From Prevotella sp. (GTDB lineage: Bacteria > Bacteroidota > Bacteroidia > Bacteroidales > Bacteroidaceae), in the NCBI GenBank assembly GCA_017623155.1, contig JAGAPR010000021.1:1-64000 (forward strand): a stretch of 64,000 nucleotides of DNA. The letters are read 5' to 3'. A program made the translations under genes and the position numbers. Below the pieces are notes generated by a model that was given only the letters and a program-made list of their open reading frames with translations, searched no databases and was not told where the DNA came from. Positions 1 through 64,000 of this stretch are shown piece after piece. Positions within the stretch are counted from its first letter, which is position 1. The number at the start of each line of letters is the position of its first letter.

Positions 1-40
1 GCGAGCGATAACTCCTTAAACTCCTAAAAAGAAAAAGATT

Positions 41-208
41 ATGAAAAAAGAATATCAGAAACCTACAAGTGAAATACTGGAAATAGAACCGCTGCAAATG
101 ATATGCACGAGCCCGGGAACGGGCGAAGACACCCCTCCCGACGACGAAGAATGGTTCTCCATGGACGAGGTGAGCACGCCACCCAAGTACACCGGCGATC
201 TTGATTAA
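41..208 (+). CDS. Small acidic hypothetical peptide (55 aa)
   Basis: A short complete reading frame encodes 55 residues. It begins MKKEYQKPTSEILEIEP, and the C-terminal half is rich in Asp, Glu, Pro and Thr. The start follows an A-rich stretch (GAAAAAGATT) that may serve for ribosome binding. The opening MKKxYxKPxxxxxxIE is a pattern I know from many very short Bacteroidales proteins of unknown role, often with a short hydrophobic or Cys-containing turn (here QMICTSPG) near residue 20. There is no obvious signal peptide. A strong terminator follows at 246-299. Upstream, bases 9-30 carry an ACTCCTTAA-type repeat resembling the octamers near 7240. No function is proposed; partners may lie outside the window. 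Confidence 0.6.
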   Translation: MKKEYQKPTSEILEIEPLQMICTSPGTGEDTPPDDEEWFSMDEVSTPPKYTGDLD

Positions 209-245
209 ATACGGCCCGGAGCTCTCGGAGGACTCCGAGCCATCA

Positions 246-299
246 TAAAAACAGCGACGCGAGGATTTTTGATGAAAAAATCTCCGCGTCGCTGTTTTC
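246..299. terminator. Bidirectional intrinsic terminator
   Basis: An AAAACAGCGACGCG arm pairs with CGCGTCGCTGTTTT, with A and T runs on both sides and in the loop. It sits between the end of the plus-strand peptide gene and the end of the minus-strand radical SAM gene, so it can stop transcription from both directions. Confidence 0.8.
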
Positions 300-344
300 G
301 CTCTTCTTCATTTCTTCTCCCCTTGTGGAGGCCGGGAGTGGCTT

Positions 345-1121
345 TCAGTACGAAACCGTGCACGGTATGCCCAGTGCCGTCACCCTGTCGCGTATGGCAT
401 CAAGCGTTTCCCGCGATGCTTTTCTCAGTCCGTGTGCCGGAGTGTCACGGTCGATGGTGTATATCATCACCTGTTCGGGACCGATTTCCGCCACCGTGTC
501 GAGCCACGGTGCCACATATTCGTCGCCCGTATTGTCTACGCTCCGGCCCTCAAACTCGCCGCACATGAACATCGTCTGTATAATAATGTGGCCTTTAAAA
601 CTTTTCATTGCCTCGATAACGGCGTTCAGGTCGTAGGTTCCCACTGGCCGGTCAACGCTGTTTATGTATCCTTTGTCGACCGTGTCGAGTTTCAGAATGT
701 TATTGTCAACGTGCATAAGCGCCTCTCTCACGCCGTCGTTTGTGATGCGTGTCGAGTTGCTCAGCACCGAGATTTTGGCGTTTGGGAAATATCTGTCGCG
801 CAAAGCCGCAGTGTCGTCTATTATTCCGGCAAACTCCGGATGACACGTAGGCTCACCGTTGCCCGCGAATGTGAGCACGTCGGGTGGTGTGCCCGCCGTT
901 TTCATCTCTTTCAACTTCGCTTCCAATGCTGCGGCCACCTCGCCTCGCGACGGCATTTTGAGCGCGGGGCGGCGGTCTTTGTTAAATCCGCACTCGCAAT
1001 ATATGCAGTCGAAAGTGCACACTTTGCCGTCGGCCGGCAGCAGGTTTATGCCGAGCGATATACCGAGTCTGCGGCTTTTCACCGGTCCGAATATCGGTGA
1101 TGGATAAATAACTGTACTCAT
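345..1121 (-). CDS. Radical SAM protein (COG0731-like)
   Basis: The 258-residue product has the radical SAM cluster motif CxxxCxxC at C35, C39 and C42 (CTFDCIYC), which would bind a 4Fe-4S cluster and S-adenosylmethionine. A GNGEPTCHPEF segment near residue 110 fits the Gly/Glu SAM-contact motif of the fold. Overall it resembles the Fe-S oxidoreductases grouped with wyosine-synthesis-like radical SAM proteins (COG0731), which are common and poorly characterised in Bacteroidales. The substrate cannot be told from sequence. The gene stands alone on the minus strand, divergent from ftsX, with a TACCTTTG promoter box just upstream. Confidence 0.8.
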   Translation of the reverse strand: MSTVIYPSPIFGPVKSRRLGISLGINLLPADGKVCTFDCIYCECGFNKDRRPALKMPSRGEVAAALEAKLKEMKTAGTPPDVLTFAGNGEPTCHPEFAGIIDDTAALRDRYFPNAKISVLSNSTRITNDGVREALMHVDNNILKLDTVDKGYINSVDRPVGTYDLNAVIEAMKSFKGHIIIQTMFMCGEFEGRSVDNTGDEYVAPWLDTVAEIGPEQVMIYTIDRDTPAHGLRKASRETLDAIRDRVTALGIPCTVSY

Positions 1122-1143
1122 CTGTTCTTGTTTTATTTGAATT

Positions 1144-1151
1144 CAAAGGTA
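1144..1151 (-). promoter_or_regulatory. Predicted -7 promoter box of the radical SAM gene
   Basis: On the minus strand this reads TACCTTTG, an exact match to the Bacteroidota -7 consensus TAnnTTTG, about 22 nt before the start codon. I found no clear TTTG at -33. Confidence 0.5.
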
Positions 1152-1194
1152 CATAAAAATAGTGCACATCGGCGGTTAATACATGTTAAAAGTG

Positions 1195-1225
1195 TTGTGT
1201 GTTAATGGATTTTTTTGTTACTTTG
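1195..1225 (+). promoter_or_regulatory. Possible promoter of the ftsX-folK operon
   Basis: A TTACTTTG box (one mismatch to TAnnTTTG) lies 33 nt before the ftsX start, with a TTGTG about 20 nt further upstream in the -33 position. No other candidate is visible before ftsX. Confidence 0.4.
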
Positions 1226-1258
1226 CATCAATTTTGGTGTATTATGCCCTAAAAGATA

Positions 1259-2137
1259 ATGGGAAAAAGAAAGAAAATGAAAAGATCGCGTGGCGGAATG
1301 CAAGCCGTGACGTTGTGTATAAGTACTACATTGGTGCTTGTTCTTCTCGGTTTGATGGTGTTTTTCATGCTCACGGCCCGCAACTTGTCGGCATACGTGA
1401 AAGAAAATCTCACCGTTACCGTGATGCTTGGCGACTCGGTGTCTGTCAATCAGGCGCGCATGCTCTGCCGCAACCTTTACCACAGGCCTTATTCTCACGA
1501 TATAGACTATATCAGCAAGGAGCAGGCCAAGCGCGAACAGTGTGCCGCGATGGGCTCCGATCCGTCGGAATTTCTCGGATTTAATCCGTTCACGGCCACG
1601 TTGGAGGTGCGCATGAAAGCCGATTATGCCAATCGCGATTCGCTTCGCTGGATAGCAAAAGAACTCCGCAAGCATCCCGGAGTGACGGATGTGGCCTATC
1701 AGGAAGACCTGATGGACAGCGTGAACGACAATCTGGGCAAGGTCAGCATCGTGCTGCTCGTGCTCGCCGTGCTGCTCACGTGCGTTTCGTTCTCGCTCAT
1801 CAGCAACACCGTGCGACTGAGCGTTTACTCCCGTCGTTTCCTCATCCACACCATGAAATTGGTCGGAGCGTCGTGGGGCTTTATCCGCAGGCCGTTCCTG
1901 CGTCGTGCCTTGTGGCTCGGACTGTCGGCTGCATTGCTGGCTTGCGCCGCTCTCGGCGGCGGCTTCTTCATGCTGCTCAATTATGAACCGGGCATAATGA
2001 CGATTGTCACATGGCAGGAATTGGCCGTCACGGCTGGCTCCGTGTTCGTATTCGGAGTGGTAATCACCACGTTGTGCTCATACTTCTCGGTAAACAAATT
2101 CCTCCGAATGACGGCCGGTGAGCTGTATAACATCTGA
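1259..2137 (+). CDS. ftsX: Cell division protein FtsX
   Basis: The 292-residue membrane protein has the FtsX layout. A basic cytoplasmic N-terminus leads into one transmembrane helix (about residues 15-40), then an extracytoplasmic domain (about 45-160). Three further helices follow near 165-190, 215-245 and 255-280. FtsX works with the ATPase FtsE in the inner membrane to activate peptidoglycan hydrolases during division; ftsE is not in this window, as is common in Bacteroidota, where the two genes are often apart. A start six codons later (MKRSRGG) is also possible. It is the first gene of the run ftsX-DUF3098-uppP-truB-queA, an order I know from many Bacteroidales. Confidence 0.92.
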   Translation: MGKRKKMKRSRGGMQAVTLCISTTLVLVLLGLMVFFMLTARNLSAYVKENLTVTVMLGDSVSVNQARMLCRNLYHRPYSHDIDYISKEQAKREQCAAMGSDPSEFLGFNPFTATLEVRMKADYANRDSLRWIAKELRKHPGVTDVAYQEDLMDSVNDNLGKVSIVLLVLAVLLTCVSFSLISNTVRLSVYSRRFLIHTMKLVGASWGFIRRPFLRRALWLGLSAALLACAALGGGFFMLLNYEPGIMTIVTWQELAVTAGSVFVFGVVITTLCSYFSVNKFLRMTAGELYNI

Positions 2138-2185
2138 CGGGAATAGTTAACATTAACAAGAAACATATTACCTCTAATATTGAAT

Positions 2186-2473
2186 ATGGATAAGAGAAAT
2201 TTTGCTTTCGACCGTGTAAACTTCATCCTCATTGCGATAAGCATGGCAGTGATAGTGCTCGGTTTTATTCTGATGAGTGGTCCGGGCTCGACAGACACGA
2301 TGTATAATCCGGACATATTCAGCGCACGCCGCATAAAGCTCGCGCCCGCACTGTGCGTCATCGGTTTCTTCTCGATGATTTATTCTGTGCTTCGCAGACC
2401 GAAAGATGTGGCCGGGAATGACGGGAAAAAAGAAAAAAACATAAAGCCGGAGGGTACGGATGAGTTGGTTTGA
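2186..2473 (+). CDS. DUF3098 family small membrane protein
   Basis: The 95-residue protein has two hydrophobic helices (about residues 10-30 and 50-68) joined by a short polar loop ([18 protein letters not shown]) and a charged C-terminal tail. This matches DUF3098, a Bacteroidota-specific family found between ftsX and uppP. The ATG at 2186 was chosen over a TTG two codons earlier. Its end overlaps uppP by 14 bases, which implies translational coupling. The function is unknown; its fixed place between a division gene and an undecaprenyl-phosphate recycling gene suggests a cell-envelope role (inference). Confidence 0.8.
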
Positions 2474-3257
2474 GGCATTGATATTAGGGCTCGTGCAGGG
2501 TTTGACGGAGTATCTCCCCGTGAGCAGTAGCGGCCATCTGGCCATCGGGTCGTATCTTTTCGGACTTGAAGGAGCCGACAATCTCACTTTCACCGTGCTC
2601 GTCCATGTGGCAACGGTGATGAGCACGCTCGTGATTTTGTGGAGCGAGATAGACTGGATTGTTCGCGGATTGTTCAAATGTGAGCTTAATGCCGAGACAA
2701 AATATGTGTTGAACATCGTCATATCGATGATTCCCATCGGCATAGTGGGAGTGTTTTTCAAGGATTATGTCGAGGAAATATTCGGCTCGGGACTTCTCAT
2801 CGTGGGCTGTATGCTCCTCGTTACGGCTGCATTGCTCACCTTTTCCTATTATGCCAAGCCGCGCGTTAAAGAAAATATAGGTTGGCGCGATGCCCTTATC
2901 ATCGGTCTTGCACAGGCTTGTGCCGTAATGCCGGGACTGTCGCGCTCGGGAAGCACCATTGCCACAGGATTGCTTTTGGGCAACAAGAAGGAAAATCTCG
3001 CGCAGTTCTCGTTTCTCATGGTCATACCGCCGATACTCGGCGAGGCGCTTCTCGATGTGATGAAAACCGTAAAGGGCGAGGAGACATTCGGCGGGATAGA
3101 CACACTCCCGCTCATTGTGGGTTTCTTGGCGGCGTTCGTCTCCGGTTGTGTGGCCTGTCGGTGGATGATTGATATAGTGAAGAAAGGCAAGCTGATATAC
3201 TTCGGTGTGTACTGTGCAATAGCCGGAGCGGCCACCATAGTGTTCTCCATGTTATGA
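2460..3257 (+). CDS. uppP: Undecaprenyl-diphosphatase UppP (BacA)
   Basis: The enzyme dephosphorylates undecaprenyl diphosphate to regenerate the lipid carrier for peptidoglycan and O-antigen synthesis at the inner membrane. At 265 residues it has the family's usual length. Both signature motifs are present: the first at residues 9-26 ([18 protein letters not shown]), with the Glu and the Ser-Ser-Ser-Gly-His cluster, and the second, [17 protein letters not shown], near 158-174 with the conserved Arg. The rest is a chain of hydrophobic helices. It overlaps both neighbours (14 bases upstream, an ATGA overlap with truB downstream), so it is part of one tightly coupled operon. Confidence 0.95.
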
Positions 3258-3994
3258 AGACAAGCACCCCTGCGATGAACTTCACCGAAGGAGAATATAT
3301 CTATTTGAACAAGCCCTACGGCATGTCGAGCTTCGGAGCACTTGCCCGTGTGCGTTATCTCATATCGCAACGGATGGGTGTGAAGAGGGTGAAAACAGGG
3401 CATGCAGGCACTCTCGACCCTTTGGCCACGGGCGTATTGATAATATGTACCGGGCGTAAAACAAAGGAAATAGAGTCTTTGCAGTACCGTGACAAGGAAT
3501 ATACGGCCACACTCCAGCTCGGATGTACAACACCGAGTTACGACCGAGAGCATACCGTCGACTATACATATCCCACCGCACATATCACACGAGAGCTCGT
3601 TCTCGACACATTGAAGCACTTTGTCGGAGAGATACAACAGGTCCCGCCCGAATATTCGGCGTGCAAGATAGACGGCAAGAGAGCATATAAGATGATGCGC
3701 AAGGGCGAGAAAGTGGAATTGAAACCGAAGATATTGCGCATCGACGAGATAGAACTGACGTTCTTCGACCCTGTAAAAAAGCAGATGGGAATACGTGTGG
3801 TATGCGGCAAAGGCACATATATCAGAGCCTTGGCTCGTGATATCGGAGCCGCGCTTGGCAGCGGAGCATTCCTTACGGAACTGTGTCGTACACGCATAGG
3901 AGACATCAGATTGGAACAATGTATAACGTTGGATGATTTCCCTGAATGGCTGGAAAGCCGGCCGATAGAGGATGTAATAAAGAAAGGAGAATGA
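3254..3994 (+). CDS. truB: tRNA pseudouridine(55) synthase TruB
   Basis: The enzyme makes pseudouridine 55 in the T-loop of tRNAs. The catalytic Asp lies in [12 protein letters not shown], near residue 53, and the N-terminal motif [11 protein letters not shown] is also typical. Further family segments are visible ([22 protein letters not shown] near 137-158, and [16 protein letters not shown] near 193-208). The length of 246 residues fits the short Bacteroidota form. The start overlaps the uppP stop as ATGA. A second in-frame ATG nine codons later is possible, but coupling favours the first. queA follows after six bases, so two tRNA-modification genes sit together. Confidence 0.95.
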
Positions 3995-4000
3995 CATAAC

Positions 4001-5161
4001 ATGAAACTATCACAATTTAAATTCAAGTTACCGGAGGCGCAAGTGGCGCTCGAACCGGCTTTCCGTGCCTTTGAAAACGAGGACGGAACGATTGATAAGG
4101 TATATCATCGGGATGAATGTCGGTTGATGGTTATACACCGTAAGAGTCAAACCATAGACATGTATAAGACCGATGCCGATGGCAAGGAGATGAAAGATGA
4201 GGAAGGAAATCTGATATTTCTCACTTTCCGGGACATTGTCAACTACTTCGACGAGGGTGATACGTTCATCTTTAACGACACGAAAGTGTTTCCCGCACGG
4301 CTTTATGGCACGAAAGAAAAGACCGACGCGAAGATTGAAGTGTTCCTTTTGCGCGAACTCAATGAGGAACTCCGCCTTTGGGATGTGCTTGTTGAGCCGG
4401 CAAGAAAGATAAGAATAGGAAACAAACTGTTCTTCAATCAAGACGGACCGATGGTCGCCGAGGTGATAGACAATACCACAAGCCGCGGCCGTACGTTGCG
4501 TTTCCTGTACGATTGCCCCCATGATGAGTTCAAACGCGAACTGTTTGCGCTCGGCGAGGCACCGCTGCCGCGCTATATTGTAGACAGACGCTCCGCCACA
4601 GAAGATGACATGGAGAACTTCCAAACACTATATGCGAAAAACGAAGGGGCCGTAACCGCGCCATCGTCGGGACTGCATTTCAGTCGCGAACTGATGAAAA
4701 TGATGGAAATAAGAGGATACAACTTCTCGTATATCACAGTGCATTGCGGTCTTGGAAATTTCGAACCGATAGAGGTTGAGGACCTTACAAAACACAAAAT
4801 GAGTTCCGAACAGATGGAAATCGGAGCCGAAGCATGTCGCATTGTCAACGATGCCAAGTCTGCCGGACATCGTATTTGCGCCGTGGGCGTAAGTACCGCC
4901 CGTGCCACGGAAACCGCCGTGGGCACCGACGGACTGCTTAAAGAGTATGACGGATGGACAAACAAGTTCATATTCCCGCCATACGATTTCGGTCTGGCAA
5001 ACAGTTTGATTGCCAATTTCTATCATCCGGAGTCTACCATGCTCATGACCACGGCCGCATTCGGCGGTTATGACATCGTGATGGATGCTTATTCGAAGGC
5101 TGTTAAAAACGGCTATCGTTTCGGATGTTACGGTGACGCACTTCTGATAACGGATGATTGA
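4001..5161 (+). CDS. queA: S-adenosylmethionine:tRNA ribosyltransferase-isomerase QueA
   Basis: QueA transfers and isomerises the ribosyl part of SAM onto 7-aminomethyl-7-deazaguanine in tRNA to give epoxyqueuosine. Family motifs are clear: [15 protein letters not shown] near residue 90, [19 protein letters not shown] near 127-145, and [14 protein letters not shown] near 220. The last normally reads TAPTAGLHF, so Thr-Ala is replaced by Ser-Ser here. The protein is 386 residues, some 30 longer than most; the extra length is mainly an insertion near the N-terminus (about residues 18-65) that separates the opening [10 protein letters not shown] from the part containing MVIHRKSQ. The coding frame is intact, so I treat it as active. 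Confidence 0.9.
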
Positions 5162-5200
5162 CGGTTTATTATCCTGTTGATTTACAAACAAAACATACTC

Positions 5201-5617
5201 ATGCACAAACTGTATCTTGGTCTTGGAGCGAATATGGGCGATTGCCGCCGCACCATTTCAGATGCTATTGAAGAGATAGAAGAGCAGATCGGCGTCGTCG
5301 TGCGCCGGTCTGCTCTTTATGATACAGAGCCGTGGGGATTTAAATCGGATAATCGTTTTGTCAATGCCGTGGTATGTTGCGATACAAAGCTACCCCCGCG
5401 AGAGGTGCTCGAGCGTTCCAAGGCGATAGAACGCAAGCTCGGACGCGTGGAGAAAACGGTGAACGGATGCTATCAAGACCGTGTCATCGACATAGACATA
5501 CTGCTTTATGACGATATAAAAGTTGACGAGCCCGACCTTAAAATACCTCATCCGCTGATGCGTGAGCGCGATTTCGTTATGATACCGCTGCGCGAAATAA
5601 CAGAAGCCGGCGGTTGA
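5201..5617 (+). CDS. folK: 6-hydroxymethyl-7,8-dihydropterin pyrophosphokinase (FolK)
   Basis: FolK transfers pyrophosphate from ATP to 6-hydroxymethyl-dihydropterin in folate synthesis. The 138-residue product starts MHKLYLGLGANMGD, the usual HPPK opening. It carries LYDTEPWGF, FVNAVVCCDTKLPP and the signature DRVIDIDILLYDD with its metal-binding Asp pair. PHPLMRERDFVMIPLREI closes the domain. I chose the ATG at 5201 because the family begins exactly there; an upstream TTG at 5177 would only add eight residues. It ends the housekeeping run. folB, the preceding enzyme of the same pathway, is at 12665. Confidence 0.93.
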   Translation: MHKLYLGLGANMGDCRRTISDAIEEIEEQIGVVVRRSALYDTEPWGFKSDNRFVNAVVCCDTKLPPREVLERSKAIERKLGRVEKTVNGCYQDRVIDIDILLYDDIKVDEPDLKIPHPLMRERDFVMIPLREITEAGG

Positions 5618-5700
5618 TGACGAACAACGTTTCGTGCCGGTTTACGGTTGATATAATAACAATGTCAAGCAATTACTAACCATAAAAACAATAAAAAAAC

Positions 5701-7176
5701 ATGAAGAAAACCTTATTGAGCATCTTTGTCATGTCGCTTGCTTTTGCAGTGAGCACCTATGCAGACAATCCTTACAAGCACTACACGGCCAATCTGCCTT
5801 TTAAAATGGCGGAAGTGAAAGCTCCGGAAATTCCCGATCGCGATGTAAATCTGAAAGATTTTGGAGCCGTCGGTGACGGAAAAACATTGTGTACAGAGGC
5901 TTTTGCCAAGGCTATAGACAATCTTAGCGGTAAGGGCGGCGGCCGTCTTATCGTGCCGAGAGGCATCTGGCATACCGGCCCGATAGTGCTTAAAAGCAAT
6001 ATAAACCTGCATCTTGAGAAAGGAGCAGTGATACTTTTCGCTGCCGATGAGTCTCTCTATCCGCTTATAAGCACTTCTTTCGAAGGGTTGGAAACACGTC
6101 GTTGCCAGTCGCCGCTGAGCGCTAACGGTGCCACAAACATAGCCATTACGGGCAAGGGTGCCATCGACGGTAACGGACAGTATTGGCGTCCGCTCAAAAG
6201 GGCCAAGGTTACCGACGCACAATGGAAAACGTTTACCGGCAAAGGCGGCGTTTTTAAGAACAGCAACTTGTGGTTTCCCTCGGAGGGATATGCCAAAGGT
6301 GATGCCGGAGCGGACATGAATGTGCCGACGAATATTAAGTCGGAAGACGACTGGAACAGCATCAAACGCTTTCTGCGTCCTGTGATGGTGAGCCTTGTAA
6401 ACTGTAAAAACGTGCTTTTGCAAGGAGTTATTTTCCAGAACTCGCCAGCATGGAACATACACCCCCTGATGTGTGAGAACATCATCATCGACGACGTGTT
6501 GGCTCGAAATCCGGCATACGCACAAAACGGCGACGCTCTCGATCTCGAATCATGCAAGAATGCTTTGATAGTAAATTCCAAGTTTGATGCCGGCGATGAT
6601 GGTATTTGCATCAAGAGCGGAAAGGATGCCGACGGTCGTCGTCGCGGTCGTCCGTGCGAGAATGTCGTGGTAGACGGCTGTACGGTATTTGCCGGACACG
6701 GCGGTTTTGTCGTCGGTTCCGAGATGAGCGGCGGCGTTCGCAACATCATGGTCACCAACTGTCAGTTCCTCGGAACGGATGTAGGTCTGCGCTTCAAGAG
6801 CACCCGCGGTCGCGGCGGAATAGTGGAAAACATATTTATCGACGGTGTATCGATGAACGACATTAAGACCGATGCCATTACGTTCAACATGTATTATGGA
6901 GGCAAATCGGTGGCAGAGATGCTTGCCGATGGCGATAAGCCCAATAACATCGATATCAAACCCGTTGACGAGACAACCCCGATATTCCGCAATATCGACA
7001 TTCGCAGAGTCGTTTGCAACGGTTGCGGCCGTGCGATGGAGTTCAACGGACTGCCCGAGATGCCTATCGACGGCATTACGTTGACCGATATAGATATCAT
7101 CGCCCGTGGTGACGCTGAATTTGCCAACGCGAGGAATATCAAGAAGACGAATGTGAATATAAAGGTGGTGAAGTGA
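5701..7176 (+). CDS. Secreted polygalacturonase-like glycoside hydrolase (GH28)
   Basis: The 491-residue protein has a cleavable signal peptide (about residues 1-21, ending STYA) and then a right-handed beta-helix of the GH28 family. NLKDFGAVGDGKTLCTEAF near residue 50 is the typical entrance to the helix. Active-site elements are recognisable: NGDALD near 278, AGDDGICIKSG near 298 (the paired Asp), GHGG near 332 and RFKSTRGRGG near 364. GH28 enzymes cleave galacturonic acid links in pectin, either homogalacturonan or unsaturated or rhamnogalacturonan ends; the exact specificity cannot be read here. It likely acts in the periplasm or is exported. It fits with the PL11, GH2 and GH43 genes elsewhere in the window. 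Two hairpins follow. Confidence 0.9.
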   Translation: MKKTLLSIFVMSLAFAVSTYADNPYKHYTANLPFKMAEVKAPEIPDRDVNLKDFGAVGDGKTLCTEAFAKAIDNLSGKGGGRLIVPRGIWHTGPIVLKSNINLHLEKGAVILFAADESLYPLISTSFEGLETRRCQSPLSANGATNIAITGKGAIDGNGQYWRPLKRAKVTDAQWKTFTGKGGVFKNSNLWFPSEGYAKGDAGADMNVPTNIKSEDDWNSIKRFLRPVMVSLVNCKNVLLQGVIFQNSPAWNIHPLMCENIIIDDVLARNPAYAQNGDALDLESCKNALIVNSKFDAGDDGICIKSGKDADGRRRGRPCENVVVDGCTVFAGHGGFVVGSEMSGGVRNIMVTNCQFLGTDVGLRFKSTRGRGGIVENIFIDGVSMNDIKTDAITFNMYYGGKSVAEMLADGDKPNNIDIKPVDETTPIFRNIDIRRVVCNGCGRAMEFNGLPEMPIDGITLTDIDIIARGDAEFANARNIKKTNVNIKVVK

Positions 7177-7186
7177 GATTTTTAGG

Positions 7187-7260
7187 AAGTTAAGCCAAAT
7201 GCTTTGAGCTGTGATATCAACAAAAGCATTTGGCTTAACTTCTTAACTCCTTAACTCCTA
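7187..7260 (+). terminator. Hairpin with TTAACTYC octamer repeats
   Basis: An 18-bp arm AAGTTAAGCCAAATGCTT (7187-7204) pairs with its complement at 7224-7241. The downstream arm runs into three tandem octamers of the form TTAACTYC. A related ACTCCTTAA-CTCCTAAAAA stretch occurs at 9-30. It probably protects or ends the GH28 transcript. Confidence 0.55.
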
Positions 7261-7304
7261 AAAAACAATCCCTGACAACCGGCCGGTTGTCAGGGATTGT
7301 TTTT
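7261..7304. terminator. 44-bp perfect palindrome, bidirectional terminator
   Basis: Every base from 7261 to 7304 pairs with its mirror position around the centre between 7282 and 7283 (core CCGGCCGG). The outer ends are A and T runs, so on either strand a GC-rich stem is followed by a U run. It lies between the converging GH28 and rpsO genes. Confidence 0.8.
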
Positions 7305-7327
7305 TATTTCTTAAACTTGAAATTTGC

Positions 7328-7597
7328 TTATTTACGCAGACCCAATGCCTTGATGATGGCACGATAGCGCTCGATGTCGCGGTCGTAGAGGTAGTTGAGA
7401 AGCGCGCGGCGCTTACCTACGAGCTGTGTCAGTGAGCGAGCTGTCACGAAGTCTTTGTGGTTCTTCTTCAAGTGCTCTGTGAGGTGAGAGATGCGGTATG
7501 AGAACAGTGCTATCTGGCTTTCTGCCGAGCCTGTGTCTGTTGTTGTTTTACCATACTTACCGAAAATCTCTTGTTTCTTTGCTTGATCTAAATACAT
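7328..7597 (-). CDS. rpsO: 30S ribosomal protein S15
   Basis: The 89-residue protein matches S15 in length and sequence throughout: TDTGSAESQIALFSYRISHL near residues 21-40, the HLKKNHKDF turn, and GKRRALLNYLYDRDIERY near 61-78, which contacts 16S rRNA. S15 binds 16S rRNA early in small-subunit assembly. The gene is monocistronic, with a promoter near 7703-7710 and an untranslated leader of about 100 nt. Leaders of this gene serve for S15 autoregulation in several phyla, but no specific known structure was recognised here. Confidence 0.98.
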   Translation of the reverse strand: MYLDQAKKQEIFGKYGKTTTDTGSAESQIALFSYRISHLTEHLKKNHKDFVTARSLTQLVGKRRALLNYLYDRDIERYRAIIKALGLRK

Positions 7598-7702
7598 TTT
7601 GTTTTTGATTAATTTGTTGTTTTATTACATCTGTCAGACGCTTTCCGCCTTAATCACAACGGTCACATCATCGAATGCACCGGATTTTCCGGATTTCGGC
7701 CG

Positions 7703-7710
7703 CAAAGTTA
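7703..7710 (-). promoter_or_regulatory. Predicted -7 promoter box of rpsO
   Basis: The minus strand reads TAACTTTG, an exact TAnnTTTG match, about 105 nt before the rpsO start. A TTGG lies in the -33 area. Confidence 0.55.
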
Positions 7711-7795
7711 CATCTTTTTTTTCATTCGGCCAAGTAGTTGGGAAGTTTTTTCACGAATAAAAAGCAAGAGAGTGTGCAAGTGTGTGTAGCGATGC

Positions 7796-9418
7796 TTATC
7801 GCGAAATCGTGAGACAAACGTCGTCTGCGAGGCATTCGGCTCCGCCTTTGCCATCGGCATAAAATCCCACGGTAACGCGCCCGCCGCTCACTTTTATGCC
7901 ATCGAGTGTTATCGCGGTCCATTTCTTTGCCGATGGTTTTATCTTGTGTTCATATTTGCGATTGCCGCTTTCGGTGAACATCGTCAGGCGCGAGAAACGG
8001 CCCTTGCGTCGCACTTTTGCCGTTAAAGTATATGTTCCGTCGGGCAAATTCACGTATGGAGAGCTTTCCACCACTTGCGATACTCTCCGCTTGAAATCCT
8101 CCGTGTCGCTGATGCAGAGACTGTATTCACCGGTTACCTGTTGCCTGTCTTCCCGCGTGTTGGGGTGGTTTAGCTTTGGCGAAAGACTGTCGCCCACGGC
8201 AACGGCATGCCCTTTGATGATTTCGGTGTCCCATCCGAGCAGATATTCCTGTCGAGGTTTCACCGGATTTGGTATCCGTCGACGGTCGGCGTCGAAGCTG
8301 CCGTTGCGTATGTAGTTGTTGTCGTCGTTCACACGCCATTCTCCCGTTGTTTCGTTCAGCGACCACGATGACAGCGAATTGAAGTAAGGCTTGCCGTCTT
8401 TGTCGAACGACAGCGGCACCCATTGGTTGTAGCCGAGACCGTTGCCGGCGAAGCAAGCCCATCGGTCGCCGCAGTATATCACCGTTTCTTGTTTCGTGCC
8501 GCGCACGGTGTAGAAGAAGCCTGTTTGCGAGACGTGTGCGTAATCGGCTTCGCAGCCCGGCATTATCTGCATGTCGTTGGCTGGCAGATAAGGGCCGCGG
8601 ATGTCGTCGGCCATGAGGTAATATGCGTAAGAGCCGTCCCATCCGTATATGTTTGAGGCGCACATGTAGTACCGACCCTTGTATTTGAACATGCAGTTGC
8701 CCTCGCGACTTGCACCGTGAAATATTTTAGTGCAGTCCAGCAGGTCGATACTGTCGCCCCGAACGCCAATCTCCGATACGTAGATACGGCTCCGCCCGCG
8801 ACCGAAAGAGTATATAAGGTATGAACGTCCTGTGTCGCAGTCGGTGAAAACCGTTTGGTCGCCGGTGTTTGGCGTGCCTATTGTCGCGGTCATGTCTTTC
8901 TTCCATTGCCAGCGGAACGGTCCGGTGGGAGTGGGTGATGTGGTGAACAGCACGCCGCGGCCGCACTGTACTATTAGCGAGTAGCAGTGCAGGCTGTCGA
9001 TGTAGGCCACGCCGAGCCGTCCCACCCACGATATTCTTTCGTGTGCAGCTATCTCGCTCTTGTCGAGCACGTCGCCCTCATATTTCCAGTCGATGAGGTT
9101 GGTCGAGCTGTAACAGGTTACCCCGTCAAAAGCCGCGTTCCCCGCCGTTACCGACGGGTCGGCCATATATTCTTTCGAGCCTTGGTAGCGAACACCGTAC
9201 CAATAGTATCTCTCGGTGCCGCTGTCAGGGTCTTTAAACCGGAATATGCCTCCGCCGTGACTATACAGCGGCCGGCCGTCTTGCGTGTTCCAAAACCTGT
9301 CGTTGCATATTGTTCCGAAGCTGTTGTCACTTGTTCCGGAGGCGCGGCAGAAGTTTGTTGCCGTTATCATCACAGCGAGCAGTGCGGCGATTGCAGATGT
9401 TCTCTTTCTCATTGGCAT
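7796..9418 (-). CDS. GH43-like five-bladed propeller enzyme with C-terminal carbohydrate-binding-like domain
   Basis: The 540-residue protein has an N-terminal signal peptide (about residues 1-25). A beta-propeller of the GH43/GH117 type follows at about 35-370, with repeated blade motifs such as GGGIFRFKDPDSGTERYYWYG and FKYKGRYYMCASNIYGWDGS. From about residue 375 a separate beta-rich module begins (YIRNGSFDADRR, typical of jelly-roll binding modules) and ends in a GFYADGKGGAECLADDVCL segment. Enzymes of this group usually remove arabinose, galactose or xylose from plant polysaccharides; the activity here is inferred only. The gene is alone, downstream of a good promoter (9460-9490). The start at 9418 was kept; a second ATG is two codons later. 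Confidence 0.75.
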   Translation of the reverse strand: MPMRKRTSAIAALLAVMITATNFCRASGTSDNSFGTICNDRFWNTQDGRPLYSHGGGIFRFKDPDSGTERYYWYGVRYQGSKEYMADPSVTAGNAAFDGVTCYSSTNLIDWKYEGDVLDKSEIAAHERISWVGRLGVAYIDSLHCYSLIVQCGRGVLFTTSPTPTGPFRWQWKKDMTATIGTPNTGDQTVFTDCDTGRSYLIYSFGRGRSRIYVSEIGVRGDSIDLLDCTKIFHGASREGNCMFKYKGRYYMCASNIYGWDGSYAYYLMADDIRGPYLPANDMQIMPGCEADYAHVSQTGFFYTVRGTKQETVIYCGDRWACFAGNGLGYNQWVPLSFDKDGKPYFNSLSSWSLNETTGEWRVNDDNNYIRNGSFDADRRRIPNPVKPRQEYLLGWDTEIIKGHAVAVGDSLSPKLNHPNTREDRQQVTGEYSLCISDTEDFKRRVSQVVESSPYVNLPDGTYTLTAKVRRKGRFSRLTMFTESGNRKYEHKIKPSAKKWTAITLDGIKVSGGRVTVGFYADGKGGAECLADDVCLTISR

Positions 9419-9459
9419 ATTGTCATTTCGCTTTTTTACCTGTCATTTGATGTTTGTCA

Positions 9460-9490
9460 CAAAGTTAGCAAAAAAAGCTGTTTATACAAA
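9460..9490 (-). promoter_or_regulatory. Promoter of the GH43-like gene
   Basis: On the minus strand TTTG (9490-9487) is followed after 19 nt by TAACTTTG (9467-9460). Both elements match the Bacteroidota consensus in sequence and spacing. The leader is about 38 nt. Confidence 0.7.
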
Positions 9491-9623
9491 TGCCATGGTC
9501 TTAAAAAGTGTTTATAAATACAGTTAGTAAATGACAAGTATCGTAGTGATAACAATTAATCATTGTAAAGCAATATAGTATTTAACTCAGAAACCGTCAA
9601 GTAAAAACCAGTACCATACAACC

Positions 9624-9714
9624 GGAAATGTTACACGGCCGACGTAACGTTGTTACTTCGGCCGTGTAACGATGTGATTTGGCCGACGTAACAACGTTAC
9701 TTCGGCCGCGTAAC
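9624..9714. repeat. Composite palindromic repeat, copy 1 (about 90 bp)
   Basis: The stretch is built from four units of the type GGCCGA-N-TAACGTTGTTAC in alternating orientation, so it can fold on itself over most of its length. A second copy lies at 61604-61694 with the same ends (GGAAATGTTA at the left, TTCGGCCGCGTAA at the right). The gap between the GH43-like gene and nrdJ (9419-10012) holds only this repeat and the two promoters. Confidence 0.75.
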
Positions 9715-9957
9715 AACGGCGAAAACGCCTGTTTGCGTGCACAGCGGTGCCTGCCCTTTTGATAATCCTTACGTAAACATACGTTTTTACAGCTCTTCCG
9801 GGAAAATTTATTATTGCTCTTTTAATATTTTGTCGGCCGGCAATAGCTTTATGTGTCTTCTTAACCTGCATATAATGAATTCGTATGACAATTAAAAGTT
9901 TTCTTTTTCGGATAACTTCGAAGCATGAGAATAAAGAAAAGTTTTCCGCAAAAATAA

Positions 9958-9988
9958 TTTGCGGTATGAAATAAAGTGCTTATCTTTG
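9958..9988 (+). promoter_or_regulatory. Promoter of the ribonucleotide reductase gene
   Basis: TTTG at 9958-9961 and TATCTTTG at 9981-9988 are separated by 19 nt, an exact match to the Bacteroidota promoter. The leader to the ATG at 10013 is about 20 nt, too short for a cobalamin riboswitch. Confidence 0.75.
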
Positions 9989-10012
9989 TCAACCGAAACT
10001 AATATTAACGTA

Positions 10013-12577
10013 ATGGACAACAAAAAAACTTTTACTAACGACGAGGCTTTCGAGGCCTCGAAACAGTATTTCGGCGGCGATGAGCTTGCGGCTCGTGTCT
10101 GGGTGAACAAGTATGCCATGAAAGACAGCTTCGGAAACATCTATGAGAAATCGCCCGAAGACATGCACTGGCGCCTTGCCAACGAGATAGCGAGGATAGA
10201 AAACAAGTATGCCGACCCGATGTCGGCCCAAGAAATATTCGGCCTGCTCGACCATTTCAAATACATAGTACCGGCAGGAAGCCCGATGACGGGAATAGGC
10301 AACAGTCACCAAGTGGCGTCGTTGAGCAATTGTTTTGTTATCGGTCTTGACGGCGATGCCGACTCCTACGGCGCGATACTGCGCATCGACGAGGAGCAGG
10401 TGCAGCTGATGAAACGCCGCGGCGGAGTGGGGCACGACCTCAGTCATATACGCCCCAAAGGATCGCCGGTAAACAACTCGGCGCTCACTTCCACCGGTCT
10501 TGTGCCGTTCATGGAGCGTTACAGCAACTCCACGCGCGAGGTGGCGCAAGACGGACGGCGCGGCGCGCTGATGCTGTCTGTGAGCATCAAGCATCCCGAC
10601 AGCGAGGCTTTCATCGACGCGAAGATGACCGAAGGCAAGGTGACGGGCGCAAACGTGTCGGTGAAAATAGACGATGAGTTCATGCAGGCGGCGGTAGACG
10701 GCAAACCGTATACTCAGAAGTTCCCCATCGACAGCGACACGCCCGACACGCAAAAAGAGATAGACGCAAAAGCACTGTGGGAGAAGATTGTGCACAACGC
10801 ATGGAAAAGTGCCGAGCCGGGAGTGCTCTTCTGGGACACGATACGGCGCGAAAGCATCCCCGACTGCTATGCCGATCTCGGTTTCAAGACGGTATCTACA
10901 AATCCCTGCGGCGAAATCCCGCTCTGTCCTTACGATTCCTGTCGATTGCTGTCGATAAATCTTTACTCATACGTGAAGAACCCGTTTACGCCGGAAGCCG
11001 CTTTCGACTACGACCTTTTTGCCAAGCACGTGGCTGCCGCGCAGCGGATAATGGACGACATCGTGGACCTCGAATTAGAGAAAATCGATGCCATAATGGC
11101 AAAAATAGGCGATGACCCGCAGAGCGAAGAGGTGAAAGGCACGGAGCGACACCTGTGGGAAAAAATTAAGCGGAAGAGTGGTATGGGCCGCCGCACCGGA
11201 GTGGGTATAACCGCCGAGGGCGACATGCTGGCCGCCATGAACCTGCGTTATGGCACGCAGGAAGCCACCGACTTCTCGGTAGACGTGCATAAAAGACTTG
11301 CTTTGGCTGCCTACCGCTCATCGGTTGATATGGCCAAGACACGCGGCGCTTTCGAGATTTTCGATGCCAAACGCGAGGCAAACAATCCTTTCATATTGCG
11401 TCTGAAAGAGGCCGACGCGCAACTTTACGACGACATGGTGAAATATGGCCGCCGCAACATAGCCTGTCTGACAATTGCGCCTACGGGCACAACGAGTCTC
11501 ATGACACAGACCACGAGCGGCATAGAACCCGTGTTCATGCCTGTATATAAGCGCAGACGGAAAGTCAATCCGAACGATCTGGATGTGCATGTAGACTTTG
11601 TCGACGAGGTGGGAGACTCGTTTGAGGAGTACATCGTTTACCATCACAAGTTCATCACGTGGATGGAAATGAATGGATTTGACACGGCAAAGAGATACAC
11701 ACAAGAGGAAATAGACGACCTCGTGGCCAAGTCGCCGTACTACAAGGCCACGGCAAACGATGTGGACTGGCTCATGAAAGTGCGCATGCAGGGCATGATA
11801 CAGAAATGGGTTGACCATTCTATCAGTGTTACCGTAAACCTGCCAAACGATGTTGACGAGGCTCTTGTAAACCGCCTTTACGTAGAGGCGTGGCGCTCGG
11901 GATGCAAGGGATGCACGATTTATCGCGACGGAAGTCGTGCCGGAGTGATGATATCGGTATCCAAAAAAGATAAGAAACAGGAGGGCTCGGCTGCAAGCGA
12001 CAACGCTGTGCCGTGCAAACATCCCGAAGTTACGGAAGTAAGACCGCAGGTGTTGGAGTGCGATGTGGTGCGTTTCCAGAACAACAAGGAGAAGTGGGTG
12101 GCCTTTGTCGGACTGCTGAACGGCTATCCGTATGAGATATTCACCGGTTTGCAAGACGACGAAGAAGGCATCGTTCTGCCCAAGACCGTGACCAAAGGCA
12201 AGATAATAAAGAGCGTCAGCGAGGACGGGCACAAGCGTTACGACTTCCAGTTTGAGAACAAACGCGGCTACAAGACAACGGTCGAGGGACTTAGCGAGAA
12301 GTTTAATCCCGAGTATTGGAACTATGCAAAACTGATAAGCGGAGTGCTCCGCTATCGCATGCCGATAGACCATGTCATCAAGCTTGTGGGCTCACTGCAG
12401 CTCAAAAGCGAGAGCATCAATACATGGAAGAACGGTGTCGAGCGCGCGCTTAAAAAGTATATCGTGGACGGAACGGAAGCAAAGGGACAGAAATGCCCCA
12501 ACTGCGGACAGGAGACACTGATGTATCAGGAAGGCTGTCTGATATGCAAGAACTGCGGAGCATCACGTTGCGGGTAA
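10013..12577 (+). CDS. nrdJ: Adenosylcobalamin-dependent ribonucleoside-diphosphate reductase (class II)
   Basis: The enzyme reduces ribonucleotides to deoxyribonucleotides using adenosylcobalamin as radical source and works with or without oxygen. The 854-residue protein carries class II/NrdJ features: KRRGGVGHDLSHIRPKGSPV near residue 130, the catalytic loop STNPCGEIPLCPYDSC near 300, and APTGTTSLMTQTTSGIEPVF near 485. The C-terminus ends in a four-Cys zinc-ribbon (CPNCG...CKNCG) plus a last Cys. The ATG at 10013 was chosen over an upstream frame start that would include the promoter. It makes growth partly dependent on vitamin B12; a BtuB-like receptor gene lies at 17304-19376. Confidence 0.95.
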   Translation: MDNKKTFTNDEAFEASKQYFGGDELAARVWVNKYAMKDSFGNIYEKSPEDMHWRLANEIARIENKYADPMSAQEIFGLLDHFKYIVPAGSPMTGIGNSHQVASLSNCFVIGLDGDADSYGAILRIDEEQVQLMKRRGGVGHDLSHIRPKGSPVNNSALTSTGLVPFMERYSNSTREVAQDGRRGALMLSVSIKHPDSEAFIDAKMTEGKVTGANVSVKIDDEFMQAAVDGKPYTQKFPIDSDTPDTQKEIDAKALWEKIVHNAWKSAEPGVLFWDTIRRESIPDCYADLGFKTVSTNPCGEIPLCPYDSCRLLSINLYSYVKNPFTPEAAFDYDLFAKHVAAAQRIMDDIVDLELEKIDAIMAKIGDDPQSEEVKGTERHLWEKIKRKSGMGRRTGVGITAEGDMLAAMNLRYGTQEATDFSVDVHKRLALAAYRSSVDMAKTRGAFEIFDAKREANNPFILRLKEADAQLYDDMVKYGRRNIACLTIAPTGTTSLMTQTTSGIEPVFMPVYKRRRKVNPNDLDVHVDFVDEVGDSFEEYIVYHHKFITWMEMNGFDTAKRYTQEEIDDLVAKSPYYKATANDVDWLMKVRMQGMIQKWVDHSISVTVNLPNDVDEALVNRLYVEAWRSGCKGCTIYRDGSRAGVMISVSKKDKKQEGSAASDNAVPCKHPEVTEVRPQVLECDVVRFQNNKEKWVAFVGLLNGYPYEIFTGLQDDEEGIVLPKTVTKGKIIKSVSEDGHKRYDFQFENKRGYKTTVEGLSEKFNPEYWNYAKLISGVLRYRMPIDHVIKLVGSLQLKSESINTWKNGVERALKKYIVDGTEAKGQKCPNCGQETLMYQEGCLICKNCGASRCG

Positions 12578-12603
12578 ACGACAGTGTTGAAATATGACTT
12601 TGC

Positions 12604-12646
12604 TCGGGAAGTGGACTGTGTATGCTTTTCACTTCCCGATATTTCT
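12604..12646 (+). terminator. Intrinsic terminator after nrdJ
   Basis: TCGGGAAGTG (12604-12613) pairs with CACTTCCCGA (12630-12639), followed by a T-rich tail. It ends just before folB. Confidence 0.7.
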
Positions 12647-12664
12647 TTTTTAATACAAAAATCA

Positions 12665-13036
12665 ATGAAATTGCAATCAAGCTATATATATATAAAAGGA
12701 ATCCGTATGCACGCCAATCACGGAGTGATGGCTCAGGAAAGGGTAGTGGGAGCCGATTTTGTTGTCGACGTGCGTGCCGGATATGATGTTTCGGCCGCCA
12801 TGCGAGGCGATGATATGGCGGATGCGGTGAGTTATGCGGATGTTTTTGAGGTAATAAGATGCGAAATGACACGCCCCTCCGCTTTGTTGGAGCATGCGGC
12901 CGGTCGTATCGGTGAGGCTTTGTTTGCCGCGTTTCCTGCATTGACGAGTGTCGATTTGAGAATAACCAAAGTCAATCCGCCCATGGGAGCCGATTGTGAC
13001 GGAGCCGGCGTCGAGCTGCATCTGACAAGGAATTAA
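12665..13036 (+). CDS. folB: Dihydroneopterin aldolase FolB
   Basis: The 123-residue product converts dihydroneopterin to 6-hydroxymethyl-dihydropterin and glycolaldehyde in folate synthesis. It shows the family's tunnel-fold motifs: YIKGIRMHANHGVMAQERVVG near residues 9-29, with the Glu and His-Gly that shape the active site, then DAVSYADVFEVI near 58-69 and LEHAAGRIGEALF near 79-91. TKVNPPMGADCDGAGVEL at the end replaces the usual KPxAPI motif with a close variant carrying a conserved Lys. The ATG at 12665 gives the standard length. It acts directly before FolK, encoded at 5201. Confidence 0.9.
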   Translation: MKLQSSYIYIKGIRMHANHGVMAQERVVGADFVVDVRAGYDVSAAMRGDDMADAVSYADVFEVIRCEMTRPSALLEHAAGRIGEALFAAFPALTSVDLRITKVNPPMGADCDGAGVELHLTRN

Positions 13037-13138
13037 AGCCGGAAGAGGCTTGAAACGGCATATTCTCAGGCAGATATGACGACTTGGGCTGTCGTAATAT
13101 TGATATTCATTTAATAAATGATAAAACTATTTGATATA

Positions 13139-13170
13139 TTTGAGTTTTTATCGGAAAATAGCTAATTTTG
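13139..13170 (+). promoter_or_regulatory. Promoter of the amidase-mlaD pair
   Basis: TTTG at 13139-13142 and TAATTTTG at 13163-13170 are spaced by exactly 20 nt. The -7 box ends only 9 nt before the first possible ATG, so the transcript has a very short leader. Confidence 0.75.
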
Positions 13171-13179
13171 CATCAATTA

Positions 13180-14514
13180 ATGAGAGATATGTGCAAAAAA
13201 ATACTTCTATCGTTATTTATAGCCATGTTCTTCTCGGTGGCGGATGCCGTTGAGAAGCGTTTCACACTTGTCATAGATCCGGGACACGGAGGGCATGACA
13301 CGGGAGCCTTGGGCACATATTCAAAAGAGAAAAACATCAACCTGAATGTCGCTTTGGTTTTCGGCAGATACGTGGAGCGTAATTGTCCCGATGTGAAAGT
13401 GATATATACCCGCAAGACGGATGTCTTCATAACCCTGCATGAGCGGGCAAACATAGCAAATCGCAATAAGGCCGACTTGTTCGTTTCGGTGCATACGAAC
13501 GCCTTGCCGAAAGGAAAGATAGCCCGGGGACTGGAAACTTACACCCTCGGAATGCACCGCGCGTCTGACAATTTCGACGTGGCCAAGCGCGAGAACTCCG
13601 TCATATTGATAGAAAAAGACTATAAGCAGCACTACGAAGGCTTCGATCCGCGCTCCTCGGAGAGCTATATCATGTTTGAATACATGCAAGACAAGAACAT
13701 GGCGCAGAGCGTAGATTTGGCAAGATATGTGCAGCAACGCACCTGTGCGGCAGCCGGTAGGGCGAACAAAGGTGTAAAGCAGGCCGGTTTTCTTGTGCTC
13801 CGGGAGACTTCCATGCCCGGTTGCTTGATAGAATTGGGCTTTATCACCACTCCGGAAGAAGAAGCTTTTCTCAATTCCGAAAGCGGAACGGAATCTCTCG
13901 GACGAGGTATCTACAATGCTTTCTTGGATTATCGCAAGAAGTATGACAACGCAATAAAGGTTCCTTATATGACCGAGGTGCAGAAAAAAGCGGCGGAATC
14001 GGATGCCGACAAGAAAGAAGCGCGCCGAAAAAACAAGGAAAAGAATAAAAAAACAGATGGCGAGGAGATAGCGGAAGAACTGAGAAAGGTTCGTGAAGGT
14101 GATAAAGCCGGCGACAACGGAGCAGCATCGGCAAAGGCTGAGACATCGAAATCGGAAGAGAAAACAAGTGAAAAACCGGATAAAACGCCGGAAATAAGAA
14201 TACGCGACACGGTTGAGCAAGATGCGGACAGACCGATATTCAAGGTTCAGATACTCGCAAGCAACCGCAATCTGCGTCCCGGCAGCCAACAGTTCAAGGG
14301 CACGGAAAACATAGAATGTTACGAAGAGAACGACATGTATAAGTATACTTGCGGCTCGTCGGCAGATTATAACGAGATATATCGCTTGCGGAAAGAACTT
14401 CTCGACAAGTTTCCCGAAGCATTTATAATAGCCTTTAAGAACGGGAAAAAAATGAATGTTGTCGAGGCTATACGTGAGTTTAAACAGAATAGGAATAAAA
14501 AACAGACGTTATGA
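13180..14514 (+). CDS. N-acetylmuramoyl-L-alanine amidase with C-terminal SPOR-like domain
   Basis: The protein (444 residues) cleaves the bond between MurNAc and the stem peptide in peptidoglycan, a step in daughter-cell separation. A signal peptide (to about residue 23) precedes an Amidase_3 domain. VIDPGHGGHDTGA provides the first zinc His; FVSVHTNA and CLIELGFITTPEEE provide the second His and the catalytic Glu. A long Lys/Glu-rich linker (about 270-345) leads to a SPOR-like domain (FKVQILASNRNL to the end) that would bind denuded septal glycan. The start could also be the ATG three codons later (13189), which leaves a longer leader. It overlaps the next gene by ATGA, implying coupling. 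Confidence 0.88.
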   Translation: MRDMCKKILLSLFIAMFFSVADAVEKRFTLVIDPGHGGHDTGALGTYSKEKNINLNVALVFGRYVERNCPDVKVIYTRKTDVFITLHERANIANRNKADLFVSVHTNALPKGKIARGLETYTLGMHRASDNFDVAKRENSVILIEKDYKQHYEGFDPRSSESYIMFEYMQDKNMAQSVDLARYVQQRTCAAAGRANKGVKQAGFLVLRETSMPGCLIELGFITTPEEEAFLNSESGTESLGRGIYNAFLDYRKKYDNAIKVPYMTEVQKKAAESDADKKEARRKNKEKNKKTDGEEIAEELRKVREGDKAGDNGAASAKAETSKSEEKTSEKPDKTPEIRIRDTVEQDADRPIFKVQILASNRNLRPGSQQFKGTENIECYEENDMYKYTCGSSADYNEIYRLRKELLDKFPEAFIIAFKNGKKMNVVEAIREFKQNRNKKQTL

Positions 14515-15413
14515 AATACTTTAATAAAGAAGTACAGATAGCCCTTGTGGCCATCGCCGGTATCGTAGTGCTTTTCTTCGGCTTGCAATTCCTAAAAGGG
14601 TTGAGCCTGTACTCGAATGAGGATACGTACTATGTGGCATTCGATGATATCAGCGGTTTGTCGGCATCGAGTCCCGTATACGCCGCCGGATATAAGGTCG
14701 GTGTGGTGAAAGACATTATTTATAACTATGAGAAAACAGGCGAGATAGTGGCTGTTTTGGGACTTGACAAGAACTTGCGGTTGCCAAAAGGCTCTACGGC
14801 CGAGATTGAAAGCGACATGCTTGGCAATATAAAAGTAAATCTGATGCTTACCGGAAATCCGCTGGAACACCTGACCGTGGGCGATACCATCATAGGCAAC
14901 AAGGATGCTGGTATGCTCGGACGCGCCGCAGCCATGATACCGGCGGTGGAAAAGATGTTGCCCAAGCTCGACTCGATAATGGCAAATCTCAATATGCTGC
15001 TGGCCGATCAAGCACTTGTGAACTCGATACATAATGTAGACCGGATAACATCCAACCTCACCGTTACCACCAAAGAGATGAACAAACTGATGGCCGGCTT
15101 GAACGGGAAAGTGCCCGGAATGATGGAAAAAGCCGATAGGGTGCTTGACAATACGGATAAGATGACAGCCCGGTTGGCCGCCGTTGATGTGGCATCGACA
15201 ATGGCAAAGGTAGATGCCACGCTCGCAAACGTACACAGTATGACGGAGAAGATGAACAGCAGGGAAGGCTCTTTGGGATTGCTTATGAACGATCCGGAAC
15301 TTTATAACAATCTTACGGCAACCATGCGCGATGCCGATTCGCTGATGATAGATCTTAAGCAGCATCCCAAGAGATACGTGCATTTCTCCATATTCGGAAG
15401 AAAGGACAAATAG
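14511..15413 (+). CDS. MCE/MlaD-family lipid transport protein
   Basis: The 300-residue protein has one N-terminal transmembrane helix (about residues 7-27) followed by an MCE domain (about 38-115: YYVAFDDISGLSASSPVYAAGYKVGVV). A long helical tail rich in coiled-coil-type spacing follows (about 140-285). MCE proteins form periplasmic rings or tubes that carry phospholipids between the membranes, usually with an ABC transporter. Its overlap with the amidase gene is a pairing I have seen in other Bacteroidales and may link envelope lipid balance with division. The ATPase and permease are not in this window. Confidence 0.88.
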   Translation: MKYFNKEVQIALVAIAGIVVLFFGLQFLKGLSLYSNEDTYYVAFDDISGLSASSPVYAAGYKVGVVKDIIYNYEKTGEIVAVLGLDKNLRLPKGSTAEIESDMLGNIKVNLMLTGNPLEHLTVGDTIIGNKDAGMLGRAAAMIPAVEKMLPKLDSIMANLNMLLADQALVNSIHNVDRITSNLTVTTKEMNKLMAGLNGKVPGMMEKADRVLDNTDKMTARLAAVDVASTMAKVDATLANVHSMTEKMNSREGSLGLLMNDPELYNNLTATMRDADSLMIDLKQHPKRYVHFSIFGRKDK

Positions 15414-15512
15414 AATGCGCCCAATTTTTATTTAGTCTAAATTATATCAAGGCTCGTCTTATGGTGTTCCGAACAGTGCGTAATGCCGTAGTAGTGCGGG
15501 TTTTATACAGTA

Positions 15513-15558
15513 AAAGCCATTAAAAGGACTTCAACCGCCTTTTAATGGCTTTCTCTTT
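15513..15558 (+). terminator. Intrinsic terminator after the mlaD-like gene
   Basis: A 15-bp arm AAAGCCATTAAAAGG (15513-15527) pairs perfectly with 15538-15552, followed by TCTCTTTT. The remaining gap before dnaA (to 15779) shows only the promoter described next. Confidence 0.85.
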
Positions 15559-15689
15559 TAAAGCGTTGAAATACAAGATGTTGTAAACAGACAACCGTAT
15601 TTTGTTGTAAATAATGGCCAAATTACACTTAATGTACCGTGAATAAGGTACTTACGTGTAATGTAACAGTTTGTGGTTAAAACTTAAAA

Positions 15690-15721
15690 TTTGTTTGTTT
15701 CGGGAAAAAAAGCGAAATTTG
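15690..15721 (+). promoter_or_regulatory. Likely dnaA promoter
   Basis: TTTG at 15690-15693 and GAAATTTG at 15714-15721 are 20 nt apart; the -7 box has one mismatch to TAnnTTTG. The leader is about 55 nt. I saw no cluster of DnaA boxes here. Confidence 0.5.
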
Positions 15722-15779
15722 CATCTGCTAATAACAATGTAATCCATAGCGGATTAGGGAATAACGGTAAATTACTTTG

Positions 15780-17189
15780 ATGGTGAATAAGCATAAAATG
15801 CTCTGGGACAAGTGTCTCGTGCTGATTAAAGAGAAAGTCACGGAGCAGCAGTATAATACTTGGTTTAAGCCGATTGTGTTCGAATCTTACTCTGTTGAGA
15901 CGCGTACGCTGTTGGTTCAAATACCGAGTCTGTATGTTTATGAGTACTTGGAGCAATACTATACGGGCTTTCTTAACAAGGTGCTGACGCATTGTTTCGG
16001 CACAAATGTGAAGTTACACTATCGTGTTGTGGTCGATAAGACCCACAATATAGCTCAGGAGGTAGAGGCAGAGGAACATTCCGACATCAATGCTGCGCAG
16101 GTGTCGTCGCCTGAAAAGAATCAAACCCCGGCCGGCCGGCCTGCTCATTTGCAAGAGTTAAATCCGCAGTTGAACATTCGTCAGACTTTCAATAACTTTA
16201 TAGAGGGCGAAAGTAACAAGCTGCCGCGCACCGTAGGGCTTTCCATTGCGGAGCATCCGGGAAAGTCAACGTTTAATCCTTTCTTTATATACGGTCCTTC
16301 GGGATGTGGAAAAACCCACCTTATCAACGCCATTGGCGTGCGTTGTAAGGAGATATATCCCGCAAAGCGCGTGCTGTATGTAAGCGCGCGGCTGTTTCAA
16401 GTGCAGTATACCGACTCCGCGCGTCAGAATACCACAAACGATTTCATAAACTTTTATCAGTCAATCGACGTGCTGATAGTCGATGATATACAGGAATGGG
16501 CGACTGCACCGAAGACTCTTGACACTTTCTTTCACATCTTCAATCATCTTTTCCGTAACGGGAAACAGATAATATTGGCCAGCGATCGCCCGCCGGTAGA
16601 GTTGCAAGGGATGAAAGACAGGTTGCTCACGCGGTTCAGTTGCGGACTGATAGCCGAGCTTGAAAAGCCCAATGTTCAGTTGTGTATTGACATTTTGAAG
16701 TCGAAATGTCGTCGCGACGGATTGAAAATCCCTGATAATGTGATTGGTTTTATAGCCGAGACGGCCAATGGCAGCGTGCGCGATTTGGAGGGTGTGGTAA
16801 ACTCTTTGATGGCATATTCGGTGGTTTACAACTGTAATGTGGATATGCACTTGGCCGAGCGGGTGATAAAACGTGCCGTGAAAAAGGATAACAAGCCTCT
16901 CACTGTGGATGACATTCTCGAAAAGGTGTGTGCCCATTATAACGTTACGCAGCAGAATGTTTTTAGCAGAAGCCGCAAGCGCGACTATGTTACGGTGCGT
17001 CAGATATCGATGTATTTTGCCCAGAAGTATACCAAGATGCCGGCATCCCGCATCGGACAGCTTATCGGTAACCGCGACCATTCCACCGTTATTCACAGCT
17101 GTACTGCCGTTGAACGGCGATTGAAAGTGGATAAGGCGTTTGTCGAAGAGCTTAACAGTATTGAAAATTCGTTTCGTTTGAAGAAGTGA
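15780..17189 (+). CDS. dnaA: Chromosomal replication initiator DnaA
   Basis: DnaA binds DnaA boxes at oriC and opens the duplex in an ATP-dependent way. The 469-residue protein shows all four domains. The N-terminal helicase-loading domain (WDKCLVLIKEKVTEQQYNTWF) is followed by a variable linker (about 95-125). The AAA+ core has Walker A GPSGCGKTHL near 170 and Walker B VLIVDDIQEW near 233. The C-terminal helix-turn-helix carries the family signature ending MPASRIGQLIGNRDHSTVIHSC. The ATG at 15780 was preferred to a TTG one codon earlier. It stands as a single gene between two terminators. Confidence 0.97.
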   Translation: MVNKHKMLWDKCLVLIKEKVTEQQYNTWFKPIVFESYSVETRTLLVQIPSLYVYEYLEQYYTGFLNKVLTHCFGTNVKLHYRVVVDKTHNIAQEVEAEEHSDINAAQVSSPEKNQTPAGRPAHLQELNPQLNIRQTFNNFIEGESNKLPRTVGLSIAEHPGKSTFNPFFIYGPSGCGKTHLINAIGVRCKEIYPAKRVLYVSARLFQVQYTDSARQNTTNDFINFYQSIDVLIVDDIQEWATAPKTLDTFFHIFNHLFRNGKQIILASDRPPVELQGMKDRLLTRFSCGLIAELEKPNVQLCIDILKSKCRRDGLKIPDNVIGFIAETANGSVRDLEGVVNSLMAYSVVYNCNVDMHLAERVIKRAVKKDNKPLTVDDILEKVCAHYNVTQQNVFSRSRKRDYVTVRQISMYFAQKYTKMPASRIGQLIGNRDHSTVIHSCTAVERRLKVDKAFVEELNSIENSFRLKK

Positions 17190-17241
17190 CGGATACGGAT
17201 TGCGGATAGTACAGATAATAGTTTTTAATTTCATAAAAGGG

Positions 17242-17290
17242 AAAGCTCCATGCGGAGTGTCGTTTCGGCACAAGGCATGGAGCTTTTTTG
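17242..17290. terminator. Terminator between dnaA and the TonB receptor
   Basis: AAAGCTCCATGC (17242-17253) pairs with GCATGGAGCTTT (17275-17286), followed by T residues. It separates two converging genes. Confidence 0.8.
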
Positions 17291-17303
17291 TTGTATGATA
17301 TCC

Positions 17304-19376
17304 TTATAATTCCACGTTGAAAGCCGCTCCGGCCATTATCCATGTGCCCGGTTGCGGGATATTGCCGTAGTCTACGTACGACTTGTCGAAGATGTTGTTG
17401 GCTTCCAAATATAGCTTATATTTCGCGGTGTGCCATGATAACCGCGCGTCGAAGAGGGAGTAGGGGCTGTAAGACAGCACCGTTCCGTTTGCGTCGGCGT
17501 ATGTTCCCGTGCGTTCCTGAAAGCGGTAGTACACTCCGAGCCGCAGTGTCGGCATGATGTCGGCTTGTAGCGATGCCACCACTTTGTGTCGCAGATATTC
17601 GAGTGAATACTTGCTTTGTATGCCGGTGCGGTCGTCTTTCGACTGGTCGATATAGCTGTATGCCACGTCGAGCGAGTTCAGTATTTTCTGCCCGGGCATA
17701 AGTCTTGTGAAGTCGAAGCGTATCGAGGCCGACACGCCGACGGCGTTAACCTCTGCGAAGTTTACCGACTCCCAAGGCGCGTCGGGGCCGAGTTCGGTGT
17801 GGCGTATCCAGTCTATCAGGTTTGTGCAGTGGTTGTAATACATGGCGGCACTTGCCGTAATACCTTGTCCGCCGTACTTCATACCCGCCTCGAATGCCGA
17901 CATCTCTTCCGGTTTGAGATATTTGTCGGCTTTGTATCCTGCCTGTGTGTAGTACAGTTCCGTCACCGACGGCATGCGCAGCGACGTGTTCCACGAGGCG
18001 TACACTTTCCAGTCATTGCCAATCCGGTAGCTTGCGTCTATGCCCGGATATACTTTCATGTTCATGTTGTTCCACGAGTTTTTTGCCGCCACGAGTCCTG
18101 CTGAGAGCGTAAAACGTCTGAGCAGGATGTTGTGTTCCACCACGAAGCTGATGTTTGTCCTGTTGAGGCCGCCGGTATAGTCGCGGTCGGTGCCGTGGAT
18201 GTGGTGCGGCTTGTCGAGCGGTTCGCCGAGTGTGGTGCTGACAACATCCTCGTTGCGCAGTTCCGCGCCTATCGCCGTGCGTCCGAGTGTCCAGTCGAAG
18301 TAGCTGTTGATGTTCACTCCGAACACGTCGGAGCGGTGATAGTTGAACTTCACTTTCTCCGGTGCGTCGCGATACAGTTCGAAGCGGTCGGCGGTGCGGT
18401 TCCAATATATCGCCGGTTTGAAGTGAAGTCGTCCCCTGCGGTTTTCCGCCTGAATGGCGGTGAACGTCTTTGTGATGTGTTCGAACTGGTCGTCCCATTT
18501 CACGCCATAGAACGTGTTGGAGCCGAAATCCTTTGTGCTCATTCCCGCATGCCACTTCACTGTCACGTCCTCATCGGCATAGTTGCCCTGATAGAACGCC
18601 CGGCCGCCGCGGAAATCGGCGTTCAGTCCGCCCGCCTTGTTACGGCTGTACCCGTCGCTGCGGGTGTATCCGCCCGACAACTGGTTGTTCCATCTGCCTT
18701 TGGCGATGTTCGCCCTTGCCCCTGCGGCCGCATACCCGTACGAGCCTGTCTCCGCATGAGCGTCGATGCTTGTGCGTGTGGGTGTCTTGGTGATGATGTT
18801 GATAGCTCCGAGTAGTGATGAAGTGCCATACACACGGCCTGCCGGTCCTTCGAGAACTTCTATCCGTTCGATTTCGCTAATGTCTACGGGGAAATCGAAT
18901 GTGTTATGGCCTGTCTGCGGGTCGCAGATGTTGATGCCGTTGAGCAGTATCGTAATCTGCTCGTAGTTGCTGCCCCTGAGGCTTATGTCTGTCTGCGCTC
19001 CAATCGGTCCGCGCTGCCTGACATCCGCTCCCACGGCGTATTTCAGCAAGTCGTTAATACTTTGTACCGGAGCCTGCGCGATATCCTTGCGTTCCAGTAC
19101 AGTTACCATTCTCGCCGCCTGACTTCTTGTCAGCGGAGCCCTCGACCCGGTGATGCTCACCTCGTCGAGTGCCAGCTCTCTGTCGGTAGGCACGTTCACG
19201 GTGTCGGTCGTCACCGGTTCAACGCTCACTCCGTCGGCTTTCGCGTGCGACAGGGTGACAACGCTGAGCGTGCCGATGAGCACCTCGCGCCCCAAGCTGG
19301 CAAAGAGAGAGTAGCCCTTGCGCCCGAAGCGGTGGAACTTGAACACGTCTCTCTTGATTGAGTTTGTCTTGTACAT
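17304..19376 (-). CDS. BtuB-like TonB-dependent outer-membrane receptor
   Basis: The 690-residue protein has a signal sequence region (about residues 1-48), a plug domain and a 22-strand-type barrel. Plug motifs include ARMVTVLERKDIAQAPVQSI, VRQRGPIGAQTDISLRG, ILLNGINICDPQTGHNTFDF and IERIEVLEGPAGRVYGTSS; the last strand ends in a hydrophobic residue. Its size and plug resemble small nutrient receptors such as BtuB rather than SusC, since there is no N-terminal carboxypeptidase-like domain. Vitamin B12 uptake is a plausible use given the B12-dependent reductase upstream, but the ligand is not shown. I chose the start at 19376 (MYKTNSIKR); an earlier ATG would place the promoter box inside the gene. 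Confidence 0.85.
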   Translation of the reverse strand: MYKTNSIKRDVFKFHRFGRKGYSLFASLGREVLIGTLSVVTLSHAKADGVSVEPVTTDTVNVPTDRELALDEVSITGSRAPLTRSQAARMVTVLERKDIAQAPVQSINDLLKYAVGADVRQRGPIGAQTDISLRGSNYEQITILLNGINICDPQTGHNTFDFPVDISEIERIEVLEGPAGRVYGTSSLLGAINIITKTPTRTSIDAHAETGSYGYAAAGARANIAKGRWNNQLSGGYTRSDGYSRNKAGGLNADFRGGRAFYQGNYADEDVTVKWHAGMSTKDFGSNTFYGVKWDDQFEHITKTFTAIQAENRRGRLHFKPAIYWNRTADRFELYRDAPEKVKFNYHRSDVFGVNINSYFDWTLGRTAIGAELRNEDVVSTTLGEPLDKPHHIHGTDRDYTGGLNRTNISFVVEHNILLRRFTLSAGLVAAKNSWNNMNMKVYPGIDASYRIGNDWKVYASWNTSLRMPSVTELYYTQAGYKADKYLKPEEMSAFEAGMKYGGQGITASAAMYYNHCTNLIDWIRHTELGPDAPWESVNFAEVNAVGVSASIRFDFTRLMPGQKILNSLDVAYSYIDQSKDDRTGIQSKYSLEYLRHKVVASLQADIMPTLRLGVYYRFQERTGTYADANGTVLSYSPYSLFDARLSWHTAKYKLYLEANNIFDKSYVDYGNIPQPGTWIMAGAAFNVEL

Positions 19377-19427
19377 AAATGAATTAATAATGTTAATAAA
19401 AAACCGAGGCTTTCGCCTTGTGGCCAG

Positions 19428-19435
19428 CAAAGGTA
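19428..19435 (-). promoter_or_regulatory. Promoter box of the BtuB-like gene, at the outer edge of the inverted repeat
   Basis: The minus strand reads TACCTTTG (TAnnTTTG), preceded by an AATTCTTCATTCTTCGTTTA stretch that is also present in the right repeat copy. No cobalamin riboswitch elements are visible in the 50-nt leader. Confidence 0.6.
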
Positions 19436-20005
19436 AAAAAATAAACGAAGAATGAAGAATTATTTAAAAGTAAAAAGGTAAAAAGGTAAAAAGGTAAAAA
19501 CCGTGCGGCGTGTTTCTAAGCGCAGCCTTTTTTACCTTTTTACCTTTTTACCTTTAAAACATCTTTGTGTTTAAAAATGTAAAAACCGGAAGACAATTGT
19601 TAAACGTAAAAAGTTCGACTTGAAGTCACCGTTTAGAAAAAGCCGAGAATTTAAATTGACATTTCTGTATCATTATTTCGGGGTTGAGCTGCAATTATTC
19701 GGGGTTGGACATGATTTTCGGGTGTTTTTGCTCTGCAATAAGGCCGTAATTGCATTGCATTTACGGCCTTATTGCGTTCCAATTACGGCCTAATTGGAAT
19801 GCAATTACGGCCTAATTGGAAAACGAGAGGGGTTGTAGGAGGCGTAGGGGAGGTAGATTTTGTAAGTAAGAGTCTGACAGACAATATTTTGCGTAAAATG
19901 CTCTGAAAATGCGTTTTTTTCGCCGAGGAAATTATTTTTTGAAAAGAACGCAATTATGAGGCCTTATTTTGTAAACATAATATCAGAGATGTTAACGGTG
20001 TTAAT
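19428..20005 (+). repeat. Large inverted repeat, left copy (about 0.58 kb)
   Basis: This non-coding stretch recurs in reverse complement at 29838-30458, near-identical by eye over its whole length. Order from the left: promoter-proximal AT-rich part; a hairpin with arms of repeated GGTAAAAA (19466-19500 and 19528-19556) around a GC-rich loop; a part with TCGGGGTTG motifs; a dense set of short palindromes containing TTACGGCC and CCTAATTGG (about 19736-19820); and an AT-rich end reading AGGCCTTATTTTGTAAA. No transposase gene or open frame belongs to it. It fills the gap between the two flanking genes. Confidence 0.85.
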
Positions 20006-20122
20006 GTTTATTAAGGATTTAGTGCATCAAAATAAGCTTCTTGCAATGTGCATCATTTGTATTTTGACACAGTCTCATCCTTTTAATTCTTCATTTTTAA
20101 TTCTTCATTCTTTATTTTTTAG

Positions 20123-20130
20123 TAATTTTG
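20123..20130 (+). promoter_or_regulatory. -7 promoter box of the BASS-type transporter gene
   Basis: TAATTTTG fits TAnnTTTG and ends 8 nt before the ATG. It is preceded by AATTCTTCATTCTTTATTTT, similar to the sequence before the promoters at both repeat ends. Confidence 0.6.
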
Positions 20131-20138
20131 CAGCCGTT

Positions 20139-21098
20139 ATGAGTATACTGTCTTTTGTCAAGAAGTGGACTCTGCCCGTTGCGATATGCATCGGCACTGT
20201 TTTTTACCTGCTTTTTTCAAGCGTTGAGATACTTCAGCCCGTGGGAGATGCCATCGGACCGATATTGGCCGACTCGCTCCCTTACGGCATGTTTCTAATC
20301 CTTTATGTCACATTCTGCAAGATAAAGGTCAGCGAGATGAAGCCGCGGCCGTGGCATTTGTGGCTTCAGGTGTCGCGCGTGGTCATCGCCCTGTTGCTTG
20401 TGTGGGCAATAGTCTCTGTCGGCAGCGCGAGTGTCAAGCTCGTTCTCGAGGGAGCTTTCGTGTGCGTGGTGTGTCCCACGGCCGCCGCTGCCGCCGTGGT
20501 GACAGAAAAGCTCGGTGGCAGTATCGCCTCGCTCACCGTGTTCACGATAATCGACAATCTCGTCACCTCGCTGATAATTCCGCTCCTCTTCCCGCTTGTG
20601 GAGAAAGAGGCGCACATACCTTTTCTCGCCACGTCGCTGCTCGTGCTGCGCAATGTGGCCTCGGTGCTTGTGGCGCCGCTCGTGCTCGCGCTACTCACCC
20701 GCAAACTGGCTCCGCGGCTTAACGAGAGAATTTGCCGCACGCGCAATTTCGGCTTCTACATGTGGTGCTTCAATCTGGCGGTAGTCACCGGACTGACGGT
20801 GCACAATATCATATACTCATCCGTCACAGGCATCGTGCTTGCCGCGCTTCTCGGCCTGCCGCTCGTGGTGGCTGTTGTGCTGTTCTCGCTCGGCAAATCG
20901 TTGGGCCGACCTTACGGCGAAAACATCAGTGGCGGGCAGGCACTCGGCCAGAAGAACACCGTGGTGGCGATATGGCTCACGGTGACGTTTCTAAACCCTC
21001 TCGCCGCAGTGGGGCCCGGGGCATACGTGATATGGCAGAACATGATAAACTCATGGCAACTGTGGTACAAGGAAAAGTACGGAACGGTGAAGTGGTGA
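20139..21098 (+). CDS. Bile acid:sodium symporter (BASS)-like membrane transporter
   Basis: The 319-residue protein is a chain of about nine or ten hydrophobic helices. It begins MSILSFVKKWTLPVAICIG and contains CPTAAAAAVVTEKLGGS near residue 112 and GQKNTVVAIWLTVTFLNPLA near 270. Both regions resemble the two conserved crossing segments of the BASS/SBF family, which move organic anions with sodium. The substrate is unknown; bile acids are only the family name. An open frame continues upstream to 19956, but that part lies in the repeat and in the promoter, so I start at 20139. It is the first gene inside the repeat-bounded segment. Confidence 0.65.
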   Translation: MSILSFVKKWTLPVAICIGTVFYLLFSSVEILQPVGDAIGPILADSLPYGMFLILYVTFCKIKVSEMKPRPWHLWLQVSRVVIALLLVWAIVSVGSASVKLVLEGAFVCVVCPTAAAAAVVTEKLGGSIASLTVFTIIDNLVTSLIIPLLFPLVEKEAHIPFLATSLLVLRNVASVLVAPLVLALLTRKLAPRLNERICRTRNFGFYMWCFNLAVVTGLTVHNIIYSSVTGIVLAALLGLPLVVAVVLFSLGKSLGRPYGENISGGQALGQKNTVVAIWLTVTFLNPLAAVGPGAYVIWQNMINSWQLWYKEKYGTVKW

Positions 21099-21190
21099 GC
21101 GCGTTTAACCCTTGTAGTAGGAACGGGTATGAATAATGTAGCCCAAATGTTAAAAAGCGGCAAAAAGTCCACGATTATATTTTTTTATCG

Positions 21191-21198
21191 TAAATTCG
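21191..21198 (+). promoter_or_regulatory. Possible variant -7 box before the PL11 gene
   Basis: GTAAATTCGCA surrounds TAAATTCG, one base off TAnnTTTG. The same eleven bases occur before the GH2 gene. Confidence 0.4.
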
Positions 21199-21230
21199 CA
21201 TGTGAAACTATAATTATTACTTATTGGTAT

Positions 21231-23822
21231 ATGAAGAAATTTAGAAGATTGTGGTTCGCGTTGCTGGCAGCATTGCCCGCAGGAGCGAATGCCCAAAACA
21301 CACCGGTGAGCCAGATGGAGAAACTATCCCGAGGCGTGGTTGTCGTGCCCTCGGCCAACGGCAACGGACGTTTTATCAGTTGGCGAATGCTCGGAACGGA
21401 TAACGATTCAACTTATTTTGAGGTGCTTTGCGACGGATTCAGACTGAAAGGAAATATCAAGGATGTAACGTCTGTGACCGACCCGACGGGATATGCGAAC
21501 AGCAAATATCAGGTGGTAGCATGTCAGCAGGGCGGAGTGAGAGACACCACGGATGCCGTAACGTCGTGGAAAGACATATATTACTCTCTGCCTCTCGACA
21601 AACCGGCCGACCTGACGATGCCCGACGGCACCACATGCTCATACACTCCGAACGACTGCAGCGTGGGAGATGTCGACGGCGACGGCAACTACGAGATAAT
21701 ATTGAAGTGGGACCCGTCGAATGCCAAGGACAATTCGCATAGTGGATATACCGGAAACGTATATATCGACTGTTACAAACTCGACGGCACGAAGATGTGG
21801 CGGGTAGACCTCGGCAAGAACATACGCGCCGGAGCACACTACACACAGTTCCTTGTATACGACTTTGACGGCAACGGCAAGGCAGAACTGATATGCAAGA
21901 CGGCTCCCGGAAGCATCGACGGAACGGGAAAATACGTAAATCAGGCAGCCACGGAAGACGAAATTAAGAATGCCGACAACACCAAAGACCATCGCACGTC
22001 GGCCGGCCGTATCAACAGCGGACAGGAATATCTCACCGTGTTCAACGGCGAGACGGGCGCGGCCGTGCACACAATATACTACAACCCCAACCGCAACGGA
22101 ACATACGGCGGCGACAAGGCCGGCACGTTTAACTGGGACGACCGCTCGGGAAAAACCGACAACGGCTCGTATGGAAACCGCGGCGAGCGATATCTTGCCA
22201 CCGTGGCCTATCTCGACGGAGCGGACATGAACCCGAGCGCGGTGATGTGTCGCGGATATTACACGTATGCGTTCCTCTGGGCTGTCGACTTCGACGGCGA
22301 GCGGTTGAGTCAGAAGTGGCTGCATTACTCCAAATCGCAGACGGCAGTAGAGCTTACCGATGTCGATGGAATAAAGCATAATTTCAATTACAATACGAAC
22401 ACGAGAGGCGGCTTGGGCAGCAAGACCGCATACGGAAACGGCAATCATAACATCTCGTGCGCAGATGTCGATGGCGACGGATGCGACGAAATAGTGTGGG
22501 GCTCCTGTGCCATCGACAACAATGGAGAACTGCTTTATGCCACGGGATACGGTCATGGCGACGCCATACATCTGAGCGACCTGATACCCGACCGCCCCGG
22601 TCTCGAGGTGTTCGAGGTGCATGAGTCGAAAGACGAATATCACGGTTGGGATATTCACGATGCCGCAACGGGTGAGATAATCCGCAACGGAATAATTGCC
22701 AATGCCGACAACGGCCGCGGAATGGCTGCCGACCTCGATGCCGAATATCGCGGCTTTGAGTTCAGCTCGGCATCAGACAGGGCTGTACGCAACGCCGCCA
22801 CCGGAAATGAAATCAGCAGCAACGGCATTTCATTGAATTTCCGCGCTTATTGGGACGGCGACCTTCAAGACGAACTTCTCGACGGAAACAAGATGGATAA
22901 GTGGAACGGCAACGGTACAAGCCGCGTATATCCGAAGTCGGGCAAGAACTTCTACGACATAGCCAACTCTTCAACATGCAACAGTACGAAAGCCACTCCT
23001 AATCTCCTTGCCGACATTCTCGGCGACTGGCGCGAGGAAATCGTGTTGTGGGACGGAAGCGATGCCGCGCATCTTAATATCTTTACGACCAACGTTGAGA
23101 CGAAATACCGTGTGCCGACGCTCATGCACGACCATACTTACCGCATGGCTGTCACATGGCAGAACTCGGCGTACAACCAGCCGCCTCATCTCGGTTACTA
23201 CCTTCCTGACATTTTCCTCACGCAATATACACTTACCGGCGAAGGCGGATATGAGCAGAATGTGGCTCTCGGCGACAGCATGAAGACTGTTGTCATCAAC
23301 TATAAGAACTGTGCCACACCGAGCCTTTATTACTCAACGACACCCGACGGCACGGAAATCTCGGGCAAGGTGATGGACGGATTTAAGTTCACACGCACCA
23401 CGAAGCAGCAGAAACTGACGCTCGAAGGCAAGCCGTCCGAAATCGGAACATACGAGTTTGTTATCAGAAGCGGTGCCAATGTGGTTGACAAGTCGCAGCG
23501 TTACGATACTATCCGTGTGGTATGTATGGTCAATGACGGTATCGAAGGCATCATGGCCGGACAGGGAAAAGAGTGGGTTAGCGTGAAGAGCGGCGGCGCG
23601 ATGAGCGACAATATCGTGCTCGCTTTCGACTTGAAGAAACCTCAGAACGTGGAGATAGGTCTCTATTCCGTCACGGGAGCCAAGGTTTACGGCATCAGTC
23701 ACTTCGCTGGCAACAACGCGCCGGTGGAGATTTCCGGTCTCGGACGACTTACGGGAGGCATGTATGTGCTCAAAGTTAAATCGTCGGAAGGCACGTTCGC
23801 TCACAAGATTATGAAGCGATAA
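21231..23822 (+). CDS. Rhamnogalacturonan lyase (PL11) with C-terminal sorting domain
   Basis: PL11 enzymes cut the rhamnose-galacturonate backbone of rhamnogalacturonan I by beta-elimination. The 863-residue protein has a signal peptide (about residues 1-21, ending ANAQ) and the PL11 opening MEKLSRGVVVVPSANGNGRFISWRM, written here in two parts: MEKLSRGVVV and ISWRMLGTD. A propeller rich in calcium-binding loops follows (VGDVDGDGNYEI, YDFDGNGKAEL, ADVDGDGCDEI). Near 600 comes LADILGDWREEIVLWDG, also conserved. The last 70 residues (IGLYSVTGAKVYG ... GGMYVLKV ... AHKIMKR) look like a type IX secretion sorting domain, so it may be exported to the surface. A GH2 gene follows on the same strand. 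Confidence 0.9.
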   Translation: MKKFRRLWFALLAALPAGANAQNTPVSQMEKLSRGVVVVPSANGNGRFISWRMLGTDNDSTYFEVLCDGFRLKGNIKDVTSVTDPTGYANSKYQVVACQQGGVRDTTDAVTSWKDIYYSLPLDKPADLTMPDGTTCSYTPNDCSVGDVDGDGNYEIILKWDPSNAKDNSHSGYTGNVYIDCYKLDGTKMWRVDLGKNIRAGAHYTQFLVYDFDGNGKAELICKTAPGSIDGTGKYVNQAATEDEIKNADNTKDHRTSAGRINSGQEYLTVFNGETGAAVHTIYYNPNRNGTYGGDKAGTFNWDDRSGKTDNGSYGNRGERYLATVAYLDGADMNPSAVMCRGYYTYAFLWAVDFDGERLSQKWLHYSKSQTAVELTDVDGIKHNFNYNTNTRGGLGSKTAYGNGNHNISCADVDGDGCDEIVWGSCAIDNNGELLYATGYGHGDAIHLSDLIPDRPGLEVFEVHESKDEYHGWDIHDAATGEIIRNGIIANADNGRGMAADLDAEYRGFEFSSASDRAVRNAATGNEISSNGISLNFRAYWDGDLQDELLDGNKMDKWNGNGTSRVYPKSGKNFYDIANSSTCNSTKATPNLLADILGDWREEIVLWDGSDAAHLNIFTTNVETKYRVPTLMHDHTYRMAVTWQNSAYNQPPHLGYYLPDIFLTQYTLTGEGGYEQNVALGDSMKTVVINYKNCATPSLYYSTTPDGTEISGKVMDGFKFTRTTKQQKLTLEGKPSEIGTYEFVIRSGANVVDKSQRYDTIRVVCMVNDGIEGIMAGQGKEWVSVKSGGAMSDNIVLAFDLKKPQNVEIGLYSVTGAKVYGISHFAGNNAPVEISGLGRLTGGMYVLKVKSSEGTFAHKIMKR

Positions 23823-23951
23823 GGCGCTACAACGGCGGAAAACGGATTGTGGCATGCTCTCTGTGGCATGGAAACCGTTTCCCAAGCGCATTTTCGTACG
23901 ATATTCACAGTTTTCGTACAATATTCCCATATTCATTGATTTGTAATGTTG

Positions 23952-23959
23952 TAAATTCG
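23952..23959 (+). promoter_or_regulatory. Possible variant -7 box before the GH2 gene
   Basis: TAAATTCG inside GTAAATTCGCA, the same form as at 21191. It lies 13 nt before the start codon. Confidence 0.4.
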
Positions 23960-23972
23960 CAACATAAATTCA

Positions 23973-26879
23973 ATGAATATGGGAATTACTTTTAAACAAC
24001 TGCTGACTGTTACGTGCATGACCGTTGTCATGAGCGCCGCGGCGCGCGATACGTACAATTTCAATTCCGGTTGGAGAATTGACAAACAAAAGAAAACGGT
24101 AACTTTGCCACACGCTTGGAACGAGGATGAGGCGTTTAAGGTGGGCATTCACGACATGAGCGATTCCGTGATATGGTATCGCAAGACGTTCGTATTGCCA
24201 AAAAATGCCGAGGGACGCCGTGTGTTTATCGAGTTCGAGGGAGCCCGTCAGGCCGCCGAAGTATTTGTAAACGGCAAGAATGTGGGGCTGCATGAGAACG
24301 GAGTGATGGCTTTCGGCTTCGACCTTACGCCCTACGTGAAGCGCGGAAAGAACCTGATAGAGGTGCGCACGGATAACGACTGGCGCTATCATGAGCGTGC
24401 TACCGGCTCAACCATACAGTGGAACAACAACAATTTCAATTCAAACTACGGCGGCTTGCCCAAGAATGTGAAGCTGCACATCACCGATAACGTTTATCAG
24501 ACGCTGCCGCTTTACAGTAACCTGAAAACAACAGGTATCTATGTATATGCCAAAGACCATGACATTCAGGGCCGTCAGGCCACGGTTTGCGTTGAGAGTG
24601 AGGTGCGCAATGAGACCGATGCGCCTGTCACCAAGCGTCTGCAAGTGACTCTTACCGAGATGGACGGCCGCGAGATATGCGGTTTCGGCAGCGAGAGCGT
24701 CACCATTCCCGCCCGCGGCACCGTTGTGCTCAAAGCCCGGTCGCGTGCTTACGGCCTGCATTTCTGGAGCTGGGGATACGGCTATTTGTATAAGGTGAAG
24801 ACCGCATTGGCGGACGACAAGGCTTCATCTACCGACGAGGTGACCACCGTTACCGGTTTCCGTAAAACGGAATTCAAGAACGGAATGTTCTATTTGAACG
24901 ACCGTGTGATGATGGTTCACGGCTATGCGCAGCGCACAAGCAACGAATGGCCGGGCGTGGGAATGTCTGTTCCCGCATGGCTCAGCGACTATTCAAACGA
25001 CCTTATGGTGAAGAGTGGCGGCAATGTGGTGCGCTGGATGCACGTGGCTCCGTGGAAACAGGATGTGGAGTCGTGCGACCGTGTGGGCCTTATACAGGCC
25101 ATGCCGGCCGGAGATGCGGAGAAAGATGTCGACGGTCGTCGCTGGGAGCAGCGCGAGGAGGTGATGCGCGATGCCATAATATACAACCGTAACAACCCGA
25201 GCATCATTTTCTATGAGTGCGGAAACCAGAAAATCTCGGCCGAACACATGATATCAATGAAAGCAATACGCGATGAATACGACCCCGACGGAGGCCGTGC
25301 GATAGGATGCCGCGAGATGCTCGACCGCCCGGAAGCCGAATATGGGGGCGAGATGCTGTATGTAAACAAGAGCGATACCAAGCCGATGTGGATGATGGAG
25401 TACTGTCGCGACGAGGCTTTGCGCTGGTATTGGAACTCATGGAGCTATCCGTATCATAAGGAAGGCGACGGCCCTCTTTATCGCAATGCTCCCGCAGATG
25501 CCTATAATCATAATCAGGATGAGTTTGTCCGTGAACTTGTCGCACGCTGGTATGACTATTGGCTCGAGCGTCCCGGCAGCGGAACGAAGGTCAATTCTGG
25601 CGGCGTGAAAATCGTTTTCAGCGACACGCAGACTCACGGACGCTCCGCGGATAACTATCGTGTGAGCGGAGTTGTCGACCCGATGCGTGTACCCAAGGAT
25701 GCTTTCTATGCCCATCAGGTGATGTGGGACGGCTGGGTTGACGACCTGAAGCCGAGAACCCATATCGTCGGTCACTGGAATTACAAGCAGGATGAGGTCA
25801 TTCCTACCATATACGTGGTGTCTACGAGCGACAGTGTCACGCTTTCGCAGGGTGGGAAAACAATTACCGCCGACGAGCATTTATATCGTTTCCTGCATGT
25901 GTTCAAGAACGTGAAGTATACTTCCGGCAAGCTCACGGCCACCGCAATGGACCGCAACGGCCGTGTAGAATCGACCTGTTCGCTTGAAACGGCGGGCGAC
26001 CCGGCAAGCATAAAGCTCACCGCAATAGAGAACCCCACGGGCTGGAAAGCCGACGGTAACGACCTCGCTATCGTTCAGGTGGAAATCGTTGACAAGCAGG
26101 GTAGGCGCTGTCCGCTCGACAATCGCCTCGTGAAATTCTCTCTCAGCGGTCCTGCCGAGTGGCGCGGCGGCGTGGCGAAAGGCAAGGACAATCACGTGCT
26201 GTGCGATACCTTGCCCGTTGAATGCGGCGTAAACCGTGTCATGTTGCGTTCTCTTGATAAGGCGGGCAACGTCACTCTGACGGCGAAAGCCGAGGGAATG
26301 GGCGATGCCAAAATCTCTTTCACCACGAAGACCGTTGCCGTTGAGGGCGGACTTACCACCTATATGCCGTCCGACGGACTGAAAAGTGTGCTCGACCGCG
26401 GCGAAACACCGGCCTCGCCGTCGTTCCGTCAGTGGCGCCGCAGTGTGGCGATAGAGTCTGCCGTGACAGGTAGCGGCAACGATCCGCGGTTGAGTTTCGA
26501 CACGTTCGAGAACACATCATGGGAGAGTGGCAACAAGCTCGACGAGGCATGGATAACATATACTCTTGCCGAAAACACCACGATAGACGATATTTGCGTG
26601 AAGATGAAAGGCTTCCGCGCCACCACTTACCCCATTGCCGTGTATGCCGGTGAAGTGAAAGTGTGGGAGGGGTGGACTCCCAAGTCGCTCAGTTATATCC
26701 ATATCCCGCTCAAAGACGCGCCTAAATCGCGTGTATATACCATCCGCTCGCTCGGTTCGAGCACCACGAAAGATGCTTTCGGTGCCGTGCAGGAGCTTGA
26801 CAGCAAGAACAACGAGAAGAAACAACGGGGCAACAACGCCTTGAAGATTATAGAGATAGAATTTCTTAAGAACCTTTGA
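23973..26879 (+). CDS. Glycoside hydrolase family 2 enzyme with C-terminal discoidin-like domain
   Basis: The 968-residue protein has a signal peptide (about 1-24). It then has the GH2 set: sugar-binding beta domain (TLPHAWNEDEAF, IWYRKTFVLP, FEGARQAAEVFVNGKNVG), an immunoglobulin-like domain, and a TIM barrel from about 300. The barrel shows IIYNRNNPSIIFYECGNQ at 402-419, where GH2 enzymes usually have Asn-Glu with Glu as acid/base; here it reads Asn-Gln. A likely nucleophile is E476 in MWMMEYCRDE. The last 170 residues resemble an F5/8-type (discoidin) binding domain. Beta-galactosidase-like activity on pectin side chains is a guess; loss of activity is also possible. Confidence 0.82.
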   Translation: MNMGITFKQLLTVTCMTVVMSAAARDTYNFNSGWRIDKQKKTVTLPHAWNEDEAFKVGIHDMSDSVIWYRKTFVLPKNAEGRRVFIEFEGARQAAEVFVNGKNVGLHENGVMAFGFDLTPYVKRGKNLIEVRTDNDWRYHERATGSTIQWNNNNFNSNYGGLPKNVKLHITDNVYQTLPLYSNLKTTGIYVYAKDHDIQGRQATVCVESEVRNETDAPVTKRLQVTLTEMDGREICGFGSESVTIPARGTVVLKARSRAYGLHFWSWGYGYLYKVKTALADDKASSTDEVTTVTGFRKTEFKNGMFYLNDRVMMVHGYAQRTSNEWPGVGMSVPAWLSDYSNDLMVKSGGNVVRWMHVAPWKQDVESCDRVGLIQAMPAGDAEKDVDGRRWEQREEVMRDAIIYNRNNPSIIFYECGNQKISAEHMISMKAIRDEYDPDGGRAIGCREMLDRPEAEYGGEMLYVNKSDTKPMWMMEYCRDEALRWYWNSWSYPYHKEGDGPLYRNAPADAYNHNQDEFVRELVARWYDYWLERPGSGTKVNSGGVKIVFSDTQTHGRSADNYRVSGVVDPMRVPKDAFYAHQVMWDGWVDDLKPRTHIVGHWNYKQDEVIPTIYVVSTSDSVTLSQGGKTITADEHLYRFLHVFKNVKYTSGKLTATAMDRNGRVESTCSLETAGDPASIKLTAIENPTGWKADGNDLAIVQVEIVDKQGRRCPLDNRLVKFSLSGPAEWRGGVAKGKDNHVLCDTLPVECGVNRVMLRSLDKAGNVTLTAKAEGMGDAKISFTTKTVAVEGGLTTYMPSDGLKSVLDRGETPASPSFRQWRRSVAIESAVTGSGNDPRLSFDTFENTSWESGNKLDEAWITYTLAENTTIDDICVKMKGFRATTYPIAVYAGEVKVWEGWTPKSLSYIHIPLKDAPKSRVYTIRSLGSSTTKDAFGAVQELDSKNNEKKQRGNNALKIIEIEFLKNL

Positions 26880-26894
26880 TATATATTGAACAAC

Positions 26895-26943
26895 AACCAA
26901 AAAGCGCGTCGCCATGACACAGGCGACGCGCTTTTTGGTTTGT
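26895..26943. terminator. Bidirectional terminator with 19-bp stem
   Basis: The arm at 26895-26913 (AACCAAAAAGCGCGTCGCC) pairs perfectly with 26922-26940. A/T runs at both sides let it serve the GH2 gene and the DUF2442 gene. Confidence 0.88.
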
Positions 26944-26983
26944 ATTATAGATATAAAAGTTTTGTATATGACTTCCGTATTGT

Positions 26984-27274
26984 TTACGCATCCATGAAAT
27001 CCAGTTGGTTTCGTTTGATTACAAGCGGATAACGTTCGGGATGACGGAGGCTTTCTATTTCGAGATCCACGTCAAGGTCCGGCCATTCGATGGCTTCGCG
27101 ACCGCTCATTTGAACATTGAGCACGCTGCGAACGGGAGCGTCTTGCATCCAAGGTATGCGGTTGTACGACAGGAAATAGTCGTGTCCCTGCACAGAAAGC
27201 ATTATACCCTGTGCGTTAATCATCAATACGCTTACCGATGTGTCGGCGGAATTGTTCTGCGAAACTGTCTGCAT
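26984..27274 (-). CDS. DUF2442 domain protein
   Basis: The 96-residue protein contains a DUF2442-type core: VLMINAQGIMLSVQGHDYFLSYNRIPWMQDAP, given here as its ends VLMINAQGIML and SYNRIPWMQDAP. EWPDLDVDLEIESLRHPERYPL follows near residue 63. The family is short, of unknown function, and usually encoded directly after a DUF4160 gene, as here. The frame overlaps the upstream DUF4160 gene by 59 bases; starting at the internal Met 18 would cut this to 8 bases. Such pairs are often listed as possible toxin-antitoxin modules, which the sequence itself does not prove. Confidence 0.75.
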   Translation of the reverse strand: MQTVSQNNSADTSVSVLMINAQGIMLSVQGHDYFLSYNRIPWMQDAPVRSVLNVQMSGREAIEWPDLDVDLEIESLRHPERYPLVIKRNQLDFMDA

Positions 27275-27467
27275 GTTTATCTATTATTTTCTTTATTTCA
27301 TTTAATTTATGTTCAGGAATGCCCGTGTTCTTTGCCAATTCCACGCGCGGATACAACCAAAATTTGGCTTCGTGGCCGTCGTAGAGCACGTGGATGTGCA
27401 TTCGCTCCTCTTCATTGGAGTATATCTTGAATGTATATTCGTTCTCGCGTCTGAATACCGGACTCAT
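27216..27467 (-). CDS. DUF4160 domain protein
   Basis: The 83-residue protein starts MSPVFRRENEYTFKIYSNE and carries the DUF4160 hallmark EERMHIHVLYDGHEAKFWL, with two His residues close together, then a helical tail (HKLNEIKKIIDKHADSF). The function is unknown. It is translated first and overlaps the DUF2442 gene, so the two form a small operon placed between carbohydrate enzyme genes. A TATTTTTG promoter box lies about 20 nt upstream (27495-27488 on the minus strand). Confidence 0.78.
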   Translation of the reverse strand: MSPVFRRENEYTFKIYSNEEERMHIHVLYDGHEAKFWLYPRVELAKNTGIPEHKLNEIKKIIDKHADSFAEQFRRHIGKRIDD

Positions 27468-27487
27468 TATTTCGTTTGCTTTTGGGG

Positions 27488-27495
27488 CAAAAATA
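27488..27495 (-). promoter_or_regulatory. -7 promoter box of the DUF4160-DUF2442 pair
   Basis: The minus strand reads TATTTTTG, matching TAnnTTTG. TTTG elements occur upstream, but at shorter than usual distance. Confidence 0.45.
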
Positions 27496-27570
27496 CAAAA
27501 TCTTTTTCAAACAAAAGACATTTCAGAAGAAATCTTTTACTGTCTGTGGCATTCGGTTGGTGCTTTCTTT

Positions 27571-29571
27571 TCACAGCGTCGGCTCCACGATTTTTATCGT
27601 GCCGTCGGCGTTAAACTCCATTTTGTCGATGCACACCTCGCGGTTATATCCTGCCGCCCAGCCTTTCTTTATGGCCTCGGGGCGTGCAAACCGGTGATAC
27701 ACTATGCGCCAGTCGTCGCTGCCCGGCAGTCGGAGTATGGAGTGATGTCCCGTGCCGAAGATGCCCTTTGCCGGGTTTTGGCTCAGTACCACAGTGCGTT
27801 CCTGTCGTGCCGGTTTGCCGTTTCTCACGAATTCCACCGGCGACTCGCTGATGAGATAACGCACGCGGTAGTTCGCGCTGCGCGTGTCGTTCTCCGACCA
27901 CATGAAGTAGTACAGTCCGTTGCGTTCAAACACGTATGTCCCCTCGTTGTAGTTGTATCTTGTCTTGTCCTTGCGGTCTATCAGCACCTTTGTCGACACG
28001 ATGCTCTTCATGTCCTTGCCCAGTTCCGACACGGCGAGAAAACCGTTGCCCCAGTAGAGATAATACTTTCCTGTTTTCGGGTCTTGAAACACGTCGGGGT
28101 CTATCACCTGTCCGCCTTTCATGCCATCGGGCTTGTTGGCGAGCAGCGGTTTGCCCAGTGCGTCGCGGAACGGTCCCGCGGGGGTGTCGGCCTCTGCCAC
28201 GCCTATTTTGCCTTCGGCGGTGAAGTAATAGTAGTATTTATACTTCTTCTTACTTACCTTTTTCTCTATTATACACGGTGCCCACAGACATTTGTTTGCC
28301 CACTTGCAGTCTTTTTCGAGATCGAAAATCACGCCCTCGTCCGTCCAGTTCTTCAAGTCGGCCGACGAGTAAACCTTTGCATCGTGGTTTTTCCAGCCCT
28401 CGATGCCGTCCGTCGTGGGATATAGATAATATTTTCCCGTCTTCTCGCTGTACAGTATTTCGGGGTCGGCGAACAGTCCGTTTATCACCGGATTGTCGGC
28501 GTTGGGAGCCACGTGCTTGCTTTGCAGTCCGTCCGACCAAGCCTGCAACCGGTCGTATTCCTCTTTTGTCAGTCTCATGAACGAGCCGTGTTGCGGGCCG
28601 TTTACGCCCTCGATGTCCTGCGGATTGCTGAAATTGCGCATATACTTGTCAGCCTTGCAGATGCGGTAGCGTCGCGGATTGGATGAATATTCGATGTATC
28701 CGATGCGCCATGTCGAGTCGCCAGCCAGTTGAAAAGCCGATACCCCCTCGCATTTTTTCTTGCCTTCGAAGTCAATGTAGTCATCGGCCACCGGCTCGCT
28801 CCACGGTCCGGTGAGCGATTTTGCCGTGGCGGTGAACAGTCCCGGCTGTCCGCCCTCTTTCTTTATCATCATGTGATACAGCCCGTCGGCGTCGAGATAG
28901 TTGATGTCGGCGTCGATGGTGGCATATCCCCAGTCGAACAGCAGCCTCGGTTTTGTCAGCGTGGTGAAGCTCTCGTCGGCATACGAGTAGTACATGCGGT
29001 CATATTTCTCCTCGGCCCTGTTCCACAGCGAGTAGTAGATGAAGTATCCGCCGCGTCGCCCGTCGGGCCATTCGTATGTCGGGTCCCAGAATGTTTGCGG
29101 TGCCCACACACGGTTTATCGTGCTCCAATCCTTGTATACATCGGGCGAGTCGGGGTCGCTGAATATGCCGGCCCCTTTGCGGAAATCAAATGTCACCGAC
29201 TTCCAGTTTATCAGGTCGTCGCTTGTCAACAGGTCGATGCCGTAGTTGTCCCATTTTTTGCTCTTTGCCACGCACATGTCTGTCGTCACCATCAGATATC
29301 CCGTGCCGTCGTGCTTGCGGCAGATGTAAGCATCGCGCGTTCCCCCCTCAATGCGCGCATGTTCGGTGGTGTTGAACACCGCGTCGCCGTTTATCAGGTC
29401 GTGGAAGTGCAGTCCGTCGCGGCTCAGCGCGTATGCCGTCCATTCTCCGCGTCCGCTCATGTGGCAGTACAGATAGCCGTAGTCGCCCTTTTGCAGGTTT
29501 TGCGCGGGCGATGCAATCGGAGTCATAGCCACGGCCAGCACCATGCTCCACAGTTTTTTCAGTCTTTTCAT
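27571..29571 (-). CDS. Secreted protein with two GH43 domains
   Basis: The 666-residue protein has a signal peptide (about residues 1-23) and two five-bladed propellers in tandem. The first (about 28-340) has TRDAYICRKHDGTGYLMVTTD, ATIDADINYLDADGLY and KKCEGVSAFQL, placing Asp, Asp and Glu at the usual catalytic spots. The second (about 365-660) begins NPVINGLFADPEILYSEKTG, with the base Asp, and has DPDVFQDPKTGKYYLYWG and NYNEGTYVFERNGLYYFMW with the candidate acid Glu. Such tandem proteins are known among arabinan- or galactan-degrading Bacteroides enzymes. It likely trims side chains of rhamnogalacturonan I. It faces left, opposite to the PL11 and GH2 genes, and begins just inside the right repeat. 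Confidence 0.85.
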   Translation of the reverse strand: MKRLKKLWSMVLAVAMTPIASPAQNLQKGDYGYLYCHMSGRGEWTAYALSRDGLHFHDLINGDAVFNTTEHARIEGGTRDAYICRKHDGTGYLMVTTDMCVAKSKKWDNYGIDLLTSDDLINWKSVTFDFRKGAGIFSDPDSPDVYKDWSTINRVWAPQTFWDPTYEWPDGRRGGYFIYYSLWNRAEEKYDRMYYSYADESFTTLTKPRLLFDWGYATIDADINYLDADGLYHMMIKKEGGQPGLFTATAKSLTGPWSEPVADDYIDFEGKKKCEGVSAFQLAGDSTWRIGYIEYSSNPRRYRICKADKYMRNFSNPQDIEGVNGPQHGSFMRLTKEEYDRLQAWSDGLQSKHVAPNADNPVINGLFADPEILYSEKTGKYYLYPTTDGIEGWKNHDAKVYSSADLKNWTDEGVIFDLEKDCKWANKCLWAPCIIEKKVSKKKYKYYYYFTAEGKIGVAEADTPAGPFRDALGKPLLANKPDGMKGGQVIDPDVFQDPKTGKYYLYWGNGFLAVSELGKDMKSIVSTKVLIDRKDKTRYNYNEGTYVFERNGLYYFMWSENDTRSANYRVRYLISESPVEFVRNGKPARQERTVVLSQNPAKGIFGTGHHSILRLPGSDDWRIVYHRFARPEAIKKGWAAGYNREVCIDKMEFNADGTIKIVEPTL

Positions 29572-29607
29572 TGTCAGTGGTTATTATTATCCGGATTATG
29601 TATTTTG

Positions 29608-29615
29608 CAAAGATA
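29608..29615 (-). promoter_or_regulatory. -7 promoter box of the double-GH43 gene
   Basis: The minus strand reads TATCTTTG, an exact TAnnTTTG match, 37 nt before the start. The -33 region has no clear TTTG. Between here and 29838 I see only AT-rich tandem stretches (TTTGAATTATGAA type) and a short CCTCCCC/GGGAGG hairpin. Confidence 0.55.
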
Positions 29616-29837
29616 GGAAAATAATTTTGAATTATGAATTTTGAATTATGAATTATTCTCGCTTCGCTGCGATGTTGATTTATTGAATTTTGAATAATTA
29701 TCTGTAGCTCAACCCGACCTCCCCAACGGGAGGAGATGGAAAGGTGAGTGGTGAATGAAGAGTTATGATTACATTATGTATTTATAATTTAAGCTACCAA
29801 CTTAGAATTTATAATTCACAACCAAATGTTAATGTAT

Positions 29838-30458
29838 ATTAAACATATTAACATCTCTGATATTATATTTACAAAATAAGGCCTCATAATTGCGTTCTTT
29901 TCAAAAAATAATTTCCTCGGCGAAAAAAACGCATTTTCAGAGCATTTTGCGTAAAATATTGTCTGACAGCCTGTTACCTACAAAACCTACCGCCCCTACG
30001 CCCCCTACAACCCCTCCTCATTTCCAATTAGGCCGTAATTGCATTCCAATTAGGCCGTAATTGGAACGCAATAAGGCCGTAAATGCAATGCAATTACGGC
30101 CTTATTGCAGAGCAAAAACACCCGAAAAACATGCCCAAACCTGAATAATTGCATCTCAACCCCGAAATAATGACACGGAAATGTTAATTTAAATTCTCGG
30201 CTTTTTCTAAACGGTGACTTCAAGTTGCACTTTTTACGTTTAACAATTGTCTTGCGGTTTTTACAATATTTAAAGATAGAAGGCAGTTTAAAAGGTAAAA
30301 AAGTAAAAAGGTAGAAAGGTAAAAAAGGCTGCGCTTAGAAACACGCCGCACGGTTTTTACCTTTTTACTTTTTTACCTTTTTACTTTTTTACCTTTCTAC
30401 CTTTTTACTTTTTTACCTTTAAATAATTCTTATTCTTCATTTATTTTATTACTTTTGT
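29838..30458 (-). repeat. Large inverted repeat, right copy (about 0.62 kb)
   Basis: Reverse complement of the stretch at 19428-20005. The TTACGGCC/CCTAATTGG palindromes lie at about 30028-30110. The octamer hairpin has arms at 30291-30326 and 30353-30420 around the same GC-rich loop as in the left copy; the outer arm is about twice as long as the matching arm on the left. The homology runs on through AAATAATTCTTATTCTTCAT to the promoter box of the next gene. No open frame of its own is seen. Confidence 0.85.
30450..30457 (+). promoter_or_regulatory. -7 promoter box at the outer end of the right repeat
   Basis: TACTTTTG matches TAnnTTTG, 24 nt before the start at 30482. Its place relative to the repeat is the same as that of TACCTTTG in the left copy. 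Confidence 0.6.
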
Positions 30459-30481
30459 CTTAAATTATTAATACATATAAT

Positions 30482-33223
30482 ATGGTGCGACGTTATTTCA
30501 AAATAATACTCCTGTCGGTTTTTGTGGTGTTTCAGTCTGTTGCCGTGTCGGCATCTGAAAAACTTGACGGCATACGCCGGGCTTTGGAGGCATCTTCCGT
30601 GAGCCGGTTGCAGGAGAAAGTATATCTGCACACCGACAATACATGCTATTTCATCGGCGATACGCTTTGGTATAAAGCATACGTGGTGGGTGCGGGCGAC
30701 CTGCGCCCCACCACGATGAGCCGCATACTGTATGTCGAACTGCTCACTCCCGACGGCCTTGTGGCCGAGCGCCAGAGCGTCATTGTGAGCGCGAATGGTT
30801 TTACGTGTGGAAACTTCGCGCTTCAAGACACACTCTACTCTGGATATTACGAGCTGCGGGCGTACACCCGTTGGATGCTCAATTTCAACGTGGCGGAGCA
30901 TGACTATACGAAAGACGACGCACATTATTTCTATAACAACAAGATGGCGGCCGACTATTTCCGCCACTGGGAGGGACTTTACTCGCGGGTGTTGCCCGTT
31001 TATGAGCGTCCCGACTCGGCAGGCAACTATGCAGGGAAATGGATGGTCAGCCGCCATAAGCAACGCATTGCCAAAGCCGTCAGGCCGGGGTTGCGCGCCG
31101 CGTTCTATCCCGAAGGCGGTGCGATGACGGTGGGCGTGCCCTGTCGTGTGGCGTTCGAGGTTACCGACGAGCAGGGCGCGGCGGTAGATATAAAAGGTGT
31201 TGTCGCGGGCGACGGCGTGAAAACAACCGACATTGCCACCACATACATGGGGCGCGGAGCGTTCACCGTCACCCCGACGGTGCGGCGTCTCAGAGCGTCT
31301 TTCACGTGGAAAGGCCGCGACTATTCGTTCGAGTTGCCCGCTGCCGAGCCTGCGGGAGCCACCGTCCGCCTGTCGGGGCGCAGCGTGGATATCTCGTCGG
31401 CAGGACTGCCGGCCGGCGACTACGGTCTGTCGGTGCTCTGCCGCGGCGTGCTCCGACATTTCACCACCGTCAGTCTCGACGTTTCGGGGCGCGCGTCGAT
31501 TACCCTTCCCGCCGGTCTTCCGGCCGGAGTGAACGACCTTACGCTGTTCGACGAGAGCGGCCGAATACTTGCCGACCGCCTTTTCTTCGTGCGCCCGACA
31601 GCCGGAGACGTGTCGAAAATCACGCTCGGCGGAAATGTCAAGGCCGAATATTCGCCATACGAAGAGATAAACCTTGACCTCGTCTGCGGAGATTCCGTAG
31701 GCTTGCTGCCCGTGTCTGTATCGGTGAGAGACGCCCGCACTGACGAACCGACATACGACAACGGCAACATAATGACCGACATGCTGCTCGGAAGCGAGCT
31801 TCGCGGCTTTGTGGCCAATCCCTCATATTATTTTGAAAAGGCCGATGCAGGGCACGATGCCGCCCTCGACCTGCTCATGATGGTGCAAGGCTGGCGGCGG
31901 TATAAATGGAGCGAGCACGCCGATACCGTGCCTGCCCGGTTGCGTTACACGCCCGAGACGGCGCTTACCGTGGAGGGCAGCGTGCACAAAACGCTCGGCG
32001 TGTATGACGTGGAAAACGGAGAGGTATACTATTGGCGGACAGGACAATTCATGACAGGAATAGTTGTCGAGCCGGAAGAAAGCGTGCCGCACAGAGTCTT
32101 TGAGTTGGGTAATATAGCCCGGGTGAACAGCCATCTTGGCGTTAATCATCCCGACTTGAAGAAAGAAGTGACGGTGGAAGCCGAGATAATATTCGGTGAC
32201 GAAGTGCTCGGAAATACGCAGCTTACGCACGACGGTGGCCGCTATCTGTTCGAACTGCCGCCGTATTACGGTGAGGCGGTGTTGAAAATGACAGCCTACA
32301 AAGAGAAAGACTCGCTCAAACGCGGCATGCAAACCCGGAAAGGAACACAGCATCTTTATGAGACTGCCATGCCCGATTACTATGTGAAGCGCGACCTCTT
32401 CTTCCCGCGATATGCCGACAAGTATGACTACTACCGGATAAACAAACCCGAGAGCGAATTGGAAAAATCCTTGTTTGGCGGAGTTGCCGACTCGCTCCTT
32501 TCCATGGAGCGCGACATACACAGGCTGCAAGACGTGAACGTGAGCGGTCGCCGGCGCGGCAAAAGGGGAGTAGACTACGACCAACCGGCGTATGTCATCG
32601 ACGCATACACACTGTATAACACCGTCACCGACTACGGACTGAGCTACGGACAGTTCGACCGACGGATGTTTCCCGTGCAGGTGGCGCGCCTGCTTTACGG
32701 CAACATGGGGCGCACAAACAGGTTTAACGTAGACTCGCGGGTAGACAGATACACATATTACAGAAGCTATGTTCCCGACACGGCGAATGCCGGCAAGATA
32801 TGGGAAAACCGCAATGAGGACGATTTGCTGAACGAACTGAGCCTGCGGCGGCTGAACGAGGTGAGAGTGTTTACAGACTATGAGCCTCGCAATGAGGACG
32901 CCTTTACGGAGCAAGACCATTACAATGCTGACGTGACGGTGGAGATGGTGCCGTTTGAGGAAGGTGTGGTGCAGCCCACATTCCGCGACCGACATATCAT
33001 GCTGCCCGGACTGAACGAGCCTGCCGACTTCTATAATCCCGATTACAGCGGTGCTCATCCCGCCGGGCCGACTGATTTCCGGCGCACGCTTTACTGGAAT
33101 CCCAACGCACGGCCAGATGCCGGCGGACACCTGAAATTGCGGTTGTTCAACAACAGCGGAAGCACGGCGGTGAAAATATCTGTGGCAGGAATTACGGCCG
33201 ACGGAAGGTTTGTGGTTTATTGA
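30482..33223 (+). CDS. Large exported MG2-like (macroglobulin-type) protein of unknown function
   Basis: The 913-residue protein has a signal peptide (about residues 1-25). A domain resembling MG2 of alpha-2-macroglobulin follows: LQEKVYLHTDNTCYFIGDTLWYKAYVV near 40-66, shown here by its core YLHTDNTCYFIGDTLWYKAY. Several beta-sandwich repeats follow (about 190-400). Near 660-690 comes a segment LQDVNVSGRRRGKRGVDYD, like the link to a TonB-plug-type region seen in related Bacteroidales proteins. The thioester motif of true macroglobulins is absent. Such proteins are frequent in Bacteroidales and are listed only as MG2 or regulatory-like; location is probably periplasm or outer membrane. No enzyme function is claimed. 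Confidence 0.65.
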   Translation: MVRRYFKIILLSVFVVFQSVAVSASEKLDGIRRALEASSVSRLQEKVYLHTDNTCYFIGDTLWYKAYVVGAGDLRPTTMSRILYVELLTPDGLVAERQSVIVSANGFTCGNFALQDTLYSGYYELRAYTRWMLNFNVAEHDYTKDDAHYFYNNKMAADYFRHWEGLYSRVLPVYERPDSAGNYAGKWMVSRHKQRIAKAVRPGLRAAFYPEGGAMTVGVPCRVAFEVTDEQGAAVDIKGVVAGDGVKTTDIATTYMGRGAFTVTPTVRRLRASFTWKGRDYSFELPAAEPAGATVRLSGRSVDISSAGLPAGDYGLSVLCRGVLRHFTTVSLDVSGRASITLPAGLPAGVNDLTLFDESGRILADRLFFVRPTAGDVSKITLGGNVKAEYSPYEEINLDLVCGDSVGLLPVSVSVRDARTDEPTYDNGNIMTDMLLGSELRGFVANPSYYFEKADAGHDAALDLLMMVQGWRRYKWSEHADTVPARLRYTPETALTVEGSVHKTLGVYDVENGEVYYWRTGQFMTGIVVEPEESVPHRVFELGNIARVNSHLGVNHPDLKKEVTVEAEIIFGDEVLGNTQLTHDGGRYLFELPPYYGEAVLKMTAYKEKDSLKRGMQTRKGTQHLYETAMPDYYVKRDLFFPRYADKYDYYRINKPESELEKSLFGGVADSLLSMERDIHRLQDVNVSGRRRGKRGVDYDQPAYVIDAYTLYNTVTDYGLSYGQFDRRMFPVQVARLLYGNMGRTNRFNVDSRVDRYTYYRSYVPDTANAGKIWENRNEDDLLNELSLRRLNEVRVFTDYEPRNEDAFTEQDHYNADVTVEMVPFEEGVVQPTFRDRHIMLPGLNEPADFYNPDYSGAHPAGPTDFRRTLYWNPNARPDAGGHLKLRLFNNSGSTAVKISVAGITADGRFVVY

Positions 33224-33294
33224 AATAATGACTTTTTTTGATTGCGAATAAACAAAAAACGATAAAAAACACACCTGTTTTAAAATAAAATACT

Positions 33295-33302
33295 TAAATT
33301 TG
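33295..33302 (+). promoter_or_regulatory. -7 promoter box before the large PL11 gene
   Basis: TAAATTTG matches TAnnTTTG. The leader would be about 115 nt, longer than for neighbours. Confidence 0.5.
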
Positions 33303-33421
33303 CCGAATGATAGTGTGGCATCAGTCATGCAGTGGCGGCATGTCGTCACCATGACATGGAGTTTGCGCCCATATCATGCTTAAAATCTTGACAATAAATA
33401 TATTAACTAACCAACAATAAA

Positions 33422-36400
33422 ATGAGGAAAAAACTATTTCTGTTACTTTCGCTCGGCATGGCGTTTGCCGGCGCTTGGGCACAGCGCGCTACCGATGTGG
33501 TAGACCGCGGCCTCGTTGCCGTGAAATACATCGGCGGCGTTTATTGCAGTTGGCGTATTCCGGCAGAGGAATATTATGATGTCACATATAATATATATCG
33601 TGACGGAACGAAGATTAATGATACTCCGCTTACGGTGTCAAACTATCGTGACGACAACGGAACAAGTACCAGCAAGTATACTGTGGAGGCTGTCGTGCGC
33701 GGCAAAGCGCAGGGACAGTGCGACCCGGTGAAGCCGTGGAGCAACAATTATCTCGAAGTGAGGATGAACCACGGCAACCTTACGAGTACCTATATACCCA
33801 ATGACGCATGTGTGGCCGATGTCGACGGAGACGGCCAAATGGAAATCTTGTTGAAGTTCGACAACCAAAGCGACGCGGCAAAGTCTTATCCGAAAGGCGG
33901 AAATAACGGCGAGTATGCCATCATCGAAGTATATAAACTCGACGGCACGAAGCTGTGGTGGGTAGATCTCGGACCTAATATGGGCGATTTCCAGAACAAT
34001 GAGAACAACATCGTGGCATACGACTGGGACGGTGACGGAAAGGCCGAAGCCGTGATGCGCGCAGCCGACGGCACGACAATACACATGGCCGACGGCACCA
34101 CACAGGTTATCGGTGACAAGTCGAAGAATTACCGTGCCGCCACAAACACGGGCCAATGGTTTATCCATGAAGGTGCAGAGTTCCTGCTTTATCTCAACGG
34201 AGCCACGGGAAAGCCGTATCAGGTGATGGAATATCCGTTGAAGAGACTTGAAGACGGAGAGACAAACCTGCAAGCCGCATGGGGCGACGGATACGGTCAC
34301 CGCTCGTCAAAATACTTCTTCGGTGCGCCCGTGCTCGACGGCCGTAAGGCAAGCATATTCCTTGCCCGCGGTATTTACACGCAGCATAAGATGATTGCTT
34401 ACGACGTAAATCCCGCCACACACGAGCTTACAGTGCGCTGGCGTTGGAATTGCAATACGGCCGGTTCGCCGTGGTACGGACAGGGTTATCACAATTACGG
34501 AATAGCCGATGTCGACTGGGACGGCCGCGATGAGATCGTGTTCGGCTCGATGGTTATCGACGATAATGGCAAAGGACTGTCTACAACCGGACTCGGACAT
34601 GGTGACGCCCAGCATTGCAGCGACTTCGACCCGTACAATCACGGACAGGAAATATTTGCCTGCAACGAAGACCGGCCGGGCAACAACTTCCGCGATGCCA
34701 CTACATCAAAGATTTATTATCGTTTCTCGTCAAACGATGACGACGGTCGTGCCATCATGGGTAATTTCAGCAACAGCTATCCCGGCGCGCAGGGAACATC
34801 CGCTCGCGACGGCTCGCTGATAAGCTCTGTCTCTCATGCAGCCATCCCCGGAGGCTCGAAAGCCGACATAGCGCAGAACATGCGCATCTATTGGGACGGC
34901 GATTTGTGCTCGGAGACGTTTAATTACGTGAACGGGAAAAACACCAACGGAGCCATATATAAACCCGGCAAGGGAGTGATTGCCACGCTCGGCGGCAGTA
35001 TGACAAACAACGATACGAAAGGAACACCGTGTTTCCAAGGCGATATTTTCGGCGACTGGCGCGAGGAGGTTATCATGCGCACACAGTCGAATAATATCAG
35101 AATATACACCACGGACGTGAAAACAAACTGGCGCAACTATTCTTTGTGGCACGACCATCAGTATCGTCAGGCAATGGTATGGCAGATGTGCGGTTACAAC
35201 CAGCCGCCTCACACAAGCTACTTCCTCGGCGAGATGGAAGGCATTACTGTGGCACCCGCTCCGCTGACTATGACCGGCAGAACGGAGATTAAGAACGGTG
35301 CGACAATAGGTAGCGGCGAGGCCGACAAACATATCATAATGTGCGAGACGGGCGATATGACCGTGGCCGTGAGCAACGGAGCAGCCCCCTATATCTTCAC
35401 AGATAATGCTCCGACATGGGTTCAGGGTAATGACGACAACAATAAGATTGTGACAACAGAGTATACCCACACACTTACGGGCGGTGCTTTCACCGGCGAG
35501 ATGAGACTCGTGAAGCAGGGCGACGGCACGTTGAGACTTCCTAATGTCACACAGACATACACCGGCGAGACAAGTGTATGGGCGGGAACGCTCGCTTTCG
35601 ACGGCACAATGCAGTCGAGCCGCGTATGGCTCAACCGTCATTCGACACTCGTGTCAGACGGCGGAAAGTTCTTGAAAGGTATCAAGGCCGACTATAACGC
35701 CACGATAATACCGGGTGGAAAAGACAAGAAAGGAACGATAGAGACTGACTCGCTGTGGCTTAACTTCGGCTCGGTAGTGCTCTTCGATATTTACGGTGAG
35801 GATGTGACGGCCGACGTTGTGAAAGCCAAGACACTGACAATAGAGAAGAAAGACTGGGCAAACGGTCCGACATATTCCACTCCGGTGTTCCGTTTCGTGA
35901 AGCATTTGGCCGCAGGTGCTGACAACATAGCCAACGGACGCTATCTCATCGGCGAGATAGCGAAAATCGAAGGCAGCATAAGCGACATAAAGATAGAGGG
36001 ACTCAACAGTCAGAAAGCGACCTTGGTACATGAAAGCGGCAAGCTATATGTCGTTATCGAGAACTATGTCGCAGGCGATGTGACATGGGTCGGAAACGTA
36101 GACGGCGTTTGGAATGTCGACGAAACACCTAATTTCGTGGAGAAAGGTTCAGGCGTGGAACGTTCGTTCGTGCCCGGCGACAATGTCATTTTCGACGACA
36201 ACGCACAGTCGGAAACAATCACCGTGCAGGGAACGGTGGCTCCGAAGAGCATCGTTTTCGCCAATGAGACAAAGACGCTCACCCTTAACGGCGACAGCAT
36301 CGTGGGCGAGGGAACGGTGACAAAGACCGGTGCGGCCAATGTAAATATTAATAATGTGAACTGTGTGGGCAACACAACGATATCAGCCGGAAAGATTACC

Positions 36401-37960
36401 GTGACTTCGTTGGCCAATGAGATAGGTCAGGATGTGGGCGCGTTGGGCACCATAGACAAGACCATCACCGTTACCAACAACGCCACGCTCGGTATAAGTG
36501 CCACATCAACATCCGGACAAACGGTTGTCGTGGGCGAGGGTGGAGCAACGATAGACGTTGCCAACGGCGTGTCGCTGACAATGAGTACCGGCATCAAGGC
36601 ATCGGCAAGCGATGCCGTTCTCACCAAGACCGGAAGCGGAACGCTTAATCTCGGTGCAGGAAACGGTGTGTCGAAATTGATTATCAATGGTGGCGTGGTG
36701 AACGCTTCCGAGAGCGGCAGTGTCGTGCAGTTGCCGGCAACGGTAGAGTTCCGCAGCGGAAGACTTTATGATCCGGGCAGCGACGGTATGCCGGGAACAA
36801 GCAACAAGACCAATTTCGTGGTTCCGGAAAAATGTACCGGTACGCTGTATGTCGACCCGAGATGCGATTATAGTGGTAAGCTCACGGGTGCAGGTACATT
36901 CTATGTATACGCTGCCGGAGTGCGCAACTACTTTAAAGGCGACTGGAGCAACTTCGAGGGAACTATCATACCCGGTTACAGCAAGCGCGGCTCATACGAT
37001 CCTTCGTTCGATTTCAGCAACTCACGAGGTATTGGCAAGGCCACGTTGCAGATGAATGAAGGCATTGAATTCAAGAACAACGGCAACAATGTGGCTGTGG
37101 CCAACATCACCGGAAAGGGAACATTGAGCGGCACGGGAACGTATGTCATCGGCGGCACAGGCGAGAACATTCTTTTCGAAGGCTCGATATTGTCGCCCGT
37201 GAAAAAGACCGGAGACGGTATATGGTCACTTTCCACAAACAGCTCACAGAAGAATATTGGAACGATAAATATCGACGGCGGATATCTTTATCTGAATACT
37301 TACAACTCAACTACAGTGATTGTGGGCAACAATCCCGTTAATGTGAACAACGGCGGAACTATCAACGGTACCGGAACATTGGGTGTGCTGAACATCAACT
37401 CGGGTGGAACAATCACTCCGGGACGCACGTCGACGACCGACGTGTCGGGCTTCTTGGCTGCGGAGGGCAACCTCACGGCAAACACCGGCTCGGTGGTTAA
37501 TCTCAATATCAAGAATGCAAACAACGGAACTTCATCGCGCTCATTCCTCAAATCGGGTGCCACGCTGACGCTTAACGGAACGGTTAACATCACAGTGAGT
37601 CCCAATTACGTGCCTGCCGTGGGCGATGAGATAATCCTTTGGACGGCAAATGCCTTTGCAGGAAATCCGACATTAAATCTTCCTGCATTGCCCGCCGGAT
37701 ATCAATGGAATACCGCCGACCTGCTGAAGCCGGAAGGAGTGTTACGCGTGAGCGGCACCGACGGCATCTCGTCAATAGCCGCAGGCACACAGGTACGTTG
37801 CCGCGTATACACTGTAAGCGGATTGTCGGTAGGCGAGTTTGATGCTACGGCCGCCGATATCAAAGCCGAGGCTCGCAAACTCGGACTCGAATCCGGTACA
37901 TATATAATACGCGTGAGTGCCGATAAGGCAACGGAAACAGTAAAGATTGTAATCAAGTAA
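33422..37960 (+). CDS. Giant PL11 rhamnogalacturonan lyase fused to autotransporter-type beta-strand repeats and sorting domain
   Basis: The 1512-residue product starts with a signal peptide (to about residue 20, ending GAWAQ). Residues about 25-605 form a PL11 lyase like that at 21231: VDRGLVAVKYIGGVYCSWRI, calcium loops VADVDGDGQMEI and YDWDGDGKAEA, and DIFGDWREEVIMR. Residues about 690-1430 are built of repeats of the autotransporter-associated beta-strand kind, such as LVKQGDGTLRLPN, VTKTGAANVNINN, LTKTGSGTLNLG and VKKTGDGIWSLS, each followed by a Gly-rich strand. They predict a long beta-helix. The last 60 residues (VYTVSGLSVGEF ... SGTYIIRVSADKATETVKIVIK) look like a type IX sorting domain. 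Typical PL11 enzymes have about 600-900 residues. Confidence 0.85.
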   Translation: MRKKLFLLLSLGMAFAGAWAQRATDVVDRGLVAVKYIGGVYCSWRIPAEEYYDVTYNIYRDGTKINDTPLTVSNYRDDNGTSTSKYTVEAVVRGKAQGQCDPVKPWSNNYLEVRMNHGNLTSTYIPNDACVADVDGDGQMEILLKFDNQSDAAKSYPKGGNNGEYAIIEVYKLDGTKLWWVDLGPNMGDFQNNENNIVAYDWDGDGKAEAVMRAADGTTIHMADGTTQVIGDKSKNYRAATNTGQWFIHEGAEFLLYLNGATGKPYQVMEYPLKRLEDGETNLQAAWGDGYGHRSSKYFFGAPVLDGRKASIFLARGIYTQHKMIAYDVNPATHELTVRWRWNCNTAGSPWYGQGYHNYGIADVDWDGRDEIVFGSMVIDDNGKGLSTTGLGHGDAQHCSDFDPYNHGQEIFACNEDRPGNNFRDATTSKIYYRFSSNDDDGRAIMGNFSNSYPGAQGTSARDGSLISSVSHAAIPGGSKADIAQNMRIYWDGDLCSETFNYVNGKNTNGAIYKPGKGVIATLGGSMTNNDTKGTPCFQGDIFGDWREEVIMRTQSNNIRIYTTDVKTNWRNYSLWHDHQYRQAMVWQMCGYNQPPHTSYFLGEMEGITVAPAPLTMTGRTEIKNGATIGSGEADKHIIMCETGDMTVAVSNGAAPYIFTDNAPTWVQGNDDNNKIVTTEYTHTLTGGAFTGEMRLVKQGDGTLRLPNVTQTYTGETSVWAGTLAFDGTMQSSRVWLNRHSTLVSDGGKFLKGIKADYNATIIPGGKDKKGTIETDSLWLNFGSVVLFDIYGEDVTADVVKAKTLTIEKKDWANGPTYSTPVFRFVKHLAAGADNIANGRYLIGEIAKIEGSISDIKIEGLNSQKATLVHESGKLYVVIENYVAGDVTWVGNVDGVWNVDETPNFVEKGSGVERSFVPGDNVIFDDNAQSETITVQGTVAPKSIVFANETKTLTLNGDSIVGEGTVTKTGAANVNINNVNCVGNTTISAGKITVTSLANEIGQDVGALGTIDKTITVTNNATLGISATSTSGQTVVVGEGGATIDVANGVSLTMSTGIKASASDAVLTKTGSGTLNLGAGNGVSKLIINGGVVNASESGSVVQLPATVEFRSGRLYDPGSDGMPGTSNKTNFVVPEKCTGTLYVDPRCDYSGKLTGAGTFYVYAAGVRNYFKGDWSNFEGTIIPGYSKRGSYDPSFDFSNSRGIGKATLQMNEGIEFKNNGNNVAVANITGKGTLSGTGTYVIGGTGENILFEGSILSPVKKTGDGIWSLSTNSSQKNIGTINIDGGYLYLNTYNSTTVIVGNNPVNVNNGGTINGTGTLGVLNINSGGTITPGRTSTTDVSGFLAAEGNLTANTGSVVNLNIKNANNGTSSRSFLKSGATLTLNGTVNITVSPNYVPAVGDEIILWTANAFAGNPTLNLPALPAGYQWNTADLLKPEGVLRVSGTDGISSIAAGTQVRCRVYTVSGLSVGEFDATAADIKAEARKLGLESGTYIIRVSADKATETVKIVIK

Positions 37961-37980
37961 ATGCGGTCTGTTGCATAAAA

Positions 37981-38029
37981 AAGCGGAGACATGGAACTGA
38001 TAAACAGTATTCCGTGTCTCCGTCTTTTT
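37981..38029 (+). terminator. Terminator after the giant lyase gene
   Basis: An AGCGGAGACA-type arm pairs with TGTCTCCG-CT after a loop, followed by TTTTTA; the stem has one or two mismatches. Confidence 0.7.
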
Positions 38030-38073
38030 AGGCTTATCCGACATATCGAGTGACATATATATATCCGTTTGTT

Positions 38074-38154
38074 CGTAGGGGCGCACGGTTCGTGCGTCCG
38101 CCGGATGGCTAAAAATGTAATATTAAAGCGGACGCACGAGCCGTGCGCCCCTAT
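38074..38154. repeat. REP double-palindrome element E1
   Basis: It starts with GTAGGGGCGCACG and ends CGTGCGCCCCTA. Two palindromes in opposite order (loops GTT and AGC) are separated by about 30 AT-rich bases. It is a diverged relative of the elements around the transposase gene. The left flank (38029-38073) is also similar to the sequence right of element E3. The rest of the gap 37961-38356 holds a terminator and a promoter. Confidence 0.8.
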
Positions 38155-38239
38155 GAGTAACGGGAAAACATTTTCCTGTTTTGACTGTTGACCAAACCTT
38201 GAATATAAGTTTTAAGTGTTAAAAATACCCAAATAGTAG

Positions 38240-38277
38240 TTTGAATGAATAAAAAATCATATATTTGCAACCGAATA
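38240..38277 (+). promoter_or_regulatory. Likely promoter of the 865-residue secreted protein gene
   Basis: TATATTTG at 38270-38277 fits TAnnTTTG; TTTG at 38240-38243 is 26 nt upstream, a little farther than usual. The leader is about 75 nt. Confidence 0.5.
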
Positions 38278-38356
38278 TTATTCATTACGGCTATTTATTT
38301 AGCATACATAAAGATTATAATCATCTATTAACTTATAAAAATTAACAACAACAATT

Positions 38357-40954
38357 ATGAAAAAGCGATTACTTTTAATGTTTGCCGCTGCTTTGGGGTT
38401 GACAAGTTCGTTCGCTTATGAAGTGGGCGACTATGTTTACACTCCGAACGGCCGGTTTAAGATTACCGGTACCAATCTCGTGAAAAACGGTGATTTTACC
38501 GACGGATTGAACAACTGGACAAACCTTTATTGCCAGCCTCTGTCACCGGATACGTTTGCCGTTACGGATGACGGACCCGATGGACGTAAATGTCTGACAA
38601 CTTTGCAGGGTGCAACGAGCGTTACAAACTGGGGATATCAGTGTGCGAACTTCGCTCAGGATATTACCCTCCCCGCAAACACAACCTATCTTTGCACATA
38701 TAAAGTTAAGGCTTATGTGCCCAATATGTCGAGTGTAGGTATTTACGGACGTTACTACAACCACCAGAATTTCGTATTCCCCAAAACTCCCGGTGTATAT
38801 CCGTTGGCCGGCGGTACAAGTGGTAATGGATCAGAGTATGCAAAACTCAGCGGCGGTATCTTCGGTTACTCTTCATGCTCAGATAAATGGGAAGAGAGAA
38901 CAATGGATTACAGAACTGAAGCTAACGATACAACAATGAGCATTCTGTTCTTCGAACTTGTGCCCAATGACAGCTATACCGATTTCGGTATCTATGAGGC
39001 AAGGCAGGTGTTCGATGACCGTATCGCATTAGAAACAGCTTCATATATCGAATCTTTGGTTAATGACGAAGTTAATTTCCCGAATGGCGATCGTGACGGT
39101 TTGAAAATGGTTATCACCGATTTGCGTGAAATGACAAGTTCTGATATGTCTGTTTCGGAGTTTGCCGATACATATAAAAACATTATGGGAGCCGACGGCC
39201 CCGTTACGGCGTTCCTCAATGAGAACTCGGCCGACGTGTCTTCATATTATGAAAACTTTACTTTGGATGACGCAAGTGAGCAAGGCACAGGTAAGACCAC
39301 TACTCCGGCCAAGGGTTGGACGGCGACAAACAACCGTTGGGGTGTCAATGCTCCCGGTTTCAATCTGATGACAAATCATTTGAAATCAGACCAGAGCTCT
39401 AATAATAATATGGATGCAAGCTCCGTATCGCAGGGTGCTCATCTTCCTGCCGGTAAGTATTTCTATGTTGTACGCGGATTAGGCTACAAGATGGGTGCTA
39501 ACGGTAAAGGTAAGAACGATAACTACTATTTCCCCGATTACTATTCACAGATTGACGGTCTTAAGTATTTCTTGAACAATGACTCAGTGGAGATGACAGA
39601 TTTGCAAACATCTTATGCAAAGATGTATATGAATATCTTTGATGTGAAAGAAGATGGCAATCAGACCCTCGGTTTCGCATATCCTGCCATCCCCGGAGCT
39701 GATACCGGTTCTGCTCCTCCTGCAGGTCATACCGGTAGTGCTACTTTCCGCTTGGATAATGTGGAAATCCGTATCCTCGGTATGTCGGAAAAAGAAGTGG
39801 CAGAATACTTCATCAAAAAGACACTCGAGGCCAAGCGTGAAGATCTTGCTGCTTCTATCGCCGCAGCCAAGGAAACAGCCGAGAACAAGAAGTATTTGTT
39901 CTTCAACACCGTATTGCGCGATTCTATCGCAACATCAGAGGCTGTTCTTGCTGCCGCAACAGAAGCCACACAGGAGAATATCGACATAGTTGTTGAGCAG
40001 AAGAACAACATGGACAAAGCCGTACGTGCTTACACAAGAGCAAATGTCGAGTATGTTAAGTTGGGTGAAGACATTGAACTGTGCAAGACAGAACTCGCTG
40101 ACGAGAACCGTACTAAGGGTAAGGAAACATTCAGCGCAGCCATCAATGTTGCCGATACATACTACAAGGCTCAGGTTGAGACAAGCCGCGACTCTGCGAC
40201 AATAATGCTTACAGACTCTACTTTGCTTGCCGCACGTTATGATTACCAGCTCGTAAATGCTTCTTATAACTCTCCGGCTGATGTGCCACTGGTTAACAAT
40301 TCATTCCAAAGGAAGAACGCAGAAGGTTGGGAAGAAGACGGTGGAGTTGCAGACCCCGGCAAAGCAAATTGGAAGTTCTCTGATAATGCTGATATGACAG
40401 ACGGATATCAGATTTATTTCAATCGTGGTTATTCTCAGACAAATGAGAAATGGGTATGGCAGGATGTAGAAATACCGACAGCCGGTGCATATCGTTTTGA
40501 GGCAGAGGCTATTGTTACGAATAGTAAATGGACTGCAGGTACTACGGCTGAGACAGATACATATCTATTTATCGGTTCAGATTCTTTGATGATTGCAACT
40601 CCGAGTAACGGTAGTGGAAACCAAGATTATCAGGGAAATGTAACGAAGTTCACGATAACTAAAATAATAGAAGATATCAATACATTGGATCAAGCAGGTG
40701 TTATTCGTGTAGGTCTTGAAAGAAAACCGACCATACAGCTTGGACACATATATTTGGGCTCTTGCCATCTCTACTATCTTGGCTCAAAAGAAGATTATGA
40801 GAATGGTATCTCAGACGTGAACAACGCAGCAACACTTAACAATGGTGATATCTACACCATCAATGGTGTGAAAGTTCGCGCTAATGCCAACTCTCTCAAA
40901 GGTCTTGCCAAGGGTATCTATATTATGAATGGTAAGAAGTATGTCGTAAAATAA
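38357..40954 (+). CDS. Large secreted protein with binding-module-like domains and C-terminal sorting signal
   Basis: The 865-residue protein has a signal peptide (about 1-20). A beta-rich N-terminal module follows, beginning ITGTNLVKNGDFTDGLNNW, which resembles jelly-roll carbohydrate-binding domains. A helical part around 470-600 (KKTLEAKREDLAASIAAAK) may be a spacer. A second binding-like module (about 640-810, NSFQRKNAEGWEEDGG) comes before the end. The tail IYTINGVKVRANANSLKGLA and GIYIMNGKKYVVK matches the short Prevotella-type variant of the C-terminal sorting domain. No catalytic domain is recognised. Its place after the giant lyase suggests a helper or binding role in the same system (inference). 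Confidence 0.65.
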   Translation: MKKRLLLMFAAALGLTSSFAYEVGDYVYTPNGRFKITGTNLVKNGDFTDGLNNWTNLYCQPLSPDTFAVTDDGPDGRKCLTTLQGATSVTNWGYQCANFAQDITLPANTTYLCTYKVKAYVPNMSSVGIYGRYYNHQNFVFPKTPGVYPLAGGTSGNGSEYAKLSGGIFGYSSCSDKWEERTMDYRTEANDTTMSILFFELVPNDSYTDFGIYEARQVFDDRIALETASYIESLVNDEVNFPNGDRDGLKMVITDLREMTSSDMSVSEFADTYKNIMGADGPVTAFLNENSADVSSYYENFTLDDASEQGTGKTTTPAKGWTATNNRWGVNAPGFNLMTNHLKSDQSSNNNMDASSVSQGAHLPAGKYFYVVRGLGYKMGANGKGKNDNYYFPDYYSQIDGLKYFLNNDSVEMTDLQTSYAKMYMNIFDVKEDGNQTLGFAYPAIPGADTGSAPPAGHTGSATFRLDNVEIRILGMSEKEVAEYFIKKTLEAKREDLAASIAAAKETAENKKYLFFNTVLRDSIATSEAVLAAATEATQENIDIVVEQKNNMDKAVRAYTRANVEYVKLGEDIELCKTELADENRTKGKETFSAAINVADTYYKAQVETSRDSATIMLTDSTLLAARYDYQLVNASYNSPADVPLVNNSFQRKNAEGWEEDGGVADPGKANWKFSDNADMTDGYQIYFNRGYSQTNEKWVWQDVEIPTAGAYRFEAEAIVTNSKWTAGTTAETDTYLFIGSDSLMIATPSNGSGNQDYQGNVTKFTITKIIEDINTLDQAGVIRVGLERKPTIQLGHIYLGSCHLYYLGSKEDYENGISDVNNAATLNNGDIYTINGVKVRANANSLKGLAKGIYIMNGKKYVVK

Positions 40955-40987
40955 TGTGCGATATAAGATAGTTAAATAATCTATTTA

Positions 40988-41019
40988 AAAAGGGATGGAT
41001 TTTTTTCATCCCTTTTTTT
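40988..41019 (+). terminator. Terminator after the secreted protein gene
   Basis: AAAAGGGATG (40988-40997) pairs with CATCCCTTTT (41007-41016), followed by a run of T. Confidence 0.8.
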
Positions 41020-41038
41020 ATTCTAACATAAAAACATT

Positions 41039-41670
41039 ATGAAAAAGTTTCTTCTTTTTTTATTGCTGTTGTCGGCATAATGATATCTTGTGATAATGAT
41101 GATAGCTTTTTTGATGAACAACCAATTGTGCAGCAACTGACAGTTACAGATTCTAATATTGTGAATATGCCGTCTACGAGGGCTGCATCTCAAATGCCTT
41201 ATTATATAAAATTTGATATTTTTAATACATTTAGTCCATATTATTATACATTTCTTATTACTACTGCACAAGGCTTTTGTGTAGATGATAAAGATCCATT
41301 GCCTTTTTTTTATGATGATAATGATAACCCGTTCACATTGGGTGATTATTCACAATATATAATATATCATGGTAGTGATTATGTATATTTTGATGATATG
41401 GGATTACGCTCTTCTGTGCCGTATGATTATGATTTTGAGAATGGTGTTGGTTTTTTTAGAAATGCAAAGTTAGGAGATAAAATAGCAATTTGGGCAAGTG
41501 AGAAAAATTATACTTATCAAGATTTTCATAATCATGATGGTGATTCTATTTATTTCGCTATGGTGAGTGAAACTTTTAAGTGTTGCTATATAGCGACATT
41601 AAAAAAGTATATGACTATTGTTTATGCCATGTATGATAGCGAATGGCATGTATATGGAAATGACAAATAA
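41039..41670 (+). pseudogene. Putative lipoprotein gene, out of frame at a T7 tract
   Basis: An ATG at 41039 opens MKKFLLFLLLLSA and stops at 41078-41080. The long frame that follows (from 41080 as MISCDNDDSFFDEQP) has no signal sequence of its own. One more T in the seven-T run near 41055-41061 joins both into MKKFLLFFIAVVGIMISC, a standard lipoprotein signal with Cys 18 and Asp after it. The rest, about 195 residues, is acidic and rich in Tyr and Phe, with no known domain. The gene is strikingly AT-rich beside its neighbours, which hints at transfer. It could be phase variable, a true pseudogene, or a sequencing error. Confidence 0.6.
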
Positions 41671-41734
41671 TTATATTAAGTTTTCATTTATGTGTGATAT
41701 AAGATAAATAATTGTCAATAACCTATTTTGAACT

Positions 41735-41767
41735 GGGGCGGGATGTTATTTTCCCGCCCCGGTTTTT
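41735..41767 (+). terminator. GC-rich intrinsic terminator
   Basis: GGGGCGGGA (41735-41743) pairs with TCCCGCCCC (41752-41760), then GGTTTTTT. Confidence 0.85.
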
Positions 41768-41806
41768 TGATTAGAGGGTGTGTCAAAATACATGTTCATG
41801 GAAATT

Positions 41807-41892
41807 GTAGGGACGCACGGTTCGTGCGTCCGAATTTAAAGTATTGATAATCAGTTAATATTCATTCGGACGCACGAGCCGTGCGTCCCTAC
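41807..41892. repeat. REP double-palindrome element E2 (86 bp)
   Basis: Two palindromes, each with a 9-bp stem GGACGCACG/CGTGCGTCC and a 3-base loop (GTT at 41811-41831, AGC at 41868-41888), flank 36 AT-rich bases. GTAGG at the left and CCTAC at the right complete it. It differs from E3 (42705-42790) at two or three positions only. It lies 230 bp before the transposase gene; the rest of the gap 41671-42122 shows a terminator and the promoter. Confidence 0.88.
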
Positions 41893-42076
41893 AAGCGAGG
41901 TGAAAACCTTTCAACGGGTAATGACAAAACATCCATGCAAGCAACAGGAATTCACCATTGGAAATGTTTGTCAGGTTATCACTCTAAATAAATATATGAG
42001 ACATTAGTTTTAACGGACAGTAATAACTTTTTTATAAATTATTCGTATTGCATGGTTTTGTTACGAAATATTTTGT

Positions 42077-42084
42077 TACATTTG
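42077..42084 (+). promoter_or_regulatory. -7 promoter box of the RAYT gene
   Basis: TACATTTG fits TAnnTTTG, about 39 nt before the start; TTTG at 42057-42060 lies 16 nt upstream. Confidence 0.5.
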
Positions 42085-42122
42085 CACTTATGTAAGAACA
42101 AAACCGAGTATAATCAATCATA

Positions 42123-42656
42123 ATGGCTTATCCCTTAGATACGCACGACTTGTGCGTACAGAAACATCTGCTGCAGCGCAAATCTCCCCGTGCCGAATTT
42201 CATGATTACTCGGGTGGAAATTATTTCATAACCATCTGCACGCACTCTCGGGTACACTATTTTGGTGAAATAATCAATAATGAAATGTGGTATAGCCCTG
42301 TTGGCAAATATTGCATGCAACAACTTGAGGAGATAACAACGCATTACCCCTATGCCGAAATACCCTTGTTTGTGGTAATGCCCAATCACTTACATGCCAT
42401 CGTGTGTATTCGTGAGTCGCAGACGGATGAAAATCGGACGCACGAACCGTGCGTCCCTACGATGCGCACAGCTTTATCTGTTGTAATTGGAGGAATAAAA
42501 CGTTCTGTGACGTTATTTGCGCGCAGAAATAACATTGAATTTGAGTGGCAAGGTCGTTACCATGACCATATAATACGTGACACTCATGACGGTAATAGAA
42601 TTGCCGAATATATAAAAAGCAACATAGCCAATTGGTCTAAAGATTGTTTTTACTAA
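42123..42656 (+). CDS. REP-associated tyrosine transposase (RAYT, Y1 transposase family)
   Basis: The 177-residue protein belongs to the HUH single-strand transposases related to IS200/IS605. FHDYSGGNYFITICTHSR near residue 25 is the usual start of the domain. VVMPNHLHAIVCI near 82 holds the His-x-His metal site. WQGRYHDHIIRD and IAEYIKSNIANW near the end hold the candidate catalytic Tyr. RAYTs act on REP palindromes rather than on their own ends; two REP pairs (E2, E3) flank this gene and a third is 4 kb upstream. The coding frame itself includes a perfect REP palindrome at 42436-42456 (as RTHEPCVPT) and a weaker one at 42140-42158. The frame is intact. Confidence 0.9.
   Translation: MAYPLDTHDLCVQKHLLQRKSPRAEFHDYSGGNYFITICTHSRVHYFGEIINNEMWYSPVGKYCMQQLEEITTHYPYAEIPLFVVMPNHLHAIVCIRESQTDENRTHEPCVPTMRTALSVVIGGIKRSVTLFARRNNIEFEWQGRYHDHIIRDTHDGNRIAEYIKSNIANWSKDCFY
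42140..42158 (+). repeat. REP-like palindrome in the first codons of the RAYT gene
   Basis: TACGCAC, loop GACTT, GTGCGTA. The stem is a shortened version of the REP stem core (ACGCAC/GTGCGT). Confidence 0.55.
42436..42456 (+). repeat. REP palindrome inside the RAYT coding sequence
   Basis: GGACGCACG, loop AAC, CGTGCGTCC, followed by CTAC: identical to the right palindrome of E3, and translated in frame. Confidence 0.9.
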
Positions 42657-42704
42657 TGTCAAATGATAGTAAAATTTTGAACAGAAAATGTGTTTCGGTG
42701 CCTC

Positions 42705-42790
42705 GTAGGGACGCACGGTTCGTGCGTCCGAATTTAAAGTATTGATAATCAGTTAATAATCATTCGGACGCACGAACCGTGCGTCCCTAC
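42705..42790. repeat. REP double-palindrome element E3 (86 bp)
   Basis: Same structure and length as E2: stems GGACGCACG/CGTGCGTCC with loops GTT (42709-42729) and AAC (42766-42786), and an almost identical AT-rich spacer. It begins 48 bp after the RAYT stop. The sequence to its right (42791-42832) matches, inverted, the left flank of E1. The rest of the gap to 43191 shows no gene, only the promoter at 43087-43118. Confidence 0.88.
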
Positions 42791-43086
42791 GAATAAACAG
42801 ATATTACGTCACTCGAAATATCGGATAAGCCAAAAATACACCCTACGATAGGATTCCATCCGCGGCATGGGAATTTACCGGACAATCTATTCCGAATTGT
42901 TCTACCGGATTTTTCATGGTGCAAAGACGAGGGGGTGTCAAGAGAATGCCTTTTTATCCTCCAAGAGGAATGTCTGAGTTATCGCCCGTAAACTCGCTTG
43001 GAGTTAAAGGCGAATATCGAGAAAGTTTAATTGTAATTGAAAAAATTAACATAAAGATATTGTCTATGAACATATTTTATATTATT

Positions 43087-43118
43087 TTTGTAGGCAAAAC
43101 TTGTATCGGGTAATTTTG
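43087..43118 (+). promoter_or_regulatory. Promoter of the FAS1/SusCD operon
   Basis: TTTG (43087-43090) and TAATTTTG (43111-43118) are spaced by exactly 20 nt. The leader is about 68 nt. No other promoter of this quality is seen before 60466. Confidence 0.78.
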
Positions 43119-43191
43119 CCCGGTATATTTGGCGTATCTATAACTACAAACGATAATAAAAAAACAATAATAATAACTTAATCAAAACTTT

Positions 43192-46119
43192 ATGAGAAAA
43201 CTCATCTTTTGTTTTTCTTTTGTCTGCGCGGGACTGATGACGTCGTGTGTGGATAAAAACGAACTTGTGGATGAAGAATCGCTACCGGGGTGGCTCGGCT
43301 CGAGTATTTACAGCGAGTTGGAGCATCCGGACCCTGCAAAAGGACTTGTCGGTTCTTTCAACATTTATCTTAGGCTGGTTAGGGATTTGGGATATGCCGA
43401 GACCCTTGACCGTACTGGAAGTAAGACAGTGTTTCCTGCCAATGACGAGGCTTTCGCGAGATTTTTCGAGAGCGAGACATGGCCGGGCGTAAGACGTTAT
43501 GAAGACCTCTCCGAGGCTCAGAAGAAAATGCTTCTTTATTCGTCGATGCTCGATAACGCCATACTCGTGGGCATGTTGTCGAACACACCCAACGCAAGCA
43601 ATGACGGTGTGTCTCAGGGCCGTGCGTTGAAGCATTCGACATCGGCAGAAGCGATAGACACCATCACCGCATACGCTCCGGCTGTGGGTAGCAACGGAGT
43701 GATTGCCTATGGCGATAAGAACACCAACTGGCTGCCTTTCACCAACGGTATCTACTGCGTGTCTGACGCCACGAAGCCAATGCTCGTGCATTTCACTCGC
43801 GAGTATATGCTTAACAACGGTATCACCACAGCAGGAGAAAACAACGACTTCTCTATAATCACCGGAGGAAATTACAGCGAAGGCGATGCCTATGTTTTCG
43901 GAAACAGAATGCTGGCTCAGGATGTGACCTGCCAAAACGGATATATACATCAGGTGGAAAACGTGGTTGTCCCTCCGGGCAACATGGCCGAGTTGTTGCG
44001 CAGTTCTTCCGACATGACAATCATCAGCCACATGCTCGACCGCTTTGCCGTGCCGGTGTATAACTCCAAGGTGACAGATGATTACCACGATTGGTACAAG
44101 GCTCAATCTGAAATCCGCGACATGAACGGTGTGGCAAATCCCGATTCAATCTTTGAGGTGCGCTATCAGAGCCGTCTCTCGCAGGGTAATGCAACTTTCG
44201 ATCTTGACGTGAACAATCTTCCGGCGGCATCGAAAGACAGCCTGCTTAATCTCGACCCGGGATGGAACGGTTTTTATATCGCTCCGGCCGGTAATAATTC
44301 CGCCAATACAGACAATACGCTTGTAGATCTCGCGGCGATGTTTGTTCCCGACGATGAGACTATCAAGGAATATTTTACCACACCCGGACAAGGAAAGACA
44401 CTTCTCGATACATACGGCAAATTGCCAAATACGCCGGAGAACGTGATAAAGAACATTGACGATGTTCCAAAGAACGTGATAGCCAAGTTCCTTTCCAATC
44501 TTATGAAAACGTCTTTCTCACAGTCTGTTCCAAGTAAGTTCAACTCTGTGATAGACGATGCCAAGGATATGATGGGATTGAGTCTTGCGTCTCTCAAGGA
44601 CAAAGGGACGGGCAAAGACGTGCGTATAGCCAACAACGGTGTCATCTATGTCACCAAAGAGGTGTTCAGCCCGAAAGCATACGTGTGCGTGTCTGCCCCG
44701 GCACTGTTCAATCTTGACATGAAGATGGCCAACTGGATAATCCAGAACGTATCTTATCAAAATCCTTATGCCCTAAATCTTGACTACTATGCCTATCTGT
44801 TGACAATGGCATCAAACTACGGTTTGTTCCTGCCCACGGACAAGGCTTTCGACGCTTACTATCTCGATCCGGCGTCATTGGGACATGAAAGCGGCACGCA
44901 AGTATATCATTACTACTCCAAGCCTGCTACCCGCCTCGGCGACCCCGGTATCGGAGTGTCTATATTCAAATATGATATGGCAACGGGTACCGTATCCGAA
45001 GACTCGACGGAGTTAGAGATAAACGGAGCTGCTTCTACCGCCAATTTCCCCGTCGTGAGAACACATTTGGCCGATATCATACAATATTGCACCGTGGTGC
45101 TCAAGAGTGGAGAAAAACTCGGAGTTAACAAGTACTATAAGACAAAGCATGGAGGTGCCATAAAGATTGAGGGCGATATCACCTCGGCAAACGGTGCCAC
45201 CGTTTCGAGCGGCAGCCAGTTGGCCGGTATCACGCCAAAATCTACTGTGACGGAAATATTCTCTCAGGCCAATGGTACTTCGTATGCGATAGACCATCTG
45301 ATACAGGGACCGACACAGAGTGTTTACAGTGTGCTCAAAAACAACAGTCAATTCAGGGAATTCTTCGAGTTGTGCGACGGATTTGATCCGGATATACTTG
45401 CTTGGGTAGGTATCACGACAGAGAAGAACTCTACCGGTATTCGCCCCATCGACCAGTATAAGTTGTTCCATGTGCCGGGAGAATATAACGGACAGAAGCG
45501 TTGTCTCGACAAGAACGTGAAATTGTTCAATAACTATAATTACACCGTGTATGCCCCGAACAACGATGCAATGGAATTTGCTTACAGTCACGGACTGCCG
45601 AAGTGGTCGACAATAAGACCCGACGGAACTCCCGACCCGCAAGAGGGAGAAATCGTTTACATATTTAATATGTATAAGGATGAGGCCGACCAAGAGTCTG
45701 ATGCCGTATTGATGGCTAAGGCAGAAGTGCTGGCTAAGATAGAGGCCATAAAATCGTTTGTGCGCTATCACTTCCAGAATACTTCGATATTCGCCGACAA
45801 TGAGGTTGAGGGAGGCAATTTCCTTACATTCCTCGTAAATTCCGATCAGATAAGCCAGTCGCTCGGAATAAGTGGCGGTGGCGGCAAGATACGGATAACC
45901 GATGCCTCCGGCAAAGAGAAAGTGATTGATGCCAACAGCAGTGCATTGGTGAACGAGATGACTCGCGACTTCGAGTTTGACAAGACGGCAACCGAAGCAA
46001 CATACGCCACATCAAGCTCTTTTGCCGTGGTACATGAGTTGAGCGAGCCGTTGAGCTATAACCGTGAAGTGGATTACAGTGTAGGCATGACAACATCGTC
46101 TGCAAAGAAACGCAAGTAA
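43192..46119 (+). CDS. Surface lipoprotein with several fasciclin (FAS1) domains
   Basis: The 975-residue protein has a lipoprotein signal (LMTSC, Cys 19) without a basic start after it, as expected for outer-membrane lipoproteins. At least three stretches fit the FAS1 first motif: TVFPANDEAF near 79, GLFLPTDKAF near 543 and YTVYAPNNDAM near 783; matching later motifs (IHQVENVVVPPGNM near 250) are seen. FAS1 domains are adhesion or ligand-binding modules. As first gene of a seven-gene run with two SusC/SusD pairs, it may catch a ligand at the cell surface for import; the ligand is unknown. Confidence 0.82.
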   Translation: MRKLIFCFSFVCAGLMTSCVDKNELVDEESLPGWLGSSIYSELEHPDPAKGLVGSFNIYLRLVRDLGYAETLDRTGSKTVFPANDEAFARFFESETWPGVRRYEDLSEAQKKMLLYSSMLDNAILVGMLSNTPNASNDGVSQGRALKHSTSAEAIDTITAYAPAVGSNGVIAYGDKNTNWLPFTNGIYCVSDATKPMLVHFTREYMLNNGITTAGENNDFSIITGGNYSEGDAYVFGNRMLAQDVTCQNGYIHQVENVVVPPGNMAELLRSSSDMTIISHMLDRFAVPVYNSKVTDDYHDWYKAQSEIRDMNGVANPDSIFEVRYQSRLSQGNATFDLDVNNLPAASKDSLLNLDPGWNGFYIAPAGNNSANTDNTLVDLAAMFVPDDETIKEYFTTPGQGKTLLDTYGKLPNTPENVIKNIDDVPKNVIAKFLSNLMKTSFSQSVPSKFNSVIDDAKDMMGLSLASLKDKGTGKDVRIANNGVIYVTKEVFSPKAYVCVSAPALFNLDMKMANWIIQNVSYQNPYALNLDYYAYLLTMASNYGLFLPTDKAFDAYYLDPASLGHESGTQVYHYYSKPATRLGDPGIGVSIFKYDMATGTVSEDSTELEINGAASTANFPVVRTHLADIIQYCTVVLKSGEKLGVNKYYKTKHGGAIKIEGDITSANGATVSSGSQLAGITPKSTVTEIFSQANGTSYAIDHLIQGPTQSVYSVLKNNSQFREFFELCDGFDPDILAWVGITTEKNSTGIRPIDQYKLFHVPGEYNGQKRCLDKNVKLFNNYNYTVYAPNNDAMEFAYSHGLPKWSTIRPDGTPDPQEGEIVYIFNMYKDEADQESDAVLMAKAEVLAKIEAIKSFVRYHFQNTSIFADNEVEGGNFLTFLVNSDQISQSLGISGGGGKIRITDASGKEKVIDANSSALVNEMTRDFEFDKTATEATYATSSSFAVVHELSEPLSYNREVDYSVGMTTSSAKKRK

Positions 46120-46140
46120 TAATATAAAAGATATAATAAT

Positions 46141-49100
46141 ATGCCAAGGATAAAACTAATGCTCACGGCTTTATTGCTTGTAATGGCACAGGCGGTAATG
46201 GCTCAGGGGCAACGAATATCAGGAACGATAACCGATAATTTCGGTCCTGTGATGATGGCAAATGTCGTGGAGCGCGACGCAAACAACCGTATCGTGACGG
46301 CCACGGTGACAGATGTCAACGGAAACTTCTCTATGGTAGTGAAGAATCCGAAAAATAAATTGGTGATTTCATACGTGGGAGCCAAGACCAAGGTATTGGC
46401 GATAGGTGCCCGCACGAAGTTTAATGAGAACTTATCGTCGCAGACAACAGTGCGCGAAGTAAAGGTAACGGCGAAGCGCAAGTCGAACAGCGGCGGACTG
46501 GCAATACCCAAGCGCGAGGTTTCCGTGGCCCAGCAGACCATGGATATGGCCGATGTTGAAGGTTTGTCGTTCACCAGTGCCGATGAGGCTCTGCAAGGAA
46601 AAATCGCCGGTCTTGATATCGTGATGGGTTCCGGTAACCTCGGTTCCGGTACGCAGATGCGTCTCCGCGGTGTTACATCAATCAATGGTAACAAAAACCC
46701 GCTTATCGTTGTCGATGATCAGATATACGACGCTCCCGACTTCGATGTGGAGAACGCCACCGACGAGGATTATGCCTCGCTTCTTTCCGTGAACGTCGAG
46801 GATATACAGAGCATCACCGTGCTCAAAGATGCGGCATCCACTGCTATATGGGGCTCGCGCGGTGCCAACGGTGTTATCGAAATCAAGACCAAGCGCGGTG
46901 CGAGAGGAAAGACACGCGTGAACTTCTCTTACAAGTTTACCGGCAACTGGCAGCCGAAGGGATATGAACTCCTCGACGGTGACCACTATACCATGCTCAT
47001 GAAAGAGTCTATCTACAACCCCACGCAGTCGTCTATGGCCACAGACGGAATAAATGAAATCAACTATCTCGGCGACCGATGGGGAGACAGTGAAAACTGG
47101 AACAACAATACCGACTGGGTAGACGCGGTGACGCAATTCGGACAGTCGCACAGCTACAACCTCAACCTCACCGGTGGAGGAACGAAAGCCAACTTCCGTA
47201 TATCTGCCGGATACGACCATCAGACAGGTACGATTATCAAGCAGACACTTAATCGTTTCACCACCCGTCTGGCTCTCGACTATTTCGTGAGTGAGCGTAT
47301 AAAGTTCATGACAACGTTTGCTTTCACTTACACGAACAACAACAAGAACTATGCCGACCTATTGCCGAAAGCACAGCAGATATCTCCGAACATGAGTATT
47401 TACAGGCAGAATGCTGCCGGCGAGGATACGAACGAGTATTATATCATGAACCCGACCTCGGGTGTACGTAACCCCTCTTCACGCGAACTTGAAAAGGTGC
47501 GCGACCTCGGTAACCCTGTGGCAATAGCCAATTTGGCATATTCAAAGGAGAATGTGTATCGTGTGAACCCGGATTTCAGCTTGCAGTATGAACTGCTCGG
47601 AATAGAGGAAGGCAAGAGCCGCCTTACATATAAGGGCGATGTTTATTTCGATATTTATGCCAACAGCAAACCGAGTTACTGCCCGGCCGAGTTGTCGACA
47701 ACCAATATCGCCAACAACAATGATTACAACAAGCCTTACAGCTTTGAAAGCAACTCGATGGCGTTCACGTTTACGAACGACCTTACTTTCACTCCTTACT
47801 TCAAGAATGAGGATTGGACGGCGACAATGAGATTCCGCTATCAGATGTCAACGAGCAACAGCAACCAGCAATTTGAGACAGGACGTTACGCTCCTCCGGG
47901 AATGGACTATCCTTCTTCCGGTATCCTTGTTTCCGGTAATAAGGCAACATACAGCAGCACCGGAAAATCAAGATCGCAGAACTGGAGCTATACCGGTCAC
48001 GTATCTTACAAGAGTCGGTATTCTCTCGGCGTGACACTGCGTGCCGACGGAGACTCCAAGTTCGGCCCGGAGCATAAATGGGCATACTTCCCGAGTGTGT
48101 CGGGTCGTTGGAATATCATCGACGAGCCGTTCATGAAACCGCTTCGCAAAGTAGTGTCAATGCTTGCATTCCGTCCCAGCTGGGGTAAGGTGGGTAATGC
48201 TCCTTCTTCCGAATCGCTGTTCTATGAGGCTTATAACATGCCGAGTGGCAGCTATGGTGACAGAACCACCGAGTCTACCGCTACGCTGACAAGACTTAAA
48301 CTGTCCGATTTGAAATGGGAAACAACGACCAGCTACAACCTCGGATTTAACCTCGGTTTGTTTGATGACAAGATTGAGGCTGAGTTTGAATATTACAACA
48401 AGACGACGAAAGACCTCTTGATGAAAGACGTGCGCATACCGTCTACGACAGGATACACCACTCTTGCTTACGCTAATGTGGGTTCGATGAAGAACGAGGG
48501 ATGGGAGTTGAACCTCAACCTTAACAATATCATCAAGACAAAGAAATTCTCGGCAAGCTTTAATTTCAACATCTCACAGAACTTCAATGAAATCAGTGAG
48601 ATGGATGATAAGGTGCTTGCATCCATCAATACGGAATGGTCGAAAGATAACGGAAGATATCTTAACCGTGTGCAAGTGGGCAATCCGCTCGGTTCAATCT
48701 ACGGTTACAGATATAAGGGTGTTTACAAATACTCATACGAGTATCTGACAAACTATCGTAAAGAGCATCCGGAGCAGTTCCCGACAAATGCGGCCTATGA
48801 AAACTGGATAAACGACATGTTGGCAAAGGGCAACACCGCCCCCGTCGCAAGAGACAATCAGGGTAAGGTGCTTATGGACGCCGATGGAACTCCGAAGCAT
48901 CTCGTGTTTGACTATGACGGAGTTAACTATGAGTTCAAAGGTGGAGACGCCATATACGAAGATGTGAACAAAGACGGACAGATAAACAGTCTCGATGTGG
49001 TATATCTCGGTAATTCCATGCCTAAGGTGAACGGTGGTTTCGGCTTCACGCTCCGATATGGCAAGTTCACATTGCGTACCAACTTCAACTACCGTTTCGG

Positions 49101-49515
49101 CAACAAGGTCGTTAACTTCGCACGTATGGAGCTTGAGAAGATGTCAACTGCATTCAACCAATGCGCGACAGTGAACTATCGCTGGCGCAAGGATGGCGAC
49201 GACACCCCGATACCGCGTGCTATGTTCGGTGACAACATGGCATACAACTGGCAGGGTTCCGACCGTTATGTTGAAGACGGCTCGTTCGTTCGCTTCCAGT
49301 ATGTGCAGCTCACATACGACATGCCGAAGAATATATTGAAGAAAATCGGCTTGAACACGTTTAAGATTTATGCTTCGGCAAACAACCTTTATTGCTGGAC
49401 CAAATATAGCGGTTCGGATCCCGAGCACTCGGCAAGCGGTTGGGGATTTGCGGAAGACAAGGCAAAGACGCCTCGTGCCAAGTCGTTTACAGTGGGTCTT
49501 AATATCGGATTCTAA
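46141..49515 (+). CDS. SusC/RagA-type TonB-dependent outer-membrane transporter (first)
   Basis: The 1124-residue protein has a signal peptide (to about residue 20, ending VMAQ). Next comes the carboxypeptidase-regulatory-like domain of SusC proteins (ISGTITDNFGPVMMANVVER). The plug follows with MRLRGVTSINGNKNPLIVVD near 177 and ITVLKDAASTAIWGSRGANG near 225, the hallmark of the family. The rest is barrel, ending TVGLNIGF with a terminal Phe. SusC forms the pore under the SusD lid and imports oligosaccharides or peptides with TonB energy. The gene starts 21 bases after the FAS1 gene and is followed by its susD partner after 14. Confidence 0.95.
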   Translation: MPRIKLMLTALLLVMAQAVMAQGQRISGTITDNFGPVMMANVVERDANNRIVTATVTDVNGNFSMVVKNPKNKLVISYVGAKTKVLAIGARTKFNENLSSQTTVREVKVTAKRKSNSGGLAIPKREVSVAQQTMDMADVEGLSFTSADEALQGKIAGLDIVMGSGNLGSGTQMRLRGVTSINGNKNPLIVVDDQIYDAPDFDVENATDEDYASLLSVNVEDIQSITVLKDAASTAIWGSRGANGVIEIKTKRGARGKTRVNFSYKFTGNWQPKGYELLDGDHYTMLMKESIYNPTQSSMATDGINEINYLGDRWGDSENWNNNTDWVDAVTQFGQSHSYNLNLTGGGTKANFRISAGYDHQTGTIIKQTLNRFTTRLALDYFVSERIKFMTTFAFTYTNNNKNYADLLPKAQQISPNMSIYRQNAAGEDTNEYYIMNPTSGVRNPSSRELEKVRDLGNPVAIANLAYSKENVYRVNPDFSLQYELLGIEEGKSRLTYKGDVYFDIYANSKPSYCPAELSTTNIANNNDYNKPYSFESNSMAFTFTNDLTFTPYFKNEDWTATMRFRYQMSTSNSNQQFETGRYAPPGMDYPSSGILVSGNKATYSSTGKSRSQNWSYTGHVSYKSRYSLGVTLRADGDSKFGPEHKWAYFPSVSGRWNIIDEPFMKPLRKVVSMLAFRPSWGKVGNAPSSESLFYEAYNMPSGSYGDRTTESTATLTRLKLSDLKWETTTSYNLGFNLGLFDDKIEAEFEYYNKTTKDLLMKDVRIPSTTGYTTLAYANVGSMKNEGWELNLNLNNIIKTKKFSASFNFNISQNFNEISEMDDKVLASINTEWSKDNGRYLNRVQVGNPLGSIYGYRYKGVYKYSYEYLTNYRKEHPEQFPTNAAYENWINDMLAKGNTAPVARDNQGKVLMDADGTPKHLVFDYDGVNYEFKGGDAIYEDVNKDGQINSLDVVYLGNSMPKVNGGFGFTLRYGKFTLRTNFNYRFGNKVVNFARMELEKMSTAFNQCATVNYRWRKDGDDTPIPRAMFGDNMAYNWQGSDRYVEDGSFVRFQYVQLTYDMPKNILKKIGLNTFKIYASANNLYCWTKYSGSDPEHSASGWGFAEDKAKTPRAKSFTVGLNIGF

Positions 49516-49529
49516 TAATTAAGGAAAAA

Positions 49530-51305
49530 ATGACTACAATGAAAAAATATATGTTATTCCTGTTGTCCGGCTTTCTGACAACATCGTGTCTCGATACCGA
49601 GGTATTGCCGGACAGCATCACCATAGGAGAGGACATGTGGAAGAGTAAGGAAGACGTGTCTGCCATGGTCAACGGCGCTTATCAGGCAATGGTGGCCAAC
49701 GATGTGATAGAGCGTTGTGTCGTATGGGGAACATTCCGTGGTGACGAAGTAAATCATTTGACAACCACGCTGAGTGGTGTTCAGAAAGAGAATGATTTGC
49801 GCGACATAAAAGCCGGTCAGATGACGCAAACAAATATGTATGCGGACTGGGCATCGTTTTACAGTGTGATAAACAAGTGTAATCTCGTATTGGAGAAAGC
49901 TCCCGGTGTGGTTAACAGCGACCCGGCATATACGCAAGGCTCGCTGAATACCGATTTATCGCAGATGCTCGCATTGCGCTCACTCTGTTATTTCTATCTT
50001 GTACGCGCTTTTCGTGACGTACCGGTAACAGACGGGGCTTATACGGAGAGTACACAGGAAAGAGAGATACCGCAGCAGGCTCCGCTTACTGTATTAAACA
50101 AATGCGTGGAGGATTTGGAGAAAGCCATGAAGACACCGCTGTCACCCATCGGTTATACCGATTGGCGTCGTGTCGGCTATATCAACAGAGACGGTATCGC
50201 CGCTATTTTGGCAGACGTATATCTGTGGAGAGCCTCAATGACACACAATGCGGCAGACTATCAGAAGTGTGTGGAGTATTGCGATGTAGTATTGAACTCC
50301 AAGAAAGAGATATATTCGGAGATGCTTACCATGGGAGGACAAACCAGAAGATGGCCTAACCTTATCTATAATGGAGCACAGGTTTATAGTGCTGTTTTTG
50401 CGGAAGGTAATTCGGCGGAAAGCATATTTGAATTACAGATGAACGGACAGGCAAACAAGAATACCGGTTTGCGTAACTGTTATTGGAACTATGACGACAA
50501 ATCACGTTCAACCGGATTGATGAATGCTTCATTGAAATTCGGAACATTGGGATCGGATGGTTATTTCTTGTCGAATTTGGACTTCCGCTATTATGAGAGT
50601 TGTGTCAATGTGACTAAAACCGATTTACCGGAGTTTGAAATATTCAAGACAGCATCCAATAAACCGATTACCGGTATAAACGATGTTACAACGAATGTCG
50701 CTTCGAGCCGATCTCTCGACCAAAATGGTTATGTTGAGCGCAATTGGATTGTTTACCGATTGTCTGACGTAATGTTGATGAAAGCCGAGGCTTTGGTACA
50801 GTTGGCTCCCGAAGATGGCGCAGAGGTTGATCCCGAAGACCCTACGGCCACGAATTTGCGTGCCGCCTTTACTCTCGTGAATGAAGTGAACAAGCGCTCG
50901 CTGGCAAAAACATCGTTTGCGAAAGCCGATACGATAGATTTCCAAGCCAACAACAACAAAGCCGCAATGGAAGAACTCGTGTTGGCAGAGCGCCTGCGTG
51001 AATTGTGCTTTGAAGGAAAGCGTTATTTCGACCTCCTAAGATATAATTATCGTCATACGGAAGGTGTGCAACCGGATAGAATATTGGCAGATATCAGCGA
51101 AGATCCGAAAGCAATGCTTACCAATTACAAGCCTATGATGGACCTGATGACACGAGGAATGTCGGAAGGTAGCGCGGCAGCGGCAGCCAAGATGCCGACG
51201 GAGCCGTATTTGTATTTCCCGGTTTTGGAAAGCGAGTTGAAAGCAAATACGAAACTTAAACAAAATCCGGCTTATAAGGCTGATGATATTTACGTGAAGA
51301 ATTAA
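49530..51305 (+). CDS. SusD/RagB-type outer-membrane lipoprotein (first)
   Basis: The 591-residue lipoprotein (LTTSC, Cys 20) shows the SusD layout. The N-terminal part has WKSKEDVSAMVNGAYQAMVA, helical repeats follow (MLALRSLCYFYLVRAFRDVP), and near the end comes LAERLRELCFEGKRYFDLLR, the usual C-terminal motif. The final PYLYFPVLESELKANTKLKQNP is also typical; quoted here by its core FPVLESELKANTKLKQNP. SusD binds the substrate at the cell surface as a lid on SusC. It starts 14 bases after the SusC gene, with AAGGAAAAA as possible ribosome-binding sequence. An ATG three codons later is possible. Confidence 0.92.
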   Translation: MTTMKKYMLFLLSGFLTTSCLDTEVLPDSITIGEDMWKSKEDVSAMVNGAYQAMVANDVIERCVVWGTFRGDEVNHLTTTLSGVQKENDLRDIKAGQMTQTNMYADWASFYSVINKCNLVLEKAPGVVNSDPAYTQGSLNTDLSQMLALRSLCYFYLVRAFRDVPVTDGAYTESTQEREIPQQAPLTVLNKCVEDLEKAMKTPLSPIGYTDWRRVGYINRDGIAAILADVYLWRASMTHNAADYQKCVEYCDVVLNSKKEIYSEMLTMGGQTRRWPNLIYNGAQVYSAVFAEGNSAESIFELQMNGQANKNTGLRNCYWNYDDKSRSTGLMNASLKFGTLGSDGYFLSNLDFRYYESCVNVTKTDLPEFEIFKTASNKPITGINDVTTNVASSRSLDQNGYVERNWIVYRLSDVMLMKAEALVQLAPEDGAEVDPEDPTATNLRAAFTLVNEVNKRSLAKTSFAKADTIDFQANNNKAAMEELVLAERLRELCFEGKRYFDLLRYNYRHTEGVQPDRILADISEDPKAMLTNYKPMMDLMTRGMSEGSAAAAAKMPTEPYLYFPVLESELKANTKLKQNPAYKADDIYVKN

Positions 51306-51319
51306 AAAGACAAGTGGTT

Positions 51320-53479
51320 ATGAAGATAAATATATTTAAATCATTGCTGAAATTCGCGGGGGTAATAGCTTTTCCCGCGTGTATCGCGATGTCGTCTTGT
51401 AGCGAGGATATCGATGAGTCTAACCTTTATACTTTCACAGGTCAGACAATCGAAGATTTCTTGGTGAGCAACGATACGGCATTCAGCAGTTTCAACTACA
51501 TTCTGAAAAGAGTGGGATATGACAGAATTCTGAGTTCGTATGGTAGCGGCTCGCAAGAGTATTATACTTGTTTCGCTCCCAATAATGCGGCAGTAGAACG
51601 ATATTTGGACAGCCTCTATAATGACACCGAGAGCGATTTCGAGCACAACGGAATGACGGCGCCCGGACTTGAAGGCTTGAACGACAGTCTTTGTAATGAT
51701 ATTGCGTTATTCCATGTGTTGGGAACAGAAAAGCTCACAATTGACATGGAGGGCGTAACACTCAGGACATTACTCGGACGAACCATGACATCCGCAACGC
51801 GCCTGACTGACGGTCTTCTTGTCTTGAATGACAAGGCCGCTATCGTTTCGCCTGATAACGAGATGGTAAACGGTGTGGTGCATGTGGTAGACAACGTGAT
51901 ACCGCGTTCAAACAAGACCGTTGTAAAAGAGTTGCAGAATGACGAAAGATTCAGCATCTTCTATGAAGCTCTGGAAAGAACCGGACTTGTGGATGAACTG
52001 ACAGAACAAGAGAAAATACTTACGGCGGAAAAACCGGCTCCGGTGGATGGATATTATACTCCGACGGAGTGTAAGGTCGGATATACAATATTCGCAGAGA
52101 CAAACGATGTATTCGAGAAGAATGGTATAGACGGTTTCCCCGCTTTGGTGGAACATGCCAAAGATTGGTATGGAAAGGCCGCTACCGGCGATAAGAGAGA
52201 AGCTACTCAGGGATGGTATGACTATTATCGTAATAACAACATAACCGTAAGCACCGGCGATGATTACGAAAATCCTGCCAACGTGCTTAACATGTTTGTG
52301 AGATATCATATCTTGAAAGCCGCAGTGGCAAAGGAAGTGCTCGCTTGGGATCATAATACATTGAACGGACACGGATATAGCGGTGACGTTTATGATTATT
52401 ATGAAACAATGTTACCCAAAACATTGATGAAGATATGGAAAGTAAAGCGTAGTAACAGCTCTCAAGGTATCGTTGCAGGTACGTATATCAACAGATACGT
52501 GGAGAATAACACTCTTACCGATGCTATTCCTACATTGGAATCAATGGGCTCTTCTTCTATGCACAGGGTCGTATATGAAGGTTGTAAAATCAATACAGGC
52601 GAGTTTATCGCTCCTTTGAACGGTTATATTTATCCGATAGAGGATGTGTTGCTTTACGATGCTCAGGTTCCGAACGGAGTATTGAACGAGCGTATACGTA
52701 TAGACGCTTTGACAATGCTTCCGGAAATATCTTCAAACGGTTTCCGCGGAATGAGAATTAACGAGTTGACTCCGCTTAATGGAGGTAAGGGTGCCGGACG
52801 TATCCGCTTCCCGATAGACTTCTTCGACAATGTGCATGTTTATAACGGTAACAGTACGCAGATAGACATGAACGTCGTTACAAGTGTGGGTGGAAAGGAC
52901 TATACATTGTATAAAGGTGACTCATTCCAAGGAATGGGAATATTTGACTTTGCGATAAAATTGCCGCCCGTTCCGGATGGATTGTATGAATTGCGTATAA
53001 ACCTTGACTGTATGCCGCATGGTACGATGTTGCAGTATTACCTTGGTACAGATCCTAATGATTTGTCATCAATGGAGGCTATTGACATTCCTCTCGATAT
53101 GCGACTGGCAGGTGGAGGCGCTGCTGATTTTGATGCAGAGCGGCTTGTGGAGATAGGTTGCGTTAATATCTTGGAAGAAGGCTCTGATGCCGCAGCCGAC
53201 CTCGGCCTTGAATCGGATCGCGTGATGCGCACCCATAAATATATGCGTGCTCCGTTATGTATCGTGAGAGAAAGTGACCAGTCTATGATATCACGCTATA
53301 TAACTCATCAGCTGCGCAGAATACTTGATACGAGAGATTTCAAGCAACAGGATTATTGGCTCAGATTGAAGACCGTGCTTGATGACGGTAACTTGGAAAG
53401 AAAGTTCCAAATAGACTATATAGAGTTCGTTCCGGTTAATGTGGCCATGAATGAACGTTATTTGGAGGATGTATATTAA
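51320..53479 (+). CDS. FAS1-domain lipoprotein (second)
   Basis: The 719-residue product has a lipoprotein signal (AMSSC, Cys 27). FAS1-like segments include FNYILKRVGYDRIL with YTCFAPNNAAVERYL near 60-95 and VNGVVHVVDNVIPRSN near 185, which closes the first domain. A second unit begins FYEALERTGLVDEL near 216 with GYTIFAETNDVFEKNG near 250. The last 250 residues are a beta-rich part without a recognised family. I chose the ATG at 51320; a GTG two codons earlier is less likely. It lies 14 bases after the first susD gene. Confidence 0.78.
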   Translation: MKINIFKSLLKFAGVIAFPACIAMSSCSEDIDESNLYTFTGQTIEDFLVSNDTAFSSFNYILKRVGYDRILSSYGSGSQEYYTCFAPNNAAVERYLDSLYNDTESDFEHNGMTAPGLEGLNDSLCNDIALFHVLGTEKLTIDMEGVTLRTLLGRTMTSATRLTDGLLVLNDKAAIVSPDNEMVNGVVHVVDNVIPRSNKTVVKELQNDERFSIFYEALERTGLVDELTEQEKILTAEKPAPVDGYYTPTECKVGYTIFAETNDVFEKNGIDGFPALVEHAKDWYGKAATGDKREATQGWYDYYRNNNITVSTGDDYENPANVLNMFVRYHILKAAVAKEVLAWDHNTLNGHGYSGDVYDYYETMLPKTLMKIWKVKRSNSSQGIVAGTYINRYVENNTLTDAIPTLESMGSSSMHRVVYEGCKINTGEFIAPLNGYIYPIEDVLLYDAQVPNGVLNERIRIDALTMLPEISSNGFRGMRINELTPLNGGKGAGRIRFPIDFFDNVHVYNGNSTQIDMNVVTSVGGKDYTLYKGDSFQGMGIFDFAIKLPPVPDGLYELRINLDCMPHGTMLQYYLGTDPNDLSSMEAIDIPLDMRLAGGGAADFDAERLVEIGCVNILEEGSDAAADLGLESDRVMRTHKYMRAPLCIVRESDQSMISRYITHQLRRILDTRDFKQQDYWLRLKTVLDDGNLERKFQIDYIEFVPVNVAMNERYLEDVY

Positions 53480-53506
53480 TCATTGGCTAAAAAATCAATA
53501 GAATTT

Positions 53507-55195
53507 ATGATACGGAAAAGAATAATATATTGCATGATGGCGGCGACAACAATGTTCGCTGCCTCATGTACCGACTTCGATGATTATAATGAAGCTTATA
53601 CATCGGGCAGTGCGGAGAGTAGGCAGACTGTTTGGGAGAACATCTCGAACAATGCGGAATTGTCGGATTTTGCGCAGTTGTTGGTAAAGGGCGGATATGA
53701 CAAAGTGCTTCAAGGCTCAAATTTTGTTACGGTGTGGGCTCCGAAGAACGGAACATACGATTTCGATTCTTTGTTGAATAGAGTTGACAGTACCATGCTC
53801 ACAGACCGGTTTATCAAGAATCATATTGCCAACTATAATTATAATGTATCTTCGCCGGAAGATTTCCGAGTTTACACTCAGAGCGAAAAGTCGTTTGTAA
53901 TAAGCGGCAATACTTTTGGCGGGGTACCTATGGTAGAAATGAATATTCCGAGTGTTAACGGTACTTTGCATTTGTTAGACGGTTGCGCTGATTATAATTA
54001 TAATATATACGAATATATTTTCGAATCACCCGGAGCCAAGATGGCCGAGTATTTCAAACATTTCGAATATGATTATTTTGATGCGGATAGAAGCGTGCTC
54101 GGTCCGATTGACGAGTTCGGTCGACAGACATACAGTGACTCTGTGATTGTAACGAGAAACAGACTATCGGAACGTCATTTGTTAGATGCTGATCTCACAG
54201 ACGAAGACAGTCTTTATACGTTTATAATTCCCACAGACAAGGCTTACGAAGATGCTTACAGTAAGATAAAGTCTTATTTTAATTATCCGAGTAAAGGAAA
54301 GATTGATTATTATCAGTTGTCGGAAGGTGCCGACGGCCCGGGTTCCAGCTTGTCTGCAAGTGTTCAATCCGAAATACTTTCCGACTCATTGACAGGTCTT
54401 AATCTTGTATCAAATCTTGTTTACAGTCATAACAATACATACAATGCTTGGCTTCCTGAAATAAACAGGCCCGATGATGTTTGGCAGTCGGATACAATCT
54501 GCACTGTAAAAAATATCAAGTTGAGTAACGGTAAGGAATTTTTTGATTATACAGAGGATGGGAAAGCAATGAGCAACGGATATGTTTATATGGCAGACAG
54601 TCTTCCTGTCAGATCTTGGGATTCATGGTGTCCGGAAATAAACATAAATATTTTCGATCGTAAAACAAGACCGATAAGTACCGGATGTAATGTAAGAACA
54701 GTAAATCATCAGTATAACAGATTTGATCCGGAGATAGGGGATTATATTACTCGGCATCTGTACCTCGATCCTATTTCAGATAATTCTCAACCGGAAATAT
54801 ATTTCAATATAGATGGTGTGAAGTCTGCCACATATAATATATATGTAGTGTTGCTGCCGGAAAATTACAACAAGACAGACAATCCGGTAGAAGAGAAAGT
54901 GACACAGCTCACGGCAGAAGTAAGTTACTATACAGAGAAACAATCTTTGGGCAAGAAAGAATTTGGTCCTGTACTTACGGACTCCGCAAAGTTAGGAAAG
55001 ATAGATACTTTGTGTTTAGGAGAGATGACTTTCCCGTATTCTTACGTTGGAACAAGTGCTGTACCATATTTGAAATTGAAAATAAAGCGCAGCAAGTATA
55101 ATTCCAAGGAAAAGAACTATGCTTATTGGTTGCGTATCGGTGCTGTTATTCTCCGCCCGGTAGAATATGATGAATACTTAAAAAATGAAGACTGA
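53507..55195 (+). CDS. FAS1-domain lipoprotein (third)
   Basis: The 562-residue protein has a lipoprotein signal (FAASC, Cys 21). FAS1-type motifs are LSDFAQLLVKGGYDKVLQGS near 49-68, FVTVWAPKNGTYDFDSLLN near 69, and in a second unit LYTFIIPTDKAYEDAY near 235. The C-terminal half resembles that of the preceding protein (YIEFVPV-like end, here YWLRIGAVILRPVEYDE), so the two are likely paralogs made by duplication. The ATG at 53507 was chosen because it gives a proper lipoprotein signal; a TTG at 53483 adds eight residues that do not fit. It ends two bases before the second susC gene. Confidence 0.75.
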   Translation: MIRKRIIYCMMAATTMFAASCTDFDDYNEAYTSGSAESRQTVWENISNNAELSDFAQLLVKGGYDKVLQGSNFVTVWAPKNGTYDFDSLLNRVDSTMLTDRFIKNHIANYNYNVSSPEDFRVYTQSEKSFVISGNTFGGVPMVEMNIPSVNGTLHLLDGCADYNYNIYEYIFESPGAKMAEYFKHFEYDYFDADRSVLGPIDEFGRQTYSDSVIVTRNRLSERHLLDADLTDEDSLYTFIIPTDKAYEDAYSKIKSYFNYPSKGKIDYYQLSEGADGPGSSLSASVQSEILSDSLTGLNLVSNLVYSHNNTYNAWLPEINRPDDVWQSDTICTVKNIKLSNGKEFFDYTEDGKAMSNGYVYMADSLPVRSWDSWCPEININIFDRKTRPISTGCNVRTVNHQYNRFDPEIGDYITRHLYLDPISDNSQPEIYFNIDGVKSATYNIYVVLLPENYNKTDNPVEEKVTQLTAEVSYYTEKQSLGKKEFGPVLTDSAKLGKIDTLCLGEMTFPYSYVGTSAVPYLKLKIKRSKYNSKEKNYAYWLRIGAVILRPVEYDEYLKNED

Positions 55196-55197
55196 TT

Positions 55198-58100
55198 ATG
55201 AAGAACATTATATATAATATTCAGAAGTCGTTTCAGAGAAACGCTCTCTGCCTTATTGCCGTAGGCCTCGCCTTCCCGGCATTTGCCCAAGACGACCTTA
55301 CTGAGGACGCACAGGAGGAAGTCGTGGCTCGAAAGCGTCCTGAGGTGAAGCAGGAGAAATATCAGCTTACGGCAGTCAAGGGACGCATTCTTGACGAAGT
55401 AACCAAGAAACCGTTGGGTGGTATTCAAGTGAAAGCTCTTGCGAATAGTCGCTATACGGCAATGTCTGACGATGACGGAACATTCACAATAAAGGTTCCG
55501 CATTTTGTCACTTCCTTGTATGTTTACGCGCAGGAGTATTCGGCTCAGCAGGTAAGTATCAATACCGACAGTAAAGCCGAGGTGGTGGTTTATATGCTTA
55601 ACGACAAGTTCCGCCCAATGTATAAAGATGCCACCAACATCACGGCAAGTCGTGAGTTTAATGCCAAAGGCGGTCATGAGTATACTATTGACACGGAGAT
55701 TGAAAACCAGTTGTCGGGTGATTTGCGTTCCATCAAGCATTCGGGAAGCGTAGGTGTAGGCAACAGCATGTTTGTTAGAGGTCTCAACTCTATAAATGCA
55801 AATTCACAGCCGCTCGTCATTGTCGACGGCGTTGAGATGGATATGCAGTTGTCTCGTGAAATGCTCCACAGCGGTAATTTCAACAACATGTTGGCCAATG
55901 TGATGCCTTCCGATATAGAGAAAGTGACGGTGTTGAAGAATGCCACCGCCCTTTACGGTGCCCGTGGTGCCAACGGTGTCATATTGATAGATACCAAGCG
56001 CGGTCACAGTATGGCTACACGTATTGATGCAAACATATCGGTGGGACTTACTCTTGTACCGAAGCTCCAAACGATGATGAATGCTTATCAGTATCGTAAC
56101 TATGTGACGGAAGTCATGGGAACGATGCCCGGATTGGACAAGTACACTCCCTCGTTGAATTTCCTCAACGACGATCCCAACGGATATTTCTATCATACAT
56201 ACCATAATGATTACGACTGGCAGGATGATGTGTATCAGACAGCATTGACGCAGAATTACAGCATCAACGTGCAGGGTGGTGATGATGTCGGTATGTATAA
56301 TCTTTCCGTTGGTTATGTTGACGGAGAGAGCACAGCCAAAGGTAACGATTACAGCAGAATGAATGTGCGTTTCAATACGGATATAGACATTCTTCGTAAT
56401 TTGAGAACGAAGTTTAATATGTCTATCTCACGAACAACGACAAACACACAGAATGACGGTGTGCAGGAAGATTTCAACACAGCGACACCCACTTCACCCA
56501 CATTCCTCGCTGCGATCAAGTCTCCTCTTGTCGCTCCTTATCAGTATAGCAACAATCTCGGACGTTTCACAAATCTGTTGAGCGACCACGATGATTTGTT
56601 TGATGCGTTGGGAAGTGGATATTCTCTCGCCAACCCCATTGCCATATTGGCTAATGCCGAGGGCGTGAACAGAAATTATACCGAGAATATTTATTTTCAA
56701 GTGGCTGTAGCTCCTACGTTGAAATTGGGCAAAGACTGGTCTATAACGGAGTCTTTCAGTTATCTGTTAAATCGTAATTCTCAGCGTTACACACGTCCGA
56801 GTTCGGGCGTTCCCGGATTTGAATTGCATAATATCGGTACTGTTTACAACAAATTCGCCACATTGTTCTCAAACGAGAATAACATCATCAGCGATACACG
56901 TGTAGACTATTCACACATTTTCGGTGCTCATACGCTGAGCGCGTTCGCCGGTTTCAGATACAGCAGATTTTCGTTCAACAGCGATGCCGTAAGTACAGAA
57001 TACACCAGTCGCCAGCCTGATAAGGATCCGCATATATCTGCCGATGCTCAAAACGTTAACGCGTCAAGCGGTGTGGAAGATGTATGGAAGCAGATACAGT
57101 GGTATGGAAATATCGACTATAACTATAAAAATCGTTATTTCCTCACACTCTCGTTGCTTGGAGAGGCAAACAGCCGTTTCGGTTTGGAGTGCGACGGCCT
57201 TGATATGTTCGGTGCCAAATGGGAGATTTATCCCAGTGTACAAGCCGGATGGGTCGCTACAAACGAGAAGTGGTTCCCGAAGAATACGGTTATCGACTAT
57301 TTGCGTATCAATGCCGGTTTCGATGTCAGCGGTAACGATGATATCATGAACAATGCCGCTCGTACAATTTATGCGTCGGTTAAGTTCAATAATTTCCCCG
57401 GCTCACAGCTCGTGAACATAGGTAACGATAAGATAAAGGCTGAGCGTACGAACAAGTTCAATGTAGGTTTCCAAAGCTACTGGTTGCACAACCGTATCGG
57501 CCTGAGTTTCGATTACTACATACATAAGACGACAGATCTTCTTACCCTCAAGTCTTTCTCAGATCCTATTGCCGGTATAAACAAGTATTGGACAAACGGC
57601 GGTGAGTTGAAGAATACCGGTTTTGAGGTGACGTTCTCCGCTAAGCCCGTTGTTTCAAAGAACTGGAATGTAGAGATTGGCGCAAGCGTAGGCCACTATA
57701 AGAACGAGGTGACAAAACTTCCCGAGGGAGATTATACCTCTTCAATATATGGAACGAGCAATATTCTCACATCGGTAGGTAATCCTGTGGCTGTGTTCTA
57801 CGGATACAAGACTGCCGGAGTATTTGCCACAGACGAACAAGCCAAGGCTGCCGGTAAGGCGGAAGACGGCGGATATCTCTATTTCATAGACAACGTAGGA
57901 AGCAAGCAACAGTTCAAGGCCGGTGACGTTCATTTCGTGGATAAGAATGGTGATGGCATTATCGGCGAAGACGACCGCTTCATCATTGGCGATCCCAATC
58001 CCGATATTTATGGAAACATATTTGCCACGGTAAACTGGAAGAATTTTACTTTGAGCATGAACTTCAATTACAGTCTTGGCAACGACGTGTTCAACTACCA

Positions 58101-58488
58101 ACGCATGGTATATAACTCCGGAAGCAATTTCTATAACCAGCAGGTGGCAATGACAAACCATTGGCGCTATGAGGGACAGGTTACAGACATGCCGCGCGTG
58201 GCTTTTGGCGACCCGATGATGAACAATCGTTTCAGCGACCGTTGGATTGAGGACGGAAGTTATCTCCGTCTTAAGACCCTTAACCTCGCATATAAAGTGC
58301 CGGTAAATTGGTCGTGGCTGCAAGGACTTACCGTGTGGGCAGAGGCAGTAAACCTCTTTACTCTTACAAAGTATTTGGGTAGTGATCCGGAATTCAGCAT
58401 CAACAACGGTGTGATGTATCAGGGCATCGATTGCGGAAATCTTGCACAGAGCCGTGCATTTACATTAGGATTGAAGATAAACCTCTAA
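55198..58488 (+). CDS. SusC/RagA-type TonB-dependent transporter (second)
   Basis: The 1096-residue protein has a signal peptide (to about residue 30, ending AFAQ). An acidic stretch (DDLTEDAQEEVVARKRPE) precedes the carboxypeptidase-like domain (VKGRILDEVTKKPLGGIQVK). The plug has MFVRGLNSINANSQPLVIVD near 185 and VTVLKNATALYGARGANGVI near 242. The barrel ends FTLGLKINL. It differs clearly from the first SusC, so the two pairs are not a recent tandem copy. Only two bases separate it from the upstream FAS1 gene, a sign of coupled translation. Confidence 0.95.
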   Translation: MKNIIYNIQKSFQRNALCLIAVGLAFPAFAQDDLTEDAQEEVVARKRPEVKQEKYQLTAVKGRILDEVTKKPLGGIQVKALANSRYTAMSDDDGTFTIKVPHFVTSLYVYAQEYSAQQVSINTDSKAEVVVYMLNDKFRPMYKDATNITASREFNAKGGHEYTIDTEIENQLSGDLRSIKHSGSVGVGNSMFVRGLNSINANSQPLVIVDGVEMDMQLSREMLHSGNFNNMLANVMPSDIEKVTVLKNATALYGARGANGVILIDTKRGHSMATRIDANISVGLTLVPKLQTMMNAYQYRNYVTEVMGTMPGLDKYTPSLNFLNDDPNGYFYHTYHNDYDWQDDVYQTALTQNYSINVQGGDDVGMYNLSVGYVDGESTAKGNDYSRMNVRFNTDIDILRNLRTKFNMSISRTTTNTQNDGVQEDFNTATPTSPTFLAAIKSPLVAPYQYSNNLGRFTNLLSDHDDLFDALGSGYSLANPIAILANAEGVNRNYTENIYFQVAVAPTLKLGKDWSITESFSYLLNRNSQRYTRPSSGVPGFELHNIGTVYNKFATLFSNENNIISDTRVDYSHIFGAHTLSAFAGFRYSRFSFNSDAVSTEYTSRQPDKDPHISADAQNVNASSGVEDVWKQIQWYGNIDYNYKNRYFLTLSLLGEANSRFGLECDGLDMFGAKWEIYPSVQAGWVATNEKWFPKNTVIDYLRINAGFDVSGNDDIMNNAARTIYASVKFNNFPGSQLVNIGNDKIKAERTNKFNVGFQSYWLHNRIGLSFDYYIHKTTDLLTLKSFSDPIAGINKYWTNGGELKNTGFEVTFSAKPVVSKNWNVEIGASVGHYKNEVTKLPEGDYTSSIYGTSNILTSVGNPVAVFYGYKTAGVFATDEQAKAAGKAEDGGYLYFIDNVGSKQQFKAGDVHFVDKNGDGIIGEDDRFIIGDPNPDIYGNIFATVNWKNFTLSMNFNYSLGNDVFNYQRMVYNSGSNFYNQQVAMTNHWRYEGQVTDMPRVAFGDPMMNNRFSDRWIEDGSYLRLKTLNLAYKVPVNWSWLQGLTVWAEAVNLFTLTKYLGSDPEFSINNGVMYQGIDCGNLAQSRAFTLGLKINL

Positions 58489-58504
58489 ACAAAAATAAGG
58501 AATT

Positions 58505-60466
58505 ATGAAAAAGATTATATTGTTTTTTGCCGGTGTGATGGCTTTAACGTTCTCATCATGTGACGATATGCTTGATGTAGATGGCGGCCGTGACGTGGAA
58601 TTACCGGAAATAAACCAAAAGACCGACTCCTTGTTCTATGTGTCAGGCATAATGCAGGCCATGCAACAGGCGGCAGAGGTTTATGTCATTCAGAACGAGA
58701 TGAGGGGTGATATGGTCACAACGACAGAGCACTCCGATGTCAATTTGCAGAATTTGTCCAACTTCTCCGCTTCCACGGAGAACAAGTACGACAGTGCATA
58801 CGTTTATTACAAAGTGATAAACAACTGTAATTACTATCTTGCCCATCGCGACACAACCCTGTATGATGGTTCATACAATGTCACTCTCAGTGAGTATGCT
58901 GCAGTTCTTTCTTATCGTGCGTGGGCTTATCTGCAATTGGCCCGCACCTATGGTAAGGCCAAATTCTTCACTCATCCGCTTACCACTTTGTCGGATATAG
59001 AGAACGACAATTCTCCCGAATTGGGCATCGACGGTATCGTGGCAGGCTTGGAAACTGAGATGAAGAAGTTTGCAAATACCCCCATGCCATACCAAGGCCT
59101 TGTGTTCCAAAACAGAATATGGAGTCGCCTGTGTATTCCGGTGAACGTTGTTTTGGGAGACATGTATCTTGAAGCCGGTCGGTATGCCGATGCAGCCAAT
59201 GCTTACTACGAGTTCTTGTTTAATAATAAGATTGTGGCAAAGCAACTCGCTTGTAACTTTATATTGAGAGACGGCGTGGATAAGCCTGTTGATTTTGATG
59301 AAGATTTCAATATTAATATTTCTTGGTCTCGTTTCAGTAACACAATTTCCACATCATTGGCATCATCCGGAGTTATAACTTATGTTCCTATGGCTGATGA
59401 CAGGTTGCAGGGATATACTACCGAGTTGCCGAGACTGTTCGGATATAATTACTATTATTCCAATTCTCATGACGACAAAGACCTTAACATGGACAGTGTT
59501 TATTTGGAAAAGATACAGATGGTTCCGTCGCAGAGCTACTATAACGTAGTGGACAGTTCCGATTATTATTATCAGACCAACGACCCGACAGATCCTGTAA
59601 TGAAGTCTATTTCCAAAGCAGGCGACATGCGTAAAGAGGCTCGTACGAGAAGACTGCTTTTTAACGGCAGACAATGGGAAGCCCCGACTACATATATAGG
59701 AGGATATGTATATTTGTACCGTACGTCGACCGTTTGGTTGCATCTTGCCGAGGCGTTAAACCGTATGGGACATCCCGATGCCGCTTTTGCCGTACTGAAA
59801 GATGGTATCAGAGACGAGACATTGCGTTACGGCTATATCAGCGACGACACAAAGACATTGCTCACCACTGTTCTGCCGTTCTGCTCGGTGGACGGACAGA
59901 GCGAGCAGTCGCAGATATTCAGCAACGGAACACAAGGCAATTACGGTATCCATTCTTACGGATGTGCCGATAATTATGGTATGACTTCCGAAAAATCACT
60001 TTACACATTCTCCGGCGAGGTAGAAAGAAAGATTGCTGCCATAAAGGAAGAGTTTAAAGATCTCAATCTGTCAATACCTACAACCGGTATAGAGGTAAGA
60101 TACAACGAGCTGAAAGCCAAGTTTGATGCCGGAGAAGGATTGACAGAAGAAGAGTTTGATGAATATACCGAACTTATACAGCGGATGAAAAGAGCCGAAA
60201 ATCGCAATATCGGCGATGTGATAAATGCCGTTGAAGACCTTATCTGCGATGAGTATGCGGCCGAATTGGCTTTCGAAGGCAGCCGCTTTGCCGACCTTGC
60301 CCGTATAGCCCGCAACAAGAACGGAAACGGAACAGGTGCTCATACAGGCTCTCCCGATTATTACGGTGCGAATTTCGGCGGCTTATGGCTTGCCAAGAAG
60401 CTTGCATTCAAGAACCCTGTAAAGGATCTTACCGTGGAAGCAAACTGGTATCTCAGAATGAAGTGA
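58505..60466 (+). CDS. SusD/RagB-type outer-membrane lipoprotein (second)
   Basis: The 653-residue lipoprotein (FSSC, Cys 19) pairs with the SusC just upstream. It shows SusD helical repeats (YAAVLSYRAWAYLQLARTYG near 125-144), a middle part with YLYRTSTVWLHLAEALNRMG near 402-421, and the C-terminal motif YAAELAFEGSRFADLARIAR near 602-621. A predicted coiled segment near 510-580 (KIAAIKEEFKDLNL, TEEEFDEYTELIQRMKR) is unusual for SusD and may add a surface arm. It closes the operon; a strong terminator follows at 60508. Confidence 0.9.
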   Translation: MKKIILFFAGVMALTFSSCDDMLDVDGGRDVELPEINQKTDSLFYVSGIMQAMQQAAEVYVIQNEMRGDMVTTTEHSDVNLQNLSNFSASTENKYDSAYVYYKVINNCNYYLAHRDTTLYDGSYNVTLSEYAAVLSYRAWAYLQLARTYGKAKFFTHPLTTLSDIENDNSPELGIDGIVAGLETEMKKFANTPMPYQGLVFQNRIWSRLCIPVNVVLGDMYLEAGRYADAANAYYEFLFNNKIVAKQLACNFILRDGVDKPVDFDEDFNINISWSRFSNTISTSLASSGVITYVPMADDRLQGYTTELPRLFGYNYYYSNSHDDKDLNMDSVYLEKIQMVPSQSYYNVVDSSDYYYQTNDPTDPVMKSISKAGDMRKEARTRRLLFNGRQWEAPTTYIGGYVYLYRTSTVWLHLAEALNRMGHPDAAFAVLKDGIRDETLRYGYISDDTKTLLTTVLPFCSVDGQSEQSQIFSNGTQGNYGIHSYGCADNYGMTSEKSLYTFSGEVERKIAAIKEEFKDLNLSIPTTGIEVRYNELKAKFDAGEGLTEEEFDEYTELIQRMKRAENRNIGDVINAVEDLICDEYAAELAFEGSRFADLARIARNKNGNGTGAHTGSPDYYGANFGGLWLAKKLAFKNPVKDLTVEANWYLRMK

Positions 60467-60507
60467 TTTCATTTGAAAGTAGAATGTAAATAAAGTATAA
60501 GTGAAAG

Positions 60508-60538
60508 AGTCCGACGTAGTAAATACGTCGGACTTTTT
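60508..60538 (+). terminator. Terminator of the FAS1/SusCD operon
   Basis: AGTCCGACGTA (60508-60518) pairs with TACGTCGGACT (60524-60534), then TTTTTT. Confidence 0.9.
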
Positions 60539-60607
60539 TGTTACCGGCCGGTAAAACCAAGGCGTATGTTTGTCAGTATATTTGATTGTCACATCAAAAA
60601 ATATTCG

Positions 60608-60615
60608 TAACTTTG
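60608..60615 (+). promoter_or_regulatory. -7 promoter box before the decayed gene
   Basis: TAACTTTG matches TAnnTTTG; TTTG at 60581-60584 lies 23 nt upstream. The promoter appears intact although the gene is not. Confidence 0.5.
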
Positions 60616-60666
60616 CATATAAGCATTGGTTACGATTGGAAATCAATATCTAAGATTAAGGAAGTA

Positions 60667-60896
60667 ATGGCTAAGAAACAGCAATCATTTTCTCACGTTC
60701 ATGCGACCGAAACGTTGGAACAGCTCGGTCGGCGGGGCACGTCTGCATCGGAGTTTGTCTATGACCTTTTGCGAATTTTCGCCGGTTGGGGCGATGGCCG
60801 GGTAAGGCGGACAAAGGAAGAACCCGGCATTCGGCCAAGGACGGCAAGACTGTACTTGTGAAGAATCTTGTGGCATATGTGACGCCTTCGGTGTAA
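60667..60896 (+). pseudogene. N-terminal fragment of an unidentified protein (possibly restriction-modification related)
   Basis: A frame from MAKKQQSFSHVHATETLEQL runs for about 65 residues and breaks at about 60830. The sequence continues in another frame as KDGKTVLVKNLVAYVTPSV and then stops. A one-base change would join them. The segment LGRRGTSASEFVYDLLRIFA recalls the N-terminus of large DNA methyltransferase-type proteins from memory, which I could not check. The remainder of the gene is missing. Confidence 0.45.
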
Positions 60897-60916
60897 TCAG
60901 ACAAATGATAGAGTAG

Positions 60917-61423
60917 GCCAAGACACAGGTCGCCGTGACCGTCAACTCGACAATGACGATGATGTATTGGCACATTGGTGACCGCATCAACAGGGGATTG
61001 TTGGGAGGCGAAAGAGCCGCATACGGGAAACAAGTGATAGCCAGTTTTATCAAACCAGTTGACCGAATTGTATGGTAAAGGTTTTGATGCAAAAAAACAT
61101 TCACCGCATGATGAAATTTGCTGCACTATATCCGGATAAACAAATTGTCGCACCAGTGGTGCGACGATTGTCATGGTCTCACATTCTGTTAATTATCCCC
61201 ATCGGCAACGAACTTCAACGGACTTTCTATCTCACTATGGAAGCCGACCAACATTGGTCAAAACGCACGCTCAAAGCCAAGATAGACGGGATGTTGTACG
61301 AGCGCACAGCCATTGCCAAGCAATCGGAGACAGTCATAAAATCATGACCTTGACGAGCTGCGCAACGAACAAAAACCGCAGCAAGCTATCGAACGTGCAC
61401 AAAATCACTTAATCAACAAATAA
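60917..61423 (+). pseudogene. Decayed DUF1016 (YhcG-type, PDDEXK nuclease family) gene
   Basis: Pieces in three frames line up with the N-terminal DUF1016 domain. AKTQVAVTVNSTMTMMYWHI and GERAAYGKQVIAS come first (60917-61040). HRMMKFAALYPDKQIVAPVV and LSWSHILLIIPIGNELQRTF follow (61102-61220), then HWSKRTLKAKIDGMLYERTA, QSETVIK and LDELRNEQ. In-frame stops and frameshifts occur at about 60914, 61040-61100, 61195-61220 and 61345. The C-terminal nuclease domain is lacking. The intact family is linked with restriction systems. From 61424 to 61603 only a short unassigned remnant (MCPEYEALFQPSVNY) is seen. Confidence 0.7.
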
Positions 61424-61603
61424 AATGACTAATCTCGTAGAAGTGCAATATGCCCAAGCTATTTCCGTGGCGACGCAATACCGGTCATGTGCCCTGAATA
61501 CGAAGCATTATTTCAACCCTCCGTTAACTATAATTATTATCAGCAACTCAACGGATATCGTTGGATGAAAAGTCTTGGTATCGGGTATGGCTGATAATTT
61601 TTT

Positions 61604-61694
61604 GGAAATGTTATGCGGCCGAAATAACATCGTTACTACGGCCAAATCACAATGTTACAAGAGCCAAGTAACGTTGTAACTTCGGCCGCGTAAT
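61604..61694. repeat. Composite palindromic repeat, copy 2
   Basis: Same ends and unit pattern as the repeat at 9624-9714. The middle part (about 61641-61664) matches copy 1 better in the reverse orientation (AAATCAC...TGTTAC against GTAACGATGTGATTT). Confidence 0.7.
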
Positions 61695-61782
61695 ATTTCG
61701 AGCCATTATCGAAGTGGCAATAGTTTTTATCGAGCGGACAATAAATCTGATAGCTACTATTATTGTTTATCGGGTAAATAAA

Positions 61783-61826
61783 AAATGCCGGGAGTGCAAT
61801 ACATGCAATTCCCGGCATTTTTTTTC
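61783..61826. terminator. Terminator of the ferritin gene
   Basis: AAATGCCGGGA (61783-61793) pairs with TCCCGGCATTT (61810-61820), with A and T runs at both sides, so it works on both strands. Confidence 0.85.
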
Positions 61827-61860
61827 GTCACTTACTGTTTACAGTCGGTGCGTGTTGTTT

Positions 61861-62343
61861 TTATTTTCTTCCGCCATACTGTTGGTCGAGGTTGAAGATG
61901 GCCGAGTCGCCCATTTTGCGGATGCGGTCGACGATGCCCGAAGCCGTAGCTTCTTCTTCTACTTGCTCGCGAACGAATGTCCACAGGAAGTCTTGTGTGG
62001 CTTTGTCTTTTTCCTCGATGGCGATGTCTACCAGTTCGTCTATCCAGCGAGAAACCTTGCACTCGTGCTCGTAAACGCTTTCAAATACGTTTAGCGGGGT
62101 GTTCCATTCTCCGGGAACATTGTCTATCTGTCCCACTTTTGCCGTACCGCCGCGCTTGATGATGTAGTCTGCCATGGTGTAGGCATGCTCCATTTCCTCC
62201 TGCGACTGTTTCTTCATCCATGTGGAGAAACCTGTGAAACCTTCCTTGTCAAGGTAGAAAGCCATTGAGAGGTAGAGGTTTGCCGACCATATCTCTCTCG
62301 TAATTTGCGCGTTGATAGCGTCTTGTAATCTTTGTGAAATCAT
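61861..62343 (-). CDS. ftnA: Ferritin
   Basis: The 160-residue four-helix-bundle protein oxidises and stores iron as a 24-mer shell. Ferroxidase-site residues are in place: Glu 17 in TREIWSANLYLSMAFYLD, the pair in SQEEMEHAYTMADYI near 48-62 (Glu 50 or 51 and His 53), Glu 94 in ESVYEHECKVSRWIDELVD, and Gln/Glu in FVREQVEEEATASGIVDRI near 124-142. It starts with MISQRLQDAIN, as in other Bacteroidota ferritins. A GAAATTTG box, like that before dnaA, lies about 50 nt upstream on the minus strand and is a possible promoter. Confidence 0.96.
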   Translation of the reverse strand: MISQRLQDAINAQITREIWSANLYLSMAFYLDKEGFTGFSTWMKKQSQEEMEHAYTMADYIIKRGGTAKVGQIDNVPGEWNTPLNVFESVYEHECKVSRWIDELVDIAIEEKDKATQDFLWTFVREQVEEEATASGIVDRIRKMGDSAIFNLDQQYGGRK

Positions 62344-62469
62344 ATTTTTTAAATTTTTAAAAGTTAATACTCATTTGACGACTTAAATACAAATTTCGTA
62401 CCGAAAGGCGATTGTTGTCAACATGTCATGCCGTAATTAACCATCTTTTAGTAATATTACCCGTAGTTA

Positions 62470-64000
62470 TCAGTCGAATATATATCTGATGCTGAACATC
62501 ACCTTGTATGTCGAAGCCACGCTGTTATACTTCTGATATGTTGTCAGGTGTCTCGCGCCGTTCACCATATTGTATGTGAAAGTGCCGTTGCCGCCGTTAG
62601 CTTCGCTGCCAGCGCGATAAGACAGCAGGTTGTTTCCTGTCACCTGTTTGTATGTGCCCCAGTCGCTGTTGAGCATATTGAGCACGTTGGTTATGTCGCA
62701 TCCCAATTGCAGGGTGTGCTTTCTGCCGCCCACCATTAGCATGAAATCCTGTTTGAACTTGAAGTCGAGCTGGTGATGCCACGGCATTTTTGCTCCTCCG
62801 CGTTCAGCATATTGTCCTTTGCGCTCTTTCAGATAGTCGTCTTGATTGATGTATGTCCAGAAGTCGTCTCGTTGCATATCCGCCGTGTATGTCTGTTTGT
62901 TTCCGTCGGCATCAGTGTATTGTCCGTTGTCAACGAAGTTCCAGTCGTTCAGTTCTTCCCTCGATATTGGTACCCGGATGAGGTTTCCGGGTGCCGAAGC
63001 ATCGTTTGTGACATTGCCGTTGAATATGTATGAGTAGCGTGCATAAGAGTAGTTGCCCATGTATCCGTTTTCGGAGCCGTCGTAGATGAGGCTGAATGTC
63101 GATGCGGCATTGCGTCCTTCTTTCAGCTTGTAGCTTGCCGACAGGAGAATGCGGTTGGGTGCCACGTATGTGGCATAGCCCGTCTCGTGGTCGTTGACGG
63201 CGTTAACAGAGTTGCGGTAGTTGGTGTATGCCGACGATACTTGGTCGCCGATGCCCTCGCTGTAGCTCTTTGCCCGTGAGTGGGTGTAGGCGGCCGAGAG
63301 GTCGAGACCGAACGCGAATTTCTTATGCAGTTGTGCTGTCACCGACCAGTAATATGCTTTCTTTCCGGCGTTTTCAATCACGTATGCCTGATTGTTGTTG
63401 TATTTGCTCATGTAGTTTCGCTCGTCGAAAGGGTTCAGTTGTATCGTTGACTCTCCGTCCCAATATACGTTTTTGTTTGTTACGATGCACGGGTTGAGGT
63501 CTCTGTTGTATATGCCTTCGAGCGTGAAGTCGATGTCCCACGGCAGTTTAGCGTCGAATGCGAGCGACATTTTCCATGTCTTCGGCATACGCAGGTCGTC
63601 TCCCAATATTGTCGGACCGTAGGGTACGCTTGTTTGGCTGGCGGCTCCAATCTGTCTGAGCATGTCTGCCGTGCTCATGGTGAATGTGGGATATGTGTTG
63701 TTTCCGGCCACGCTTGTGTATGTGGTCTGTCCCATCCCCGAGTTGCCTACGGCCGACACGAGCCACACGAACGGCATGCGGCCGACGAAGATACCCGTAC
63801 CGCCGCGGAGTATATATTTGCGTTCGCCGGTGATATCCCAGTTAAATCCCACGCGAGGCGACACGCTGATGCTGTTGCCCGGCACGTTGTCGGTGCGGAA
63901 GTGGTCGCGTCCGAAAGCGAGTTTGTAGTAGTCGTAGTTGAAATTATCTGTCAGAGTGGGGTAGTGGGGCAGTTCGAAACGCAGGCCGAGCGACAGTTTG
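62470..64000 (-). CDS. TonB-dependent receptor, Oar-like (C-terminal part; runs off the window)
   Basis: The open frame continues to the window end without a stop, so only about 510 C-terminal residues are seen. Motifs typical of Oar-type receptors are SVSPRVGFNWDITGERKYIL, GGTGIFVGRMPFVWLVSAVG, NPCIVTNKNVYWDGESTIQL and TLQLGCDITNVLNMLNSDWG; the barrel ends MFSIRYIFD. Oar-like receptors have a carboxypeptidase-like domain and plug at the N-terminus, outside this window. They are linked to protein or peptide export and surface functions rather than SusD-assisted sugar uptake. No susD gene follows: ferritin lies downstream. Confidence 0.85.
   Translation of the reverse strand, partial: KLSLGLRFELPHYPTLTDNFNYDYYKLAFGRDHFRTDNVPGNSISVSPRVGFNWDITGERKYILRGGTGIFVGRMPFVWLVSAVGNSGMGQTTYTSVAGNNTYPTFTMSTADMLRQIGAASQTSVPYGPTILGDDLRMPKTWKMSLAFDAKLPWDIDFTLEGIYNRDLNPCIVTNKNVYWDGESTIQLNPFDERNYMSKYNNNQAYVIENAGKKAYYWSVTAQLHKKFAFGLDLSAAYTHSRAKSYSEGIGDQVSSAYTNYRNSVNAVNDHETGYATYVAPNRILLSASYKLKEGRNAASTFSLIYDGSENGYMGNYSYARYSYIFNGNVTNDASAPGNLIRVPISREELNDWNFVDNGQYTDADGNKQTYTADMQRDDFWTYINQDDYLKERKGQYAERGGAKMPWHHQLDFKFKQDFMLMVGGRKHTLQLGCDITNVLNMLNSDWGTYKQVTGNNLLSYRAGSEANGGNGTFTYNMVNGARHLTTYQKYNSVASTYKVMFSIRYIFD

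Follow-up and report, generated by a model that had tools for sequence, protein, structure and literature searches.

Two inverted repeats around polysaccharide-degradation genes

The window, meaning the whole stretch of 64,000 nt that was analysed, carries two non-coding repeats in opposite orientation on either side of a 9.8-kb segment. This pair had been predicted from the sequence, and an inverted-repeat search confirmed it in two parts: 445 nt at 19570-20014 and 29829-30273 (92% complementary), and 116 nt at 19440-19555 and 30299-30414 (88% complementary). These parts correspond to an element of ~450 nt and a separate outer hairpin block. The limits of the element at both places were set by alignment with other copies. 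Copy 1, aligned with 26 other full-length copies, occupies 19569-20019 on the plus strand, and copy 2, placed from the inverted repeat and the same kind of alignment, occupies 29824-30274 on the minus strand; both belong to family A of the element. The hairpin block is AAAGGT-rich and is a short repeat distinct from the ~450-nt element. It makes up the outer 120-150 nt on the element's 5' side, at 19440-19568 (plus strand) beside copy 1 and at 30275-30423 (minus strand) beside copy 2, and its exact motif occurs at six places among the loci fetched from this genome.

A cluster of TTACGGCC / CCTAATTGG palindromes had also been pointed out. It proved to consist of four imperfect palindromes of 22 nt, arrayed in the centre of each copy, at 19735-19821 in copy 1 (plus strand) and at 30022-30109 in copy 2 (minus strand). 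The window holds two further arrays of 22-nt units, with no strand assigned, at 9626-9731 (unit GTTACTTCGGCCGCGTAACAAC) and at 61602-61699 (GTTAC..CGGCC..GTAAC type).

The segment between the copies had been described as a pectin-degradation region with a transporter, PL11, GH2, a pair of DUF genes and a tandem GH43. Pfam supports PL11 (RGL11_C) and GH2. In place of a tandem, a single GH43 domain was found (27571-29571). The ORFs of the DUF pair (27005-27430 and 27394-28425, the latter overlapping the GH43 gene on the opposite strand) are without a Pfam match, as is the suggested transporter (19956-21098) at a threshold of 1e-3. The position of the copies at either end of pectin-degradation genes appears to be accidental.

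A dispersed element made of conserved blocks

The original prediction proposed a genome-wide search for the repeat, which located a 41-nt core pattern at 57 places in the 2.74-Mb Prevotella MAG (58 matches, 44 of them exact), with no match for the reversed control. This recurrence is beyond chance. Copies of 450 nt at 57 places would amount to about 26 kb, near 1% of the genome. A contig end lies within 120 nt of 16 of the 58 core matches, as expected of a repeat that broke the assembly. The flanks of the elements are unrelated to each other, AT-rich and diverged from those in Prevotella sp. MGM1. Genes, taken as the longest ORFs, were found on both sides of 41 of 59 copies; an ORF of at least 90 aa overlaps the copy in five of these 41, at differing places, and the ~450-nt element has no consistent reading frame. 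No consistent orientation of the copies relative to neighbouring genes was found. In its length, non-coding nature, intergenic position and core at 57 places, the element corresponds to the description of a MITE (50-1000 bp, non-coding, multi-copy, intergenic).

Conservation within the element is uneven. Among 26 copies, mean pairwise divergence per 11-nt bin is 0-0.068 across the array, and 0.132 and 0.309 in the bins directly flanking it. Other blocks beyond the array are also low in divergence in the alignment (A1). In copy 1 they include a 5' block, GACTTGAAGTCACCGTTTAG, at 19617-19636 (plus strand, columns 45-66), and a 3' block, GCGTTTTTTTCGCC...TTTTGTAAACATAATATCAG, at 19910-19986 (plus strand, columns 342-418). 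Blocks kept in common by the copies give the element a mosaic structure, and its array has exactly four units in 26 of 27 full copies and five in the other one. Copy 1 and copy 2 are 92-93% alike. With a value of 0.926 to copy 1, copy 2 has a closer relative in L048, another copy in the genome (0.935). The two window copies are not each other's best relatives and form no matched pair.

Comparison with Prevotella sp. MGM1

MGM1 is the closest relative and is collinear with the window over 68 kb. The segment at 20.1-29.6 kb has identical order and orientation there. MGM1 lacks copy 1 and carries a different element at the opposite end of the segment; the full ~450-nt element was not found in MGM1. 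The array is absent from MGM1 at three of five comparable sites. At the site of copy 1, 167 nt separate the aligned blocks in MGM1 versus 675 nt here; the corresponding distances are 222 nt versus 584 nt at the site of the 9626-9731 array, and 34 nt versus 550 nt at a third site. These junctions were read by eye, as the mafft alignment of the sites was poor. In the intergenic gap of copy 2, MGM1 has a different array element, by eye in the other orientation; the array scan missed this array, which was itself seen by eye. The gap of the 61602-61699 array is likewise occupied in MGM1, by an array whose unit is MGM1's own. The scan also flagged two stretches, AT-rich or coding, which were left out of the count. 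Taken alone, the absence of an array from MGM1 does not distinguish insertion in this genome from loss in MGM1, and the MGM1 arrays with other letters at two of the five gaps also fit fixed sites with sequence turnover.

The unchanged orientation and the three array-less sites in MGM1 fit separate insertions, with no sign of inversion or cargo. The suggestion that the repeats are two insertions of a non-coding mobile element is thus supported, both by these sites and by the many dispersed copies. The suggestion that the copies can invert the segment gained no support, given the same orientation in MGM1; homologous recombination might still invert it at a low level. A composite element with the pectin genes as cargo was rejected, since MGM1 has the segment without copy 1 and the copies are not a matched pair.

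Arrays of 22-nt pitch in other genomes

A search with the 445-nt element against 59 other genomes of the same genus gave no full element and two matches of 43-47 nt only, and the core pattern had no match in 99 other genomes. Together with its absence from MGM1, these results point to a young, local amplification. Exact matches were also absent from GTDB representatives and IMG/VR, where near-identical genomes may be omitted. A match to the 3' motif in G224, and one in G183, are probably due to chance and by reading lie within a polA-like gene.

Other Prevotella genomes have dispersed arrays of the same pitch that are written in different letters. Similar arrays were counted at 36 places in G058, 30 in Xylanibacter rodentium and 27 in MGM1, and occur in G016 and G045 too. 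These counts exclude low-complexity segments. Period 22 was compared with the sum of 18 other lags from 13 to 40, with multiples of three also excluded, giving 13 versus 1 in G016, 11 versus 9 in G045, 4 versus 0 in the window's contig, and 27 versus 23 at 80 dnaA loci, where the largest single other lag reached 12. Across 262 kb from three genomes of other families, period 22 was found 0 times versus 1 for the other lags. When multiples of three were kept, the dnaA loci gave period 22 in 36 arrays, 21 in 40 and 24 in 28, and a second count gave lag 22 in 9, 21 in 9 and 24 in 16; lags 21 and 24 therefore equal or exceed 22 in most of these comparisons. Arrays cluster in sampled windows of two complete genomes, and a hand tally of these (20 + 20 windows) gave no clear pattern with respect to ori or ter.

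X. rodentium is farther away by DnaA (80%, versus 89% for MGM1), yet the array unit is more similar in X. rodentium than in MGM1, so that similarity of the units does not run parallel to relatedness. Units and frames can also be separated. Among 30 MGM1 loci, inverted TATTTATGCAAAA ends on both strands occur in seven rows at four distinct places (0 of 150 background windows), an exact TTTAACACTT arm occurs at three other loci, and nearly all loci of both frames have an AACGGG-type unit; one MGM1 unit is found in unrelated frames. The second of these frames is present at few places, and 11 of 150 background windows contain TTTAACACTT too when up to one mismatch is allowed.

Ends of the element and a proposed mode of spread

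Inverted ends, read by eye, are short and variable among copies: CTTAATA-type in some copies of family A and TTAACAT-type in family B. Direct-repeat ends, seen by eye only, have the form TTTGTAAA.AT-N11-TGTTAA at both ends of family A, and similar pairs were noticed by eye in MGM1 and G391. Such ends would suit a tyrosine recombinase. In X. rodentium they are absent in the same form. The genome has 14 matches to tyrosine recombinases (PF00589), and the two found at a distance of up to about 1.1 kb from a copy are, by our estimate, close to the number expected by chance. Y1 transposases (PF01797) were found neither in this genome (assembly 84% complete) nor in G058 or MGM1, and mobilisation of the IS200/RAYT kind was rejected on this basis. 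Within these two families, no transposase or integrase tied to the element was found.

We consider it probable (roughly 0.6) that the two repeats are copies of a ~450-nt, MITE-like, non-autonomous mobile element, mobilised in trans through predicted recognition of its conserved blocks. A putative recombinase or transposase would recognise these blocks, above all the array of four 22-bp palindromes, and the copies would owe their spread to a dedicated recombinase, not to duplication. Conservation of the blocks could arise if only copies that keep them yield new copies. The array itself may be a module of dyads bound by a protein, its letters changing in step with a binding factor specific to the genome, as suggested by one unit in unrelated frames within a genome and one frame with different units across species. 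Together with the arrays of the same pitch in related species, the element probably represents a kind of mobile DNA not described before, which is predicted to be read by a protein. We put forward more tentatively, as a possibility well on the lower side of even, that dispersed 22-bp palindrome arrays form a genome-wide system in Prevotella and its near relatives, with letters private to each genome and common to unrelated mobile frames; this would imply a trans-acting, fast-changing binding factor needed by all the elements and perhaps by the chromosome. If the pattern holds, a single kind of dispersed array runs through Prevotella genomes and escapes similarity searches, since species have the 22-nt pitch in common but not the letters. 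It would also account for contig breaks such as those noted above, offer a way to find a new DNA-binding factor or recombinase, and raise the question of why dispersed arrays stay similar inside one genome while differing from species to species.

Alternative explanations

Predicted folding is strong (z -3.95 for copy 1 and -9.44 for one X. rodentium copy) and might suggest a family of structured small RNA genes. The X. rodentium array forms an inverted repeat of 26 bp in which compensatory changes occur: after two of 20 fetched stretches were dropped for lacking the 5' motif, 18 copies contained 20 double-change cells, compared with a mean of 8.0 after shuffling (0 of 500 reaching 20) and 1-3 in slid controls. 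The helix has G.T in 7 cells versus A.C in 8, small numbers that give no excess of G.T, and compensatory changes of this kind indicate that the array is probably a DNA dyad and not an RNA helix. In the copies of the present genome, covariation contributes -1.06 of -69.69 kcal/mol, with a double change in 5 of 102 pairs. All 11 Rfam matches across 19300-30600 fall under their gathering scores. With no wobble preference, little covariation, sub-threshold Rfam matches and inconsistent orientation to neighbouring genes, the RNA gene was rejected as very improbable. Hardly credible at all is an inversion, site-specific or homologous, that uses the 9.8-kb segment as a switch for pectin genes. It would draw on two inverted copies of 92-93% likeness, but these are two of 57 places and no matched pair, and the unchanged orientation in MGM1 led to the rejection of an invertible segment.

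Two further explanations concern the array itself. The X. rodentium arrays, as inverted repeats whose compensatory changes favour neither strand, are what template switching would produce; it could perfect palindromes that slippage then multiplies inside ordinary MITEs, leaving a neutral minisatellite without function. MITEs of P. gingivalis also have tandem repeats, according to one report (PMC4596501). Four units in nearly every copy, a pitch of 22 in many species despite different units, and conserved blocks outside the array all argue against this account, which we regard as distinctly unlikely. The arrays could also be fixed chromosomal sites that bind a host DNA-binding or nucleoid protein, with their sequence renewed by gene conversion and mobility secondary. 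Sharp conservation of the array, its scatter over whole genomes, its presence with different letters in both this genome and MGM1 at two of five comparable gaps, and the single MGM1 unit in different frames would agree with such sites. The three MGM1 sites without an array count against them, as do the unrelated flanks, which imply copying of whole elements, and the lack of a clear ori/ter pattern in the sampled windows, though arrays cluster. This explanation is unlikely, if far from negligible, and spread as a non-autonomous mobile element is preferred.

Relation to known repeats

Integron attC sites are hairpin-forming DNA in which the fold is kept while the letters drift, and REP/BIME sequences are dispersed intergenic palindromes associated with Y1 (RAYT) transposases. 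The ~450-nt element is also hairpin-forming DNA with a fold kept despite drift; unlike attC sites, it is singly dispersed and built on a 22-nt lattice. With REP/BIME it has dispersed intergenic palindromes in common, and it differs in the absence of a Y1 transposase from this genome, G058 and MGM1, and in size, REPs being 20-40 nt (PMC3733652). According to the portion of text consulted (PMC4755523), PINSR, a 188-bp repeat of Prevotella intermedia and nigrescens, is intergenic, judged non-coding and of a source given as unknown; it lacks terminal inverted repeats and has 177 copies in one strain and 184 in another. Compared by description, it is like the present element in its genus, intergenic position, non-coding nature and many copies, and unlike it in being 188 bp long and in that the same portion does not describe an array.

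The account of BrickBuilt from Porphyromonas gingivalis (PMC4596501) presents a MITE with an internal 23-nt minisatellite of direct tandem repeats (18 in BrickBuilt_5), 12-nt IS5-type ends (GAGACC...) and 19 copies in ATCC 33277. As far as that account goes, both elements are non-coding, intergenic, repeated and limited to few species, have leader and tail arms flanking a central array of near-equal unit length, and are associated with assembly gaps. The ~450-nt element differs in its TTAA-rich ends, with no GAGACC end seen by eye, and in its 22-nt imperfect palindromes, four in 26 of 27 copies, rather than direct 23-nt tandems; it is present at 57 places, and its pitch recurs with other letters in other species.

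Inverted repeats and their copies across the genome

Two long inverted repeats are present in the window, as the original prediction held. In self-comparison they form an inner pair at 19570-20014 and 29829-30273 (445 nt, 92% complementary) and an outer pair at 19440-19555 and 30299-30414 (88% complementary). Alignment with other copies sets the limits of the element, a non-coding repeat with a central array of 22-nt palindromic units, at 19569-20019 on the plus strand (copy 1) and 29824-30274 on the minus strand (copy 2). The outer part of the inverted pair is made up by a separate hairpin block (19440-19568 and 30275-30423), in which AAAGGT repeats surround GTGTTTCTAAGCGCAGCC. Six places among the fetched loci of this genome carry the exact motif of the block, every one 5' of a family A copy, that is, one with both arms as in the window pair; Rfam matches in the block are weak, of miRNA type and under the gathering score. 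A different dispersed short repeat, GTAGGGACGCACGGTTCGTGCGTCCGAA, lies at 38061-42809; two of its stretches, at 41807 and 42705, are 98% identical over 86 nt.

When up to 3 mismatches are allowed, a 41-nt core pattern matches the assembly (2.74 Mb in 104 contigs, 84% complete) 58 times, at 57 places; 44 of the matches are exact, and the control gave 0. A contig end lies within 120 nt of 16 of the 58. In a search with copy 1, 40 of 174 candidates were scored, and identity is 83-100% in the best 40 rows. A second pattern, with 61 sites here, had no match in the 99 other same-genus genomes searched. The 445-nt element gave two matches of 43-47 nt in 59 other same-genus genomes, the one in genome G058 being a diverged relative, and a further 118 genomes of the order yielded two short ones (~34 and 61-64 nt). 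Neighbouring genes, picked as longest ORFs without a trained gene finder, could be assigned on both sides for 41 of 59 placed copies; with 16 divergent, 10 + 10 tandem and 5 convergent arrangements, these 41 copies have no consistent orientation relative to their neighbours. An ORF of at least 90 aa overlaps the copy in five of them.

Comparison with the closest relative

DnaA assigns the genome to Prevotella, its best match being Prevotella sp. MGM1 (89%), followed by Xylanibacter rodentium (80%). Between 7.8 and 76 kb the contig is collinear with MGM1, with 68-87% identity, and a low-threshold scan placed six 22-nt arrays in the collinear stretch (9626, 19712, 29997, 61602, 71026 and 77447), five of which are comparable between the genomes. 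At three sites no array was seen in MGM1 and aligned blocks are more closely spaced there: 222 versus 584 nt at 9626, 167 versus 675 nt at 19712, and 34 versus 550 nt at 71026. The MGM1 gap corresponding to 61602 holds an array with different letters, and that corresponding to 29997 an array element of its own in opposite orientation, found by eye and missed by the scan. A whole-genome search of MGM1 gave no family A match.

Inversion of the segment between the copies had been suggested; its orientation is identical in the two genomes, which argues against this. Together with the site comparison, the unchanged orientation indicates that the window copies were inserted separately, or were lost from MGM1, and that the pectin genes were not brought by them. 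The inverted pair is real but not special: its members are two of the 57 core places, and their position around the pectin segment looks coincidental.

Block structure and a putative mobile element

Many copies in the genome belong to family A, with shared 5' and 3' arms. Others keep the 5' arm and array with the 3' arm replaced (loci L084, L090 and L097; L086 and L095; L068, L072, L069, L074 and L077), and in family B different arms flank the array. Across 26 aligned family A copies, array divergence per 11-nt bin is 0-0.068, compared with 0.132 and 0.309 in adjoining bins; the other conserved blocks are mainly GACTTGAAGTCACC and, on the 3' side, a 77-nt block with the end TTTTGTAAATATAATATCAG. 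Full copies have four units in 26 of 27 cases and five in one. Such a mosaic of blocks would be expected if new copies arise only from copies with working blocks.

The best-supported reading is a non-autonomous mobile element, for which putative machinery acting in trans would read the array and arm blocks. Neither the tyrosine recombinases nor the Y1 transposases searched for in this genome supplied a mobilising enzyme: two of 14 tyrosine-recombinase matches have a copy within ~1.1 kb, roughly the number estimated for chance, and Y1 transposases were found in X. rodentium and in genomes G016 and G045 of the genus, with none in this genome, G058 or MGM1.

DNA dyads, units and frames

The nearly invariant array of this genome is uninformative for compensatory changes. 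The X. rodentium array forms a 26-bp inverted repeat in 18 of 20 fetched copies, the two without the 5' motif having been left out. Double compensatory changes occupy 20 cells against a shuffled mean of 8.0, a value reached in 0 of 500 shuffles and falling to 1-3 when the repeat is slid; kinship among copies can inflate the shuffle test, and the slid controls retain that kinship. A weaker measure, pairs with change on both sides, gave 5 against 3.7 (attained in 84 of 500 shuffles). With 7 G.T and 8 A.C cells, the wobble preference of an RNA helix is absent, and on these small numbers the array is probably a dyad at the DNA level and not RNA.

Among 30 MGM1 loci, inverted TATTTATGCAAAA ends on both strands mark four separate places and are seen in 0 of 150 background windows; three further places have the TTTAACACTT arm in exact form. 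Because 11 of the 150 background windows contain the TTTAACACTT motif too when up to one mismatch is allowed, the case for this frame comes chiefly from reading its arm. An AACGGG-type unit is common to both groups, with a related form only at one of the four TATTTATGCAAAA places, and the TTTAACACTT-type arm (TTTAAC...CGAAATAGAAAA) recurs with different units in G058 and X. rodentium. These patterns point to a unit that is a property of the genome and a frame that is one of the element lineage. Gene conversion among arrays would account for such a separation, and so would a common binding factor. The frame with inverted TATTTATGCAAAA ends (L182, L312-L341, L362-L366) is more clearly MITE-like in shape than the element of the window genome.

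A wider class of 22-nt arrays

Diverged relatives occur at at least 36 places in G058, 30 in X. rodentium and 27 in MGM1, among the best 40 of 160, 71 and 110 candidates, respectively; the G058 and MGM1 counts take in the query's own place, and some matches are short and may be chance. Of 398 same-genus genomes, 28, this one included, carry the 3'-arm motif, some of them several times; the control gave 2 sites overall, and some single matches look like chance.

Array letters vary while the pitch stays at 22 in the species read. Using a single threshold, lag 22 was compared with the sum of 18 others, every lag from 13 to 40 that is not a multiple of 3. Counts were 4 versus 0 in the window contig, 1 versus 0 in an MGM1 contig, 13 versus 1 in G016, 11 versus 9 in G045, 27 versus 23 in 80 Prevotella dnaA loci (one other lag giving 12), 2 versus 0 in 100 kb of a same-family genome of another genus, and 0 versus 1 in 262 kb from three genomes of other families. 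Multiples of 3, excluded as likely coding repeats, are equally common, a separate count giving 16 for lag 24 and 9 each for lags 21 and 22.

The closest description is BrickBuilt, a MITE found between genes in P. gingivalis that contains a 23-nt minisatellite (PMC4596501). PINSR is a Prevotella repeat of 188 bp that lacks inverted ends (PMC4755523). Open-licence PMC papers yielded no other relevant description of such arrays in Prevotella or Bacteroidetes.

The G016 arrays are bare, with no shared frame seen around them by eye. Arrays cluster: by hand tally, the interval from 480 to 1140 kb takes in 9 of 13 sampled G016 arrays (L262-L281), and three windows account for 8 of 9 in G045 (L282-L301). 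To the eye, G016 units (L265-L279) look like mosaics of two kinds of dyad ~11 bp apart, TGACTCA/TGCGTCA/TGACGCA-like and TTACAGTGTAA-like.
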